DNA from: Halarchaeum acidiphilum MH1-52-1
GTDB taxonomy: Archaea > Halobacteriota > Halobacteria > Halobacteriales > Halobacteriaceae
Length of the DNA: 64,000 nt
Direction: 5' to 3'
Assembly: GCF_000474235.1 (NCBI RefSeq)
Contig: NZ_BATA01000004.1
Location: 1 to 64,000, forward strand
Part shown: piece after piece, positions 1 through 64,000 of the stretch
How the letters are laid out: each line of letters starts with the position of its first letter
How positions within the stretch are numbered: position 1 is the first letter of the stretch
The notes under the pieces: model-generated
What the model was told of the DNA's origin: nothing
Database searches by the model: none
What the model saw: the letters and a program-made list of their open reading frames with translations, nothing else
Made by a program: the position numbers and the translations under genes

Positions 1-68
1 GCGTCGCAGCCAGTACGTATCTTCGAGAATCCTCGAAGGACGGACCATCGAACCCTGATCTACGTCGT

Positions 69-1021
69 TCAGTTCCCCTCTTCGGACTCGTCAGACCACG
101 TCGCAAGCTCCGGGAAGCACGACGCGCAGAACTCGACGACGTTCCCCCGCTCAATAACGTCGGCCACGGTCTGCCGTTCCTCATCGAGCACCTCCCGCAG
201 TTCACTGTCTTCCTCGTCCCCCAGCGGAGAGACGTCACGCTCGTATCCGCACGGCGGAGTGTCCGCTCTGTGCATAACCGAAGACTTCGCGTTCCCCGTC
301 TCGGAAGATCGGTGTTCGCGTTCGACCTGTGTTCGTATGACCTGGTCGCCAACCTTGTCACGAACTGCTGAGAGCTCTTCCGGCTGTATCTGCCTGAGTT
401 CGGAAACGTGTGGCATGAACGGCTCCGCCTCCATCGCCTCCTCGAACGACGCGTACCCGGCCCGTCGGAGCGGCATGTACGAGACGCGCAGCCGCCCGGC
501 GGCCGAGCCGACGTGCGCACGGACCGCGCGTGCCCGGTACAACAACGAGGTGTACGACTCGTGCACCGAGTCAATCTTCCATTCCGAGTTCAGATCGTGG
601 CGAGTCGATAACGCGAACACGACTCCTTCGACGCCTGGCTCACAGAGGATTCCGTCATCGTCTCGTTCCCTCTCGATTCGACGTTCCGTCGCGTACGCCG
701 GAAGCACTCGGTACACGGGCCGATACCGCGTTCGAGCGCCTCCCGATGTGTAAGGAACAGATGATGAGAGTCTCCCGTGTCGTCCTCCCGGTCACTGCCG
801 GGCTCTACGGCAACCCCCGCTGCGGTTACGATCTCACCGTCCGTCACTGCGGGCGGCTCCCCGTCAGCGATCTTCTCGGCGTCGTGAAACCCGTGGAAGG
901 TGTCGAGACGCGGTCGTCCGTCACCCTCGAACTCGAACCACCATTCCACCGCGACCGACGCATCGAGCGGCGGCGTTTCCTCATTCAGCGGCGGGAGTTC
1001 CGCCGGGTCCCTCCCAGTCAT
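69..1021 (-). CDS. Hypothetical protein, reading frame broken by one missing base
   Basis: I do not recognise a family. Two overlapping minus-strand frames (1021 to about 718, then about 716 to 69) read as one protein of about 317 residues if one base is restored near 717. The join then reads ...REALERGIGP-VYRVLPAY.... Without the repair the upstream frame turns into an Arg-rich tail, which is typical of a shifted frame in GC-rich DNA. The protein is acidic and hydrophilic, has no membrane segment, and has a Cys-x-x-Cys close to the C-terminus. I chose the ATG at 1021; an in-frame start at 1078 is possible. The alternative is two separate overlapping genes. Confidence 0.55.
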
Positions 1022-1078
1022 ACTCGATAGTTCGCCTGAACGCTCATAAGTCCACGACTGGACGCTATCTTCCCGCAC

Positions 1079-1402
1079 GGCCTCCTGACCGCTGCTCAGC
1101 GCCTCTACCCAGCCTATACGGAGCGTCTTCAGAAAATCCGGGAGATCAACGTTGGTGTCGTCTGTCGTGCGCCTCTACGGAATTATATTCGACATCCGGT
1201 GTGCCTCTCGGTGGACGATATATGCCTCTGTCGCTGGATAGCGGAAGCGAAACGCCGCCCGAATCACCGAAGATCGTGATTTTGGTGGGCACTATCGGAA
1301 CGTACCCCGACGACGCTCACAGAGAGAACACCGAGTCACCTGACGCCCAAGAACAGGGTCATGTCCCGGTTAGAATCCCTCCATCTCCGAGAAGAACGAG
1401 AG
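1079..1402. other. Intergenic stretch without recognisable gene
   Basis: About 320 bases between the divergent-from-here hypothetical gene and the 3' end of the HNH gene. A short AT-rich patch (GAATTATATTCG, 1178-1189) could be a TATA element. Short frames on both strands look like noise. I see no RNA gene or repeat. Confidence 0.4.
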
Positions 1403-2644
1403 TTACTCGCCGGCGATGACTTTGTTGTGGTACGCGAGGTGGTCGTCACTGAGTTCGTGGGGGTCTTCGAGATCCAGATTGGTTCCGTCAACATCGTCCT
1501 CATATGTATGTGTAACGCGGTACGTTCCAGGATCAATGGTGAGCCGGCCGTAATCGAAATCCGCGTGGTGATTCGGGCAGAGGACGAGTATATTCTCGGG
1601 CTCGTCAGGCCCATCGTGTGGACGACCAAGCGGCCGGATATGATGAGCCTCGGCATACGGACCCCCGTCGGGACCACGACGGGAGACACCACAGATCTGG
1701 CACGTGTGACCGTACATCCGCTTCATATCGTGTGTGAGGTCGGTGTTACGAACTACCCGACTCCGCGTCGTTTCAACTCGCTCCGGATCGGGGGTCCCCA
1801 AGTCCCGGGCCGGCTCCTGCCGATCAGCGTTCTTAGCGCTCTCCAGCCGGACAATCTCCTCAGAGCTGAGTTCACTTAACTCATCGTCTACTGCCACACC
1901 CGACTCAAGAATATCCTGAACCGCCCCAATACCGGTAACCAACGCGTTCACAGGTGGATGTGAACACTGGAAGGTTACGTGACGTTCGATGGTTCCCGGT
2001 GAGCAATCGTACTCTTTCGCAATATCGCTAACTTCGGTGTCCGGACTGGCCCGATACGTCTCTCGGATCTCCTGACAATCTGTCGTTGAGATATCCTGAC
2101 TCCGATCCGCTGGCTCTCGCGGCGGCACATCGACTTCATGTGTACACTCACCGTTGGCGTGCGCGAGCACAACCTGATACTCGTGCTCGATTGTATCCGC
2201 GTAAGCCAACACGCTCTCAGCGTTCCGGACCTCACGACGGAATTACGCACACTCCTCAGCCGTCACTCGATCCCGCCTAAGAATATCTTCTTTTGCCACT
2301 ATCGGCGCTTCGACAGCGGTCTCGTGGGAACACGCTCCAGTAAGGTGCTGGACGAGCGTCTGCCAGCGACGCCCAGTCGAAGTTTGGAGAGCTTCGATAG
2401 TCTCCCCTTCCGCGTACCGATCTCTAATGTCACGACACTCACGGACAGCTACGCCGTGAGTCCGACCCCGTGATATCGGCGGTTCTTCTCCGTTATGGGA
2501 GCATTGCCCAGTCAGATGGTCGTGAATCTCCCCCCGAGGCAGTTCTTCCTCGACCGAAAGTTCGTACGGGGTTTGCCCCTCGCGGTACGCCATGCGCCAC
2601 TCTTGACACCGCCGTCTCCCCGCTCGCTGCTCTTCAGTCGTCAT
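1403..2644 (-). pseudogene. HNH endonuclease with tandem Cys/His repeats, interrupted by an in-frame stop
   Basis: The C-terminal third (about 1403-1800) is an HNH nuclease: a Cys-x-x-Cys pair (CQICG), the AEAHHIRPLG histidines and the NILVLCPNHHADFD motif. Before it lie four repeats of roughly 40-60 residues. Each opens with a Cys followed by an I/W-R-x-x-Y-like helix and closes with G-x-C-(S/T)-H, which suggests small helix-turn-helix or zinc-binding DNA-recognition units. A TAA at 2243-2245 falls inside the third repeat, and coding similarity continues in the same frame on both sides. Either the gene is inactivated or it is expressed as two pieces, with a GTG restart at 2212. The start ATG (2644) overlaps the end of the upstream TFB-like gene by 11 bases, so the two are probably co-transcribed. 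Confidence 0.7.
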
Positions 2645-3500
2645 CGGTAAACATCTCGTTGTATTTCGTGATTGTCTGCCGCCCGACACCGAGTTCGGAG
2701 CTAAGACCGTCAGCGGTCAACTCTTCTCCCTGTTCTAGGGCGACGTTGAGATACGCACCACCGACAATCCCTGCGGTACTGGCACTGTCTCCAACATCTG
2801 CGCCCATTGAGAGTTCGCGTGCATCGTCAGCGTACACGGCTGGGTGCTCGGAAAACTTAGTCTGAAGCGTCGCAATCGCTTCGTCAATCGTCTGGGGTGG
2901 AAGCACGTCCACTGGGACATCGTCAGCCAGCTTCAGGAATGATTTGTAACTCGTCCGGATTGAAACAGTGGTCTTGTTCACGAATTCAGAGATTTCCTGT
3001 TGGCGGACATCAAGCCCGTGTTTCTTAGCGACGGCATACAGAATCGCTCCGGCGACAGTCGTCGGTGCGAGACCACTGTGGAGATTGCGGTCTTTCCCGC
3101 GTTCAAGTAACTCGAAGCATTCGGTCGCCTGCTCTTCCGTGAATCCGAACTCCTCGATGCCGTCATTGAGGTACGTATCCGGCTCAACCGGTGTCGGCTG
3201 AATCTCCAGCTCCGACATCAACTTCGCGCTCAGGTTCCGGATATTCTTCTGTGATTTCCGAGCCTGATCCGCGACATCCGGGAGAGAAATCGGCTCTTTC
3301 TGCCGAGTACACGCGAGATAGAAACAAGCACCGGCGATGCTATCAATCGAATCGTAACTATATCCGGACCGGAGGACGTCGCCCCCCAATCGGATCCCAT
3401 CGACCATCGTGTCTTCAGTAGCGTCGAGCGCGCCACCCATCCGTTCAATCTCGGTCCCTATGTAGAGTAGGACCGACCGATCCGAATATCGAACCTGCAT
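2634..3500 (-). CDS. Divergent transcription factor B (TFB)-like protein without zinc ribbon
   Basis: 288 residues with two cyclin-type repeats of the TFIIB/TFB core. The first is around residues 30-95 (SIDSIAGACFYLACTRQ then a helix-turn-helix). The second is around residues 140-195 (LAPTTVAGAILYAVAKKHG). A weaker third similar segment sits at the C-terminus (GIVGGAYLNVALEQG, then a helical end). Normal archaeal TFB recruits RNA polymerase through an N-terminal zinc ribbon, and there is none here, so this may be an altered or dominant-negative factor or a dedicated regulator. It is the first gene of a two-gene unit with the HNH protein, overlapping it by 11 bases. The cyclin assignment is firm; the role is inference. 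Confidence 0.75.
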   Translation of the reverse strand: MQVRYSDRSVLLYIGTEIERMGGALDATEDTMVDGIRLGGDVLRSGYSYDSIDSIAGACFYLACTRQKEPISLPDVADQARKSQKNIRNLSAKLMSELEIQPTPVEPDTYLNDGIEEFGFTEEQATECFELLERGKDRNLHSGLAPTTVAGAILYAVAKKHGLDVRQQEISEFVNKTTVSIRTSYKSFLKLADDVPVDVLPPQTIDEAIATLQTKFSEHPAVYADDARELSMGADVGDSASTAGIVGGAYLNVALEQGEELTADGLSSELGVGRQTITKYNEMFTDDD

Positions 3501-3726
3501 CAGTTTTCAAATAACATCTCTGCATCATGTCTCTTCGCTGTGAGAGGGGGGTTCCAAGACTACTGAATCGTCTCAATCAAAATGTGAGCCGCAACGAGAG
3601 GACGGATAGCTTCCAGGCAGGACGTCCTCCCAGCACGCACCTTCGGATACCGACTGTGCACGACCACACTGACGCTAGTACCGACTCCTCTGGCTCGCTC
3701 GACGTCCGCTCTATCGACGAGGCGCG

Positions 3727-4749
3727 CTACAGCGCCTCGTCGGCCGCCTCCAGTGCGTCAATCGCCGCGAGTAACTTTCGGCGTGGCTCGTCTGCCGCGT
3801 CGTCTTCCTCCCGGGGCGCGCCGGCACGCTCTCTCGATCCGGGGTCGGACAGCCCGCCGTCACTACTGTCCGTCGCGTCGCTCGTACCCCACGTCTCGAC
3901 GGGTTCCAAATCGTCATCGGTGGCGACGTCGAGTAGCTGCTGATCGTCATCCGAGTCGCGCTCGGCGATCTCTTCGTTCGTCGGCCGACCGCCGCGACTG
4001 AACGCGTCGAGCGGGAAGTCGTACGCGTTCGCGCGCTTCTCCTTGTAGAACGTCGAACGGCGCGAGACGTCCAGTACCGCCATGATCGCGCGGCGGTCGC
4101 AGCCGTCGTCGAGCGCTCGCCGCACCTGCTCGTCCTCCATGCGCTGGAGTAACACCTGCGGGTCGCTCGGGATGTGGCCGCGGGCGGACGTCTCGATCTG
4201 CCCGGCGAGCCCCCACTCGCCCGTCTCGACGTCCTTATCGACGAGCTGCCGCTCGCGTTCCGCGACGCGGTTGTCGAGCCCCATCAGCACCCAGAGGCGC
4301 TCACGCACCGCATTCACGGACAGGTCCGCGGTCAGCTCACCAGCGATGTCGCCCGTTCGCGTCGGGCCCTCGTCCGCGAGCAACCGGAGGATCTCGATGT
4401 CCTGCGGTAGCAACACGTTCAGATCCGCGTCCGTGAGCTCGACCGGGGACTCCTCCCGGGACAACTGCTGGTGCACCCAGCTGTGACACGGCCGGCACAG
4501 CGTCGTCAGGTTCGCCAGATCGTGTTCGGCCATCTCGTTCGGGTCGCGCTCGATGTGGTGGACGTGCAGCGTGGCGAGCCGCCCGGCCTTCGGACCGCGC
4601 CGGCCGCACACCTGACAGCGGTGGCCGTCTCGCGCCAGCACCGCCTTCCGCGTCGCCGCGTCCACCGTCTCGTTCCACCCGTGCAGCGGCGCTCGCTCGC
4701 CGTCGCTCGTACTCGATTCGCCGTCGTCGTGTCGTGTCGCGTTCGCCAT
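3727..4749 (-). CDS. HNH endonuclease with C-terminal helix-turn-helix region
   Basis: About 340 residues from the ATG at 4749; upstream codons to 4875 are Arg/Pro-rich and probably not translated. The N-terminal part carries a classic HNH nuclease: CQVCGRRGP, then LHVHHIERDP, then LTTLCRPCHSWVH. A winged-helix-like stretch follows (DIEILRLLADEGPTRTGDIA), then a helix-turn-helix around the SRRSTFYKEKRANAY segment, and then an acidic tail. Proteins of this layout are common in haloarchaeal mobile regions; the substrate is unknown. The next gene upstream on the same strand is the exonuclease remnant at 4883-5250. Confidence 0.8.
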   Translation of the reverse strand: MANATRHDDGESSTSDGERAPLHGWNETVDAATRKAVLARDGHRCQVCGRRGPKAGRLATLHVHHIERDPNEMAEHDLANLTTLCRPCHSWVHQQLSREESPVELTDADLNVLLPQDIEILRLLADEGPTRTGDIAGELTADLSVNAVRERLWVLMGLDNRVAERERQLVDKDVETGEWGLAGQIETSARGHIPSDPQVLLQRMEDEQVRRALDDGCDRRAIMAVLDVSRRSTFYKEKRANAYDFPLDAFSRGGRPTNEEIAERDSDDDQQLLDVATDDDLEPVETWGTSDATDSSDGGLSDPGSRERAGAPREEDDAADEPRRKLLAAIDALEAADEAL

Positions 4750-4882
4750 TATCGTGTGCGTCGTCTGCGTCGCGGTCGGTTCCCGCTCGATCCGGTCCGG
4801 CGTGGGTGTGGTGTATCGCTTCAATCTGCGGACCACGTCTCGACCGACCCGGGGGGCCGGCGAGCGATGCATCACGCGCGTG

Positions 4883-5250
4883 TCAGTCCTCTCGGGTCGG
4901 CGTGAGCGACTTCAGCGAGAAGTCCGACTTACTGCAGTAGCGTTCGGAAACCCGGCCGAGCGCGCGCGTCCGCAACACGTCCGCGACGTTGTGGCAGCCG
5001 AGATCCGCGAACCGTCCGTCCGCGAACGCCGTGACCGCCTCGCCGCTCTCCGCGAACGGGTCGAGCGAACCGTATTCACCGTCGCAGAGCACGTCGTACA
5101 CGCCGACCAGGTCGGCGTACTCGTCACCGCCAGCGGTCGTGTTGAACCGGTCCGTGACGAGCGGCATCACGTCCGCGTACGGCAGGTCCGCGAACGGCCA
5201 GTCGAGGCCGAGGCGCGCGTATCGTGTCCGGAGGAACGGCAGGTCGACTC
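4883..5250 (-). pseudogene. C-terminal fragment of a predicted 3'-5' exonuclease (PolB-like RNase H fold)
   Basis: From about residue 19 of the frame the protein reads GRVDLPFLRTRYARLG... with an Asp-Leu-Pro-Phe segment and a Tyr-Ala-Asp-Val motif. This is the second half of the DnaQ/PolB-like exonuclease domain seen in a haloarchaeal family. The N-terminal half, with its Asp-x-Glu motif, is absent. The DNA beyond about 5250 is instead the antisense of the start of the neighbouring ATPase gene. The fragment marks a recombination junction and should be inactive. The family identification rests on the look of the sequence only. Confidence 0.55.
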
Positions 5251-5258
5251 TTCCAATA

Positions 5259-6260
5259 GTGGTTATTCGTATTGAGTCTCTCAGCGTAGAGAACCTGCGA
5301 TGTTTCAACGGAGAGCATCAACTGGACCTCGGAGAAAACGACGAGGCCAGTATCGACGTGATCTCCGGCCCCAACAGCAGCGGGAAAACGACCCTGGCCG
5401 ATTCCATCCAGCTCTGCCTCACCGGCGAATTTGAGGACGAGGCACTGCTGGTAACCTACGAACTGGTTGATCAGCTCTCCCCCGGCGAAGAAGTTTCTGC
5501 GAAGGTCTCGGCAGTCATCTCCGACAGCGATCTCGACCGAAAATTCCGATTCTCCCGCGAGTTCCAGACGTCGGAAACCCGACGCGGCCCGGTCAACTCC
5601 GTTGACTCTCTCCAAGTCGAAGAGGAGGAGGGCGGTGACTGGGTGAGCGTCAGTTCGTCAGAAGCCGTGAACACGGTGTTCCCGCTTCAAGCATTCACGT
5701 TTTGCAAACTTGATTCTGATTCCTCCATCGGGATCGACAATCCGTGGGGCGGAACCAGTTGGAGCGAACTCGTCGAAGACGTCGGTGAAGCTGCAGCCCA
5801 GCAGTCCGCAGCCAGGGGGGTAGATCTCCCTGACTTCTTCTCGAACAGCTACGATCTTGGCGACGAAATGCTGTGTCGGGTCAACGATCTGCTGGACAGT
5901 ATCGATGGCCGATATAGAGTTGAGGAACGACAGGACGGGTTGGTTGGCCGGTCTGCAGAGAATGGTTCTGGAGGAAAAGTCCAGAGCCTCCCGGCAGGGC
6001 AGCAGATCCTGATCTCGCAAGCCGCCGCCTTAGTCGCCGGCGAGATGATGATTGCCACCCCACCGCTGATCGGGGACTCGATTTTTGGCCGCGTCGACAG
6101 AAATCTACGGAAGGATCTCGCAGAAGTGATCCAGGAGATGGATCGCCATGTCCTCCTATTCGTGATAGAACCAGAGCTTGAAGGATTAGACCTTAATCCA
6201 CGGTTCAAACTGGAACGGACCCAGAAAGACATGAGCAGCCAAATCGTCTCCCTCGAATAA
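5259..6260 (+). CDS. Small SMC/RecF-like ABC ATPase
   Basis: About 333 residues starting at GTG 5259. It opens with a typical SMC/RecF/Rad50 strand (IRIESLSVENLRCFNGEHQL) and a Walker A loop GPNSSGKTT. Towards the end come an ABC-signature-like LPAGQQILISQAA, and a Walker B/D-loop region around PLIGDSIFGRVDRN. There is no long coiled coil, so this is a head domain with a short insertion, unlike Rad50. ATPases of this class often partner with a nuclease; the nearest gene is the herA-nurA-rad50-mre11 operon, convergent to it. The start was chosen because homology begins there and the upstream codons are antisense to the exonuclease fragment. Confidence 0.7.
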   Translation: MVIRIESLSVENLRCFNGEHQLDLGENDEASIDVISGPNSSGKTTLADSIQLCLTGEFEDEALLVTYELVDQLSPGEEVSAKVSAVISDSDLDRKFRFSREFQTSETRRGPVNSVDSLQVEEEEGGDWVSVSSSEAVNTVFPLQAFTFCKLDSDSSIGIDNPWGGTSWSELVEDVGEAAAQQSAARGVDLPDFFSNSYDLGDEMLCRVNDLLDSIDGRYRVEERQDGLVGRSAENGSGGKVQSLPAGQQILISQAAALVAGEMMIATPPLIGDSIFGRVDRNLRKDLAEVIQEMDRHVLLFVIEPELEGLDLNPRFKLERTQKDMSSQIVSLE

Positions 6261-6356
6261 TCCGCTTACTGGTGCGCGGTGGGATTGTCAAGCATCCCAC
6301 TGCGTCAAATTGGTGACCCTTGTCGAGCCGGCTTCCGCGAAGGAGATATGACTGGT

Positions 6357-6483
6357 TGGTTCTGTTGAAATCCTTCGGCGTTGATATTGAGGAGAGTTAC
6401 TCTTCCCATCGGATTTCACGGATCCGATGCGAAACTTGCTTCCCAGCAAACCGCAAGACGGCAAGAGGGTTTCAACAAAGCCT
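6357..6483. repeat. MITE-like element with imperfect 18-bp inverted ends
   Basis: The left end 6358-6375 (GGTTCTGTTGAAATCCTT) and the right end 6465-6482 are inverted copies matching at 14 of 18 positions. They enclose about 90 non-coding bases between two convergent genes. A third copy of the core TTTGTTGAA lies at 31952-31969. This looks like the remnant of a small non-autonomous insertion element. No transposase is present. Confidence 0.35.
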
Positions 6484-6525
6484 ATCTTCTTGATTAGGAG
6501 TGAATTCCAACCCTGATATGCCGAG

Positions 6526-8396
6526 TTAGTTACTGTGCTGCGTGAGACAGTACGGTAAACCGACGACCTCAACGGCCTCAACGTCAGGGGCCTTCACGAC
6601 GGCTTGGCCTTTGCCGAAGTTGGCGATGTCTTTCTCGTAGCCGCGCGGGACGGACGGGACTTTCTGCACAACCTCCTCTCGGAGACCGAGGAGGACGTTC
6701 GTGTTCGTTTGCTTGAGGATGTCGCCGTCGATGTCTTCGGGGTTCTGCGTGATCATGAAGAGGCCGAGCTTGTCCTTTCGGCCTTGCTTGACGGCGTCAC
6801 GAGCGCGCTCCACGATGTACGATTCCCGCAACGTATCTGGACTAGAGACGTAATTGTGGGCTTCGTCGACGGCGACGAGTAGTGGCGTGTCTTTGACGTG
6901 CTCGTCGACGTCGTAGTCGTCGATCTTGTTGTCAATGATGTACGAGAGGATGGAGAGGACGGTGAGTTCCTCCTTCGCGCCGTGGAGGTGACTGGTGGGG
7001 ATGACGCTGACTTGGCCCTCACGGAAGAGTGCATTCGAGATTTCAGGGAGGGGATTCGTGCCGTGGTCGAAGACGTCTTCGTAGGCGTCGTCGGTAACGC
7101 GGCGATTGATGGCCTCCCAGGTCTTCTCCCCGATGCTGTAGCGTTGCCGAAGCTGGCTCTCGGAGTCTGCGTTCGTGTCGAGGAATCGAATGAAGCCCGC
7201 GTACGAGGGGTCGTCAGTTTGGTCGAAGTACGCGCTGATACAGTTTTCGAGTGCGCCGCGCGTGACCTCGGTGGGCTTGTACGGCATGAGGAGCTGTGGG
7301 CGGTCCTCGACGAGGCTGAACGGAATCGTCAGGTTGCGGCTCTCTCCGGTGGACGGTGCGTTCGTACGTCCGATCTCCGGGACAAATGTCTGTAGCGAGT
7401 CGATGCCCCCGACCTCAATGCCTTGTCGTTGGAGTCGTTCAACCAGCCCGGACTTGTCAGCGAGTTCTGGGTTGCCGTTCCGCATCTCGGAGTACTCGTT
7501 CTCCGGATCGAGGATGACGATGTTGAGCCGGCTGTGCTCCGTGTCGCCGGTGTCGTGGTTCTCGATAGGGTAGCGCTTGTCAGTGGCGTACTGCCGGAGG
7601 AGGTTCTTCGTGAAGTGCGTCTTACCCTTCCCGGTCGAGCCGGCGACGAGCGTGTGACGGAAAATCGTGGGCTCACCAGATTCGACGTCACCGGTGACAG
7701 AATCACGCCGGGGTTGGCGAGGTAGTAGGGGAATGGGTCGCCGTCGATTTCGACGCGGTCGCCGCCGACGGACAGATACCCGGCGAATACGCCCTCGTGC
7801 GGGATGTTGAGCCCGGTGCGGAGATACGCTTGATCAAGCGAGAACGCGACCGGCGTGTTTGGTTTCGGGATCTTGTTGACGATCCCGCGGTCGAGGCCGT
7901 CGTCGGTCGGGGAGACGATGGCGATGGGTTCGAGCTCGGCGACGAGGACGAACTCGGTCTCGTCGAGCGCGTGCGCGGCGGCGATCCGATTGTGCGTGTC
8001 GGACTTGTCGTCGAGTTCCGTGTACGGCTCGTAGCGCAGCCCGTCGACGATGGCGAACAACTCGTCCGGGGTCGTGCCGTCCTCGGGAGACAGGTACGGG
8101 ACTTGCACGTAGTCGCCGACGCGGACGTCGTCGCGGCAGTCGGTCTTGACGAACGCGTTGACCTTGTAGTCGCCACGTGTGACGTGGATCTCTTCGCTGG
8201 CGACGATGTGACCGAGCTCGTCCTCGTCGGAATCAGTCAGCGCGTTCGGGACGGGCGTCTCGGGGACGCTCGCGTCGGATTCGACATCGCCACTCCCGTC
8301 CGTGGCTTGTTCGGCTGTGTCGGTGGATTCGGTCGTGGTTGATTCGTCGTCTGCGCCGGGGTCGTTTTCGAGGAGGTCGTCGAGGTCGTCGCTCAT
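6526..8396 (-). CDS. herA: HerA-type DNA translocase/helicase, frame broken by one missing base
   Basis: Reads as about 623 residues when one base is restored between 7688 and 7700. The upstream frame runs through a HAS-barrel-like N-terminal domain up to YYLANPGVI; the downstream frame starts at GDVESGEPTIF. Walker A is VAGSTGKGKTHF and Walker B is TPLLVAVDEAHNYV. C-terminal helicase motifs follow (ITQNPEDID). HerA is a hexameric ATPase that works with NurA to resect broken DNA ends. It is the last gene of a four-gene unit and overlaps the nurA stop by 4 bases. Because many unrelated genes here lack one base, I read the shift as a sequence error rather than inactivation. Confidence 0.85.
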
Positions 8397-9682
8397 TGTT
8401 GGAATTGGGTTTCGGGGGATTGTTCGATGTCGTTCCAGCGGCCGTCCCAGTTGTAGTCGTACGCGTAGTCGGCGGTCGTGAGGAAGTCTCGGATGGTGTC
8501 GCGGTTCTCGGGACTAACTCGGGCGATGCGGTCGGCGCGCTTGACGGCACGCGGTACGTCTTGCGTCTGCGCGATCTCCTTCAGTACCTTGTACTGGAGT
8601 TCGTCGCGCGTCTCCGCGTCGGCGATCATGAGCTGCGGTGTTTCGACGCGGAGGACGCCGCCGGTCTTCGGGAGGCGGACGTAGAAGAACGCGCGGCGAT
8701 AGTCTGCCGGCGCGCCGTGTGAGAGGTCGTCGCGGTATGGCTCCAGGAGTTCGAACGCCTCTCCGTTGACGGGAGCCTGTTCGTGGACGAACCAGGACGT
8801 GTACGTGAGGTGTTCGAGGCTCTCGTCGCGGAGTACCTCTGCGATGAACTGGTGGTCGCGCGTCCACGGCACGTCGGGCGTCGTCCCGCGCTCACCCACG
8901 ACATCATTCTCAGCGAGTTTGTCGTCGAGCGCGTCAAGGAGCTGGCTGATGGTGGAGGTCTTCACGACGCCGACGACCGGGAAGCCCTTCTCGTACTGGG
9001 TGTCGATCACGTCGATGTAGTTACGGACGATCTCGTCGGGTTTCTCCCACGTTCCGACGGGTGTCGTCCGGCCGACTTTGTCGAGGAGGACCCAGTAGAG
9101 CACGCCGAGCGGGTAGACCGCGCCGTCGATGAACAACACCCCGTCGAAGGCGTCCACGTTCGCGGCGACGTGCGAGCTTTCGGCGAGGCCTTGCGCGGCC
9201 GTGGCCACGGACTTCGAGAGCGTCGCCGAGCGATTGGTCGAGGGGAACTGGACGACTTCGCCGGACACGTGGTCCGTTTCGAACTGCTGGGGGTGGAGCG
9301 TGCTCTCGCTGTCGGCGAGATAGACGACGGTTTCGATGGTTCCCGAGTCCTCGATGCGTTTGTCCGCGTTCGCGCCGGCGACGCCGATCTTGGCGTACGC
9401 CGTGTCCACTATCAGCCCGTTGTTGAACTCTAAGGGGCGGGTGGTGCTCGCGTCGAGGCCGTACGTCGGACTGCCCCACGGGTCGCCGGTCCACGTGCCG
9501 AGCTCGTCGATCCGCGTCTTCCGGTACGACGGGTCGTCGAGCGCGCTCACGCGGCCGCCGTCGAGCGCGAGCCGGTCGAACAGTTCGCGCGCGTACTCGG
9601 ATTGTGACGTGACGTCACGCGGGATGTTCGTGTCGATGTGGGCGAACATCTCGCGGACGATGCCGAGCGCGTCCGCGTCCAT
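8393..9682 (-). CDS. nurA: DNA double-strand break repair nuclease NurA
   Basis: 429 residues, intact. The NurA fold is visible: the first acidic motif GLDASTTRPLEFNNG, a second VLFIDGAVYPL segment, and a C-terminal region with FFYVRLPKTGGVLRVETP. NurA is a 5'-3' nuclease that forms a complex with the HerA translocase and acts after Mre11-Rad50. The gene directly follows the rad50 stop (zero spacing) and overlaps herA by 4 bases, so translation is coupled. Its presence in an accessory region suggests a second, possibly defence-dedicated, set of these proteins. I cannot see whether the chromosome has another. Confidence 0.9.
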   Translation of the reverse strand: MDADALGIVREMFAHIDTNIPRDVTSQSEYARELFDRLALDGGRVSALDDPSYRKTRIDELGTWTGDPWGSPTYGLDASTTRPLEFNNGLIVDTAYAKIGVAGANADKRIEDSGTIETVVYLADSESTLHPQQFETDHVSGEVVQFPSTNRSATLSKSVATAAQGLAESSHVAANVDAFDGVLFIDGAVYPLGVLYWVLLDKVGRTTPVGTWEKPDEIVRNYIDVIDTQYEKGFPVVGVVKTSTISQLLDALDDKLAENDVVGERGTTPDVPWTRDHQFIAEVLRDESLEHLTYTSWFVHEQAPVNGEAFELLEPYRDDLSHGAPADYRRAFFYVRLPKTGGVLRVETPQLMIADAETRDELQYKVLKEIAQTQDVPRAVKRADRIARVSPENRDTIRDFLTTADYAYDYNWDGRWNDIEQSPETQFQQ

Positions 9683-12600
9683 TCAGTCGTCCCCCGCGGT
9701 CCGCATCGTGATCTGACTCGTGTTCGACGCCTCGTCGATGGTGACGTAGCACTCGTGGTCAGCGCCGTGGATGAGGCTCTCGTCATGCGAGACGACGATG
9801 ATCTGCGGGACGTTCCACTCCTGGATCGTGGTCAGCATCTGTTCGAGCTGCCCGACGTGACCTTCGTCGAGGAACGTCGTCGGCTCGTCGAGGATGAACG
9901 GCGGGAGCTGGCCCTGGTTGCCGCCGTGGAGTTCGGCGATGAGCTTGTAGATGCCCGCGCGGAGCGCGAGATTCACGATAGCGCGCTCGCCGCCGCTCGC
10001 GTTGCTCGGGTCCTCGGTCGTCCCGTCGTCGCGCAGCAGGCGAATGTCGTACTCGTAGCTATTGCGTCGCTCGTTGTACGCTTCCTCGATGAGGACCTGC
10101 TGGTAGCTGCTGTTCTTGTAGATCTCTTTAAATATGTCGTTCGTGTACTCGTTGATGTACGCGAGGTACTGCTCGCGGAGGTCGGACTTCGTGCTCTCGT
10201 AGATGGCAATCGTCGAGTCCAGTTCGTCGTGGACTTCCTGCGCCCAGCGTTCCTTCCGTTCGAGCAGGTCGATCTGCGCCTGCGTCGCGCGGAAGTTCTC
10301 CAGCTCGGTTTCCAAACGCGTCCGTTCGTCGCGGACGTTCTGGAGTTCGTCCTGCCGGTCGTCGCGCTGGTCCTGGCGCTTCTCTACGAGTTCCTCGACT
10401 TGGTCCAGGTCATTCCGGAGGTCCTCGATGTCCTTGTCACCGAGGTCGTCCTCGATGTCCTCTTTCTCCTCGCGGAGACGGGCGATCTGTCCGTTGAGAT
10501 CTTCGACCCGGTCACGCGAGTGCTGAATGGACTGCTGCTCCTGCTGGATCGTGGTTCGGAGGCCGTCAATCTCGTCGTAGCGTTCGACGGCATCGTCGAC
10601 TGTCTCCCAAGCGTCGTCACGCTCATCGACGCGCTCGTCCGCGGCTTCGAGGGCGGCTTCGGCGTCCTCGACAGTCTGCTCCTGATCGGCGATGTCGTCT
10701 TCGAGGTCCGCGATCTCCTCGTCTAGCGTGTCGATGGCATCGACCACGTCTTCGATCTCGCTCTGGAGGTCATCGGTCTCGGTGTCGAGCGCGTCGACCG
10801 CGTCACGCTGCTCGCGGACCGCCTCGAACGTGTCGGCCACGTCGTCCCCGGTCTCGATGTCCGCGGTGACGGTTTCGATCTCTTCGTCGAGGTCCGCGAC
10901 ACGGTCGTCGAACTCGTCGATTTCAGCCTCCAGTTCGATGATCGTCTCGCCACGAGCCTCGATGGTGTCTTCGAGATCGCCGATACGAGTCTCTAGGTCG
11001 TCCGCTTGCTCTCGAAGCGATGTCACGTCCTCCCGAGCCTCGGCCAGCGTGTCCTCACGGAACTGGATAGCGTCGAGGACACCTTCCCGGAGCGTCTGCA
11101 GCGACTCTTTCTCTGACTGGAGCGCTGCCTCAGTCTCTCTGGCATCTTCGAGGGCGGCCTCCGCGTCATCGATCTGTGCTTCGAGATCCGTGACCTCATC
11201 AGCCACGTGTGTTTCATCGACTGACTGGCCACATTTCGGGCACATGCCTTCGTCTTCGAGGGCTTCGAGCTCAGCGATCTCTTCCTCGTAGCGCTCGATG
11301 TCGTTCTCGTGGCCGGCGATGGTGTTCCCGACGTCGTTCAACTCGGCGTTGACCTGCTCGATCCGGTTCGGGAGGCCCGTATCGCGGAGCTCGTCGAGGT
11401 CATCCGTGGTCACGTCGATGTCGAGGTCGGAGCCGGCCGACGCGAGGTCATCGAGGCGGCGTTCGAACTCGTCCTCGGCGTCCGCGAGGTCGTCCTCGGC
11501 GCGTTCGATGTCGTCCTCGATGTCGGTGAGCTCGGCCTCTGCCTCTGATAACTCGTCTTCGGCGTCGTCTCGCTCAGACCGCGCGTCTTCGAGATCCTCG
11601 CTGGTGTGCTCGCGCGTCGCGGTGACCTCTCGTTTCGTCCCGGTCAGATCTTCGCGTTGCTCACGGAGGTCCTCGATCCGGTCCGCGACCACTTGCTCGT
11701 GCTCGTCAGTGACCTCCTCGGGATCGTCAACATCTGGGAGGAATGCCGCGACGCGCTCGTTCCGGTCGCTGAGCCGAGCATCGAGGTCCGACTCGGCGTC
11801 TTCGAGGCCTGCCTCTGTCTCGTCGAGGCTTGCTTCGAGTTCGTCGCGCTCGTCCACGCGTGTTTCGCGCTCGTCACGGGCCTCGGTGAGACGCCCCTGT
11901 AGGCGCTCTAACTCGGCTTGCGCGTTCTCGAAGTCGTTCCTCCGCTCTGCCCGCTCGGTGGACGCGGCCGTGTATTCGCTCTGTGCCTCGTCGCGTGCGT
12001 CACGAGCGCTATCGGCCGTGGTCAGATCGTACTGGACCCCGTCGTCGAGGGCGGCAATCTCGTCTTCGAGAGCGTCGATGTCGTGGTGGGCGTCTTCGAT
12101 TGCGGACTCGCTCTCGTCGATCTCAGACTGCGCGTCCGCGCGTGCCTCCTGCGTGGACTCGATCTGTTCGACCTTGTCGTCGCGTCGCGCTTCGAGAGTT
12201 TCGTAGTTCTCGATGTCGCCCTCGATACGGTTGCGTTGCTCTTTGAGCTGGTCGATGAACTCGTCGAACTCCTCGATCTTCGCGTCCAGTTCCTCAATCC
12301 GCTCGGTGAGAGATTGGATCTCGTCCTCGTACTCCGGTTCGGTGTACTCGAAGTCGTCGAGGTCCTCCTCGTAGTTCTCTCGGCTGCTCTTGTTTCGCTC
12401 TTGGACGCGCCCGGCCCCGCGGCGTGCGAGTTTCATCCGCTCGATGTAGTCGTCAATCTCGTCGAGGCCGAGCAGGCTGTCGATCATCTCCGCGCGGTTG
12501 CCGGCGTCGATCAGCCGGTCGATCTCGCCCTGCTTCACGTAGACCGAACTGGAGAAGTCGTCCTCGTCCATGCCGAGCAGGCTGATGACTTCGTCGCGGA

Positions 12601-12952
12601 CCGGGCCGATCCCGGTGATCGGTTCTGAGAACGAGGGAGCGTCGAGCGTGGCGCTGTTCGGCGTGTTCGTCGTGTACAGCTCCCACGTCACAGTGTACTC
12701 GGTGCCGTCGATCTCGAAGACCAACTCCACTGTTCCTTTGTCTTCGCCGCGCCGCACGAGGTCGTCGAGCGTGAAGTCGTTCGTCCCGACGTTCCGGATC
12801 TTCGAGAGGAACAGGCCACCGAAGATCCCCATTAGGAGCGAGGTCTTCCCGGCCCCGTTCTCACCGTGGATGAGGATCGTTCCCTCTGGGAACTCGACGG
12901 TCTGGTCCTCGTAACTCCGGATGTTCCGGAGCGTGAGCGAGGTGATCTTCAC
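9683..12952 (-). CDS. rad50: DNA double-strand break repair ATPase Rad50
   Basis: 1089 residues. The N-terminal head has the Walker A loop HGENGAGKTSLL near residue 35. Very long charged coiled coils (about 170-880) surround a zinc hook CPKCGQSV in the middle. The C-terminal half-head has a signature-like SGGERAIVNLALR, then LDEPTTFLDEGH (Walker B and D-loop) and VVSHDE. Length and layout are those of a full archaeal Rad50. It tethers and processes DNA ends with Mre11; the two genes overlap by 4 bases. Long antisense open frames here are by-products of the repetitive Glu/Asp/Leu codons of the coiled coil. Confidence 0.95.
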   Translation of the reverse strand: MKITSLTLRNIRSYEDQTVEFPEGTILIHGENGAGKTSLLMGIFGGLFLSKIRNVGTNDFTLDDLVRRGEDKGTVELVFEIDGTEYTVTWELYTTNTPNSATLDAPSFSEPITGIGPVRDEVISLLGMDEDDFSSSVYVKQGEIDRLIDAGNRAEMIDSLLGLDEIDDYIERMKLARRGAGRVQERNKSSRENYEEDLDDFEYTEPEYEDEIQSLTERIEELDAKIEEFDEFIDQLKEQRNRIEGDIENYETLEARRDDKVEQIESTQEARADAQSEIDESESAIEDAHHDIDALEDEIAALDDGVQYDLTTADSARDARDEAQSEYTAASTERAERRNDFENAQAELERLQGRLTEARDERETRVDERDELEASLDETEAGLEDAESDLDARLSDRNERVAAFLPDVDDPEEVTDEHEQVVADRIEDLREQREDLTGTKREVTATREHTSEDLEDARSERDDAEDELSEAEAELTDIEDDIERAEDDLADAEDEFERRLDDLASAGSDLDIDVTTDDLDELRDTGLPNRIEQVNAELNDVGNTIAGHENDIERYEEEIAELEALEDEGMCPKCGQSVDETHVADEVTDLEAQIDDAEAALEDARETEAALQSEKESLQTLREGVLDAIQFREDTLAEAREDVTSLREQADDLETRIGDLEDTIEARGETIIELEAEIDEFDDRVADLDEEIETVTADIETGDDVADTFEAVREQRDAVDALDTETDDLQSEIEDVVDAIDTLDEEIADLEDDIADQEQTVEDAEAALEAADERVDERDDAWETVDDAVERYDEIDGLRTTIQQEQQSIQHSRDRVEDLNGQIARLREEKEDIEDDLGDKDIEDLRNDLDQVEELVEKRQDQRDDRQDELQNVRDERTRLETELENFRATQAQIDLLERKERWAQEVHDELDSTIAIYESTKSDLREQYLAYINEYTNDIFKEIYKNSSYQQVLIEEAYNERRNSYEYDIRLLRDDGTTEDPSNASGGERAIVNLALRAGIYKLIAELHGGNQGQLPPFILDEPTTFLDEGHVGQLEQMLTTIQEWNVPQIIVVSHDESLIHGADHECYVTIDEASNTSQITMRTAGDD

Positions 12953-14118
12953 TGCTCGCTAACCTCGTCATCATCCGTATCGTCCAGGTCCGCGAAGGCG
13001 TCCGTTTGGGCGTCCTGAATCATCTCTTCGATGACGTCGTCGATCTCGTTGGTCGAGAGGTCGTCATCGGTCCGAATGCGATCTTCAACTGCAGTCGAAA
13101 TCTCGCTGAGGTTCTGCTCGGCGAGTTTCTCCTCGATGAGTTTATCCGCGCTCTGAATCGCGCCCTGCGGGCCGTCATCGGGGTCGAACTGCGTGCGTCC
13201 TCGGCGGTCATCGACCTTACAGACCGCAGCACCGTTATCGACGACCATTTCGTAGACGTCACTCGACGTGACCGGGGTCCGCTCACCGGCAAGCGTGACG
13301 ATGGCGACCTTGTCGTCCAGCCGGTGTCGCGCGATCTGGTCGCGTGCGTACCCGTGACTGTCCTCTTCATCGAACCCGATCCGGATCGAGACGAACTCCC
13401 GCGTGTCGAGTTCGAGCTCCCGTCGATCCAGTTCGCCGTCTTCAATTTCGAGCAGACTCACCGTCCGCGGATCTATCTCGTCCGTCGCACAGCGTTCGGT
13501 CGAGCCAGCGTACCACGCCGGGACGCTGTCGATGAGGGCACTCTCGGTCTGGTGATAGTCGCCGAGTGCGAGCGCGTCAATATCGATGTTCACGCGGTCG
13601 AGTACCTCCTGGAGGTCGTGGTCAGCGAGGAACTCTGGGACGGGGGGCTCGAAGAGCTGGTGGAGGCCGAGCAGGCAGAACGCGTCTGGGTTATCGGGTT
13701 CGTCGAGCGTGAAGTCGGTCGCCTCCCACGCGGGTTTGGTGACGGCGTCAATCCCGTAGAGCGCGACGTCGTCGGTCACCATCGTCGGCGTCCGCTCTAA
13801 GCGTTCGGCTGTGCCGGTCTCCCGAATGAGGTCGAGCCATTGCTCGTCCATCTTCCGGTCGTGGTTCCCGACGATCCCGTAGAACGGGATGTCCGCGTCG
13901 GCGAGCTTCCGGAGGATCTGGATGCACTCCGTGACGACCGGGAGCGAGGGCGTTCGACGGTGGAACAGATCGCCTGTATGGATGACAGCGTCCACGTTTT
14001 CGCTGACCGCGCGGTCGATGGCTGCCTCGAAGGCGTTCGTAAAGTCGTCTCGTCGGACGTCACTGCCGTACTGTCGATTCCCGAGGTGCGTGTCGCTGAC
14101 GTGGAGGATCGTAGTCAT
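12949..14118 (-). CDS. mre11: DNA double-strand break repair nuclease Mre11
   Basis: 389 residues from ATG 14118. It is a calcineurin-like phosphoesterase with the metal-binding series HVSDTHLG, HTGDLFHRRTP, GIVGNHDRK and later LGDYHQ. The C-terminal part is acidic, with a helical tail. Mre11 supplies the nuclease of the Mre11-Rad50 complex. It is the first gene of the mre11-rad50-nurA-herA operon. The start was chosen at MTTILHVSDTHLG, which matches the family; 12 upstream codons in frame look untranslated. The 200 bases before it are shared with the divergent Argonaute gene, and a TATA-like TTTAGATACATTA (minus strand, about 14160-14172) could drive the operon. Confidence 0.93.
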   Translation of the reverse strand: MTTILHVSDTHLGNRQYGSDVRRDDFTNAFEAAIDRAVSENVDAVIHTGDLFHRRTPSLPVVTECIQILRKLADADIPFYGIVGNHDRKMDEQWLDLIRETGTAERLERTPTMVTDDVALYGIDAVTKPAWEATDFTLDEPDNPDAFCLLGLHQLFEPPVPEFLADHDLQEVLDRVNIDIDALALGDYHQTESALIDSVPAWYAGSTERCATDEIDPRTVSLLEIEDGELDRRELELDTREFVSIRIGFDEEDSHGYARDQIARHRLDDKVAIVTLAGERTPVTSSDVYEMVVDNGAAVCKVDDRRGRTQFDPDDGPQGAIQSADKLIEEKLAEQNLSEISTAVEDRIRTDDDLSTNEIDDVIEEMIQDAQTDAFADLDDTDDDEVSEQ

Positions 14119-14282
14119 GAGATAGTGATGTATGATACCCGGGGCGCAGCGCACAATAATGTATCTAAACCAAGGTGAAAGTGGTCGTGGAGGAGGAGTG
14201 TGCTGATGCGTTTGGTTTTCTCATGGGCTCCAGACTGGCGTCTCAGTCTCTACTGTCGAACACCCTGGATAACGTCGGCCTA

Positions 14283-14295
14283 CCAAGATTTATAC
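14283..14295 (+). promoter_or_regulatory. BRE/TATA promoter of the Argonaute gene
   Basis: CCAAG followed by ATTTATAC. The TATA centre lies about 28 bases before ATG 14320, the spacing expected for a leaderless haloarchaeal transcript. This supports ATG 14320 as the true start. Confidence 0.55.
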
Positions 14296-14319
14296 GCTGT
14301 TGGGGAGTGTCGTGTCCTA

Positions 14320-16547
14320 ATGAGCGAGGTTCCCCCTACGAATTCAATCTCTCAGCAGTCGGACGTTGACCCCGGCACGTATCTCCTTAACGCATATTCT
14401 AAGGAACAGTTGAAGAATGTCTCAGTCACGCAGTATCGGCTAGATGTGGAGGGCGGAGTGAGTGGTGATAGATCGAGTTTCACGGGCTCTGCTGCCTATT
14501 GGTTGGACCAAGAGCACGGGACGCCTGTCTCAACGGCAGGTAAGATGCGCGTCGTATCTGCAACGAGTCTCTCTCAGCCAGTCTATGTCTGGGGCCAGCG
14601 CGTCGAAGCAGTCGAAGAGAAGAAAGTCACGCTCAGCCCCGAAAACCCACGAGAACGAGAAACACTCCGAAATTTCGTACAATCGTGTCTCCGACGAGCA
14701 GTCCCAGACAAGAAATACGATTACGAGTTCATTAATGAGATCGTCCGGCGGGAGCCAGAATTCACTTCAGAGAAATTTGCTGCCCATCCGAAACACGAAG
14801 TCAGAGTCCAGATTACGAACGCTGGTACTGTTCTCGCTCATATCGAATCAGGGTATACTCTTCGGAGCCGAATGACACTCGATGAGCTGTACAGCGAATC
14901 AGATAATCCGTATGGCGTTAAAGCAGCTCATGACCCCGAACGGTATTCGACCGAAGGCAGGGGTGGCTTCGTGGTTGGAGTGACCTACACTATACTGACC
15001 TTATCGAGAACGCCGGTGCATCGGTCGCGGAGATGCACGAAGGGGTCGCCGACGAGGAGTGGCGTCAAAAGCTGATCCAGGATGACCCTCGATTGCTCAA
15101 AATCAAGTACGGGAGCAACGTTCGCAATCAGGCCCCCCATTTCCTCAAACTAGCTCCGCGAATCGAACAGGTTCAGGACGAGGATTACGCCTTTTTCCAG
15201 CGGTTCGCGTCTCGCCGTTCGATGATGCCCGGCGAGAAATTTGAGTACACGAAAGAGTTCATAGAGAGCCTGTCGTGGCTACCGGTGCTGGAATTAGCAT
15301 TCGAGCCGGGCCCGACTAATGACGGATATAACTCCATAGATATACGGGGAACTCGGGATCGGTTGATCTTCCAGAACAGTGCACCGGCAAACAATCCGTC
15401 TGCGGGACTACGGCAATATGGCGTCTATCAGTCGCCCGGACAGTATCGCGTTGGTGTACTCGTCCCAGAAGCATGGAGTGAGATACAGCGGGAGTTCCCA
15501 GGACTGATCACGAAAGGGCTCGCGGAGATACAGGCTCCGGGCGGTGTTACAAAATACGAGTACGAACTAGGAGATATTTCGAAATATACGCCTATCGCGC
15601 ATCAGCTCCACGACGAGACGGAAGTCGTCGTCGCGGTAGTCCCTGATCCGGGTAAGTCTGAACAGTTTGGTATCGAAGATCCGCATCATGAGGTCAAACG
15701 GACTCTGATGCGGCAAGGCGTTCCAACACAGATGACCACCAAATCCACGGTGGACGAGCTGATCAAACTCGGTGCCGATGCTGGAAACGATAAGATGCTG
15801 AATATCCTGAGCGCCGTGGTCGGCAAGGCCGGTGGAACGCCTTGGCACATTCACGATATGCCCGGTGAGACGGACGCTTTCATGGGATTGGACGTTTCTC
15901 ACGATCAATCCTCTGACAAGCACACCGGTGCGAGCGCGAGCGTTGTACTATCGGACGGAACGACATATGCTGCGGAGTCAACTGTCGGTCAAAGTGGTGA
16001 GACATTCTCGGCGGAGCACGTCCAGCAGTTCGTTCGAGACTTGGTGTTCGACTTTGCGATGGAGCAAGGTACGGAGATCAACCGGCTCTGCATAATGCGT
16101 GATGGGAAAATCTCAGAGGATATAGACGCGATTCGGGACGGACTCAGTGAGTTATCTGCCGAAATCGACATCGTCGGCGTACGCAAAAGTGGCCAGCCGC
16201 GGGTTGCAGAATATGACGGGACTCATTTCTACATCGCACAGAAGGGTGTCGCATTCGTCTCGGATGGGCAAGGACACGCGATAATCCACGGATCTGGCAA
16301 GCCTGAGATCAAAGACGACAACAGCGTAGGGACTCCCCAGACGTATCGAATCACCCGACATTCAGGCCCGACGGATATCGAGACACTGGCCCGACAGGCA
16401 TACTGGTTATCAGAGGTCCATATCGGGAGTCCTGTTCGAAGTCCGCGACTCCCCATCCCAATTGGTTACGCTGATAAAGCAGCTAGCTACGTAAGTGACG
16501 AAATCGTTTCACCTGGCACCGTGATCAAGGGCCCCGCGTATATCTAG
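14320..16547 (+). CDS. ago: Long prokaryotic Argonaute with complete D-E-D-D tetrad; one base missing near 14980
   Basis: Two frames join into about 742 residues if one base is restored near 14980 (…GGFVVGV then DLHYTDLIENAG…). The first part holds the N, L1 and PAZ region. The second carries MID (a His-x3-Lys pair in DPHHEVKRTL, a candidate for the 5'-end pocket) and PIWI. The four expected catalytic residues are present: Asp in FMGLDVSHD (codon 15891), Glu in GQSGETF (15999), Asp in IMRDGKI (16101) and Asp in IGYADKA (16473). It should therefore be a guide-directed DNA (or RNA) cutter. It is transcribed away from the mre11 operon and converges with the GHKL/DUF3883 gene, a typical defence-island setting. 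If the frameshift were real, the internal ATG 15033 would give only a MID-PIWI-like protein. Confidence 0.9.
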
Positions 16548-16625
16548 CTGATAGCAATACAGACCGACGAAACCACTACCTTGCCACTGACGTGACTCGG
16601 GTTCAGAATGACTTGTCAATCAAAG

Positions 16626-19600
16626 CTACTCCTCCCACTCGATAGCGCGCTCGATGATCGGCTCGTCGTCGAAGTCAAAGCTGCGCAGGTCAACCTGGAC
16701 GTTCCGTTCGTGCGTTTCGCGCTGCCGGTTCCGTAGTCGCTTGAAGGGCTGGGGGATTTCGAGGATCTCCGCGTCACCGCTGTTCCCGACGCGGATGTTT
16801 CGGGCGACGTAGAGGTAGTAGTACTCGCTGAGCGCGCTGCCCGCGGCTTTCCACTCGTTCCACGAGAGGGAGGGCTTCTGCGTGTTCACGCCGGACGTCT
16901 TGAGCTCGATGCAGCGGTCGATCACCGGCTCCCCGTCGGCGCCGGTCTTGATCGTCAAGACGTCGAAGCCGGGCCAGTCGCGGTTGAGAGGATTCTCCGT
17001 GGCGGAGAGGCCACGCCGTGCGGCAAAGCGCTGGATCGCGCGTTCGAGTAGCCGTGAGTCCTCACGTCGCGCGCCGTACATCTCGGGCGTGTGGACGTCG
17101 AAGACCTTCGAGTCGGGATCTGATTCACCGGCGTCGGCGAGCCTGTTCCGTTCGGCGTTCATCGTGACCGCCATGCCGAACGCGTCGATCTCGTCGCGGT
17201 ACTCCTGCGATGCGGCTCCGCTACCGCCACGAGCCCCGGAACCGGACTGGCTGTGTGCCGTGGACTGTGGGCCGCTATCGTCGGCCGGGTCCGATGGCGC
17301 AGCGGCATCTCGGAGCGATTCCGCGATCCGGCTGTCGCCGATCCGGGTGACGGCGTCGATGCTGGGGACGCGTGAGGAGTGCGCGCTGGTCCCCGACGTT
17401 CCCCCGGATGGCTGTGAGCCACCGTCGCCGGTTGTGGTCACGGTCGTTGCGGCGTCGAACGCTCCTGCGGTGTCCTCCTCGGGCGCGGGCGGACGCGCCG
17501 CATCGTATTCCTCGCTCCCTGCAGTCTCGACACTGTCCTCGAAGAGATCTGCCCGGGTGGCGTCGATCTGGCCGTCCGGGACTTCGCTCCCGACGGTGCG
17601 GAGGCGTTCGCGTAACGCGATTATCGGTGTCGCGTTTCCGAACGCGTGGTCCACGAGGTTGTTGACGGCCTCGTAGTACTGGGGGACGTCGAGCCGGTCG
17701 GTGTACGCGCCGGTGAGCGCGTCGACGAACGCGTCCCGGTCGAGCGTCGAGTCGATGAGAACCGTCTCGACCGTGTCGCCGTCGCGTTCGATGTGGTAGG
17801 GCTGGGGTGTCGGGTCGAGGTTCCGGTCCCAGCTCCCGTCGACGAGCGAGACGTTCAGGTCGAGGTCGGTGACGAACTCGACGGTCTCGAAGAACGACCG
17901 AGTCCGGGTCGTGTCCTGGTCGACGAGCGCGGTGGAGGGCCGGTTCGTGCGGAGGCGGAGCACGAGCGCGGTGAGGACGGTCCGGAGCCACGCGGCGTCG
18001 ATCTCGAAGCCCGAGACGGTAATGGGAAGCGGGCGGTCGTCGCCGTATCCGGGTTCTTTCTCGACGGCGGCCCGCATGTCGGTCGCTCCGCAGTACGCGC
18101 CGAGGCTGGCGACGGCGGGCTTGAACAGCGCGAGGAGCGGGACGCCGAGGCCGCCATAGCGCTCGCGGCTGCTACGGGAGCGGACGAAGTAGGTGTCGTC
18201 CGCGCGTCTGAGCGCGTATTCGCCGTCGACGCGGCACAGGACGAGCGCGTCCGCGAGCCCGCTCTGCTTGGGTCGCCACTCGCCGGTGATGGGGTCGCCT
18301 CGCGTCAGGCCCGGGAGGAGTTCGGCGACGCGCGTGTAGAGGAGTTCGACGGCGCTACTGTACTGGGCGAGGTCGTCGTCGGTCCAGTCGAGGAGGTCTC
18401 CGATCCGCCCGAGCACGCGTGCGGCGTCCTGCGGCGAGAACGCGCCCTGCTCTAGACGCACCCCGATGCCGAGCGTGTCGGTGAGTTCTTCGAAGCTGAC
18501 CGGCGTCTCGGTCTCTCTGGTCGGGAAGTCGGGACTGTCGACGAACGGGAGGAGGGGCTGCGAGCCGTTCAGGTCGAGGCTGAATCGGTCGCAGTCGCGT
18601 TCCGGGAGGCTCCACGCGGCCGTCGGGCGCACCGCTCCGAAGCCGGTGGGGACCCAGTCGGATTGACGGAGCTGCCACACCCAGAGGTTTCGACCGAGCG
18701 TGGCTTTCTCGTCGTCGCTGAAGACGTAGCTGACGTTACTCCCGCGCCAGCACTCGTTCGTGAACTCGGCGACGACGGCGTGCCGCCGCGCGGAGAGCCC
18801 GTGGTCCCACCAGCGCGTGAGGTGCGCGAGGAGTCGCCGGCCCACGGTGTCGGATTCCTTCGCGGCCGAGAGGATCTCAGAGGCGTACTCCAGGGCGTTC
18901 ACCTGGAACAGGTATCGCTCGTCCGGGTTCGGGATCTCCGGCTCGACCGCGTCAGTGAGGTGCTCGCGGTACGCCTCCCACTCGGCGTCAGTGAGCCCCG
19001 TGTATCGGGGATCGAGATCGCTGTCCCTTCGAAGGTCGTCGGGCGACGTGATCGTCGAGTTCGAGGGGCGCTCGATCCCGCCCGTTTGACGGTACGTCTG
19101 CTGCTCGCCCGGCGCGAATAGCGGGAGCGGGCGGAGGTGTTCGAAGACGCCGAGCCACGAGAAGAACGCCGCCCACGCGTCGAGTGTCTCCGTGCGGGAT
19201 TCGTTCTCGTCCTCTTCGGTGACGAACCACGAGGGCGGGGCGAGGAATTTCGGGTCGTAGCGCTCGGAGTCGGTCCGCGCGTCGACGGCGTCGAGGAGCG
19301 ATTCGACGTGCGCGTCCGCAGGCCGGCCGAGCGCGGTCTGCCAGGCCGAGCTGAAGTACACGCGGTGCGCGGGATACCACTCGACGTCGCCGTCCTCGGG
19401 GGGCTGTGTCGGAACGGGGAGTTGCGCGAGCGCGGAGAACGGCTTCTTCGCGGACTGGTAGAGCAGTGGAGCGTCGGGGCTCCGGTCGTTCTCGGGCGAC
19501 TGGACGTCCGTCATCTCGCGGACCGTGTCGAGTACGGCGTCGGACGCGAGACGGGACGGGTCGGCGTCGGGCGAATTCGGTCCGGGGAGGTGCGGGCTGA

Positions 19601-21659
19601 TCGCGGCGTCGAACACCTGCGAGAACTGGTAGTCTCCGACGTCCCAGATCGCCTGGACGTCGGCGTCGAAGTTCGGCGGGAGCGCGTCGTCTCGGAGCGC
19701 CGGCGCGCGGTCGGGGTTCGTCCCGTGGTACAGTTCGCGCGGGAGGAATTCGAATTCCGGCAGCGCGTCCGCGGCGATCTCGCCCTCCGGCGGCATGAAG
19801 ACCGTCCCGGTCTCGTTCGAGCCGCGCCTCGCGCGCACCGTCCCGTCGTCGGCCGTCGTGATCTCGACCGGAAACACGGTGTGTCGTCGGCACGCCTCGT
19901 CGAAGGCCGAACGGTCCTCGTCGCTTTCGAGCGTCTTCCTGAGACGGACGAGATAGTCGAGCACCGGATCGACCGTGAGGCGGCACGGTTCGTCGTCGTC
20001 CGCGGGCGTGTGCCCGTACTCGCGTTCGTCGATGAGACGGAGTGCCGGATCGACGGCGGCGTCGGCGAGCGCGCCGGGGATCGACGCGGCGTCGTACTGA
20101 GTCGCACCGTACGCGACCAGCGTCCGCACGTGTCGATGCGTGGCGACCGCTGACGCCGGAACCTTCGGTCCGCCGTCACGTCGCTCGTCACCGGACTGGA
20201 GGAGTGACACGAAATCCGCACCGAGGTCCAGGACGTGCGCGGACGTGGGCGGAACCGTCACCTCGTCGAGCGCGACGGGTTCGTCGGCACGCGCGCTCGG
20301 GAGGAACGAGACCGAGGCGAGGTATTCCCTGAGCGCGCCGAAGAGACAGTCCTCGACCGTCCCCTGCGTGAACGACCACTCGCGGCGCTGGCCGAGCGAC
20401 GGGTCCAGCGTGTCGAGGAACTCGGCCGTCGTCGTCGCGGATCGTTCGACGAACGGAACGACGCGGTCCGCGACGAGGTCGCCGACCGCGGCGAACAGGA
20501 GCGCGTTGAACTGCCCCTCGTACCCGCGCGAGTTGTCGTGGTCGAGCGTGAGATTGCGCCGCGACGTGTCCGATTGGAAGGTCCCGGTCACGAGCGCGGG
20601 GACGGGGCTCCGTTCCGTGGTCGGGAGGAAGACGTGGAGGTACGGCGGCCGGTCCTCGGCGTCGCCGTAGACGGGCGCGAGTCGCCAGTCTTCCGGACGG
20701 CGGGAAGAGGCGTCAAGCGGCGTCGCAGTGAACGCGACGCCGACGCTCAGTTCGCCCATCGCCTTCACCTCCTGTTCGGTCAAGTCCGCTCGCTCCGAGA
20801 TCCGCTCTCGGTCGAGGTCGGTCTGCTCGAACAGACAGAACCAGTCCGTTCGTGTCTCGCCGGCGTCGTTCGTTTCGTTGCTAGCGTCGCTCGTTTCGTC
20901 GGTGGTGAGTTCGATCAGCGTCGCGTCGCAGTCGCGCATGTCGTGGCGGTCGATCCCCCACCTCCATTCCTCGTCCGGGCAGCTGATCTCGATGGCTTCG
21001 AGTTGCGGGAGCAGGGCGACCGTGTTCGCGTCGAGCCCGGCGAGCTTCGCTCGGATCGACTCCCGATGCCGGTCGGGCTCTCGGAGCGGGAGCTCGAACA
21101 CCGTCGTGAATCCCTCGTCCAGCAATTCGCGGACGGACGCGGGGGTCGTCGTTTCGTGCGGGAGACAGAGCAGGGGAACCTGGTCCGGGTCGAACTCGTC
21201 GTCCCGTCTGGAGACGATGTCGTCGTCGTCGTTCAGCAGGTCCGCCGTCGCGTCCCGGTCGAACTCCGCCTGGACGGTCTCGGAGAAGACCCGCGGGTTG
21301 TCCGTGACGCCGAGGACGGACGTGAACCCGCGGCCTTTGTGTCCGATTGTCGTTTCGCCGGCTTTCGTCGTCCGAGTGGTGAGCGTCAGCGCGTAGAGGT
21401 CCTCGATGGAGAACGCCGCGCCATTGTTCGCAACGAGGAGGGAGTCCTCAGTGAGTTCGAAGCGGATCCGGGGCTCGTCGGTGTCGTCCATCTCGTCGAC
21501 GGCGTTCTGGAGGAGCTCGAAGACGAACCGCCCCTCGTAGTCGGCGCGGTCCTGACGCTCGGTCCCGGCGTCGGCCTCGACGCGGTCCGGATTGCTCTCG
21601 TAGGTCTCGACGTGGCGTCGATGGATCTCTGAGAGAGACGCCGGGTCGGAGTCGCTCAT
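16626..21659 (-). CDS. Giant GHKL ATPase (sacsin-like) with C-terminal DUF3883 nuclease-like domain
   Basis: 1677 residues. The N-terminal ~150 residues are a Hsp90/sacsin-type GHKL ATPase: the N-box FVFELLQNAVDEMDD, then VANNGAAFSIEDL and IGHKGRGFTSVLG. More than 1,200 residues of unassigned, mostly helical sequence follow, then a low-complexity Gly/Ser/Asp-rich linker around residues 1440-1500. At the end a DUF3883-type segment has CIELKTSG (Glu-x-Lys, as in PD-(D/E)XK nucleases), NEWKAA and YYLYVARN. Proteins of this layout are seen in restriction and defence neighbourhoods; the mechanism is not known to me. It converges with the Argonaute gene, with about 80 bases between the stops. Confidence 0.8.
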   Translation of the reverse strand: MSDSDPASLSEIHRRHVETYESNPDRVEADAGTERQDRADYEGRFVFELLQNAVDEMDDTDEPRIRFELTEDSLLVANNGAAFSIEDLYALTLTTRTTKAGETTIGHKGRGFTSVLGVTDNPRVFSETVQAEFDRDATADLLNDDDDIVSRRDDEFDPDQVPLLCLPHETTTPASVRELLDEGFTTVFELPLREPDRHRESIRAKLAGLDANTVALLPQLEAIEISCPDEEWRWGIDRHDMRDCDATLIELTTDETSDASNETNDAGETRTDWFCLFEQTDLDRERISERADLTEQEVKAMGELSVGVAFTATPLDASSRRPEDWRLAPVYGDAEDRPPYLHVFLPTTERSPVPALVTGTFQSDTSRRNLTLDHDNSRGYEGQFNALLFAAVGDLVADRVVPFVERSATTTAEFLDTLDPSLGQRREWSFTQGTVEDCLFGALREYLASVSFLPSARADEPVALDEVTVPPTSAHVLDLGADFVSLLQSGDERRDGGPKVPASAVATHRHVRTLVAYGATQYDAASIPGALADAAVDPALRLIDEREYGHTPADDDEPCRLTVDPVLDYLVRLRKTLESDEDRSAFDEACRRHTVFPVEITTADDGTVRARRGSNETGTVFMPPEGEIAADALPEFEFLPRELYHGTNPDRAPALRDDALPPNFDADVQAIWDVGDYQFSQVFDAAISPHLPGPNSPDADPSRLASDAVLDTVREMTDVQSPENDRSPDAPLLYQSAKKPFSALAQLPVPTQPPEDGDVEWYPAHRVYFSSAWQTALGRPADAHVESLLDAVDARTDSERYDPKFLAPPSWFVTEEDENESRTETLDAWAAFFSWLGVFEHLRPLPLFAPGEQQTYRQTGGIERPSNSTITSPDDLRRDSDLDPRYTGLTDAEWEAYREHLTDAVEPEIPNPDERYLFQVNALEYASEILSAAKESDTVGRRLLAHLTRWWDHGLSARRHAVVAEFTNECWRGSNVSYVFSDDEKATLGRNLWVWQLRQSDWVPTGFGAVRPTAAWSLPERDCDRFSLDLNGSQPLLPFVDSPDFPTRETETPVSFEELTDTLGIGVRLEQGAFSPQDAARVLGRIGDLLDWTDDDLAQYSSAVELLYTRVAELLPGLTRGDPITGEWRPKQSGLADALVLCRVDGEYALRRADDTYFVRSRSSRERYGGLGVPLLALFKPAVASLGAYCGATDMRAAVEKEPGYGDDRPLPITVSGFEIDAAWLRTVLTALVLRLRTNRPSTALVDQDTTRTRSFFETVEFVTDLDLNVSLVDGSWDRNLDPTPQPYHIERDGDTVETVLIDSTLDRDAFVDALTGAYTDRLDVPQYYEAVNNLVDHAFGNATPIIALRERLRTVGSEVPDGQIDATRADLFEDSVETAGSEEYDAARPPAPEEDTAGAFDAATTVTTTGDGGSQPSGGTSGTSAHSSRVPSIDAVTRIGDSRIAESLRDAAAPSDPADDSGPQSTAHSQSGSGARGGSGAASQEYRDEIDAFGMAVTMNAERNRLADAGESDPDSKVFDVHTPEMYGARREDSRLLERAIQRFAARRGLSATENPLNRDWPGFDVLTIKTGADGEPVIDRCIELKTSGVNTQKPSLSWNEWKAAGSALSEYYYLYVARNIRVGNSGDAEILEIPQPFKRLRNRQRETHERNVQVDLRSFDFDDEPIIERAIEWEE

Positions 21660-21975
21660 GGAACCAGATGTCGGGTCGACAAGATAGACTCTTGCGATGA
21701 GGGCGTCAGAGAGTTCCAGAAGTTGTTCCCTCAGAGAGCACAGCAGGACCAGACGTTAAGTTGATATGCCGACTTAACGCGCCAGATGTGACGTTCGAAC
21801 ATCATGTTGTCCGGGTCATGCTGAATACCGGGCACGATCTCAAACGATAGAATGTCGTGAGTCCGGCCAGGGCACTTCCTCAATTATGAGACCAGCCCCA
21901 ATCTATTAGTCCCAGTGCAAAAGACACATATCCCAACGAGCCTGCGTGTTTGGCAAGAGCGGTAGTCTTCCGAAA

Positions 21976-21980
21976 GGAGG
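21976..21980 (+). promoter_or_regulatory. Shine-Dalgarno sequence deciding the start at 21994
   Basis: GGAGG lies 13 bases before ATG 21994, within AAAGGAGGACGGGG. Many haloarchaeal first genes are leaderless, so this site is notable. It argues for ATG 21994 over the upstream GTG 21946. Confidence 0.5.
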
Positions 21981-21993
21981 ACGGGGTCAAAAT

Positions 21994-22989
21994 ATGAGCC
22001 CATCATTTCATAACCAAGGTGGAAACCCTCCCGTTACCGAGGGCGCTTTGCTTTCAAAAATCGAGACAGCACTTGATGGCGCATTGGACGATCTTGACCT
22101 TGACGGCAGCCAGTCGTCTGTAAAGCGGGAGAAGTACCTCTGGTTAGCCGTTGAAGAATTCTCTGAGGAAGGAGATGAGCCGATAACGTATAGCTGGTTC
22201 AAATGGGGTGTGAGTTCTTTGGCAGGCCCGGGTGGTGAATCAACTAGCAGAACGTTGTCGACAGACTTCTCTATCGCAGCGAACCTTTTTCAGGCCACTC
22301 ATAGCCAGATTAAGGACTTCTTCGTTCAGGGAAACCACCAGATGCCACTAAAGGAGTGGTGGGACGCGGAGTTCCTCGAATTTTTGGAAGAATTTTACAC
22401 GCATTATGCCCCCGAGGACTATCGGCAGCTGTATCTGACGAATATCCGCCTACTTAAGATTATTGATGACATCGAAGAGGCGCTGAATTTCCGGCGTTCC
22501 CCTGCTCGGCGGGCTACGTACGAGGATATTACGGACGCAACAAAGACCCTTAAGAAGCAGGTGTTGCGTTCTGACGCCCTTGAAGACAACTATGAGTACG
22601 TGAACGACTTCGCCCAGCTTCTAGAAGACGTTGTGATGATGCTAGTGGACATCGAGGGGGAAGATATCGAACAAGGACACCAGACGGCGATTAGTGAACT
22701 AGAGGACTTTTACCGAGATGAGGTCTGGTTGATGACTGCTCATTCGATCTCTATTGATACGGCGGAGGGGCCGAACAAGGGGGATATCTACGAATGGTCC
22801 TCACAAAACCGTGATAGACTAAAGGCATCTTTCGAGGAAAGCCTTAAAAAGAAAAAGGAGATCTGTGACGCAGTTGGCCTACTGCCTGGAATTCAAGACT
22901 ACACAGGATTTGAAACGGGAGACAAGAATTTGGATGAAACAGTAGATGAATTCTTGAAGGTTGCGGGAGGTCGGTCATCACATGAGTAG
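21994..22989 (+). CDS. Hypothetical protein, first gene of a two-gene unit with a PIN nuclease
   Basis: 331 residues, soluble, mostly helical by appearance. A recognisable aromatic stretch near residue 60-70 reads YSWFKWGVSSLAGP. I do not recognise the family. Codon use and base composition are much more AT-rich than in the core genes to the right, which suggests recent transfer. The gene overlaps the next one (ATG 22982 inside its end), so the two products are made together. With a PIN partner it could be an antitoxin-like or targeting subunit, but it is far larger than ordinary VapB antitoxins. That role is inference. Confidence 0.75.
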   Translation: MSPSFHNQGGNPPVTEGALLSKIETALDGALDDLDLDGSQSSVKREKYLWLAVEEFSEEGDEPITYSWFKWGVSSLAGPGGESTSRTLSTDFSIAANLFQATHSQIKDFFVQGNHQMPLKEWWDAEFLEFLEEFYTHYAPEDYRQLYLTNIRLLKIIDDIEEALNFRRSPARRATYEDITDATKTLKKQVLRSDALEDNYEYVNDFAQLLEDVVMMLVDIEGEDIEQGHQTAISELEDFYRDEVWLMTAHSISIDTAEGPNKGDIYEWSSQNRDRLKASFEESLKKKKEICDAVGLLPGIQDYTGFETGDKNLDETVDEFLKVAGGRSSHE

Positions 22990-23650
22990 CGAAGCCCCTT
23001 ACTCCCCTACTGATTTCTCTGAGGTATTTTACGACACCTCCGTACTACTCGATTTCGTCCTATCTCAGGATGATGGGGAGGCTAAAAAACTCCTAAAGAA
23101 CCACCCCTCGGCGAATTACACTGGGAGCACTGTTGAGCGTGAATTCAGGAATCTGAAGGAACGACGAGAGAAGATCCTAAAATCCGTCTACAAATCTGAT
23201 GACTTGGATGACTGGAATCCCCCCTCAGATGTCGATATGAGCCCGAATGATCGTGATTGGTGTGGGGACCTACTGACAGAGTTAGATGAGATGACGACTA
23301 GAGATAAAATCGAGAATCGGCTTGATTTTGAGCAAAGAAAATTGAACCGTGGAATTGACCTTCTGTTTGACTTGAGGAGCAATCTGATAGAATCAGTATG
23401 GCCAAATAATCTTGAAACTACGTTACTAGGGAGATTGGATTTCGTCGACAATAACAACGATCGGCATGTTATCTGTGAGTCTGCCGATTGGGCTTGTAGC
23501 TCTGACTCAGACAATCTACTAACTTCAGACTGTACTGACCTACTAAGCAATCGACAACGTATCTCTGAAGAAGTCGGTAGGAACCGGAATTTAGAAACTC
23601 TGCATCTCTTTTCGGCTGACGAATTCCTGTCCCAAGACTCGGCTTTCTAA
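22982..23650 (+). CDS. PIN-domain-like ribonuclease, second gene of the unit
   Basis: 222 residues from ATG 22982, overlapping the upstream stop. It begins with the PIN strand VFYDTSVLLDFVL, giving the first Asp. GSTVEREFRNL supplies the conserved Glu, and the later NDRHVICESADW and LLTSDCTDLL supply the remaining acidic residues. PIN proteins cut RNA with divalent metal. It is longer than a VapC toxin (about 130 residues) because of a charged helical insertion at residues 55-130. AT-rich like its partner. It could be the effector of a toxin-antitoxin or abortive-infection pair. Confidence 0.7.
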   Translation: MSSEAPYSPTDFSEVFYDTSVLLDFVLSQDDGEAKKLLKNHPSANYTGSTVEREFRNLKERREKILKSVYKSDDLDDWNPPSDVDMSPNDRDWCGDLLTELDEMTTRDKIENRLDFEQRKLNRGIDLLFDLRSNLIESVWPNNLETTLLGRLDFVDNNNDRHVICESADWACSSDSDNLLTSDCTDLLSNRQRISEEVGRNRNLETLHLFSADEFLSQDSAF

Positions 23651-24025
23651 TCATCAATTACGGCGCGCAACGGTCACACGGACTACGCGAAGCGGTCGGC
23701 GCGTAGAGGAGCGCGTAACAACCGGATGTACCTCTGTATTCAGTAGACGACTACTACCGGTTGGAGTGTTGCTAATCAGCATGTTTCGTTTTTCTCTAGG
23801 TCTAACGATTAGACGACCTACAATAGCGGTGTGAAGCTCAGTCCAGAACACGCTCTCTTAGGATAACAACCACGTCGGCTGCCTGCAACACTTAGACCGA
23901 AATCCAGGGAGTCCCTAATACGATCAGGACCGGCGGCTGCCCGGCAGAACACCTATCTGATAGGTCGCGGAACTATCGCGCATGCCGGATACGATTAGTC
24001 TCTCTCCTTCACTCTGGGGCCGTCG
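23651..24025. other. Intergenic stretch without recognisable gene
   Basis: About 375 bases between the PIN operon and the AddAB-like operon. The minus-strand frame at 23654-23851 (65 codons) is Arg/Thr-rich and not credible. A T-rich patch (CGTTTTTCTCTAGG, 23787-23800) could be transcriptional. I see nothing else. Confidence 0.4.
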
Positions 24026-26083
24026 ATGAGCGCCGCAGACCGCCACGTCTTCGACGGCGAACTGGTAACGGTGCCGTTCGGCGCGCGAAACGTCACACAG
24101 GCCACGCGTGACGAGTACGCAAAACTCCTCGCCGAACACGATTCCGAGGATGTGCTCGTCATAACCGGCGCGCCGACGAGTACGGACGCGTTCCGGGACT
24201 CGTTGAACGCGGAACTCCCGGGCGCGGCGACGCCGTGGGTGACGTCGCTCGTCGTGCACGCGACGGACGTGCTCGACCAGACGGACGACCGAACCGTTCT
24301 CTCCGACGCGTTGCGGCGCGAACTCCTCCATCGATTCCTCGCGGAGCACGAGTGGGAGACCGAATACCTGCGGCGGGCGTCCAAACAGCCGTCGTTCGTC
24401 GAGGACGCGGCGACCGTGATCGACACGCTCTCGTGGCAGTCCGCCCACCCGGACGAAACGACGGAGCTCCGCGACCTGCGGGATGCGCTCGACGCGTTCC
24501 ACGGGTGGCTCGCCGAACACGACCATATGGAGCGCGGACAGCTCATCTCCGATGCGCGTGACGTCCTCGCGTCGGACACACGCGACGACGTCGTAGATGC
24601 GGAGGCGGTGCTGGCGGTCGAGTTCGAGGAGTTCTTCCCGGGTGATCGCGCGTACCTCGACGCGCTCACGACGGACTGCGACCTCGTCTGCGTCGCCGAG
24701 GAGCACGCGAGCGTGCGGCGGACGTGGATGGAACCCGGCCCCGTCACGGAGTACGTCTCGTTCGCCGAGACGCGACGCGGCCACGCGGCGTCACCACCAG
24801 CACGACCGGCCGCGACGGCGGCGTACTTCGCCGAGGAGACGACACTGGAAGATCCGGAAACGGGCTCGGTCTCCGTGCTCGCCACGGACTCGCGCGACGA
24901 CCAGCTCGACGCGGTCGCTAACGAGATTGAGGCGCTCGTCTCGCGGGCCGACTGGACGTACGACGACGTCGCCGTCGCCACCAAGCAGAGCGGGAGCACG
25001 GTGACGGACGCTATCGACGCGCTCGAACGCGCCGGACTCCCCACGGAGTCCGCGACCGTTACGGGATTCGGCGACGACCCCGCGATCCGGGAGCTCCTCG
25101 CCGTCGTCCGTCATCTGGCCACCGATGAGGACGACGACACACAGGACCACGGGCCGGAACTCGACGCGGAGCGCGTCGAGCTTGTCCGAGAGTTCGACCG
25201 ACTCGACGACGGGATTCGGTGGTGGGCGACGGACGCGGGGTTGAAAGAGCGGATCGCGGAGCGGGCGTCTCCGCTCGACGCGCGGGCGCAGTTCGGGAAC
25301 GTGCGCCGCGCGTTCCGGATGGCGGCGTTCCTCGAAGACACGGACTTCCTGGACGCGACGTGGGCGTCCTACGAGGCGATGCTCGAACGCGCGCACGAGT
25401 ACGCGCCCCAGCACAATCAGACGAGCGCGACGGACCTCAGTGGTGGCGTTCGCGTCGATCACGTGCAGGCGTTGAAGAACGAGTCGTTCCGCGCGGTGTT
25501 CCTCGGGGACCTCACGGACGCGGAGTACCCCGGTGATCCAACGTTCACGCGGCTCTTCCCGACCGAGCGCGTCGCCGCGATGCCGGACTACCCGGGCGTC
25601 ACGGAACTCGACGCGGACGCGGTCGAAGCGACGTTCTCGACGGAATCGACGGCGTCGAGTCGGCCGTTCGCGCGGTATCACGCCGAGCACGCGCGCAGGC
25701 GGCTCGCTGTCGGCGCGGGCGTCGCAACGGAGCGGCTGTACTGCTGTCTCTACGAGTACGAGGACACGGCGCTCGAAGAGCGCGCACAGGCGTCGCGCTT
25801 CCTGACGGTGGCGTACGACGAGCTCTCGTGGCTGGATGAGGCCGACGACGCGGGGATTACGAGCGAGCGGGCCGCCGAGGAGTACCTCGTCTCGCGGGTG
25901 GACGACGCGCTCGCGGAGGTGCGTCGCGCGAACAGTCAGGACGTCTCCGTGTCGCTTGACGACGTCGAGGCGGAACTCGGTGAGATACAGGCGCTCCTCG
26001 ACGCGAGCGGAGTGCGCGGGGAGGATTTACGGAAGGCGTTGCGTGCGCGCGTCGAGTTCGCCACGGGGGAGGTGCGGCGATGA
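24026..26083 (+). CDS. AddB/RexB-like helicase-nuclease subunit
   Basis: 685 residues. The layout resembles the helicase half of AddB: UvrD-like recombinase domains without a normal Walker A loop, a segment with helicase-like motif V/VI around VRVDHVQALKNESFRAVFLG, and an RLYCCLYEYEDTALEE region. The nuclease part of AddB is missing but is encoded by the next gene, overlapping by 4 bases. It probably forms the structural and recognition half of an AddAB-type end-resection complex with the UvrD protein two genes on. The assignment is moderately sure and the separate-polypeptide arrangement is inferred from gene order. Confidence 0.65.
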   Translation: MSAADRHVFDGELVTVPFGARNVTQATRDEYAKLLAEHDSEDVLVITGAPTSTDAFRDSLNAELPGAATPWVTSLVVHATDVLDQTDDRTVLSDALRRELLHRFLAEHEWETEYLRRASKQPSFVEDAATVIDTLSWQSAHPDETTELRDLRDALDAFHGWLAEHDHMERGQLISDARDVLASDTRDDVVDAEAVLAVEFEEFFPGDRAYLDALTTDCDLVCVAEEHASVRRTWMEPGPVTEYVSFAETRRGHAASPPARPAATAAYFAEETTLEDPETGSVSVLATDSRDDQLDAVANEIEALVSRADWTYDDVAVATKQSGSTVTDAIDALERAGLPTESATVTGFGDDPAIRELLAVVRHLATDEDDDTQDHGPELDAERVELVREFDRLDDGIRWWATDAGLKERIAERASPLDARAQFGNVRRAFRMAAFLEDTDFLDATWASYEAMLERAHEYAPQHNQTSATDLSGGVRVDHVQALKNESFRAVFLGDLTDAEYPGDPTFTRLFPTERVAAMPDYPGVTELDADAVEATFSTESTASSRPFARYHAEHARRRLAVGAGVATERLYCCLYEYEDTALEERAQASRFLTVAYDELSWLDEADDAGITSERAAEEYLVSRVDDALAEVRRANSQDVSVSLDDVEAELGEIQALLDASGVRGEDLRKALRARVEFATGEVRR

Positions 26084-26985
26084 GCGAGCGAGCGCTCTCG
26101 CCGTCGCGGCTGGCGACGTACGCGACGTGCCCGCGGCAGTACGACTACGGCTACGTCCAGGACGTCAACACGCCCGACCGCACCGAACTCTACCTCAACC
26201 AGGGAACGATCTATCACGAGACCATCGAGGACGTCTGCGACGCGACCGAGCGCGACGACGACCCGGAGGCGATTCACGACCGAGCGATGCGGGTCTTCGA
26301 CGCGAAGTGGGACGAACACAGTAATCCGGACGACTACGAGTCGAACGCGCACCGGGCGTACCAGCGCGCGGAGAACCGCGCGGCCATCGACGCGTTCTTC
26401 GACCCCGATGGCGGTGACGGCATCAAGCACGCGCGCCGGTCGGTCGCCACCGAGGTCTGGGTGGAATGCGAGATCGACGGGCGCGCCCTCCACGGGAAAG
26501 CCGACAACGTGATCCGAACCGACGACGGACTCCACGTCTTCGACTACAAGCGGAACACGCGCGGCGTGCTCTCCAACGGAACGGCCGAGCGGCTCGCCGA
26601 CCATCTCGACGGTGAGGCCCACGAGCCCAAGCGCGCGCGGAACGCGTTCCAGACGGCGACGTACGTCGAGGGCGTGAAGAACGAACCGTTCTACGAGGAC
26701 GGGATGACGGTCCGGTTCAGCTTCTACGGCCTCCTCAACAGCACGTCGTTCGAGAGCACGCCCGACAGCTACGAGGTGTCCGTTCGCGGCTACCCGCGGG
26801 AGACGACGGACATTTACGCGGACCACTACGACACGATCAGGGCGCTCATTCGGGAGGCCCACGACGGGATCACGGGCGAGGCCTACGCGCCGGAGCCGTT
26901 CGACGTCATCGGCGACGAGGCGTGCCCGGACTGCGACTACCGGGAGATGTGTCCCGACCGCCTCTCGACGGAGGTGCGGCGATGA
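26080..26985 (+). CDS. PD-(D/E)XK nuclease of the AddB/Cas4 type with Fe-S cysteines
   Basis: 301 residues. It opens with LSPSRLATYATCPRQYDYGY (first Cys of the cluster). Nuclease motifs are HGKADNVIRTDDGLHVFDYK (Asp ... Asp-x-Lys) and a later QTATYVEGV helix with the Gln-x3-Tyr pattern. It ends with CPDCDYREMC, giving the three remaining cysteines for an iron-sulphur cluster. This matches the exonuclease domain of AddB, here a separate protein. It overlaps both its upstream and downstream genes by 4 bases, so the three are translated together. Confidence 0.85.
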   Translation: MSERALSPSRLATYATCPRQYDYGYVQDVNTPDRTELYLNQGTIYHETIEDVCDATERDDDPEAIHDRAMRVFDAKWDEHSNPDDYESNAHRAYQRAENRAAIDAFFDPDGGDGIKHARRSVATEVWVECEIDGRALHGKADNVIRTDDGLHVFDYKRNTRGVLSNGTAERLADHLDGEAHEPKRARNAFQTATYVEGVKNEPFYEDGMTVRFSFYGLLNSTSFESTPDSYEVSVRGYPRETTDIYADHYDTIRALIREAHDGITGEAYAPEPFDVIGDEACPDCDYREMCPDRLSTEVRR

Positions 26986-29900
26986 GCGACGACCGTGCCG
27001 AGTACCCGTCGTGGTATCCGACGCCGGAGGAGGACGCCTCGCCGGAGACCCAGCAGGAGACGATCATCGACTCGGACGCGTACCCGATGCGCGTGCTCGC
27101 CGGCGCGGGGACGGGAAAGACGTTCACGATGGTGCGGAAAGTCGAACACCTCATCGACGAGGAGGGCGTCTCCCCGGACCGGATTCTCGCGCTGACGTTC
27201 ACGAACAACGCGGCGGACTCGATGCGCGAGAAACTCAACGCGAAGCTCGGAACCGCTGGATACGACATCGACGCGTACACCTACCACTCGATCTGCAACG
27301 AGATCCTCACCGACTACGCCTACGAGGCCGGGCTCGACCCGGACTTCGAGGTCGCAACAGACGCCGAGAAGTACGCCATCGTGCTGGACGTCCTCGACGA
27401 GATCGAGTACCGCTCGGTCAAACCCAACGTGTACGGCTCTGACGGGTACGCGTCGGGCGCGGCGTCGAAACTCCTCGGCTTCATCGGGTCGATGAAGCGC
27501 AGCGGCATCACGCCCGACGACATCGACACGTTCCTCGGCCCCGCCGAGCGCGTCTACACTCTCGCCGACCTCCCGGAGCGTATCGAGACCATCGCCGGCG
27601 ACCACCTCGGCGGGCGCTCCGTCTCGACGGTCGGTGATTCGCTCCCTGACGTGCGCGCGACCTCGTCGCGGAACGCGACGCGCTCGGCACACAGGGTATC
27701 GAGGCGAGCGCGCGCGACTTCCTCGACCGCCTCGTCGACCTCATCGATGCGCTCGAAGCGGCGTTCGATGCGCACGAGGCCGGCGACCGGGAGTTACCAG
27801 AGAACGCGTACAAGCTCCCGAAGTACCTGTTCGGCGGGTACGCGAGCGGCGCGCCGGCGGGTATCCCGGACGACCTCGACCTCGAACTCACCGACCACCT
27901 CGACTCGTTCGTCGGGGACTGTCTCACCGCGCGTGACCTGACGGCGGGGTACGCGGCGTACGAGCGCGAACTCGACGAGCGGAACTACATCGACTTCGAC
28001 GGCCTCGTCGTGGAGACGGCCGCGCTGCTGGACTCGCCGGTCGGCGACGAGATCGCCGAGCGCTGGGACTACGTGTTCTGCGACGAGTTCCAGGACACCG
28101 ACCGCCTCCAGTTCGACCTCGTCACGTCGCTCGTCACCGACGACAATCTGTTCGTCGTCGGCGACGACGACCAGGCGATCTACGAGTGGCGCGGCGCGCA
28201 GGTCGCCAACATCACCGACGAACTCGACCGCGCGTTCGACGCGCTCTCCGATGAGCCCCTGGAGGAGAACTTCCGCTCGCGCCAGCCGATCCTCGACCTG
28301 GCGAACGAGGCGATCCAGAACCTCGACCACCGTGAACGACACAAGACGCTGCGGCGCGTCGACGAACCCGCGTACGACGGAGACACCGTCGCCACCGTCG
28401 AACTCCCGGACGAAGACGACGACGCGGACGGGGCGTCCCAGCTCCGCACGGTCGTGCAGAATCTCCTGAGCGGCGATGCGGCGAACCTCGACGACGCGTA
28501 CGATCCGGGCGACATCGCACTCCTCGTGCGGAAGAACGAGCACGCGACACCGGTCATCGAGGCGTTCGAAGACGCCGGAATCCCGTACCAGGTCGCGGGC
28601 GACCTGTCATCGGAATCGGTCGGTGTCGGCACCGTGACCGCATACCTGAAAGCGCTCGCACGACCGGAAGACGAAGTGAGTTGGAATCGCGTCCTCCTGA
28701 TGCGCTACCGGCTCTGCGACGCGGACCTCCGCACGCTCAACGCGGGCGACGAGCCGCTCGTCGAGACGCTTCGAGAGGCACCGCTCGAAGAATTCGAGGA
28801 GCGCGAGCGCGTCGCCGAGGCCCGCGCGCACGTCACGGAGCTGTTGGCCCTCCGCGACTCGGCGTCGCTCAGCCACCTGTACCGTGAGCTCACGGACGTC
28901 ACGGACATCGAGTGGTACCTCAGCGAGCAGGAGCGCCGGGACCTCGCCCAGCTAGAGGCTATCGTCGAGCAGTATGGCGACGGTGCCGTTCAGCCACCGC
29001 TCACGCCGGAATTCGTCGAGTCGCTCGACCACTACGACTCGCTGTTCGACGAGAGCGGCTCCACGCCGACGAGCCAGCCTGACGTCGCGGACGACGCGGT
29101 CAACGTGATGACGGTCCACAAGAGCAAGGGTCTCGACTTCCCGGTCGTCCTCATCCCCGAGATCACGGCTGACGAATGGGAGCCGCGCTCGCGGGACTAC
29201 GACGCACTCGAAACCGGCCTCTCGGACGGCGCAGACGCGGCGTTCGCCCAGGACTTCCTCCGACGCGACGGTCGTGAGACGCGTCGCGTCCTGCACGTCG
29301 CGCTCACGCGCGCCGAAGACGTACTCGTCCTCCAAGGTAGCCGTGTCGACGCGGCAGACGGCGAAGACGACGCGACGGCTGCGGCCGTCGAGGAGATTCT
29401 GCCGGCGAGCCTCCCGTGGCGGCCGGCGCGGGGGTCGCTTCCGATTTGGACTGACCTGCAGGACGCGCTCCCGCCAGAGACAGCAGACTGGACGAACACG
29501 CTCGCCAGCGAGACTGTCGGTGATATCGGTGGTGTGGTCCACCACGACGGCGACGACCTCTCGGTGTCGGCGGCGCGCGAGCGCGTCGTCGATCTCGCGC
29601 GGAACGCGGTCGATAGTCGGCTCTCGGTCAGCGGTACGAGCGAGACGTTGAGCGTCGAGGCGCTCACGGGCCCGGCGTCGGTCCGACCCGCGATCTCGCA
29701 CAGCTACACCTCGCTTGATCGATACGAGGAGTGCCCGCGCGAGCACTACTTGGACCACGTCGTCAACGCGTTCGAGGACTACCGCCCGGCGAGTCGCGGC
29801 TCGACGAGCGGGCCCTCGCAACTCACCATCGGGGACCTCTTCCACGACACGGCCGAGCAGGCCGCTTCGCGTGGAACCCGACAGTCAGAGGATTGGGTCG

Positions 29901-30433
29901 AGATCTGCGAGCGCCTCGCCGAGAAACGACGCGCGAGGGACGCCCTGCCCGCTGCGAGAGCGTGTATCGAGCGCTACTTCGAGCTGGACGTCGCCGACTA
30001 CGAGCTCGTGGACAGCGAGCGCGCGTTCGAACTCGACGTCGACGGTCACGACGTCGTCGGGTTCATCGACGCCGTCTATCGGACGCCCGAGGGCGAACTG
30101 GTCGTGGTCGACTACAAGGCGACCACGCGACGCCGGGACGTCGAGCGCGACAAGCAGCTCCCGATCTACCTCTTGGCGTGCCGGGAGATCTACGACGAAC
30201 CGATTGATCGAGCGGGGTACGCCTACGTCGGCGAGATCGGCCCGGAACTCGACGCGCGGACGTTCAGTGACGGGAGGCTCGCGGCCGTCCGCGACGACAT
30301 CAGCGAGACGATGGCGCGGATCGAGACGTCCGCGTTCGACGAGTACGCGAGCGGAACGCACTGTCGATGGTGTCGGCACGATGGCCTGCCGTGTGCGGCG
30401 GACGGAGTCGCCGACACCGAACCCGACACGTAG
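26982..30433 (+). CDS. UvrD/AddA-like helicase fused to PD-(D/E)XK nuclease; one base missing near 27655
   Basis: Two frames join into about 1150 residues when one base is restored near 27655. The helicase part has Walker A LAGAGTGKTFTMV, motif Ia TFTNNAADSMREK, motif II FCDEFQDTDRLQ, motif III VVGDDDQAIYEWRG, and motifs V-VI (MTVHKSKGLDFPVV; HVALTRAEDVLVL). The last ~250 residues are a second PD-(D/E)XK nuclease: YTSLDRYEECPREHYLDH, then VVDYKATTRRRD and CRWCRHDGLPC (Fe-S cysteines). That is the AddA architecture. With the two preceding genes it makes a complete AddAB-like machine for resecting DNA ends. Confidence 0.85.
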
Positions 30434-30501
30434 CACGAGAATACGTATTGCGGGAACTGGGAGACGGTTCCGCGATCACTCGACGTGTCACTCGTCCAGA
30501 G

Positions 30502-30517
30502 CGGAAACGACTATACC
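30502..30517 (+). promoter_or_regulatory. BRE/TATA promoter before the Mrr-like gene
   Basis: CGGAAAC followed by GACTATAC. The TATA centre is about 31 bases before ATG 30545, which fits a leaderless start and argues for that ATG over the GTG at 30485. Confidence 0.45.
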
Positions 30518-30544
30518 TTAGCACGGGAACAACTCGGGAAGCCG

Positions 30545-31909
30545 ATGCCAGTCTTAGACGAGCTTTCGGGGTTCGAGTTCGAGGACGTGATGGAGGACGT
30601 CTTCCGGAACCTCGGTTACGAGAACGTCCACCAGGCCGCCCGCACTGCCGACGAGGGCCGCGACGTCCTCATGGAGGAGGTCGTGGACGGCGAACGCCGC
30701 GGGATCGTCGTCGAGTGCAAGCACACCGACTCTGTCGGCCGACCCGTCGTGCAGAAGCTCCACTCCGCGGTCGCCACCTACGACTTCGACGGCCCGAAGC
30801 GCGGCATCGTCGCCACGACCGGGCGGTTCACACAGCCGGCCCGCGAGTACGCCGAACGCCTCCGCGAGAACGACGACCCGTACCCCATCGATCTGATCGA
30901 CGGGCAGGACCTGCGCGAACTCGCCGACGAGATCGGCCTCGACCTCTACAACGGCCGCATCGAGATCCTCTGCGACGATACCCTCCGCCCGTACGATCCC
31001 GCGACGTCGCTCGACGCACCGGTCGCCGCAGCAATGCGCGATATCGAGAACCTTGACGCCGGGGATGTCTCGGATCCGTACGCGCAGGTGACGTTCCGGC
31101 CGACCGTGCTCGTCACGGCGGAGACGGACGCGACCTTCGAGACGTCCGTCGGCGTCGTCCACCGCGTGCACGAGCGCGACCGTCTCGCCGTGCGGGCCGA
31201 ACGCGGTACTCCCGCGCCGCTCTCCACGCCGGTCGGCGAGCTCGTCACGAACAACCGGCACGCGACCGTCGAGTTGGACGAGGCGCCGTTCGGCGAGGTC
31301 TTCGACGAGATGGAGACGCGGCGCTTCGGCGAGACCCAGACCGAGTACAAGGAGTGGGCGATAGAGCGCCTCCGCGAGCACCACACGAGCACCGTCTCCT
31401 ACACGGGCGGCAATAACGTCACGTACGAGAAGACCTGCGAGCCGAACCGCTCGGACGTCACCGTCCACGCCGTGGAGGCCGTCTACCTCCCGGAAATCCG
31501 CCAAACGACCGAGCTCGGCGAGTACGCCTACCCGCTGGAGTACTACGCGGCCGGGCCGTCGCGCGTGACGACGGAAGACGGTATCCACGCCTGCGTGCAC
31601 TGCGAAACGAGCGGCGACGGCGAGACGTACACGTACTGCGCGAACTGCGGGAGCATCAACTGCGTTGAGCACGTCCGAACCGAGCGCTTAGAGGGCACAC
31701 CTGTCTGTACGGGCTGTGCGGTTACGGAGCGGTTCATGCTCTCGACGAAGTACTTCTACGACGAGGCAAATCGAGACGCGTTCCGCGAGGAGTACGACGC
31801 GTTGCCGTTCTACGAGAAGTTCATGGAGAACGTCCCGCTCGCGGCCGGCGTGGTGCTCGGTGTGCTCGTACTTGTCGTCGGATCGCTCTTCGCAGTAGGA
31901 GTCCTGTAA
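30545..31909 (+). CDS. Mrr-family restriction endonuclease with zinc ribbon and C-terminal membrane anchor
   Basis: 454 residues. The N-terminal ~130 residues are an Mrr-cat PD-(D/E)XK domain: FEFEDVMEDVFRNLGYENV, then DEGRDVLM, then VVECKHTD (Glu-x-Lys) and the QKLHSAVATY helix. A middle beta-rich region is unassigned. A zinc-ribbon pair (CVHCET ... CANCG, then C...CTGC) lies around residues 360-400. The protein ends with one hydrophobic helix (LAAGVVLGVLVLVVGSLFAV), so the nuclease is probably tethered to the membrane. It follows the AddAB-like trio after 111 bases with its own promoter. It could act as a type IV restriction enzyme on incoming DNA at the cell surface; that role is inference. 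Confidence 0.85.
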   Translation: MPVLDELSGFEFEDVMEDVFRNLGYENVHQAARTADEGRDVLMEEVVDGERRGIVVECKHTDSVGRPVVQKLHSAVATYDFDGPKRGIVATTGRFTQPAREYAERLRENDDPYPIDLIDGQDLRELADEIGLDLYNGRIEILCDDTLRPYDPATSLDAPVAAAMRDIENLDAGDVSDPYAQVTFRPTVLVTAETDATFETSVGVVHRVHERDRLAVRAERGTPAPLSTPVGELVTNNRHATVELDEAPFGEVFDEMETRRFGETQTEYKEWAIERLREHHTSTVSYTGGNNVTYEKTCEPNRSDVTVHAVEAVYLPEIRQTTELGEYAYPLEYYAAGPSRVTTEDGIHACVHCETSGDGETYTYCANCGSINCVEHVRTERLEGTPVCTGCAVTERFMLSTKYFYDEANRDAFREEYDALPFYEKFMENVPLAAGVVLGVLVLVVGSLFAVGVL

Positions 31910-32378
31910 TTACTATCCCCTTCGGGGAATTCTCGCCCTTTAGCGCGGGGAAGCTTTGTTGAACTCCTATCGTTCCAATATTTGTCTCGCTGGAATAGCC
32001 GTTAGGTAGGTGTGCAAACCGACCTTTTGCTCTGCGCTCGCTGTGCTCGCTCGGCAAAAGCTCGACCAAAAGCACTCCTCGCTCCAGCCGCGGCGCAAAG
32101 CGCCGCGTTAGTCGCTCGTCGGCCTCGCCTTCGGCGAGTGAATCGGCGACCTTCCGGGTCCTGACGGACCGCTCGGTCACCGAACGCTCGTCACCTGAAT
32201 CGTTCAATAGCTCTGCTTCATCAAACGTGCAGTCACTCTGCGAGTCAGATGCGCTTTATCTCCGCCCACAGTGGGACGAAAAACTCACGCTACCGTTCTT
32301 TGAGACCGGCATCTAGCCATGACAGAGCGAGTGCCTACTGAGGCGGAAAGTTAACTGTAACCACATTAAACAACAGAT
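31910..32378. other. Intergenic stretch with hairpins and a MITE-like end
   Basis: About 470 bases. It begins with a small hairpin TCCCCTTCGGGGA (31917-31929), a possible terminator for the Mrr-like gene. The sequence at 31952-31969 (AGCTTTGTTGAACTCC) resembles the inverted ends of the element at 6357-6483, and a degenerate inverted counterpart lies at 32202-32212. In between are short G+C-rich palindromes (CTCGCTGTGCTCGCTCGG; GCGCAAAGCGCCGCG; CGCCTTCGGCGAG), typical of haloarchaeal insertion remnants. No gene is seen. Confidence 0.4.
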
Positions 32379-33202
32379 GTGGCGAGTTTGATTCACCTGT
32401 TCGGCGCGTCTCACTTGGATCGGTATTCAAGCATCCAAGAGGAGGTCGAAGACCGGGTCACTGAAACTGATGCAGAGGCAATCTGTATCGAAGCGCCAGA
32501 GCAACGGATACAGGTCAAATACTGGCTACTCGCACTCCTCCGACTACCATTGGTCATTACGGGGTTCGCAATGGTTGGATTTCCCCAACTTGCAATACTC
32601 GCCCTCTTCGCTCGCAGTGTATTTCCGGGAGAAGTCCGCGCTGCGCGAGAAGTTCATGCCAATCAAGGGATTTCACTCCACAAGGTTGACCCGCATTTCC
32701 AACGGTACTTCTCAACGGGAGGTTTCTGGTTCATTATTGTTAACTGGGTTATTCTGATCGGCATAGCCGTTGTCTTCTCACCGATCCAGGTGGCGATGAT
32801 TTGCGTCCTCGCAAACATCGCGTATTGGTGTCTGCGAGGAATTGGCCAAATCTCAGAGCGGCTCGCAGTGATCATTGCAATCCCCGCTTGTATCCTTATT
32901 TATCATGCACTCTTCCAGATCACTTCGATCCTGCTCGTACTCGTCGTGTTCATTCTCGGGGTTGCTGCCCTTGTTATTGCAGCCAAGCTCACAGATGAGG
33001 AACGCACTGACGAAATGATCTCACGAACGCAGACTGCCATCGCAGATAACGAGTACGAGAACGTCCTCTATGTCATGGGGAAGGGGCGCATCTCGACCTC
33101 CGGGATCGCATTACTGACTTGGGTGACATCGAGCTTGGGTCGGTATGGCTCAAAGATCGTTCTGAGAGTGGCGAACTCGAACAGCCCACCCCTAGCGAGT
33201 GA
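32379..33202 (+). CDS. TraB-like integral membrane protein; one base missing near 33117
   Basis: Starts at GTG 32379. The N-terminal part (LIHLFGASHLDRYSSIQEEV, then ICIEAPE) resembles the TraB/Tiki metal-site fold. At least five hydrophobic segments follow (around residues 50-70, 115-135, 140-160, 170-200). As given, the frame runs to 33341 with an unlikely tail. Restoring one base near 33117 gives a sensible acidic ending (LLDLGDIELGSVWLKDRSES...) and a stop at 33200-33202, about 274 residues. The function is unknown. It is AT-richer than the core genes. The TraB assignment is tentative. Confidence 0.55.
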
Positions 33203-33368
33203 CACTCTACTGTACTATCCTCAAGATTCTCGCTCCCCGGGCAGTCCAATGATTTACCGCCGATTCCTGTTGACCAGCGGGCGTCATAGACCGCTTCACA
33301 AGGAATTATTTTCGCTGGTACCACAACGGAACCGGTCGTGAAGTTGGGGTGCGGGTGAAACGGACGCG

Positions 33369-33452
33369 CTACAATTTCATCAAACCATAGATCGCTGCGA
33401 TGATCAAGATGACCGAAACGAGAACGGTCTCAATCAATTGGGTGCCGTGCAT
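33369..33452 (-). CDS. 27-residue single-span membrane peptide
   Basis: A small frame on the minus strand: a short polar start (MHGTQLIE), one hydrophobic helix (TVLVSVILIIAAIYGLM), then Lys-Leu. It lies in the gap between two genes and has a TATA-like box at the right distance for a leaderless message (see 33474-33488). Its size and form fit known haloarchaeal micro-membrane proteins. It could also be chance; no partner gene is evident. Confidence 0.4.
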   Translation of the reverse strand: MHGTQLIETVLVSVILIIAAIYGLMKL

Positions 33453-33473
33453 CGTATAACCACATCGGTTGAC

Positions 33474-33488
33474 CCAAAGTATTATCCA
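33474..33488 (-). promoter_or_regulatory. TATA-like promoter for the small membrane peptide
   Basis: On the minus strand GATAATAC is centred about 28 bases before ATG 33452. It sits just upstream of the divergent winged-helix gene (ATG 33499), so that regulator could also act here. Confidence 0.35.
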
Positions 33489-33498
33489 CGGTAGTAGG

Positions 33499-34632
33499 AT
33501 GTCACTAGATGAGACGATGAGTGAGGTGCCTGCCGCGGCGAACGACGGCCCGTTCGAGGAACAGCGGCAGATCTACGAGCTCCTCTCGCAGGAGACGCGC
33601 CACCTCTCCCTCCAGTTCGTCCTCGGTCATCCGGACCACCTCGCGTCGCTCGACGAGCTGGCGTACCTGATCCCGAAGAACAAAGCCGCGATCCGGGATC
33701 AGTTGGAGGTCCTCATCGACAGCGACATCGTCGAGTGCTACCGGCACCCGTCGAACGAGGACGCACGCGACCTCCCGTCGCAGTTCTACGGCCTCACCGA
33801 GCACGGCGTCGACGTCCTCTACGAGTACAACTATCTCCGCGGGCTCCCGGTCGCTCGGGCGCTCTACGAGAACACGCGGCTCTCGGAGAAAGCGCAGCGA
33901 CACCGCGACGCGCCGCGTCCGGAACTCCCCGACGCCGTCGCGGACGCGCTCTCGATAGAGGACACTGAGAGTGTTGACTTCGGCCGTGTAGAGACGTACA
34001 TTCGGGAGCGCAAGGACAACACCCACAGCGTCGACGATCAGATCGCAGTGGCGGAAGCGTTCTCCGAGGCCGGAATTGGCCCGGACCACGAGGGGATCAA
34101 GCGAAGCGAGATGCTCGACGTCCGCGATATCGAGCTGTCGTACCAGCCCAGAACGGTCTTGGACCACCTCGTCGATATCGGGATTCTCAGTCAGACCGCG
34201 CCATCAGGGCCCGACGTTTTTGCGATCAGCGAGCGTCGGGACCAGATCGTCAACGGACACGTGACTGAAGAGGCGGAAGAGAACGTCGAAGCGCTGATCG
34301 CGCACATCGACGACGAGCTACAACCGATGACCCTGTCCGAAGATGCGGCCGAGTTCGATGGGGTCGAGTCCGGTATGTCCGCTCCGTCCGTCGCTTTAGC
34401 TGACGGCGCTGGACGCACCGTTCGCAGTATTCTCGCCGCCGAGTTCGATGTGGAGCCGGAACAGGTCACCGGTCATCTCCAGTCGGGCGACCCAGTTGAT
34501 CGACTCAACACGGCCGTCGAAGCGATTGAGTCGTCCGAGGAGGTCACGAAATCGGAAGACTACGGACAGATCGTCTTCGTCCGGCCGGCCTATCGATACC
34601 AGCTAACCGACCGGACGATGTCGATGCTGTAA
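33499..34632 (+). CDS. Winged-helix (ArsR-like) transcriptional regulator
   Basis: 377 residues from ATG 33499 (an in-frame GTG/TTG upstream is less likely). The N-terminal ~110 residues form a winged helix: QRQIYELLSQETRHLSLQFV, LDELAYLIPKNKAAIRDQLE (recognition helix) and the FYGLTEHGVDVLYEYNYL wing. A second helix-turn-helix-like stretch around residues 200-240 (SYQPRTVLDHLVDIGILS) suggests two DNA-binding units. This long type is frequent on haloarchaeal plasmids and islands. The target is unknown. Confidence 0.75.
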   Translation: MSLDETMSEVPAAANDGPFEEQRQIYELLSQETRHLSLQFVLGHPDHLASLDELAYLIPKNKAAIRDQLEVLIDSDIVECYRHPSNEDARDLPSQFYGLTEHGVDVLYEYNYLRGLPVARALYENTRLSEKAQRHRDAPRPELPDAVADALSIEDTESVDFGRVETYIRERKDNTHSVDDQIAVAEAFSEAGIGPDHEGIKRSEMLDVRDIELSYQPRTVLDHLVDIGILSQTAPSGPDVFAISERRDQIVNGHVTEEAEENVEALIAHIDDELQPMTLSEDAAEFDGVESGMSAPSVALADGAGRTVRSILAAEFDVEPEQVTGHLQSGDPVDRLNTAVEAIESSEEVTKSEDYGQIVFVRPAYRYQLTDRTMSML

Positions 34633-34651
34633 GCGGCCGGGTCGCGCCGTC

Positions 34652-35371
34652 TCAGAGGAACTCGGTGGTCTGCGGACCGTTCGTGATGTGGACTTCGAAG
34701 GGCTGCGTGCTCGGGTCGTCCTGCGTGACGAGGTGCCAGTAGGTCTCGGCCATCCGGTCGGGGTCGAGGAACGTCTCGGGGTCGCGCTCCGGGGAGCGCT
34801 CCTGCGCGCCGGAGCCGCCGATCTGGCCGTCGATCACGACGTGCGCGACGTGGACTCCCTCGCCGCCGTACTCTTGGGCGAGGTCCATCGCCATGCCGCG
34901 CGCCGCGAACTTCGCCGCCGTGAACCCGATAGCGCCGCCGCGTGAGCGGACCGCGGACGTCGCGCCCGTGAAGATGACCGTTCCGCCCTCGTCGTCGAGC
35001 ATGTCGCCGACGGCCTCCTGCGAGCAGACGAACGCCCCGCGCCCGTTCACCTCCCAGGCGCGCTCGAACTCCTCGACGCTACTGTCCATCAGTCCCGTCC
35101 ACGACGCCGCGCTCGCGTGATTCACGAGTACGTCCACGGGACCGAACTCCTCGCGGACGGTCTCGAACCCCTCGCGGATCGCCTCCGCGTCCGTGAGATC
35201 GACCGTGACCGCCAGCCCCTCCCCGGGGTCGGGCAGGTCGTCAGCGAGGTCCTCGATGTACGCCGTCGAGCGCGCGAACAGCGCGACCCGACACCCCTCC
35301 GCGGCGAACTTTCGGGCGAGCGACGCACCCAGTCCGGGACCGACACCGGCGACGACGGCGGTTCGCGTCAT
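34652..35371 (-). CDS. SDR-family oxidoreductase-like protein lacking the catalytic Tyr
   Basis: 239 residues with the Rossmann nucleotide motif GVGPGLGASLARKFA and the NHASAASW segment. At the place of the usual Tyr-x3-Lys it has GFTAAKFAARG, so Tyr is replaced by Phe while the Lys is kept. The C-terminal HVAHVVIDGQIGG is characteristic of a subgroup of SDRs that share this change. Nucleotide binding is likely; classical dehydrogenase chemistry is doubtful. GC-rich codon use like the core chromosome. Confidence 0.8.
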   Translation of the reverse strand: MTRTAVVAGVGPGLGASLARKFAAEGCRVALFARSTAYIEDLADDLPDPGEGLAVTVDLTDAEAIREGFETVREEFGPVDVLVNHASAASWTGLMDSSVEEFERAWEVNGRGAFVCSQEAVGDMLDDEGGTVIFTGATSAVRSRGGAIGFTAAKFAARGMAMDLAQEYGGEGVHVAHVVIDGQIGGSGAQERSPERDPETFLDPDRMAETYWHLVTQDDPSTQPFEVHITNGPQTTEFL

Positions 35372-35425
35372 GGCTCCGCGTTCGGCGGCCGGTCCGAAAG
35401 GCGTTTGGACGCCGGCGACCCGCGC

Positions 35426-36361
35426 TCAGAGCGATTCGAGCGCTCGGATACCGTCGGGCGCGCGCCCCGCGTCCGTCCACGCGCCGTCCGCGGATCGCCT
35501 GACGAGCCGTCCCTCGTTCGTCCCGGCGTAGACGGACTCGCCGTCGTGCGTCCACGCGAGTACGACCTCCTCCGGGCCACCGGGGTAGGAGACGTCCGCG
35601 AACGACTCGCCTCGGTCGGTCGATTCGAGGAGGACACCGTCCGCGCCGGTCTCGCCGCGCCACGACCCCGGCGGGTCGCGGGCGGCCGCCGCGTAGAGAC
35701 GCCCGCCGACGAGCGCGGCCTCCCGGAAGTAGCGATGGTCGAAGTCGGTGTCGAGGCGCGTCCACGACCGCCCGGCGTCCGCGGTGCGGTAGAGGCCGCC
35801 GCCGCAGGACGCGACGTACTCCTCCGGGCCGATGACGAGGACGTGGTGGACGTCGTCCTGGAGGCCGTCGCGGCGCTCCGTCCACGTCTCGCCGCGGTCG
35901 TCGCTGACGTGGACACCGCCGACCTCGACGCCCGCGATCATGCGGTCGGGCCGATCCGGATGCACGCCGAGACTCCGGACGTGCGCTTCGTTCCGGTGAC
36001 GCGGCGTGTGCCAGTCGTCCCGCGTCGGGAGGTCTTGGAACCCGTCCAGCTCGCGCCACGTCTCGCCCAGGTCGGTCGAGACGTAGAGATGCGCGGGGTG
36101 CGTGCCCGCGTAGAGCCGCTCCCCGTCCGGGCTAGCGACGACCGAATACACTTCCGCGCGGGGGACGTCGAGGTCCGCCCACGTGTCGCCGCCGTCGCGC
36201 GAACGATAGAGTCCCGACGTCGTCGCGGCGAACACGCCCGCGACGCCGTCGAACGTCCGCACGCGCAGCGAATCTCCGCTGTCGAGCACCTGCTCGGCGT
36301 CGGTCCCGTCATCGTCCGCGAATCGATACACCCCGTCTCGCGTCCCGGCGATGATCGCCAT
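35426..36361 (-). CDS. BNR/VPS10-type beta-propeller protein
   Basis: 311 residues from ATG 36361. Repeated Asp-box motifs (SRDGGDTW, STDLGETW, SDDRGETW, TADAGRSW, STDRGESF) each end a four-stranded blade, so this is a six- or seven-bladed propeller of the sialidase/Vps10/photosystem-assembly fold. There is no signal peptide, so it probably acts in the cytoplasm. The function cannot be told from sequence. It lies 54 bases upstream of, and on the same strand as, the SDR gene, so they may form one transcript. Confidence 0.8.
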   Translation of the reverse strand: MAIIAGTRDGVYRFADDDGTDAEQVLDSGDSLRVRTFDGVAGVFAATTSGLYRSRDGGDTWADLDVPRAEVYSVVASPDGERLYAGTHPAHLYVSTDLGETWRELDGFQDLPTRDDWHTPRHRNEAHVRSLGVHPDRPDRMIAGVEVGGVHVSDDRGETWTERRDGLQDDVHHVLVIGPEEYVASCGGGLYRTADAGRSWTRLDTDFDHRYFREAALVGGRLYAAAARDPPGSWRGETGADGVLLESTDRGESFADVSYPGGPEEVVLAWTHDGESVYAGTNEGRLVRRSADGAWTDAGRAPDGIRALESL

Positions 36362-36683
36362 GGCGGGGGTACGCTCGCGTCTCACTTGACTCTCGGGCGT
36401 GGTGGCCGGCCGCCGGGCGCGCGTGAACGGTGTCTCGACGCGGTCGTCAGCCCTTTTTGACGCTCTTCGACACCCGCGTTCCTCGCTCACGTCCAGCGGT
36501 TACGAAGATATCGTCGCGGTGTACGCGGTCAGTGGGGGCACGGCACCGCCGAGCCCCGGTGACTCCGAGCGAGAACCGAGGGGATACGCCTGGATCGCCG
36601 CTGGTACCGGCCTGAATGCGGGATGAGAAGCGACGCGCGGCGAGGGTTGAAAAGGGGGTGGTTCATGAAACCGGATCAGACCG
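36362..36683. other. Intergenic stretch without recognisable gene
   Basis: About 320 bases between the beta-propeller start and the broken methylase-like frame. Short high-GC frames on both strands lack protein character. An AT-richer patch near 36500-36515 may hold promoter elements. Nothing else is seen. Confidence 0.4.
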
Positions 36684-37064
36684 ATGTCGAGTACCCCACG
36701 GACGCTCACGCGGCCACGCGGCGACACGTACGACTCCGCCGCCACGCCGACGATACTCAGCGCACACGACACCGCGACCGAATCTACCGGTCGGCAGAAC
36801 ACGTCGTCGCAATCGGGCACGGGTTCGCCTGCGGAGCCGGCACTGCGGACGGACGTCGTCACCGAGTCCCTCTGCGAGCGCCTCACGGCCGCCGCGACGA
36901 AACTCGAAGCAACGCTCGGCGGGACGGTGCCGGAGAGCCTCGGAGACGCGGCTATGGAGTGGTGCGAACTCCACGGGCTCGATACGACGACGCTCTCGGA
37001 CCACCTGCCGCGGCTCGCGCGCCACGCCGTCCTCACCGTCTTCCTCAAGGCTCGACGGGTCGGA
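36684..37064 (+). pseudogene. N-terminal fragment of a possible methylase-type protein, cut at a junction
   Basis: The frame from ATG 36684 has a disordered start and then about 65 convincing residues (TESLCERLTAAATKLEATLG ... LPRLARHAVLTVFLKA). I recall this as similar to the beginning of large haloarchaeal N6-DNA-methylase/restriction proteins, but the family call is uncertain. At about 37060 the similarity stops and the strand becomes the antisense of the integrase gene; the frame then runs on to a chance stop at 37280. Together with the integrase fragment this marks a deletion joining two convergent genes. Confidence 0.45.
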
Positions 37065-37707
37065 GGCCCGCGTCGAGACTCGTCCAGACGAGCGACGGGA
37101 TCTTCCAGCCGTTCGCCCGCTCCCAGTCGGCGGGGACGACCTCCGATTTGGGCTTCTCGAAGCGCTGGGCGAGGTACTGCTTCCAGCGGTCGCGCTCGGC
37201 CGGCGCGAGGTTGTTGTACTTCGGGATCGCGCCGTACTCCAAGGAGGCTTCGCGAACTTTCCCGCGTTCCTCGCGGGTGAGGTAGTCGCGGGGGTTCGTA
37301 CTGGAGTCCGGGGAGAAGGTGATCTCTGGGTCCCACTCGCCGAGGCCGTGTTCGTGGTGTCGCCACTTGTACAGCATCTTGATCGACTTCTGGCAGTTAC
37401 GCTTGTGGGTGGCGCTGACGTCGCGCTTTGCGAGGTGCGTCATCCACGCGTCGGCGTGCTCGTGGGTGACGTTGGCGGTGTAGCCGCCTTCTTCCTCCCA
37501 GACGAACCGGTAGAAGCGGTCCATGCGGTAGCAGCGCGGCTCGACGGTGCCCTCGGCGTAGCCGGTGGCCGTGTCCGGGTCCTTACCGAAGGTGAGGAGC
37601 CACTCGATGCAGGATTCGCGTTCGGCCTCGTAGTCGAGTCGTTGGCGCGGGTTGAGGAACTCGTCGGCGGGTTGGGTGACGAGCGGGAACTCGTCGAGGT
37701 CGCTCAT
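37045..37707 (-). pseudogene. Truncated tyrosine recombinase (integrase) next to tRNA-Glu
   Basis: 220 residues. The N-terminal SAM-like core-binding domain is complete (CIEWLLTFGKDPDTATGYAEG ... YRMDRFYRFVWEEEGG) and the catalytic domain begins, reaching SLDAGLRPVEP, which contains the first active-site Arg. The remaining His, Arg and Tyr motifs are missing because the reading frame ends at the 37060 junction. It must be inactive. It reads away from the tRNA gene 188 bases upstream, the arrangement expected for an element integrated into the tRNA 3' end, so the element lay to the left. Confidence 0.85.
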
Positions 37708-37784
37708 CGATCCCGCCTCCGTCGGGGGGTTTCCCCGGTTTTGGTGAGTCCTTCGAACCGGATTGGTGCGACAAACGGCCTAAT

Positions 37785-37883
37785 CGCAAGACGGCGTCGG
37801 GATGGCCGAGTCCTTCTGACTTTGTTGCCCTGGAGCAATGGTGATCACACACATTGTTCACAGACCAAAACCGCAAGACGGCG
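37785..37883. repeat. Direct repeat CGCAAGACGGCG between integrase and tRNA
   Basis: Two identical 12-bp copies, 37785-37796 and 37872-37883. A 15-bp sequence including the second copy (37868-37882) also occurs at 6448-6462 in the left part of the island. Possible integrase arm sites. Confidence 0.35.
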
Positions 37884-37895
37884 GAAGGAAAGGAG

Positions 37896-37970
37896 TGCTC
37901 CGGCAGGGATTCGAACCCTGGTCCTTGCCGTGAGAGGGCAAGATGATTGGCCGGACTACACCACCAGAGC
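37896..37970 (-). tRNA. tRNA-Glu (anticodon CTC)
   Basis: Read on the minus strand, the gene folds as a cloverleaf. The acceptor stem GCTCTGG/CCGGAGC has discriminator A. The anticodon stem CTTGCC/GGCAAG encloses the loop CTCTCAC, giving anticodon CTC. The T arm is AGGGTTCGAATCCCT. The 3' end faces the integrase fragment. No CCA is encoded. tRNA 3' ends are common integration sites, and this one separates the AT-richer accessory region from the GC-rich core. Confidence 0.92.
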
Positions 37971-38183
37971 ACGGTGGTCCAACGCACCTCGCGTGCGTCT
38001 CCATTCATTCAGAAGGGTTGGATGTATAAAAACTCGTTGAACCGATCCCGTATTGGGAGACGCCATCACGCAACGATCGGGGACCACCGGGGGCCGACGC
38101 GCCGTCGGTCTGATGGTCGTCGGACAGTGCGGCGACGCCACGGACGACCGACGCGTTATGGTCGCGCGCCTCGTACGCGGGGT

Positions 38184-38921
38184 ATGCGCGAACTCGTGTT
38201 CGCTCTGGAGTACGAACGGGGGTGCAACGAGGTGGCGGACGCGCTCGCCGCACACCCGGCGGCCCGAGTCCGCTCGCTCTCGCTGCACGCGACCGCGGAT
38301 CGCCTCTGGCGGGTCGACCACGCCACCGGCGCACCGGCCGCGCTCGACGACGTCGCGGACGCCTTCCTCACCGGGGAGTACTACGCGGACTGTCTCGCGA
38401 CCGAGGATTGCGGGGCGACGCAGACGACGCGCGTCCTCGACCGGACGGACGACGCGCTCGTCCTCTACTCGACGTGGGAGCGCACGGACGCGTGCGCGTC
38501 CGTGCCGCACGTCGCCCGCGCGCGTCTCGGCGGAGGCGTGTTGTTCGAGACGCGCCACGAGGGGCGCCGGCACACGTGGCGGCTCGTTCACGACGGCGAG
38601 GGAGACGTGGCCGGCTTCTTCGACGACCTCGAGGCGGCGCTCGGCGACCGCGTCCGCCTCGACGTGCTGCGCACCGCGGACGCGACGGGGGCGGAGGAAC
38701 GAAACGAGGAGAACGGCCCGTCGCCCGAGCAGGAGGCCGCGCTCCGCGCCGCGGTGGAGCACGGGTACTACGAGTCGCCCCGCGAGGTCGACGTCGGCGA
38801 CCTCGCCGCGCGCCTCGACGTGCCGCGCTCGACGCTCACCTACCGGTTGCGTCGGGCGGAGGAGCGACTGGCGAAGCGGTACGTCGCGGGCGGGCGGGTC
38901 GCGGAGCCGTCGTCGCTCTGA
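38184..38921 (+). CDS. Bat-like helix-turn-helix (HTH_10) regulator
   Basis: 245 residues from ATG 38184. The N-terminal half (MRELVFALEYERGCNEVADA...) is an unassigned sensor domain of the type found in haloarchaeal regulators. The C-terminal ~60 residues are the HTH_10 DNA-binding domain of the bacterio-opsin activator family: EQEAALRAAVEHGYYESPRE, then LAARLDVPRSTLTYRLRRAE. It lies 59 bases before the metal P-type ATPase on the same strand, so it most likely controls that gene, perhaps through the 16-bp palindrome between them. That link is inferred. Confidence 0.85.
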   Translation: MRELVFALEYERGCNEVADALAAHPAARVRSLSLHATADRLWRVDHATGAPAALDDVADAFLTGEYYADCLATEDCGATQTTRVLDRTDDALVLYSTWERTDACASVPHVARARLGGGVLFETRHEGRRHTWRLVHDGEGDVAGFFDDLEAALGDRVRLDVLRTADATGAEERNEENGPSPEQEAALRAAVEHGYYESPREVDVGDLAARLDVPRSTLTYRLRRAEERLAKRYVAGGRVAEPSSL

Positions 38922-38929
38922 CGCGCGCG

Positions 38930-38945
38930 ATTGGAATATTCCAAT
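38930..38945. promoter_or_regulatory. Perfect 16-bp palindrome upstream of the metal ATPase
   Basis: ATTGGAATATTCCAAT is perfectly self-complementary. It ends 35 bases before ATG 38981, next to a TATA-like CTTATCGA about 28 bases before the start. That position overlaps or adjoins the BRE, which suits an operator. The binding protein is unknown; the neighbouring HTH_10 protein or a separate metal sensor is a candidate. Confidence 0.5.
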
Positions 38946-38980
38946 CAAGCCTTATCGAATCGAGATACCTCCCTCGGGGT

Positions 38981-41346
38981 ATGAGCGAACAGGCGGACAC
39001 GGCGGGGCGATCGGACGCGGGAGGCGGGCAGACGGCGACGGCCCGCCTCGTCGTGCCCGAGATGGACTGCCCCTCCTGCGCGGAAACGATCGAGACGAGC
39101 GTCGGGCGCGTCGACGGCGTTACCGACGTGCGCCCCCGGGTGACGGACGGAACGGTCGCGGTCACCTACGATTCGGCACGCGCCACGGAGCGGGAGATCC
39201 GGCGGGCGATCGAGGGTGCGGGCTACGAGGTCGTGGACGGGAGCGACGACGCGGAGCGCGGCGACGAGCCAACGATGGCGCCGCCCGCTACGGTGTGGCG
39301 GAGTTCGCGAGCGAAGAAGACGTGGATCGGCGCCGTGTTCGTCGCGCTCGGTCTGCTCTTCGAGTTCGCTCTCACCGACCCGAACGTCGCGGTGGCGAGC
39401 GTGCTCGGTCGGCCGATACGCGTCGCGGACGTCCTGTTCCTCGGTGCAGTCGCGGCGGGCGGCGCCCCGGTCGTCCGCGGCGGCTACTACTCGGCGCGGA
39501 ACCGCTCTCTCGACATCGATCTCCTGATGAGCGTCGCCATCCTCGCCGCGACGGGCATCGGCTACTTCGTCGAGGCCGCGACGCTGGCCGTCCTCTTCGG
39601 CGTCGCCGAGCTGCTCGAGGACTACGCGATGGACCGGGCGCGCGACTCCCTGCGCGAGCTGGTGGCGCTCTCCCCGGAGGAGGCCACGGTCCGCCGCGAC
39701 GGCGCGGAGGTGACGGTCCCCGCGGACGAAGTCGCGGTCGGCGAGACGGTCGTCATCCGGCCGGGCGAGCGGATCCCGCTCGACGGCACGATCGTCGAGG
39801 GGGAGAGTGCCGTCGACGAATCGCCGATCACGGGCGAGAGCGTCCCGGTCGAGAAGGCGGTCGGTGACGCGGTGTACGCCGGGTCGATCGTCGAGGGCGG
39901 CTACGTCGAAATCGAAGTCACGGCCCCGGCGTCGGAATCGACGCTCTCGCGGGTCGTCGAACTCGTGCGGGGCGCGGAGGAGGCGAAGACCGAGCGGGAG
40001 CGCTTCGTCGACCGGTTCGCGAGCTATTACACGCCCGCGGTCGTCGTCCTCGCGGTCCTGACCGCGGCGCTGCCGCCGCTCCTCGTTGACGGAAGCGCGA
40101 CGGTCGCGGTCGCCGGCGTCGCGCACACGTTCGGCGGGGGGTGGCGGACGTGGTTCGTCCGCGGGCTGACCCTGCTGGTCGTCGCCTGCCCGTGCGCGTT
40201 CGTCATCTCGACGCCGGTCGCCGTGGTCTCCGGGGTCACGAGCGCCGCGAAACACGGCGTCCTCGTCAAGGGCGGCACCCACCTCGAGTCGATGGGCGAG
40301 GTGAACGCACTCGCCGTCGACAAGACGGGCACGCTCACGAGGGGCGAACTCGCGGTCACGGACGTCGTCCCGTTCGGTGCGGCGTCCTCGGACGCCGTGC
40401 TGCGGTACGCGAGCGCGATCGAGCGGCGGAGCGAACATCCGATCGCGGCGGCGATCGTCTCCCACGCGGGGGACGCGGGAGTCGACGATCTCCCGGCCGT
40501 CGAGGCCTTCGAGAGCGTCACCGGCCGGGGCGTCCGCGCGGTCGTGGACGGCGACACCTACCGCGTGGGGAGTCCATCCCTCTTCGGACTGTCGGACGAC
40601 GAGGCGGGGGCGACGCACTCGCAGAGTGACGGCGGTACAGAGGGGGTCGGTTCGGCCGCGCTGTCGACCGAGATAACGGATACGATCGAGCGCCTCGAGG
40701 GCGAGGGGAAGACGGTGATCCTCGTCGGTACCGACGCGACGGTGCTCGGCGCTGTCGCCGTCGCGGACGAGGTCCGTTCGGGGGCCGAGCGGGCGATCGC
40801 GCGCCTGCACGATTTCGGCGTGACGCGCGTCGTGATGCTCACCGGCGACAACGAGGGGACGGCGCGCGCGATCGCCGAGCGCGTCGCGTCGACGAGTACC
40901 GGGCGGAACTCCTCCCCGAGGAGAAGGTCGACGCCGTCGAGTCGCTCCGGCGTGGCGGCGGGGTGGCGATGGTCGGCGACGGCGTCAACGACGCGCCCGC
41001 GCTGGCGGCCGCCGACGTCGGGATCGCGATGGGCGCCGCTGGGACCGACACCGCGCTGGAGACGGCGGACGTCGCGCTGATGGGCGACGACCTCGGGAAG
41101 CTCCCGTACCTCCGCGCGCTCGCGACCGAGGCGAACGCGGTGATCAGGCAGAACGTCGGGGCGAGCCTCGTCGTGAAGGTCGCGCTCGCGCTCGGCGTCC
41201 CGCTCGGGCTGGTGAGCGTGGCGCTCGCCGTCGTCGTCGGCGACATGGGCATGAGTCTCGGCGTGACCGGGAACGCGATGCGGCTGTCGCGCGTGACGCC
41301 AGAGGGCGTCGTCGGGGCGGACGGGGGCGCGCGAGACGATGGGTGA
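38981..41346 (+). CDS. Heavy-metal (Zn/Cd/Co-type) P1B ATPase; one base missing near 40888
   Basis: About 788 residues when one base is restored near 40888 (…AIAERV then [13 protein letters not shown]). It has an N-terminal metal-binding domain with [11 protein letters not shown], membrane helices, the actuator loop ([14 protein letters not shown]), the transmembrane CPC in [11 protein letters not shown], the phosphorylation site DKTGTLT, the P1B His-Pro in RRSEHPIAA, and the hinge [12 protein letters not shown]. The CPSC plus CPC combination and the domain order point to a zinc/cadmium exporter of the ZntA/CadA group. The regulator lies directly upstream and a small membrane protein overlaps its end. 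The frameshift is probably a sequence error. Confidence 0.9.
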
Positions 41347-41530
41347 GAGCGTCCGGCTCCTCGTCGCGTTCGTCGCCGCCTTCGCCGCCCTCTTCGCCTG
41401 CTACGCCGTCCTGATGGTGGCCGGGTCGCCCGGTCTCGCCGGGAACGTCCTCGGCGTCGGCGGATCGGTCGTGATCGTCGCCTTCTGCTACCTCGGGTTC
41501 CGGCGGGTGACGCGCCCCTTCGAGGAGTAA
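41339..41530 (+). CDS. Small two-helix membrane protein
   Basis: 63 residues: two hydrophobic helices ([20 protein letters not shown] and a second ending in AFCYLGFRR) with a Gly/Ser turn between, then an acidic tail. It overlaps the ATPase gene by 8 bases, so it is co-translated and may assist or modulate the metal pump. No family recognised. Confidence 0.65.
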
Positions 41531-41566
41531 GGCTCGGAGACGGCGCGGACAGCGGGGCAGACCGCG

Positions 41567-41965
41567 TCACTCGCCGTCGAGTAGCGCGGACGGGTTCGTC
41601 GCACCGTTCCCGATGAGTTCGGAGTCGAACGACGCCAGCGTGGCGTCGCATCCCTCCGCACAGGCAAGAATCAGGCAGTCCATCGGATACAGGAGCGTCC
41701 GCTGCTGGAGGTCGTTCGCGTTCATCACGCCCTCCGCGTCGGGGATCACGACCTCCACGTCGCTTCGGATTTCCGTCTCGATCTCGTCGGCGCGCGCCCG
41801 GTCGAGACGATGTTTCTTCGTCAGCACGGTCCGGAGTGCCATCACGTTCAGCACCGAGGTCAGGAGTTCGTCGTCCCGATCGAGGAGTTCGACAGCGGCC
41901 GGGCCGTGTTCGGGGTCGTCGGCGACGGTGGCGATGAAGACGTTCGTATCGAGAAAGGGCCTCAT
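41567..41965 (-). CDS. VapC-like PIN ribonuclease toxin
   Basis: 132 residues, normal for VapC. Motifs are FLDTNVFIATVADD (first Asp), LLYPMDCLILACAEG (third acidic site) and LASFDSELI (fourth Asp). At the usual Glu position the sequence is LNVMALRTVLTKK; related proteins I recall have Glu where Ala stands, so activity may be reduced. The gene overlaps its upstream partner by 4 bases. It is the last of a probable three-gene minus-strand unit. Confidence 0.8.
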   Translation of the reverse strand: MRPFLDTNVFIATVADDPEHGPAAVELLDRDDELLTSVLNVMALRTVLTKKHRLDRARADEIETEIRSDVEVVIPDAEGVMNANDLQQRTLLYPMDCLILACAEGCDATLASFDSELIGNGATNPSALLDGE

Positions 41966-42213
41966 GCGCGCTCGCGAGTCTCACGCACGTCCTCGACCGG
42001 ATCGACGTCGAGATCGTCGGCCATGCCGCGGAGCCGATCGCCGAGCGATCCTCGCTCTTCGATCTCTTCGTCGGCTCCCGAGACCGCGTTCTCCAGTTCT
42101 TCGAGGGCGTCCTCCGCGGATTCGCCACGAGCGGTGATCCCGCGCTCCTCGTCGGTCGCGGCCCACCGACCCGACTCCTCCTCGATCAGTCGGATCTCCC
42201 GGCGTACGCTCAT
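41962..42213 (-). CDS. Antitoxin partner of the PIN toxin
   Basis: 83 residues. A short beta-rich start (REIRLIEEESGRWAATDEER) followed by GITARGESAEDALEELENAV resembles the HicB-like antitoxin fold. The C-terminus is acidic and helical. Translational coupling to the downstream PIN gene (ATGA overlap) supports the toxin-antitoxin reading. The upstream small frame overlaps its start in the same way. Confidence 0.7.
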   Translation of the reverse strand: MSVRREIRLIEEESGRWAATDEERGITARGESAEDALEELENAVSGADEEIEERGSLGDRLRGMADDLDVDPVEDVRETRERA

Positions 42214-42329
42214 AGCGGGTTCCTCTGGCTCTCCACGACGTCATCGGGGTTGAGGTCGGATTCTTCGAGGTCGTCGTCCCTGATCGGCTCACCACCGCCC
42301 GCGTGGAGTTCGAGCGCGTCGGGTGACAC
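42210..42329 (-). CDS. 39-residue acidic peptide at the head of the toxin-antitoxin unit
   Basis: From GTG 42329: a very acidic small protein (LELHAGGGEPIRDDDLEESD in its first half) whose TGA stop overlaps the ATG of the antitoxin gene (ATGA). The coupling and haloarchaeal amino-acid use argue that it is translated. The start is uncertain; a TTG further upstream is possible. It may be a separate peptide or the end of a truncated protein. Confidence 0.4.
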   Translation of the reverse strand: MSPDALELHAGGGEPIRDDDLEESDLNPDDVVESQRNPL

Positions 42330-42398
42330 GGAGTGGGGCGACGCTGACCGAGCGTGCTCGCCGCGATCGACCGATCCCCGGCCCAACCAACGTGACTG

Positions 42399-42422
42399 CT
42401 CCCGCGACTTCAGTCGCGGGAG
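42399..42422 (-). terminator. 11-bp hairpin directly after thyX
   Basis: CTCCCGCGACT, a two-base loop, and the perfect complement. It begins 4 bases after the thyX stop codon. It could end transcription or protect the 3' end. Similar hairpins also occur at ends of IS200/IS605-type elements, but no transposase is nearby. Confidence 0.45.
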
Positions 42423-42425
42423 TGG

Positions 42426-43169
42426 TTAGGGCGCGAGCCGATTCTTCCGGTTCTTCATGCGCGCCTCGTAGTGCTCGAAGGTGATCGGGCACCACTCGGC
42501 CGCGAGGTCGAGGACGTCCTCCGTCATGCCGCGGATCTCCCACTGGCTGTCCGCGGCGGCGCGCATGTCCGCGACGTGCATGAGCATCCGGGCGTTGAGG
42601 CTCATGACGACGTTCACCTTCGTTCCGATGGGGAGGACGAAGCGGGCGTCCTCGGGCGGCATCCCGAGGTCGAGGAGTTCTTGGTAGTCCGCGACGGCGC
42701 GCTCGACCGCGTTCCCGAAGACGTCCTCGCGCTTCTCGATCGTCTCCTCGTCGACGGCGCCGCCCTGTTGGTTGCGCCCGATCCAGTCGGGGTCGCTCGC
42801 GGAGGGCGGCGTGACGACGAGTTCGCCGTCACCGACGGCCGCGGGATCGACGTCGTCGAAGGCGACGTACCGCATCGACTGGACGTCGAAGGAGACGTGG
42901 CGGTGGCGGGTGAGCTGCGCCATGCAGGCCCGACTCATCCCCTCCACGTGGAACGTCGCTTGCGCGTGCTCGAACGGCCCGAAGTGGCCGTGATCGAGCA
43001 GGTGCGAGATGAGCGTTCGCTTCCGGTCTTCGAGCGTCTCGCCGTCGATATCGGCCATGACGTCCGCGAAGGACTGCTCGGCGCCGTACTCGCTCATGTA
43101 GTCGTTGCGTGCGGCGCGGCAGATCACCTCCTCGGGGTCCGGCGTCGCTTCCAAGAGCGCGACCTTCAT
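42426..43169 (-). CDS. thyX: Flavin-dependent thymidylate synthase ThyX
   Basis: 247 residues from ATG 43169. The ThyX signature is intact (RHRHVSFDVQSMRY), with flanking EHAQATFHVEGMSRACMAQL and the C-terminal LNARMLMHVADMRAA. It makes dTMP from dUMP using methylene-tetrahydrofolate and FAD. Its length matches the family, and upstream in-frame codons to 43241 lack homology. It fits the folate genes mptE and folP encoded 9 kb to the right. Confidence 0.95.
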   Translation of the reverse strand: MKVALLEATPDPEEVICRAARNDYMSEYGAEQSFADVMADIDGETLEDRKRTLISHLLDHGHFGPFEHAQATFHVEGMSRACMAQLTRHRHVSFDVQSMRYVAFDDVDPAAVGDGELVVTPPSASDPDWIGRNQQGGAVDEETIEKREDVFGNAVERAVADYQELLDLGMPPEDARFVLPIGTKVNVVMSLNARMLMHVADMRAAADSQWEIRGMTEDVLDLAAEWCPITFEHYEARMKNRKNRLAP

Positions 43170-43320
43170 GCGTGGCTGTCCCGAGGGTGCCGGGGGTGAA
43201 AAGCGATTCGTCACGCGGGACGTGGCGACGGACGGGTGCACCCTCTCGCGTGCCGCGATCGATCACGGCGTCCGCCGTCCGGCGAACACGCTGAAGTGAG
43301 TGGCGAGCACACGACTGCAT

Positions 43321-43659
43321 GTGACGTACACCAAAGCGACTCCTGCGGACGCGGAATCGGTACTGCCGGACAACGTCGAGGGCGAACTCTGGATGATGCG
43401 CGACGTCCTCGAGACGGAGTCCCTCGGCTTCAGCGTCCTCGCCCTCGAGGCCGGCGAGGAGACGATGAGCCACGATCACGTCGACGACGACCTCGAAGAG
43501 GTCTACTACGTCGTCGAGGGCGGCGTCGACGTCGACTTCGGCGACCGCACCGTCTCCCTCGACGCCGAGGAGGCGATCCGCATCAGTCCCGACGAGGAGC
43601 GAATCATCCGGAACCGGGACACCTTCTCGAAGCTCGTCCTCGTCAGCGCGCCGGTCTGA
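43321..43659 (+). CDS. Small cupin-domain protein
   Basis: 112 residues from GTG 43321 (GTG 43300 is an alternative). A single cupin barrel: motif 1 EETMSHDHVDDDLEEVYYVV with the metal-binding His and Glu residues, and motif 2 around SPDEERIIRNRD, where the usual His is replaced by Arg. The substrate is unknown. It is followed 49 bases later by the MBL-fold gene. Confidence 0.75.
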   Translation: MTYTKATPADAESVLPDNVEGELWMMRDVLETESLGFSVLALEAGEETMSHDHVDDDLEEVYYVVEGGVDVDFGDRTVSLDAEEAIRISPDEERIIRNRDTFSKLVLVSAPV

Positions 43660-43708
43660 TCGGCCGGGCGACCGCGCGCTTTTGGCGCTCGCGCGCCGAC
43701 GATCGAGT

Positions 43709-44296
43709 ATGATCGCGAACCTCTCGGAGGGCGTCGCCGCGTTCACGTCGAACGCCTACCTCGTCACCGGCGAGCGGACCGTCCTCGTCGACGCGGGCGC
43801 GAACTACGACGTCGTGAGCGCCGTCCGCGAGCACGTCGACGACCTCGACGGCGTCGTCCTCACGCACACGCACGACGACCACGTGGAGAACGTCCCCGCG
43901 CTCCGCGAGGCGTTCGGCGTCGAGACGTGGGGCTTCGATCCGGGCCGCGAGCACGTCGATCACGGCATCGCCGACGGCGGGACGGTGACGCTCGGCGAGC
44001 ACGACTACGAGGCGCTGCACACGCCCGGACACAAGGAGGACCACCTCGTATTCCTCTCGCGCGCGGCGGGCGTCGGGTTCGTCGGCGACCTCGTCTTCGC
44101 CGGCGGCTCGTTCGGCCGCACGGATTTGGAAGAGGGCGACTCTCGCAAGCTCGTGGAGAGCATCGAACGTCTGACCGCGTTCCTCGACGACCGCGGGACC
44201 GCCATCGACGTCTGCTACGCGGGCCACGGCCCGGCGATCGACGGCCCGATCGACGGCGTCGAGGCGTCGCTTCGCGCCGCCCGCTTCGCGCGCTGA
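43709..44296 (+). CDS. MBL-fold metallo-hydrolase
   Basis: 195 residues from ATG 43709. Metallo-beta-lactamase metal sites: VLTHTHDDHVEN (HxHxDH), LHTPGHKEDH, FVGDLVFAGG and YAGHGPAIDG. The short glyoxalase-II-like form suggests a thioesterase or hydrolase; the exact substrate is not evident. It probably forms a transcript with the cupin gene. Confidence 0.85.
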   Translation: MIANLSEGVAAFTSNAYLVTGERTVLVDAGANYDVVSAVREHVDDLDGVVLTHTHDDHVENVPALREAFGVETWGFDPGREHVDHGIADGGTVTLGEHDYEALHTPGHKEDHLVFLSRAAGVGFVGDLVFAGGSFGRTDLEEGDSRKLVESIERLTAFLDDRGTAIDVCYAGHGPAIDGPIDGVEASLRAARFAR

Positions 44297-44322
44297 GAGC
44301 GGCGGACGTCGTCACCCCTTCA

Positions 44323-44400
44323 GCGTCGTCACCCGTCTTCAGCGTCGTCACCCGTCTTCACGCGTCATCACCCGTCTTCACGCGTCGTCACCCGTCTTCA
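44323..44400. repeat. Four tandem 19-20-bp copies at the 3' end of a hypothetical gene
   Basis: The unit GCGTCGTCACCCGTCTTCA occurs at 44323, 44342, 44362 (one mismatch) and 44382, with a degenerate fifth copy before 44323. The copy nearest the gene encodes the C-terminal LKTGDDA on the minus strand; the rest lie beyond its stop. Confidence 0.75.
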
Positions 44401-44656
44401 GCCCGTAGTAGCCGGGTTCGTCGTCGCTCGGCGGCTCCGCGACGACGAGTTCGTCGCCGTGATAGAGCACCCACGGGATCGCCCAGTCGAGCAGCACGTC
44501 CTCCGTCCCGGGTTCGAGCGCCGCGTCGGGATCGAGGTCCTGCAGGAGGCGCGCGATCTCGTAGACGGTGTACATCTCGTCGTCGTCGAGCAGTTCCGCG
44601 GGCGCGTAGAAGTCGCAGGGGTAGAGCGACTCGAACTCGTTCTTCGGGCGTGGCAT
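44378..44656 (-). CDS. Small conserved-looking hypothetical protein
   Basis: 92 residues, acidic and soluble (MPRPKNEFESLYPCDFYAPA ... VYEIARLLQDLDPDAALEPG). I do not recognise a family, but the composition is well-formed haloarchaeal protein. Its last codons form part of a tandem repeat that continues past the stop, so the C-terminus may vary between strains by repeat slippage. Confidence 0.65.
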   Translation of the reverse strand: MPRPKNEFESLYPCDFYAPAELLDDDEMYTVYEIARLLQDLDPDAALEPGTEDVLLDWAIPWVLYHGDELVVAEPPSDDEPGYYGLKTGDDA

Positions 44657-45499
44657 ACGCCGTGGTGACGGCCGCGGCCGGCAAAAGCGCCCCGCCTCCC
44701 GAGCACGGGGTCACGCCTCAGACGTGGCGGGGGAGAGGAACGCCGACGATGGCGGTGGAACACGCGAACGACGACCCTCTTCGTCCGGACGCACGTCGTA
44801 CTCGTCGGCACCGCGTCGAGACCGTTCGGCGCCAGAGTTAAGATGCGTGAGAGCAATGGACACGGTAGCGGCGATGGAGTCCGCCCTTTAACTGCCGGGG
44901 ACGCCGGCTGATGACTCCTGTGGAGAATCACAATGCCACAGGAGTCATTCCGTCTCGATTCGCGCGACCGACGAGGGAGTCCTACTCCCGAATTTTTCGC
45001 GAGTTGCCATAGTCCACTGCCAACTGTCGAGTACGCCACTCACCGACAGTTCAGAGGCGAGACTCCAGCGCCGCTGATTCCCGACACCGACGCATCTGTC
45101 ACCGACGGATTTCCGTCCGCGTAGACCGCCGACTCGTTCGATTACAGGGTATCGCGTGGTCCCGCGGTTGCGTGGATCATTCTTTCAGTCATCATCGACA
45201 GCGACGTCATCCACCACTCGGACATTCCCGTCATCGCGATCCACGCCGACGCGACCGACGACCGAGCGGTGATCGACTGGACCGCTATCTCGCGACCGAT
45301 ACGAGGCAACGTCGCGTATCCCTTCGTTTCGCGGCTTCCCAACGCCGCGGCTCTCGGAGTGGCGCGCGAAAGAAACGTGGTGGGTCGCTACGACGCGGTT
45401 CGCTCGCGTCTGTCAGCGCTCGTGTGCTCGTCCGACTCGCGGAGTCGGACTGCTCACGGCGTCCGCCGTTCGCGTGTTCGGTCGTCCCTTCGGGCCGCG
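44657..45499. other. Long intergenic stretch with one inverted repeat
   Basis: About 840 bases. A perfect 13-bp inverted repeat (ATGACTCCTGTGG, 44911-44923, and its complement 44936-44948) with a 12-base loop could be a terminator or a remnant transposon end. The plus frame starting at 44933 lies in this hairpin and is unconvincing. A minus-strand 66-codon frame (45142-45342) has a hydrophobic Trp/Met-rich segment and might encode a small peptide, but codon evidence is weak. Otherwise nothing is recognised. Confidence 0.45.
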
Positions 45500-46102
45500 T
45501 TACTCGAATCGCGCGACGGCTTCCTCGTAGCGGTCGGCGGGCGTCTCCCAGTCGACGACGTCGAAGAACGCGTCGATGAAGTCGCCGCGAGCGGGACCGT
45601 AGTCGTAGTAGTAGGAGTGCTCCCAGACGTCGAGGGCGAGGACGGGCTGTGCGCCCCAGAGCGCGCCCTGATCGTGCTTGTCGACGACGAGGTTGCGCAG
45701 CTGATTGCTGTGCGTGTCGTAGACGAGCAGCGCCCAGCCGCCCGCGGCGGACGCGGCGGCCTCGAACTCGCCCTTCCACGCCTCGTAGGAGCCGAAGTCC
45801 TCCTGAATGCGCGCCGCGAGCGCACCGGACGGCTCGTCGCCGCCGTTGGGACCCATGGACTCCCAGAACAGCGTGTGGAGCACGTGCCCGGAGCCGTTGT
45901 GCGTCACGTTCCGGATCGCGCCCGGCGACCCCGAGAAGTCGCCCTCCTCGCGGGCCTCCTCGAGCGTCTCCTCGGCCGCGTTCCAGCCGTTCACGTACCC
46001 CTGATGGTGCGTGTCGTGATGCCAGTTCAGCACCTGTTCGCTGATCGAAGGCTCCAGTGCGTCGTAGTCGTACGGTAGCGGCGGTAGTTCGTAATCAGTC
46101 AT
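45500..46102 (-). CDS. sod: Superoxide dismutase (Mn/Fe type)
   Basis: 200 residues, full length. Metal ligands are His in VLNWHHDTHHQGYVNG, His in HVLHTLFWESM, and Asp and His in ALDVWEHSYYYDYG. It converts superoxide to oxygen and peroxide in the cytoplasm. Haloarchaeal enzymes of this type use manganese. A Shine-Dalgarno GGAGGA (46110-46115) precedes the ATG. Confidence 0.95.
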   Translation of the reverse strand: MTDYELPPLPYDYDALEPSISEQVLNWHHDTHHQGYVNGWNAAEETLEEAREEGDFSGSPGAIRNVTHNGSGHVLHTLFWESMGPNGGDEPSGALAARIQEDFGSYEAWKGEFEAAASAAGGWALLVYDTHSNQLRNLVVDKHDQGALWGAQPVLALDVWEHSYYYDYGPARGDFIDAFFDVVDWETPADRYEEAVARFE

Positions 46103-46214
46103 GTGTGTCTCCTCCGTGTGGTGGTGCGTCGGGAACGCTGTTAAAGGTTGAGGAGGGGGCGGTTAGCACGCCACATACAGGGGTTTAGGAGGGCGGCTCG
46201 CGAACTTCCACGAC

Positions 46215-46985
46215 GTGTCGTACGCCGCCGCGTTCGTCGATCTCGATGGAACCGTCTGGCGCGGGCGGAGCGCCGTCCCGGGCGCGAGCGCGGGGCTGCG
46301 GACGCTCCGCGACGCCGCCGTTCCGATCGTCTTCCTCACGAACAACACGGGCGTTCGCCGCGACGCGGTCACGAGTCGACTCGACGCGATCGGCGTCGCG
46401 TACGAGGACGAACCGGTCGTGACCGCGGCGTGGGCGACGGCCGCCTACCTCGCCGAGCACCGCCCGGACGCGTCCGTCCACGTGATGGGGCGGGACACCG
46501 TCGAAGCCGAGATCGAGGACGCCGGACTCGACGTCTCCGCGGAGGGACCGGCTGACGTCGTCGTCGTCGGCTACGACGATCGCGTGAGCTTCGCGCGCCT
46601 CACCGCCGCACTCCGGGCGTTCGGGCCGGGAACGGTGTTCGTCGCGACGAACCGCGATCGCACGACCCCCTCGGAGGACGGGCCGATACCGGGCGCGAAC
46701 GCGTTCGTGAGCGCCGTCAGCGGGATGGTGGAGCAGGACCCAGTTGTCCTCGGGAAGCCCGAGACCCGGATGGCCGAACTCGCCGCCGCGCGGCACGACG
46801 TCCCCGTCCACGACTGCCTGATGATCGGCGACAACCTCGAAACGGACATCCTGATGGGCGAACGCGCGGGGATGGACACCGCGCTCGTCTGCTCCGGGGT
46901 CTCGACGCGCGACGACGTCGCCGCCTCGGACGTCGAACCGACGTACGTCATCGACGACCTCGGCGAGATCGCGTCGCTACTCTGA
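46215..46985 (+). CDS. HAD-superfamily IIA (NagD-like) phosphatase
   Basis: 256 residues from GTG 46215. HAD motifs: FVDLDGTVWRG (nucleophile Asp), VFLTNNTGVRRD (motif II Thr), LGKPE (Lys), and IGDNLETDILMG (motif III Asp). The cap is of the type IIA form. Family members dephosphorylate small phosphorylated sugars or nucleotides, often 4-nitrophenylphosphatase-like. The specificity is unknown. It overlaps the 3' end of the convergent histidine kinase gene by 9 bases. Confidence 0.88.
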   Translation: MSYAAAFVDLDGTVWRGRSAVPGASAGLRTLRDAAVPIVFLTNNTGVRRDAVTSRLDAIGVAYEDEPVVTAAWATAAYLAEHRPDASVHVMGRDTVEAEIEDAGLDVSAEGPADVVVVGYDDRVSFARLTAALRAFGPGTVFVATNRDRTTPSEDGPIPGANAFVSAVSGMVEQDPVVLGKPETRMAELAAARHDVPVHDCLMIGDNLETDILMGERAGMDTALVCSGVSTRDDVAASDVEPTYVIDDLGEIASLL

Positions 46986-48668
46986 GGCGACGGGAACGCG
47001 CACGACGACCTCGGTGCCGTCCGCGCGGTCGTGAAAGGCGACGTCGCCGCCGGCGGCGCGCGCCCCCCAGCGGGCGATCCAGAGTCCGAGACCCCCGGCG
47101 TGGACGAGCGCGGTCTCGTGGTCGGCTTCGAGCGTCCGGCGCTCGATCGGGGGAAGCCCCGGGCCGTCGTCGCGAACGGTGACGACGGCCTCGTCCGCGT
47201 CGCCGTCCAGCGAGACCGAAACCCGGACCGTCGGGGTGGGTTCGGGGTTGTGTTCGGCGGCGTTCTCGACGAGGTTCTCGACGGCGGGCCCGATCTGCCA
47301 CGGGACGTCGACGTCCTCGGGGAGCGCGTCAATGGCGACGGTGACGACGGCGTGCGGATACGCGCGCTGGACGGCCGCGGCCGCGTCTGTGACGGCGGTT
47401 CGGAGATCGGTCGGGTGGTCGCCCTCGCTCTCGGCGAGGCGTTCGATCGTCCGGGCCTTCTCCGCGGTGTCGGCGAGCGCGTCCGCGCTGCGCTCGATGG
47501 CGCTCGCGTACCGCGCGAGGTCGGATCGGTCGTCGTTCGCGGCGAGCAACGACGCGTAGCCGGCGATGACGTTCACTTCGTTGCGGAGGTCGTGTCGGAG
47601 GACGCGATTGAGGACCTCGAGGCGCTGGATCCGGTGGCGACGCTCCGTGACGTCGTGGAGGACGATCGCGGCGCCCATCGGCCGGCCGTGCGCGTCGTCG
47701 ACCGACGTCTCCGAGACGTCGAAGAAGCGCGCGGTGCCCTCAACGGCGTGGACGAACGTGCCCCCGTCGAGCGCGTCCGCCGGCAGGAGGGCGTCCACGT
47801 GGGCGTCGTGGAGTCCCGTCTCTGTCCCGTCGAAGAGGTCGCGGGCCCCGGCGTTCGCGTCGACGACGTGGTCGCGCTCGTCGAGGACGAGGACCGCCTC
47901 GTCGGCGTGTTCGAGGACGCACGCGCGGGCGGCGGTGCTCGGGAGCGGGCGCGCGTCGAGGAGATCGAACCACTTGATCGAGAACGCGCAGGCGAGTCCG
48001 ACGCCGGCGAGGGCGATGGGGATGACGGCCGCGAGCAGGGGGCGATAGCCGGGGAGCGCGATCAGCCCACCGGCGACGCCCGGGAGGAAGACGCCGACGG
48101 CGAGCACGCCCGCCTGCGGCAGGTACGGACCGGGGAGCGACAGCGTCGTGCCGACGAGGACGGCCGCGCCGACGATGACGATGGCGGCGCCGTAGCCGAG
48201 GGCGAGCCAGCAGCCGACGCCCGAGACGTGGGCGACGAGGTCGTATCCGTCGTAGACCGGCACCTGCGTCGCGCGCGTCCAGACGAGGTGGTGGGCGTCG
48301 TTCGTCCACACGGCGACGAGGAGGACGATCGGGAGCGCTGCGAGCGCGGCGACGGTCCGCGGCGTCAGGTGGCGATCCCGACCGGTGTACGCGAGCGCGA
48401 AGCAGAGCCACGCGACGGGACCGAACAGGATCCCGACCCACTCGGCGCGGGCGAACACCGACTCGATCGCCGGCTCGGAGGCGAACAGCTCGACGACGTA
48501 GGAGAGCGCCCACCAACCGGTCGCGGCGGCGAGCGCGCAGAGCGAGAGCGCCCCGGCCGTCGAACGCCGCCGCCACGCGTAGCGCGCCACCGCGGCGTCG
48601 AGACTCGCGGCCGCGAGGGGTCCGCCGAACGCGAGGGCGAGCAGGCCGCGGGAGACGAGCGGCGTCAT
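46977..48668 (-). CDS. Membrane sensor histidine kinase (7TM - PAS - HisKA - HATPase)
   Basis: 563 residues. The N-terminal ~230 residues form seven hydrophobic helices of the HisKA-associated 7TM type. A PAS domain follows (about 240-335). The phosphoacceptor box is LRHDLRNEVNVIAGYASLL, and the ATPase domain has AVENLVENAAEHN (N box), VRDDGPGLPP (G1) and GGLGLWIARWGA (G2). It probably senses a membrane or intracellular signal and passes phosphate to a receiver encoded elsewhere; no response regulator is adjacent. Confidence 0.9.
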   Translation of the reverse strand: MTPLVSRGLLALAFGGPLAAASLDAAVARYAWRRRSTAGALSLCALAAATGWWALSYVVELFASEPAIESVFARAEWVGILFGPVAWLCFALAYTGRDRHLTPRTVAALAALPIVLLVAVWTNDAHHLVWTRATQVPVYDGYDLVAHVSGVGCWLALGYGAAIVIVGAAVLVGTTLSLPGPYLPQAGVLAVGVFLPGVAGGLIALPGYRPLLAAVIPIALAGVGLACAFSIKWFDLLDARPLPSTAARACVLEHADEAVLVLDERDHVVDANAGARDLFDGTETGLHDAHVDALLPADALDGGTFVHAVEGTARFFDVSETSVDDAHGRPMGAAIVLHDVTERRHRIQRLEVLNRVLRHDLRNEVNVIAGYASLLAANDDRSDLARYASAIERSADALADTAEKARTIERLAESEGDHPTDLRTAVTDAAAAVQRAYPHAVVTVAIDALPEDVDVPWQIGPAVENLVENAAEHNPEPTPTVRVSVSLDGDADEAVVTVRDDGPGLPPIERRTLEADHETALVHAGGLGLWIARWGARAAGGDVAFHDRADGTEVVVRVPVASE

Positions 48669-48801
48669 CGCCGCCCGCCGACGTGACCGGTCCCCGCCGC
48701 GATCGGACGCTCGGGCTGGCTGGACATGTCAGTTCATTCGGGGTGGAGACCCAAAAAACATAGCTGGATATCGGCCGAAAGAAACACCCGTTCCCCTGTG
48801 C

Positions 48802-50241
48802 TCACTCCTCGCTGCGCGCGGCCTCGAAGGCGTCGATGGCGGCCTCGCGACGCTCGCCGTGATCGACGATCGGATCGGGATAGTCGGGTGCGAGGTCGTC
48901 GCGCTCGTCGGCGTCGAGATCGGGCCAGTCGTGGATCTTTCCCACCGGGACGTCGTCGAGTGCCGGGACGTACTCGCGGACGTACGCCGCGTCGGGATCG
49001 TACTGTTCCGCCTGCGACGCCGGATTGAAGATCCGGAAGTACGGCTGGGCGTCCGTCCCCGTCGAGGCCGCCCACTGCCAGCCGCCGGTGTCGTTCGCGG
49101 TGTCGTGATCGACGAGACGCTCGCGGAAGTGCCGATAGCCGACGCGCCAATCGCAGAAGAGGTCCTTCGTCAGGAACGACGCGACGATCATCCGCACGCG
49201 GTTGTGGACGTAGCCCTCCTCGTCCAGTTGGCGCATTCCCGCATCGACGATCGGATAGCCCGTCTCGCCCGCCTTCCACGCCGCGATCTCCGCCCCGTCG
49301 TTCCGCCACGCGATCGGGTTCTCGTAGTCGTCGTAGTTCTCCGTCACGACCGCGGGGTTGAAGTAGAGCACCTGCGCGTAGAACTCGCGCCACGCGAGCT
49401 GACGCCGGAACTCCTCGACGCTCTCGCGCTCGTCCTCGTCCTCGTCCTCGTCCTCGCCCTCGTCCTCGTTTTCCACTCCTGCCATCGCCTCGGTCGTCCG
49501 CGCGTACGCCTCGCGCGGCCCGAGCGTCCCGAACGAGAGGTCCTGCGAGATCCGCGCCGTCGCGTCCATCGCCGGGTACTCGCGGGCCTCCACGTAGCGG
49601 TAGATGTCGGCCGCGCAGAAGTCATCAAGGCGCGCCGCCGCGGCGTCGTGACCCGCCTCCGGGAGGTCGATGTCGGGCACCTCGAAGCCCAGATCGGCGA
49701 GGGCGGGGAGGTCGTCGCCCGCGACGTCCGCGAGCGGTCCGCTTGCCGGCGGATCGAGCGGATCGGGCTTCTCCCTATCGCGCCACTTCTTCCAGAAGTA
49801 CGTGTAGACCTGATAGGGGTCGCCCGCGTTCGTCCGGATGGCGCCCGGTTCGTGGATCACCGCGTCGTGGTGTCGGTGCACCTCGACGTCCGCCATCGAG
49901 AGCGCGTCCGCGACGACCTCGTCCCGGTCCTGCGCCAGCCCCGAGTAGTCCGCGTTCCAGTGGACGGCATCGACGTCGTAGTCGAACGCGACGTCGGGGA
50001 GGACGCCCGAGGGATCGCCGCGGTGGACGAGGAGGTCGCCGCCGCGCTCGCGGTACGCGGCGCGGAGCCCGGCGAGCGCGTCCAACAGGAACGCGACGCG
50101 CCGATCGCTCCCGTGTGTGAGGACGGCGTCGTCGAAAACGAACACCGGGAGGACCTCGCCCGCGTCGGCGGCCTCGGCGGCGGCCGCGAGACCGACGTTG
50201 TCGTGGAGGCGGAGGTCGCGCCGGTGCCAGAACAGTTGCAT
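48802..50241 (-). CDS. phr: Deoxyribodipyrimidine photolyase
   Basis: 479 residues. The N-terminal antenna-binding Rossmann domain starts MQLFWHRRDLRLHDNVGLAA. The FAD domain has LAWREFYAQVLYF, the WRNDGAEIAAWKAGETGYPI stretch, GMRQLDEEGYVHNRVRM and FRIFNPASQAEQYDPD. It repairs UV cyclobutane dimers with light. An unusual run of Glu/Asp (about 20 residues, coded by repeated GAG/GAC around 49430-49475) is inserted between the two domains. Confidence 0.95.
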   Translation of the reverse strand: MQLFWHRRDLRLHDNVGLAAAAEAADAGEVLPVFVFDDAVLTHGSDRRVAFLLDALAGLRAAYRERGGDLLVHRGDPSGVLPDVAFDYDVDAVHWNADYSGLAQDRDEVVADALSMADVEVHRHHDAVIHEPGAIRTNAGDPYQVYTYFWKKWRDREKPDPLDPPASGPLADVAGDDLPALADLGFEVPDIDLPEAGHDAAAARLDDFCAADIYRYVEAREYPAMDATARISQDLSFGTLGPREAYARTTEAMAGVENEDEGEDEDEDEDERESVEEFRRQLAWREFYAQVLYFNPAVVTENYDDYENPIAWRNDGAEIAAWKAGETGYPIVDAGMRQLDEEGYVHNRVRMIVASFLTKDLFCDWRVGYRHFRERLVDHDTANDTGGWQWAASTGTDAQPYFRIFNPASQAEQYDPDAAYVREYVPALDDVPVGKIHDWPDLDADERDDLAPDYPDPIVDHGERREAAIDAFEAARSEE

Positions 50242-50301
50242 GGCCGGGGGGTCGGGCGGCCCGAGGATAACGGTACTGCCCGTCGTCGTCGATCCGCCGA
50301 C

Positions 50302-51092
50302 TCAGAGGTCCGGCGTCTCGTAGGTGTTCGGCGTCCCGGTGATGCGGACGGACTGGCCGTCGACGAAGGACGCCGCGTCGCTCGCGAGGAAGCGCACGAG
50401 GTCCGCGACCTCCGCGGGCGTCCCCCACTGGCGGTCCGCGTTCCCGCGCTCGATCTCCGCCTCGTAGCCGAAGTTCTCGCGGAGCTTTTCCGTGGCGATG
50501 AAGCCCGGCGAGACGGCGTTGACGCGGACGTCCGCGTCGGCCCAGTCGCGCGCGAGCGTCCGCGTGAGCGAGATGACGCCGCCCTTCGCGGCGCTGTACG
50601 GTCCCATGCCCTCGACGCCGTACTCGCCGGCCATGCTCGCGACGTTCACGACGGCGCTCGGCGCCCCGCCCTGCAGGCGTCCGCGAAGGCGTGCGTGACG
50701 TTGTAGACGCCCGTGAGATTGACGTCGATGACGTGTGCCCACGTCTCGGGCGTCACCTCGTCGAGGGGCATGAGACCGGCGCCGCCGCCCGCGTTGTTCA
50801 CGAGAACGTCGACGGTACCGAACGCTTCCTCGGTGGCTTCGGCGAGCGCCGCGACGTCGTCGCGGTCGGTGACGTCCGCCTCCACCGCTTCGACGTCACC
50901 GGGGAGGTCGGCGAACTCGTCGGCGACGGCCTCGACATCCGCGAGGGTCCGCGAGCAGACGACGACGTCCGCGCCGTCCGCGAGGAACACTTCGGTGATG
51001 GCGCGGCCGATGCCGGCGGAGGCGCCGGTGACGACCGCCGTTTTCCCGTCGAGACTGCTGCGCGAACGCACCGCGTCCGTGGTCTCTGTCAC
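50302..51092 (-). CDS. SDR-family oxidoreductase; one base missing near 50676
   Basis: About 263 residues when one base is restored near 50676 (…THAFADA then QGGAPSAVVNVASM…). Cofactor motif VTGASAGIGRAITE, NNAGGGAG, catalytic Ser/Tyr/Lys around SMAGEYGVEGMGPYSAAKGG, and the SPGFIATEKL loop. A classical SDR of the 3-oxoacyl-ACP-reductase-like group; the substrate is unknown. Unlike the SDR at 34652-35371 it keeps the catalytic Tyr. The shift is probably a sequence error. Confidence 0.88.
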
Positions 51093-51158
51093 ACTCGATC
51101 GGAGTGCCGTCGCGCGGTTAAGGGGCGAGGCCGCGGAGAGGGTCGCGGATTCCGGGGG

Positions 51159-51830
51159 CTACGGGAGCCAGTCGAGATCCCGATACCCATCGAGGATCGG
51201 ATAGGTCTCGTCGCGGCGCGCTTCCAGCCACGAGAGGAGGCGCGCGGCCCACCGGAGCTTGCGGCGTTTCGCGGCGTTCGACGCGGCCGCGAAGTCCCAG
51301 CCGGCGAAGACGAGCGACTCGGCGCCCATCGCGTCGGCGAGGAACGCGGCCCGGTCGCCGTCCGTGAACCCGCCGAAGTTTCGGACGCCGTCGACGGGCC
51401 GGGCCTGCGTCGTCCCGAGGACGTAATCGTCGTCGAACTCGGGCACCCACGCGGCCGCGAGGTCTCGGTTGTCGCCGTGTGCGTGCGCGGCGACCGGCGT
51501 CCCAGCCTCGGTGAGCGCGCGGCTCGTCCCCGGGTTCTTATCGAGATCGGTGACGTGGACGTCGATATCGATGCCGTGCTCGCGGCAGACGTCGGCGGCG
51601 GTCGAGGCGACGAAGGCGCGATCGGCGGCGGCGACGTCGGCGAGGTCGTCGGCGAGGTCGGGCGCGGCGCCGACGACGGCGACCGTCTCACCCGTCACGT
51701 CGAGGCGCGAGACGTCGAAGCCGCTCACGAGCGCGGCGAGTTCCTCGCGCGCGGCCTCGTCGCCGGCGCGGTCGTAGCCGAAATCGCGGAGGATCGCCTC
51801 GTAGGCGGGTTCCCACTCGTGAAACTGCAC
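51159..51830 (-). CDS. mptE: Archaeal 6-hydroxymethyl-dihydropterin pyrophosphokinase (MptE type)
   Basis: 223 residues. The family pattern is visible: TVAVVGAAPDLADDL, then DIDVHVTDLDKNPGTS, AAHAHGDN, NFGGFTDGDRAAFLA and FAGWDFA. This enzyme is the archaeal replacement for bacterial FolK and transfers diphosphate to 6-hydroxymethyl-dihydropterin. It lies directly downstream of folP on the same strand, giving two successive steps of tetrahydrofolate synthesis. Confidence 0.85.
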   Translation of the reverse strand: MQFHEWEPAYEAILRDFGYDRAGDEAAREELAALVSGFDVSRLDVTGETVAVVGAAPDLADDLADVAAADRAFVASTAADVCREHGIDIDVHVTDLDKNPGTSRALTEAGTPVAAHAHGDNRDLAAAWVPEFDDDYVLGTTQARPVDGVRNFGGFTDGDRAAFLADAMGAESLVFAGWDFAAASNAAKRRKLRWAARLLSWLEARRDETYPILDGYRDLDWLP

Positions 51831-51972
51831 TATCGACTCACCGGCGCGACGGCGTCAGAAATTCGGATCGCGGTGGTTCGAGCCGAGTCCCCGCAATCGC
51901 AGTGTACTCCTACCAGCGCGGGGCCTCGGCCTCCAGTCCGGGGTTGCGGGGCGTCCGGCATAAGCTTTCTCG

Positions 51973-53096
51973 TTATTCGACGCTGGTTCTGATCTCGCCG
52001 GCGATCCCCGCGAGCGCCTTCGAGGCGCTCGTGATCCGGTCCGCGAAGGTTTGGAGGTCCGAGACGGTGCCGGCGACGAAGAGCTCGTCGCCGCCCGTGC
52101 AGACCACGCCGGCGTCCGACGCGGCCTCGACGAGCGTCTGTCGCATGTCCGACGGCGCGTGGACTTCGAAGGCGCGCGCGACGGCGTCCGACGCGGCCGC
52201 GGCGTCACCGCCGAGGCGTGCGATGTGGCGCTCGGCCTCGCGGACGGTCGTGACGTCGAGTTCCTCGACGGCGCGGTCGCGGTGGCGCTCGCGGGCGAAC
52301 GCCTGCCCGACGAGCGCGGCGTCACGGGTCTCGGCGACGTCGTGCGTCCGGATCACGTGCGCGCCGCGCTCGACGGCCATCGACGTCGCCGCGAGCGAGA
52401 CGGGCAGCGCCGCCTCCGTCGAGCGCCCGGCGATGTCGCGCAGGAAGTTCTTCCGGTTGATCGAGACGAGGAGCGGGCGGCCGTAGCCCCGGAACTCGCG
52501 GAGGCGACGGAAGGTCTCGCGGTCGTCCGCGAGGGTCTTCGCCTCGGACCAGCCGCCGAAGGCGGGATCGAGGATGGTCTTCTCGGTGAAGCCGTTCCGC
52601 GCGAGCGCGTCGTAGATGTCGTCGACGTCAGTGAGGGCGCCCGGCCGTTCGAGATCCGGCGGCGACGCCATCTTCACGACGGCGGCGTCGTGCGCCGCGC
52701 AGACGTCGGGCATCTCGGGATCCGCGAAGCCACAGACGTCGTTCACCATGTCGAAGCCCGCGTCGAGGGCGGCGTCGGCCACCGCGGCGTAGCGGGTCTC
52801 GATGCTGAAGACGACGTCGGCGTCGACGCGCTCGATCGTCTCGATCGCGGTGTCGAGGCGTTCGAGTTCCGCGGTCTCGTCGAGGACGTCGAGGCGTTTG
52901 TTCGCGGATTCGAGACCGACGTCGACGATGTCCGCGCCTCCGCGACGAGTTCCGTCTCGACGTAGGCGGCGGCCTCGTCGGGGTCGTCGAAGACGCTCGG
53001 CGCGTAGGGCGACTCCTTCGAGACGTTCAACACCCCCATGATCCGCGGGGGATGGTCGTCGCCGATGGGGAGACCGGCGGCGTCCACGGTGTGCAT
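51973..53096 (-). CDS. folP: Dihydropteroate synthase; one base missing near 52938
   Basis: About 374 residues from ATG 53096 when one base is restored near 52938 (…ETELVAEGA then DIVDVGLES…). DHPS motifs: IMGVLNVSKESPY near the start, FDMVNDVCGFADPEM, KTILDPAFGGW, and LLVSINRKNFLRDI. It joins the pterin diphosphate to p-aminobenzoate. The C-terminal ~100 residues are an extension beyond the TIM barrel with a separate small domain (VEELDVTTVREAERHIARL onward). Folate synthesis is a housekeeping function, so I think the missing base is a sequencing error. Confidence 0.88.
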
Positions 53097-53206
53097 GGTC
53101 GGAGGTGGGGCGGGCCAGCGCAATAGAACCCGCGGTCGCGTCCACCTTCGAGCGCGGAAATCGGGGGACGCGTCGCTTTTGTTGGCTCGGCGGCTACCCC
53201 GTGGCG

Positions 53207-53970
53207 ATGGGAGACAGCCCGCCCGCCGTCGCCGTCGTGGACGCCGAGACGTCCGGGAACGTCGGCACGATCGCCCGCGCGATGAAGAACTTCGGCTTCG
53301 AGGACCTCTACCTCGTCGATCCCCCGGATCTCTCACGGGAGTCCGAGGCCTACGCTACGCCGGGCAGGCCCGCGAGGACGTCCTCCCGAACGCCGAGGAG
53401 GTCGATCTCGATTTCCTCGTCGAGAACTTTCACACAGTCGGCTTCACCGCGATCACGAACGAGGACGCGACCAAGCACGTCCGCTTCCCCTTTCGCACGC
53501 CGGACGAACTCGCCGAGCGCCTCCGCGACGTCGAGGCGCCGACGTGTCTGCTCTTCGGGCGCGAGCGCGTCGGTCTCCACAACCGCGAGATCGAGCGCCT
53601 CGACGAGGTGTGCTCGATCCCCGCGAGCGCCGACTATCCCGTGTTGAATCTCGGGCAGGCCGCGACCGTCGCGCTCTACGAGTGTCGCGACCTCACGCTC
53701 TCCGAGACCCAACTCCCGGACGTCGCCGTCCACCGCGCGGGAGAAGCGGAGATCGAAGCCTTCTACGACCACTTCGCGGACTTCCTCGAACTCGTCGACT
53801 ACCCCGAGGAGAAGCGGGCGAAGACGGGACGGATGCTGCGGCGGATCCTCGGGCGCGCACACCCCACGGGCCGCGAAGTCAACACCCTCCACGGGATCCT
53901 GCGGCGCGCGCGCTGGCACATCGAGGGCGACGGCCGAAAGGACTCCGTGGAGGACGAGGGATACGAGTGA
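53207..53970 (+). CDS. trmJ: tRNA (cytidine-2'-O-)methyltransferase TrmJ; one base missing near 53355
   Basis: About 254 residues from ATG 53207 when one base is restored near 53355 (…SEAYA then YAGQAREDVL…). SPOUT methylase motifs: SGNVGTIARAMKNFGFEDLY, CLLFGRERVGLHNREI and the knot PVLNLGQAATVALYE. It methylates the ribose of nucleotide 32 in tRNAs. The following acetyltransferase gene starts at GTG overlapping its stop. As a core RNA-modification gene it is unlikely to be truly broken. Confidence 0.9.
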
Positions 53971-54449
53971 TCCGGCCGTACGAGCGGGCGGACGCCGAGG
54001 CGCTCTGGGCGCGCAAGCGCGACTTCGAGCTCTCGCTCGCGACCGGCACGGGCGGCGACGCGAAGGAGGACGCCTACCGCGGGAAGCTCGACGCCGACTA
54101 CCGCGAGCGCTACCTCGCGTGGGTCGAGCGCTGCGTCGAGGAGGAACCCCGCACCGTGCAGGTCGCGGAGGCGGACGGCGGGCTGGCCGGCTACGTCTTC
54201 GTCCTCCCGGAGTCGCTCGCGTACGTCTGGGACGCCGCGGTGCTCAACGAGATCTACGTGGCGGACGAGCGACGGGGGACGGGCGTCGCGGACGACCTCA
54301 TGGACGCGGCGCTCGACGTCGCGCGCGGGCAGGACCTCCCGCTCGATCGGGTGGTGCTCGACGTCGATCCCGACAACGGGCGCGCGGCCGCGTTCTACGA
54401 GCGCCGCGGCTTCGAGCCGTGGGGCGAACTGGTCGCGCGCGACCTCTGA
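53967..54449 (+). CDS. GNAT-family N-acetyltransferase
   Basis: 160 residues from GTG 53967, overlapping the trmJ stop by 4 bases (GTGA). GNAT core: IRPYERADAEALWARKRDFE, then LNEIYVADERRGTGVADDLM (acetyl-CoA binding Arg/Gly-x-x-Gly loop) and NGRAAAFYERRGFEPWGE. The substrate is unknown; coupling to trmJ may hint at RNA or protein modification, but that is weak. Confidence 0.88.
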   Translation: MIRPYERADAEALWARKRDFELSLATGTGGDAKEDAYRGKLDADYRERYLAWVERCVEEEPRTVQVAEADGGLAGYVFVLPESLAYVWDAAVLNEIYVADERRGTGVADDLMDAALDVARGQDLPLDRVVLDVDPDNGRAAAFYERRGFEPWGELVARDL

Positions 54450-54453
54450 GCGC

Positions 54454-55455
54454 CTAGTCCGACGTCTCGGAGGTCGCGCGGCTCTCACTGGGATACGCGG
54501 CGCGCTCGCGTTCGTCGGGATGGAGCCGAACGCGGAGGCGAGCGGCGACGTCGCGGACGCGGTCGCGCTCCACGACGACGAAGCCGGCGAGAACGGCGAG
54601 GAAGCCGACGGCCGTTGTGGAACCGACGCCCTCGCCGAGCAGGGCGACGCTCATGACGGTGGCGACGACGGGTTCGAAGTAGCTGACGAGGTGGACGGTG
54701 CTCGGCCCGGCGCGATCGAGGAGTTCGAAGTAGATGAGGAAGGCGAGGACGCCGGAGATCACCGCGAGGTAGGCGAGCGAGAGGAACGCGCTCGGCGTCC
54801 AGTCGATCGCGGCCATCGACTCGCCGCGGAGGCCGGCGCCGCCGAAGAGGAGACCGGCGCCGATGAGCATCGTCCACGCCTGCATCGAGCGCAGGGGGAG
54901 CGACGAGCGGAGGGGCCGAGTGAGCACTCCCCCGAGGGCGAACGCGACGGCGCTCAGGAAGACGAGCGCGACGGGGAGGAGACCGACGCCGGCGAGCGCG
55001 CCACCGCCGGGCGCGGCGATGGCGACGACGCCGAGGATGCCGAGGGCGAACCCGACCAGTTCGACGACACCGATCGACTCGTCGGCGAGGAGGAGGCTCG
55101 CGAAGACGGCCGTGAGGACGGGCGCGGTGGAGACGACGACGGCGGCGACGGCGCCGGGGACGTGGCGCTCCCCGAGGTAGAGGAGTCCGTGATAGACGGC
55201 GATGACGAAGACGCCGCCGACCGCGACGCTCAGCCACTCGCCGCGGGTCCGCGGGAGCCAGCGTTCGGTCGTGCAGACGGCGTACGCGAGGACGGCGCCG
55301 CCGGCGAGCGCGTACCGCAGGGCCGCGAAGAGCAGCGGCGGGAAGTCGTGTAGCCCGGCCTGAATGGCGACGAACGACGTGCCCCAGAACGCCGCGAGCG
55401 CCGCGAACATCGCGGCGGTGGCGCGGGGACCGCGGAGGGTATCGGCGAGAGACAT
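54454..55455 (-). CDS. EamA/DMT-family transporter
   Basis: 333 residues with ten hydrophobic helices in two EamA repeats (first about residues 15-140, second about 165-295). Typical segments are ALAAFWGTSFVAIQAGLHDF and ALRYALAGGAVLAY at the start and YFEPVVATVMSVALLGEG in the second repeat. A drug/metabolite exporter of unknown substrate in the cytoplasmic membrane. The C-terminal tail is hydrophilic. Confidence 0.9.
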   Translation of the reverse strand: MSLADTLRGPRATAAMFAALAAFWGTSFVAIQAGLHDFPPLLFAALRYALAGGAVLAYAVCTTERWLPRTRGEWLSVAVGGVFVIAVYHGLLYLGERHVPGAVAAVVVSTAPVLTAVFASLLLADESIGVVELVGFALGILGVVAIAAPGGGALAGVGLLPVALVFLSAVAFALGGVLTRPLRSSLPLRSMQAWTMLIGAGLLFGGAGLRGESMAAIDWTPSAFLSLAYLAVISGVLAFLIYFELLDRAGPSTVHLVSYFEPVVATVMSVALLGEGVGSTTAVGFLAVLAGFVVVERDRVRDVAARLRVRLHPDERERAAYPSESRATSETSD

Positions 55456-55667
55456 CTGAGTACGAACGGGTAGCGCGCGAGCGATGTTAAATTTGTCTAC
55501 AACGAACTCTCAGAGAGTGGCAGTTTCATCTAACCTAATTCATGATCGTGAGCGAGACGAGGTGACACGGGGCGTGGCGGACGACGGCAGAGCGCGATCG
55601 CGGGCCGCGGCGGTCGCGCGCGTACCGCTCCGGTGGAGTATTACGGCGGTCGCGCGACTACCGGCGT

Positions 55668-56162
55668 ATGGACGAACGGGACGTGCGCCTCCTGAAGGCC
55701 ATCTCCGACCTCGGCACCGGAAGCCCCGAGCGACTCCACGAGGAGACGGACATCCCCGTCTCCACCATCCACTACCGGCTGAACAGCCTCCGCGAGGCGG
55801 GGATCATCGAGAACGACCTCTACGACCTCGACCTCGACGCGCTCGGTCTCGGCGTCACCGTCGTCATCGAAGTGTACACCTCGTACAGCGGGAGCTATCG
55901 CGGCGTCGCCGCCGAACTCGAAGAGATCGAGGGGGTCACGCAGGTCTTCTTCACGATGGGCGAGTACGACTTCATGGTCGTCGCGCGCCTCCCCGACTCC
56001 GACGCCGTCGAGCGCCTCATCACCGACTTCGAGGCCATCGACGAGGTCGACCGCACGAACTCGACGTTCGTCACCTCGCGCACGAAGGACACGCCCCGAC
56101 CCCTGCAAGCCTACTCGCTCGACACGCTCATCGACGCGCTCGTCGACAGCGAGTCGGAGTAG
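55668..56162 (+). CDS. Lrp/AsnC-family transcriptional regulator
   Basis: 164 residues. An N-terminal helix-turn-helix (DVRLLKAISDLGTGSPERLH, then DIPVSTIHYRLNSLREAGII) is followed by a RAM-type effector domain (VTVVIEVYTSYSGSYRGVA, VFFTMGEYDFMVVARLPDSD). It likely senses an amino acid or related metabolite. It is divergent to the EamA transporter with 212 bases between, so it may control it. Confidence 0.9.
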   Translation: MDERDVRLLKAISDLGTGSPERLHEETDIPVSTIHYRLNSLREAGIIENDLYDLDLDALGLGVTVVIEVYTSYSGSYRGVAAELEEIEGVTQVFFTMGEYDFMVVARLPDSDAVERLITDFEAIDEVDRTNSTFVTSRTKDTPRPLQAYSLDTLIDALVDSESE

Positions 56163-56195
56163 TCTCCAAAAACGGATCGTCGATTCGAAGCCGAT

Positions 56196-58070
56196 TCAGC
56201 TCCGCTTCTGAATCTCCTCGCGCAGCACCTCGCTGACGAGGTCGCCCTCCGCCTTCCCGCGCAGCGCGCCCATCGCCTCGCCCATCAGTCCGGAGAACGC
56301 GCCCATCCCCTCCGCCTCGATCTGGTCGGCGTTGCGCTCGACGACCTCGACGACGGCGTCGCGCACGACGTCCTCGTCCGCCGAGCCGAGGCCGGCCTCC
56401 TCGGCGGCCTCCGCGGCCGTCCGGTCCGGCTCCTCGGCGAGCGCTTCGAGCAACTCGGGGACGCCCTCTTGGGTGATCTCGTCTTCGGCGACGAGGTCGA
56501 AGACGCCGTGGAAGTGCTCGTCGCTGAGGTTCGTCACGGGTACGCCGTCGCGACGCAGGCTCGTCACCGTCGACTCGACCGTACGCGCCGCGAGGTTCGG
56601 GTCGACGCCCCGAGCGACGGCGTCCTCGAAGAGCCGCCACCGTCGCCCGTAGGCGACCTGCTCGGCGACGTCCTCGTTCAGGTCGTACTCCGCCGTGTAG
56701 CGCTCGACCTTCGCCGTGAGGAGTTCGGGCACCTCGATTTCCGAGGGATCCGGCTCCACCGGCGGGACGTCCGTCTCGGGATACATCCGGGCCGCGCCGG
56801 GGAGCGGGCGGAGGTACTCGGTGGTGCCGTCCTCGTTCGCGCCGCGCGTCTCCTCGGGGACGCCCTCCATCGCCGTTCGCGCGCGGTCGGCCGCGGCCTC
56901 GATGGCGCCGCGCGCGACGTCCGCCTCCGCGGCCACCATCGCCACCGCGTCGTCCTCGCCCGCGCCGACGGCGGCGCGCATCGCGTCGACTTCGTCCGCC
57001 GTCACGCCGTACGCGGGCAGTTCGTCCGTGTGGAAGATGCCGCCCGCGCCGTGGCGCTTCGCGTGATCCGAGAACTCCGTTCCGAGCCGGCGGTCCGGCT
57101 GGAGTTCTTTCCCCACCAAACCGTCGAAGCCGTAGAGCGGCACCGCGAAGACGAGACCGTCGGCTTCGAGCGCGCCGCGGACGACCGACGACTCCGTCTC
57201 CGCGAAGACGTCCGTGACGTCCTGTACCTCGCCCACGCTCGCGTCCCGCGCGGCGAGCGTGTCCGCGATGTCGAGCAGGCGGACCTGCCGCTGCACTTCG
57301 AGGTGGACGAGGTCGTCGATGTCGTCGAGGCTCTGGACGCCCTTCATCTCGACGCGCGCGCCCTCCGCGATCGAGACGTTCACGTCCTGCCGGATCGTCC
57401 CGAGACCGCGTTTGACCTGCCCCGTCGAGCGCAGCAACATCCCGATACGCTCGGCGGCCTCGCGGGCCTGCGCGGGACTGCGGATGTCGGGTTCCGTGCC
57501 GATCTCCACCAGCGGGATCCCGAGGCGATCGAGCGCGAACGTCGCGCCCGCCTCGCTCTCCTCGACGCGCGCCGCGGACTCCTCTTCGAGCATCATGTCC
57601 TCGATGCCGACCGCCCCCTCGCTCGTCTCGATCTCGCCGCCCTGCGCGACGAGCGACGAGCGCTGGAACCCGCTCGTGTTCGAGCCGTCGATGACGACCT
57701 TGCGCATCACGTGCGCCCGATCGAGCGGCGTCATGTCCATCAGGGCCGCGACCTCCAAGGCGACATCGAGCGCCTCCTCGTCCATCCGATGGGGCGGCTC
57801 GTCGTCCTCCTCGACGAGGCACGTCGTGTCGAAGGCGAGGTACTCGAACTCGCGCTCGACCTGCGACTCCTCCAAGGCGGCCTCGTCGATCTCGCCGAGT
57901 TCGCTCTTCGTCGGGTGGAGGTAGCGCGTGAACGTCCGGTCGTGCGCCTCGGGTTCGCGTCGCGTCGTCGGACACGCGCAGAAGAGCTTCGTCGCCGTGT
58001 CGAGTTGCTGGTGGATCTCGAGGCCAGCGACCAGCCCCAAATCCTCGTAGTCGAAATCGCCGTCGGTCAT
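56196..58070 (-). CDS. gatE: Glu-tRNA(Gln) amidotransferase subunit E
   Basis: 624 residues, full length. Signature start GLVAGLEIHQQLDTATKLFC with zinc-binding Cys, then the GatB/E catalytic cradle, an AspRS-like insertion in the middle, and a GatB/YqeY-type tail (EITQEGVPELLEAL ... SGLMGEAMGALRGK). With GatD it converts Glu-tRNA(Gln) to Gln-tRNA(Gln) and is unique to archaea, which fixes the domain of the organism. A TATA-like box lies about 29 bases before the ATG. Confidence 0.96.
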   Translation of the reverse strand: MTDGDFDYEDLGLVAGLEIHQQLDTATKLFCACPTTRREPEAHDRTFTRYLHPTKSELGEIDEAALEESQVEREFEYLAFDTTCLVEEDDEPPHRMDEEALDVALEVAALMDMTPLDRAHVMRKVVIDGSNTSGFQRSSLVAQGGEIETSEGAVGIEDMMLEEESAARVEESEAGATFALDRLGIPLVEIGTEPDIRSPAQAREAAERIGMLLRSTGQVKRGLGTIRQDVNVSIAEGARVEMKGVQSLDDIDDLVHLEVQRQVRLLDIADTLAARDASVGEVQDVTDVFAETESSVVRGALEADGLVFAVPLYGFDGLVGKELQPDRRLGTEFSDHAKRHGAGGIFHTDELPAYGVTADEVDAMRAAVGAGEDDAVAMVAAEADVARGAIEAAADRARTAMEGVPEETRGANEDGTTEYLRPLPGAARMYPETDVPPVEPDPSEIEVPELLTAKVERYTAEYDLNEDVAEQVAYGRRWRLFEDAVARGVDPNLAARTVESTVTSLRRDGVPVTNLSDEHFHGVFDLVAEDEITQEGVPELLEALAEEPDRTAAEAAEEAGLGSADEDVVRDAVVEVVERNADQIEAEGMGAFSGLMGEAMGALRGKAEGDLVSEVLREEIQKRS

Positions 58071-58093
58071 TGTCCGTGAGTGTGCGACCGAGG

Positions 58094-58104
58094 GGTAAAA
58101 AACC
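58094..58104 (-). promoter_or_regulatory. TATA box of gatE
   Basis: On the minus strand GGTTTTTTACC is centred about 29 bases upstream of ATG 58070, which fits a leaderless haloarchaeal promoter. Confidence 0.45.
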
Positions 58105-58116
58105 GTTCAGTCCCGC

Positions 58117-59592
58117 TCACCCGCGCCGGCGGACGAGGTGCTCGCGGAGTCCGGCCGTCACGGTCGCGACGAGCCCCGCGGCGTCCGCGGCGTCCACGTC
58201 GACGACGGCGGCGTCCCCGCCCCCGCTCCCCGCCGTATCGATCACGACCGACGCGAGTCCCCAGCGACGCTGGAAGAGCGTCTCGCGCTCGATGACGGTC
58301 TGCACGCGGTCGATCGGGACGACGTGCGTCCGGCGCGTCCAGAACCCCCGGCGCGCGACCGCGTGCTCGCCGTCGACCGCCCGCCCGAGGTGCCGCCACC
58401 GGTAGTGCGCGGCGACCGGGACGACCGCGACGAGGGCGAGCGACAGCCACCAGAACGGGTAGGGCGTCACGAGGTAGTGGACGCCGGCGGCGAGCGCGAC
58501 GGCCGCCCCGGCGAGGATCGCGTACCGCCCGAGGTAGCGCCGGCGCGCCCGCGTCGGTGCGGGAGCGAGGTCGAGGTCCCCGACCGGTTCGAGGTCGCGC
58601 GCGAGCGCGAGCACCTGCCGTCGGGTCGCGAGCGGGACCGCGGCCTCAGACCCCCCGGACGGCCCGGAACCGGGCGCGTAGCCCGCCGTCTCGACCGCGA
58701 GCGACGCGTAGCCGAAGCGCCGCTGGAGGACCGTCTCGCGGACCACGACCGTCTGGAGCTTCTCGATCGGAATCGTCCCCGTGTAGCGCTGGAAGAGGCC
58801 GCGCTCGTACCGGAGGTCGTCGCCCGCGCGCGTCAGCCGGAAGCCGTAGTAGCGGACGAACGTCCGGAACGCCGACGCCGCCCAGAGCGCGAGCACGACC
58901 GCGAGCGCGCCGACGGCGATCGCCACCGCGAGCAGGGCGCCGCCGAGGCCGCCGAACTCGTCCGCGAGGAACGGCCAGACGAACGGCTGGGCGACGAAGC
59001 CGATCGAGGCGAGCCGGACGTCGAAGGAGAGCGCGCTCGCGAGCAGGAGGTGCCGGTCGTCGAGTTCGAAGACGGTCTCGGGCGCCCCGGCGGCCGCCCC
59101 GGCCCGTGAGCCGTCGCCCGTCGCCGCCTCGCTCGCGTCCGTCTCACCGGCCGCGGCGCGCTTCAGCCGTCGGATCTCCGTCTGGAGCCGGTCGGCCTCC
59201 GCGGCGCTCACGCACTCGAGGACGACCTCCGTCTCCCCGCCGCCCGCCGTCTCGACGTTCACCGTGGCGATGCCGAGGGCGCGCTGGACGACGTTCCGCG
59301 AGACGTCGACGTTCTGGACGCGCCCGAGCGGGATCTCGCGCTCGCGTCGCGAGAGCACGCCCGAGGAGATGTCGAGGGTGCTCGCCGTGAGCGCGTACGC
59401 GAAGCGACGGTGGACGGCGACCTCGTGGCCGACGAGCGCGAGCAGCGCGAGGACGACGAGCGCGGCCGCGGCGAGCCGCCAGCGCCCCGGCAACGCGGAG
59501 GACGCGCCCGCGAGGCCGACGACGATCGCCCACCCGAACGAGACCGCGCGCTTCCCGACGCGGTACGGGACGGAGAGCGGGTGGAGCTTCAT
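58117..59592 (-). CDS. Bacterial-PH-domain membrane protein (YdbT type)
   Basis: 491 residues from ATG 59592. Three copies of the bPH2 pattern follow membrane-helix pairs: [60 protein letters not shown]. Hydrophobic pairs lie at about residues 15-55, 195-235 and 365-405. The YdbS/YdbT pair is widespread and of unclear function. The start overlaps the end of the upstream partner by 4 bases. Confidence 0.85.
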
Positions 59593-60062
59593 ACGGCGTC
59601 CGTCGGGTCGCTCTCGATCGCGAGGTCGCGCAGGCGGTCTTGGAGGGCGAGGGCGCGCTCGGCCGCGAGACCCGGCACCGAGACGTCCGCGCCGCGCGAG
59701 CCCGCCGTGTAGACGACGACCGTCCCGAGGCCGAGGAGCCGTGCGAGCGGCCCGCGTCTGTTGTCGACGTGCTGGACGCGGACGTACGGGACGACCGTGC
59801 GGACGCGCGTGACGACGCCGCGCTCGATGTAGAGGGTGTCCTCGCGCACCTCGAAGCGCCACAGCCGGTAGCGCAGGGCCGCGTAGGTGACTCCGACGAC
59901 GAACGCGACGCCGAAGACGGTGCCGGCGACCGCGAGCGGCGGGAGGGAGAGCGAGAGCGGGTCGAACCACGCGAGCGCGCCCGCGATCGCGCCGAGGACG
60001 GCCGCCGCGACGAACGCGCCCGCCGTCCACAGCAGGCGGACGCGCGGGTGGAGGTCTTCCAT
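59589..60062 (-). CDS. Bacterial-PH-domain membrane protein (YdbS type)
   Basis: 157 residues from ATG 60062. Two hydrophobic helices ([20 protein letters not shown] and a second near residues 45-65) and one bPH2 domain ([20 protein letters not shown], then [16 protein letters not shown]). Partner of the longer protein downstream. Upstream in-frame codons to 60164 lack homology. Confidence 0.85.
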
Positions 60063-60138
60063 GCGATACGTCTCCGCGCCCACCGGGAAAGAAGTACGGA
60101 CGGAAACGGGCCAACGCGGGGACGCCGCGTTCGTCGGT

Positions 60139-60214
60139 CCGCCGTCGCGTTGCTCACGGGTCACTCCGTCCCCCGTTCGCTTCTTCGCGACGTCTCCGCC
60201 GTCGCGTTGCTCAC
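60139..60214. repeat. Two 19-bp direct repeats upstream of the PH-domain pair
   Basis: CCGCCGTCGCGTTGCTCAC is found at 60139-60157 and 60196-60214, 57 bases apart, in the gap between fumC and the PH-domain operon. Similar text around them (CCCCGTTCG) suggests a tandem duplication. Confidence 0.6.
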
Positions 60215-60262
60215 TCGCGGGTCGCTACCGCTCCCCGTTCGTCCGGTCGCGCGTCGCGCGAC

Positions 60263-61678
60263 CTACTCCTCCCCGAGGATCCCGCGATGGGTCATCGTCT
60301 CCGGGTCGAGCACCTCGTCGGCCTCGTCCTCGGTGAGGTACCCCTCGGCGACGGCGACCTCGCGGACGGTCTTGTCCTCGGCGATGGCCTGCTTCGCGAC
60401 CTTGCTCGCCTTGTCGTAGCCGATGGCGGGGTTGAGCGCCGTCGCGAGCGCCATCGAGCGCTCGACCTGCTCTTCGCAGTACTCCTCGTTCGCCTCGAGT
60501 TTCGCGACGAACTTCTCCGCGAACGCCTCGCTCCCGTTCGCGATGAGCGTCGCGGATTCGAGGAAGTCGAAGGCGAGCACGGGCTTGTAGAGGTTGAGGT
60601 CGATCTGGCCCTCCGCGGCCCCCGCGGAGATGGTGGCGTCGTGACCGACGACCTGCTTGTGGACCTGATTGACCGACTCCGCGACGACCGGGTTGATCTT
60701 CCCGGGCATGATCGAACTCCCGGGCTGGTTCTCGGGCTGCTCGATCTCGCCGAGACCGTTGCGCGGGCCGGAGGCGAGCAGGCGGAGGTCGTTCGCGATC
60801 TTGTTCAGGCTCCCCGCGACGGTGCGGAGCGCGCCGTGGGCCTCGCTCATCGCGTCGTGGGCGGCCTGCGCCTCGAAGTGGTTGTCCGCCTCGCGGAACT
60901 GGACGTCCGTCTCCTCGCTGATGTACTCGGCGGCGCGCTCGGGGAACTCGGAGTGGGTGTTGAGTCCCGTCCCGACCGCGGTGCCGCCGAGGGCGAGCTC
61001 GCGCAGGTGGGCCTTCGCGTTCTCCACGCGCGCGAGGCCCTTCTCGATCTGGGCGCGATAGCCGCCGAACTCCTGTCCGAGGCGCACCGGCGTCGCGTCC
61101 TGCAGGTGCGTGCGGCCGGTCTTGACGACGCCGTCGAAGGCCTCCTCCTTCTCCTCCAAGGCCTCGACGAGCGTTTCGAGGGCGGGACCGACGTCCTTCT
61201 CGACGGCGACGAGCGCGGCGACGTGCATCGCGGTCGGGATGACGTCGTTCGAGGACTGCCCGAAGTTCACGTGGTCGTTCGGGTGGATCTCGCGCGTGCC
61301 GATCTCCCCGCCGTAGATCTCGGTCGCGCGGTTGCCGATGACCTCGTTGGCGTTCATGTTCGTCGAGGTGCCCGACCCCGTCTGGAAGACGTCGACGGGG
61401 AACTGATCGTCGTGCTCGCCCGCGATGACCTCGTCCGCGGCCGCGACGATGGCGTCGGCTTTGTCCTCGGGGACGGTACCCAGATCGCGGTTGGCCTGCG
61501 CGGCGGCCTTCTTCACGACGCCGAGCGCGTGGACGAACGCGGGCTGGAAGCCGCGGCCGCTCACCGGGAAGTTCTCGACGGCGCGCTGGGTCTGCGCGCC
61601 CCAGTAGGCGTCCGCGGGGACCTCCATCTCGCCGAGGCTATCAGATTCGATGCGATAGTCGTCGTCTGCGTCGCTCAT
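60263..61678 (-). CDS. fumC: Class II fumarate hydratase
   Basis: 471 residues from ATG 61678. Signature GSSIMPGKINPVVAE, the HPNDHVNFGQSSNDVIPTAM region and KTGRTHLQDATPVRLGQEFG. It interconverts fumarate and malate in the citric acid cycle. Length and motifs distinguish it from aspartase and argininosuccinate lyase, although fumarase and aspartase are close relatives. Confidence 0.93.
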   Translation of the reverse strand: MSDADDDYRIESDSLGEMEVPADAYWGAQTQRAVENFPVSGRGFQPAFVHALGVVKKAAAQANRDLGTVPEDKADAIVAAADEVIAGEHDDQFPVDVFQTGSGTSTNMNANEVIGNRATEIYGGEIGTREIHPNDHVNFGQSSNDVIPTAMHVAALVAVEKDVGPALETLVEALEEKEEAFDGVVKTGRTHLQDATPVRLGQEFGGYRAQIEKGLARVENAKAHLRELALGGTAVGTGLNTHSEFPERAAEYISEETDVQFREADNHFEAQAAHDAMSEAHGALRTVAGSLNKIANDLRLLASGPRNGLGEIEQPENQPGSSIMPGKINPVVAESVNQVHKQVVGHDATISAGAAEGQIDLNLYKPVLAFDFLESATLIANGSEAFAEKFVAKLEANEEYCEEQVERSMALATALNPAIGYDKASKVAKQAIAEDKTVREVAVAEGYLTEDEADEVLDPETMTHRGILGEE

Positions 61679-61826
61679 ATGCGGGGGACTCTCGCGGGGA
61701 CGCGTAAAAGGCACCGGTCCGCCCTCGCGTCGGTCGGCCGATCGGAGAACTCACTCGGATCGTGGTTAATAATAGGAAACTATTTTGTATGACCGGGGAG
61801 GATAGGTAGATGGTACAGAGACAATC

Positions 61827-63170
61827 ATGACTGATGAAAACTCCGGTAACGCGCTGAGTCGGCGGCGTTACCTCGTGGCGGCAGGTGCAGCGGGAACCGC
61901 GGCCATCGCGGGCTGTGGTGGAAACGGCGGCGGCGACAGCGGCGGCAGCGGCAGCGGCAACGAGAGCGGTAGCGGAAGTGGTAGCTCCGAGACGCTCGAA
62001 CTGCTCCACGGGTGGACCAGCGGCGACGGGGGCGACGCCGTCCAGAGCATGATCGAGGGGTTCAAACAGGAGTACCCGGACGTCGAGATGAACGTCAAGG
62101 GCATCGGCGGCGGTGGGAACACCAGCCTCGACACCCGGATCAACACGCGCCTCGGCAACGGGAACCCGCCGAGTTCCTTCGTCGCGTGGCCGGGCAAGCA
62201 CCTCCTCCAGTTCACGGACGCCGACCTCCTCGGCGACATCGAGGACTCCGTTTGGAGTCAGAACTCGATGAAGGACGCCTACCTCGAAGGGCCGCAGAAC
62301 GCCGCGAAGCCCGCGGGGAACTACGTCTGCGTCCCGACGAACATCCACCGGATGAACAACCTCTTCTACAACAAGACGGTCATCGATCAGGCCGGTGTCG
62401 ACGTCTCCTCGATCGAGACGCCGAGCGACCTCGCGGACGCCATCGCGCAGGTCGCCTCGGAGACGGACGCCGTCGGGATGGCTCACTCCAGTCAGGCGCC
62501 GTGGACGACGATCCAGCTCTGGGCCGCCACCTTCCTCGGACAGTCCGGCTGGGACGCCTATCAGGCGTTCATGAACGGGAACGGCGACGAGGGGAAGATC
62601 GCCGACGCGTTCAAGACCCTCAACGACTACAGCGAGCACTTCAACAGCGACGTCAGCACCGTCGGCTGGAAGGAGGCCAACCAGATGATCGTCCACGGGA
62701 ACGCCGGCTTCTTCCACAACGGCGACTGGGCGGCCGGCATGTACACCGGGACGGACGACTTCGAGTTCCAGGCCGACTGGGATCAGGTCACCTTCCCCGG
62801 GACGGACGGACTCTACTCCCTCAACATGGACTCGTGGGTCCACCCGAAGGACAATCCGTCCCCCGAGGCCAGCAAGAAGTGGCTCACATACGTCGGCACG
62901 AAGGACGCCCAGATCCGCTTTAACACGAAGAAGGGCTCCATCCCGCCGCGCAAGGACGTGCCGATGGATCAGTTCAACAAGTTCCAGCAGAACCAGTACA
63001 AGGACTTCCAGAACTCGACGGCGCAGCCGCCGAGCGTCGCGCACGGTCTCGCGACCACGCCGGAGGTCCTCGGCGAACTGCAGACCGCCGTCAACCAGCA
63101 CTACGCCGAGTACACGGACGACGCCGCGGAGGCGACCGCCAAGGCGTTCGTGAACGCGTTCAGTAACTGA
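61827..63170 (+). CDS. Sugar ABC transporter substrate-binding lipoprotein
   Basis: 447 residues. Twin-arginine signal (SRRRYLVAAGAAG) with a lipobox ending AIAGC, then a Gly/Ser-rich tether, as usual for haloarchaeal secreted lipoproteins. The mature part is a family 1 (MalE/UgpB-like) solute-binding fold: LELLHGWTSGDGGDAVQSM, VCVPTNIHRMNNLFYNK, and NAGFFHNGDWAAGMY. It binds a carbohydrate outside the cell and delivers it to the permease encoded next. AT-rich promoter sequence (TTAATAATA near 61768) lies upstream. Confidence 0.92.
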   Translation: MTDENSGNALSRRRYLVAAGAAGTAAIAGCGGNGGGDSGGSGSGNESGSGSGSSETLELLHGWTSGDGGDAVQSMIEGFKQEYPDVEMNVKGIGGGGNTSLDTRINTRLGNGNPPSSFVAWPGKHLLQFTDADLLGDIEDSVWSQNSMKDAYLEGPQNAAKPAGNYVCVPTNIHRMNNLFYNKTVIDQAGVDVSSIETPSDLADAIAQVASETDAVGMAHSSQAPWTTIQLWAATFLGQSGWDAYQAFMNGNGDEGKIADAFKTLNDYSEHFNSDVSTVGWKEANQMIVHGNAGFFHNGDWAAGMYTGTDDFEFQADWDQVTFPGTDGLYSLNMDSWVHPKDNPSPEASKKWLTYVGTKDAQIRFNTKKGSIPPRKDVPMDQFNKFQQNQYKDFQNSTAQPPSVAHGLATTPEVLGELQTAVNQHYAEYTDDAAEATAKAFVNAFSN

Positions 63171-63178
63171 CTCGACGC

Positions 63179-64000
63179 ATGCGTGAGAAGCTCGCGACGC
63201 TCGCCCGAACGCTCTTCCGCCGTCGGCGCGCCCGCACCGACGGAGGGGAAGCCACCGCGAACCCCTCCGGTGGGTTCCTGAGCGACCAGTTCGTCTCGTC
63301 GCTCCCCTACTGGCTCCCCGCGTTCCTGATCATGGGACTCGCCGTCTACGGGGCCATCTTCTGGAATTTCCTCCTGAGCCTGACGGACTTCCAGCAGTTC
63401 GGCAACCCCGATTACGGCCACCTCGATCTCGGGATGTACGCGAAGGCGTTCGGCGATCAGGTCTTCCTCGGAGCGCTCCAGAACACGTTCGCGCTCCTCG
63501 TCTCGTTCACGCTGTGCTGTCTCGTCGTGGGGCTGCTGATCGCCATCCTCGTCGATCAGAAGATCCGCTACGAGAACACGTTCCGGACCATCTATCTGCT
63601 CCCGATGGCGCTATCGTTCGTCGTCACCGCGCAGTTCTGGCTCTGGATGTACAACAAACAGAACGGCGTCGTGAACATCATCCTCGGCGCGTTCGGACTC
63701 GGACCCTACGAGTGGATCGGCAATCCGGCGCTCGTGCTCGGCGCGGTCGTCTTCGCGCTCATCTGGCAGTTCAGCGGCTACGCGATGGTCGTCTATCTCG
63801 CGGGCCTGCGCGCCATCCCGACCGAGCAGTTCGAGGCCGCGCGCGTCGACGGCGCGACCACCCTCCGGATGTACTGGCGAGTCATCATCCCCCAGTTGAA
63901 GGGGGCCACGATCTCCGCTTCAGTCGTCCTGATGGTATTCGCGCTGAAGGCGTTCGACTTCCTCTACTCCCTCAGCGGGAGCTACTACCCCCCGAAGGTC
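63179..64000 (+). CDS. Sugar ABC transporter permease (MalF/UgpA type), cut by window end
   Basis: 274 residues seen from ATG 63179, open at the window edge. At least five membrane helices, starting with LPYWLPAFLIMGLAVYGAIF. The EAA loop that contacts the ATPase is present (EQFEAARVDGATTLRMYWRV, then IIPQLKG). It follows the binding-protein gene after 8 bases. A second permease and an ATPase gene probably come next outside the window. Confidence 0.9.
   Translation, partial: MREKLATLARTLFRRRRARTDGGEATANPSGGFLSDQFVSSLPYWLPAFLIMGLAVYGAIFWNFLLSLTDFQQFGNPDYGHLDLGMYAKAFGDQVFLGALQNTFALLVSFTLCCLVVGLLIAILVDQKIRYENTFRTIYLLPMALSFVVTAQFWLWMYNKQNGVVNIILGAFGLGPYEWIGNPALVLGAVVFALIWQFSGYAMVVYLAGLRAIPTEQFEAARVDGATTLRMYWRVIIPQLKGATISASVVLMVFALKAFDFLYSLSGSYYPPKV

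Follow-up and report, generated by a model that had tools for sequence, protein, structure and literature searches.

Haloarchaeal pAgos (prokaryotic Argonautes) use the auxiliary nuclease AgaP, and the combination of a long-A pAgo with this PLD nuclease has been described as the APAP system (Cheng et al. 2024, PMC11442185). APAP resembles the locus reported here in joining a catalytic long-A pAgo to an auxiliary DNA nuclease module. A helicase neighbour is noted in that paper, whose main text contains no Mre11, Rad50, NurA, or HerA. For the pAgos CbAgo, SeAgo, and LrAgo, the guide patterns observed in E. coli reflect end processing by RecBCD, which shapes these patterns without being strictly necessary for guides (PMC10269773). 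These are likewise catalytic pAgos with an end-processing machine as guide source, but their machine is the unlinked E. coli RecBCD, whereas the machine considered here is archaeal and gene-linked. Helicase-nucleases also lie near pAgo in operons with UvrD or DEAD helicases, a survey of which found no fixed operon composition and has a main text without Mre11, Rad50, HerA, or NurA (Ryazansky 2018, PMC6299218). Across the main texts of Makarova 2009, Ryazansky 2018, and Cheng 2024, the neighbours described are PLD, UvrD, and DEAD-helicase genes, Mre11, Rad50, and NurA do not appear, and HerA occurs solely in a remark on sirtuins in Makarova 2009.

A HerA translocase is likewise combined with a nuclease in defence in the HerA-Sir2 and HerA-DUF4297 anti-phage systems. 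The thermophile-type core mre11-rad50-nurA-herA repair operon has the same four families in one coupled operon as our locus, which differs in being a second copy below equivalog cut-offs, with the core genes elsewhere. A full-text search of the open-access literature found no description of a pAgo paired with mre11-rad50-nurA-herA (MRNH), and within that literature the view of the initial annotation, that no system of this composition had been described, holds. We regard the kind as known (pAgo plus an auxiliary helicase-nuclease module) and the pairing with MRNH as a new variant of it.

Gene content of the locus

The window, a 64,000-nucleotide stretch of haloarchaeal DNA, carries an accessory MRNH operon divergent from a catalytic long-A pAgo, with gene identities and order given by Pfam. 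The features are as follows.

5259..6260, + strand: small RecF/SMC-like ATPase, convergent with herA (AAA_23 1.9e-10)
6526..8396, - strand: accessory HerA translocase (weak HerA_C match; PDB HerA match); one frameshift near 7710
8393..9682, - strand: accessory NurA nuclease (PF09376 1.5e-10; family alignment A1)
9683..12952, - strand: accessory Rad50 (SMC ends, zinc-hook CPKC; Pfam Rad50/SMC)
12949..14118, - strand: accessory Mre11 (Metallophos 5.8e-14; PDB Mre11 match)
14119..14319, no strand: divergent intergenic region between mre11 and pAgo, 201 bp (from the sequence)
14320..16547, + strand: long-A prokaryotic Argonaute, PIWI tetrad D-E-D-D (Pfam Piwi 3.6e-15; CbAgo/CpAgo PDB alignment); one frameshift near 14958-14991
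16626..21659, - strand: TmtA-like (Tiamat) defence protein adjoining pAgo (PADLOC PDLC03964 5.1e-64; SACS (sacsin-type) and NOV_C domains)
22084..22989, + strand: 301-aa protein of cluster c13, also in the pAgo loci of G128, G213, and G191
24026..26083, + strand: AddB-like helicase subunit, c17 (76% to L051 c17; weak UvrD_C)
26080..26985, + strand: PD-(D/E)XK nuclease, AddB/RecB-like, c16 (81% to L051 c16; PDDEXK_1 2.5e-23)
26982..30433, + strand: AddA-like UvrD helicase with PD-(D/E)XK nuclease, c7 (77-88% identity; UvrD 4.8e-61, PDDEXK_1 1.1e-23); frameshift near 27656

Pfam agrees with the initial annotation on the Argonaute and on the order of the four end-resection genes, and the sequence bears out its divergent promoter region of 201 bp, measured from the Mre11 ATG (14118) to the pAgo ATG (14320), with an alternative GTG start for Mre11 possible at 14154. 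The translational coupling that it proposed for the four genes is matched by reading frames that overlap or abut (Mre11/Rad50 at 12949-12952, Rad50/NurA at 9683/9682, NurA/HerA at 8393-8396). The small SMC-like ATPase that it placed convergent on the operon is present at 5259-6260; with this ATPase as query, no relatives were found in the 40 neighbourhoods searched, and it was rejected as a part of the system because it has no relatives at other loci.

Further downstream, and like the TmtA-like gene not noted in the initial annotation, the three AddAB-like genes (24026-30433) make up a second helicase-nuclease set in the window. The same trio was seen downstream of pAgo-AgaP, on the same strand, in at least 10 other genomes. 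Members of the c13 family were also observed near pAgo in G128, Haloferax elongans, and H. denitrificans, and the G128 homologue has no Pfam match. No match to AgaP was found in window positions 1-40000, which cover 13 kb upstream and 23 kb downstream of pAgo; the window pAgo was therefore rejected as an AgaP-type APAP member.

The nearest solved structures to the window pAgo are CbAgo and CpAgo. Alignment to both recovers all four PIWI catalytic residues, as the initial annotation had read them, and the corresponding columns (D287, E323, D357, D481) are invariant across 19 haloarchaeal pAgos. By its DEDX tetrad the protein belongs to the catalytic long-A class, and guide-directed cleavage is predicted. 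A six-row profile, built from intact relatives and the parts of the frameshifted window copy, aligns to CbAgo 140-742, a span expected to cover PAZ. A structure prediction for an intact relative reached a pLDDT of 42, and the model was not used. The closest pAgo, in G128, is 91% identical with an intact frame of 780 aa. By eye, many haloarchaeal pAgos (for example at L146, L150, and L162) have an OB-fold-like N-terminal extension; the extension is missing from the clade of the window pAgo, and a separate gene of similar appearance is present in G128 (L036 7325-8335). Strong matches in a phylum-wide search were confined to the same order, so that the pairing data come from Halobacteria, and the viral contigs searched held no pAgo relatives.

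All four end-processing proteins are homologous at family level to the core archaeal repair set by Pfam, PDB, and family alignment, while a PDB search with NurA alone gave no match. The initial annotation had raised the existence of a second, core set in the genome, and one was found, with Mre11-Rad50 on contig C164 and HerA and NurA on C70; the window operon as the sole core copy was thus rejected. The window proteins also miss the NCBIfam equivalog cut-offs (Mre11_Halo 296 of 550 bits, Rad50 463 of 1087), and the intact L093 relative of the window HerA scores 29 of 970 bits. NurA occurs in 289 of 294 haloarchaeal genomes, mostly as the core copy at ~30% identity, and accessory NurA (~33-95% identical) in about 34 of the 294. 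The haloarchaeal core HerA and NurA genes were seen as a pair apart from core Mre11-Rad50 (L109 529-4080, L108 1293-5263). Both proteins have been stated to be absent in Haloferax volcanii or not apparent in halophiles (PMC12977600, PMC7776575); in contrast with these reports, we observed a PF09376 match in H. volcanii as well.

Recurrence of the pairing across haloarchaea

The PIWI half of the window pAgo has matches in 44 of 294 haloarchaeal genomes, in which PF09376 and a protein search together identified 44 core and 22 extra NurA copies. In 14 of these 44 genomes, an extra nurA that is part of an mre11-rad50-nurA operon lies within 15 kb of pAgo (14 of the 22 extra copies; G000, G003, G061, G065, G068, G084, G096, G142, G152, G226, G244, G256, G271, and G281), compared with none of the 44 core copies. 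The defence-type control N6_Mtase (PF02384; 168 match rows, roughly 120-150 genes) had three genes within 15 kb of pAgo among the matches listed. The linkage exceeds this control with a Fisher p of about 1e-11, and pAgo is present in 13 of 34 genomes with accessory NurA versus 31 of 260 without (p = 3e-4), where the linkage counts were tallied by hand from printed coordinates and related genomes are non-independent. Trees address part of this non-independence: a minimum of 8 changes in the MRN label is needed on the pAgo tree of 46 rows, and on the NurA tree the linkage to pAgo needs 9 changes, of which supported branches force at least 7, each change being a gain or a loss. In the neighbourhood comparison that the initial annotation proposed, accessory Mre11-Rad50-NurA(-HerA) is thus recurrent, in some cases within one operon.

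In 35 of the 46 pAgo loci we found one or more of three unrelated end-processing modules, MRN(H), AddAB-like, or MrfAB-like, in the following architectures.

A: pAgo-AgaP-AddB-like-PDDEXK-AddA-like, single-strand run (Halorussus marinus, Halogeometricum limi, Halostella pelagica, Natribaculum breve, Halosimplex, and others)
B: Mre11-Rad50-NurA-HerA upstream of pAgo, same strand (L042, Halorubrum sp. Hd13, Halopenitus persicus)
C: pAgo-MrfB-MrfA with divergent Mre11-Rad50-NurA (Halobellus inordinatus, Halopiger djelfimassiliensis, Natrinema hispanicum)
D: MrfAB-like alone (Haloferax elongans, H. denitrificans)
E: the window, MRNH divergent and AddAB-like downstream

At L042, Mre11-Rad50-NurA-HerA-AgaP-pAgo form one operon, its genes separated by no more than about 31 bp. 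DUF2797 overlaps pAgo by 4 bp in Halorubrum sp. Hd13 and Halopenitus persicus, and loci L162 and L163 have a one-operon arrangement with a 4-bp DUF2797-pAgo overlap. Mre11-Rad50-NurA-HerA and pAgo are on opposite strands in G003, G065, and G271. In addition to AgaP and pAgo, some loci contain MRN(H) (L042, L050, L087, L090) or AddAB-like genes. At L184 (4310-13789), a same-strand run of Mre11-Rad50-NurA-HerA-AgaP was found with no pAgo, so MRNH can occur apart from pAgo. AgaP has been reported to be toxic without pAgo, yet it is present at this locus, where no pAgo was found.

The nearest relatives of the window itself are less uniform. G128 has an MrfAB-like pair in place of the MRNH genes, with the same AddAB-like genes ~9-12 kb downstream, and we infer that MRNH may have replaced MrfAB at the window locus. 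The nearest MRNH operons, with 94-95% NurA identity, are in G269, G246, and G189, genomes with no pAgo. Within the clade of the window's MRNH, seven copies are in pAgo-bearing genomes, and only those of G000 and G271 adjoin pAgo. The initial annotation had held that the link would be chance if close pAgo homologues rarely had these neighbours, or if the operon were the only copy and conserved in relatives lacking pAgo. For this locus, the closest relatives of each half do in part point that way, while the recurrence in the class and the second, core set point to a real link. We conclude that pAgo and end processing are genuinely paired in the class, in a modular way, and that support for the pairing in this particular window is only moderate.

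A candidate shared pathway and its alternatives

Our preferred reading, which we hold to be somewhat probable, is that pAgo and a dedicated accessory end-processing machine sit together in a defence island, with end processing and pAgo cutting forming one anti-invader pathway. In this scheme, Mre11-Rad50 would locate and open the double-strand ends of DNA that is invading or over-replicating, and those ends would be pumped in and shredded by HerA-NurA. Loaded with single-stranded DNA from end processing, pAgo would cleave invader DNA of matching sequence, every cut giving the machine fresh ends. Both the cooperation of the proteins and the direction of flow, from fragments to guides and from cuts to ends, are presumed. 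This reading draws on gene content, conserved catalytic residues, and the recurrent linkage of pAgo with MRNH or a functional substitute. RecBCD-derived guides, digestion by HerA-NurA, and the AgaP precedent together favour a shared pathway, which may run in either direction. In Thermococcus, HerA-NurA degrades dsDNA on both strands down to four nucleotides from each end, and an antiviral role was suggested in that study (PMC12977600). The four-nucleotide leftover may be too short for guides, which counts against a shared pathway, as does the tendency of defence islands to gather unrelated genes.

That tendency underlies the alternative that we find plausible though on balance doubtful, in which MRNH works on its own in defence or repair, accumulates in islands as pAgo and TmtA do, and is adjacent to pAgo here by chance. 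Some 22 accessory copies of NurA come from genomes that have no pAgo, operon copies lie near methylase, Dnd-type, OLD-like, and transposase genes, and TmtA adjoins pAgo in the window. Also against a shared pathway, the nearest pAgo is without MRNH, the nearest MRNH is without pAgo, and L184 has MRNH and AgaP without pAgo. However, chance adjacency does not readily account for a linkage that far exceeds the defence-gene control, for one-operon arrangements with pAgo, or for linkage repeatedly gained or lost on the trees.

It is also possible, if somewhat unlikely, that the machinery serves only to destroy DNA after cutting. Guides would then come from elsewhere, such as pAgo's own chopping or core nucleases, and MRNH, AddAB-like, or MrfAB-like proteins would just degrade pAgo-cut DNA, as AgaP adds nuclease power. 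HerA-NurA digested both strands non-directionally and made no 3' overhangs (PMC12977600), and the auxiliary nuclease AgaP is needed for plasmid restriction (PMC11442185), both in keeping with such a role. End degradation, rather than any one product, would be what the three modules have in common. Against this, the guide patterns of other catalytic pAgos depend on RecBCD (PMC10269773), and the present data fit either direction of flow.

A stronger form of the shared pathway, which we put forward tentatively and consider unlikely, treats the position beside pAgo as an exchangeable slot. MRNH, AddAB-like, or MrfAB-like modules would each act as a dedicated guide supply, converting invader ends into pAgo guides, with cutting and processing amplifying each other. 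In the work cited here, the sourcing of pAgo guides from invader versus host was studied with RecBCD in E. coli. With pAgo and a full end-processing machine in one operon, and three unrelated machines filling one interchangeable role, the guide question becomes testable in cultured halophiles. The loci further point to a possible function of accessory Mre11-Rad50-NurA-HerA operons.

Frame breaks in the window

The gene families named by the initial annotation are present, but pAgo and herA are each frameshifted rather than single open frames, which it had not noted. pAgo lies in two frames (+1 to about 14964, +3 from about 14958), and herA is split near 7710 with a net 1-nt length difference from L093; the HerA relatives in L093 and L095 are intact, with 623 aa and ~81-84% identity. 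With a third frameshift in the addA-like gene at about 27656, there are three frame breaks within 24 kb. Outside the island, each of three housekeeping genes (50305-51092, 51976-53096, and 53207-53964) has a single frameshift in the window but an unbroken frame in the three congeners compared. Since nearby genes are split at a similar rate, sequencing or assembly error is the simpler and likely cause, and we infer that the window genes are intact in the cell. The source genome is a draft of 165 contigs, 89.5% complete.

Decay of pAgo, herA, and addA into true pseudogenes of a set that no longer functions would fit these breaks and a congener, G239, in which just the end of the addA-like gene survives at the island site, but it was rejected as less likely than assembly error and is improbable given the draft assembly, the congener-intact genes broken beyond the island, and pAgo and HerA halves that are otherwise open with catalytic residues retained. 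What is left in G239 is the last ~220 aa of the addA-like gene (L139 13073-13732), a pattern resembling loss of the island from that genome.
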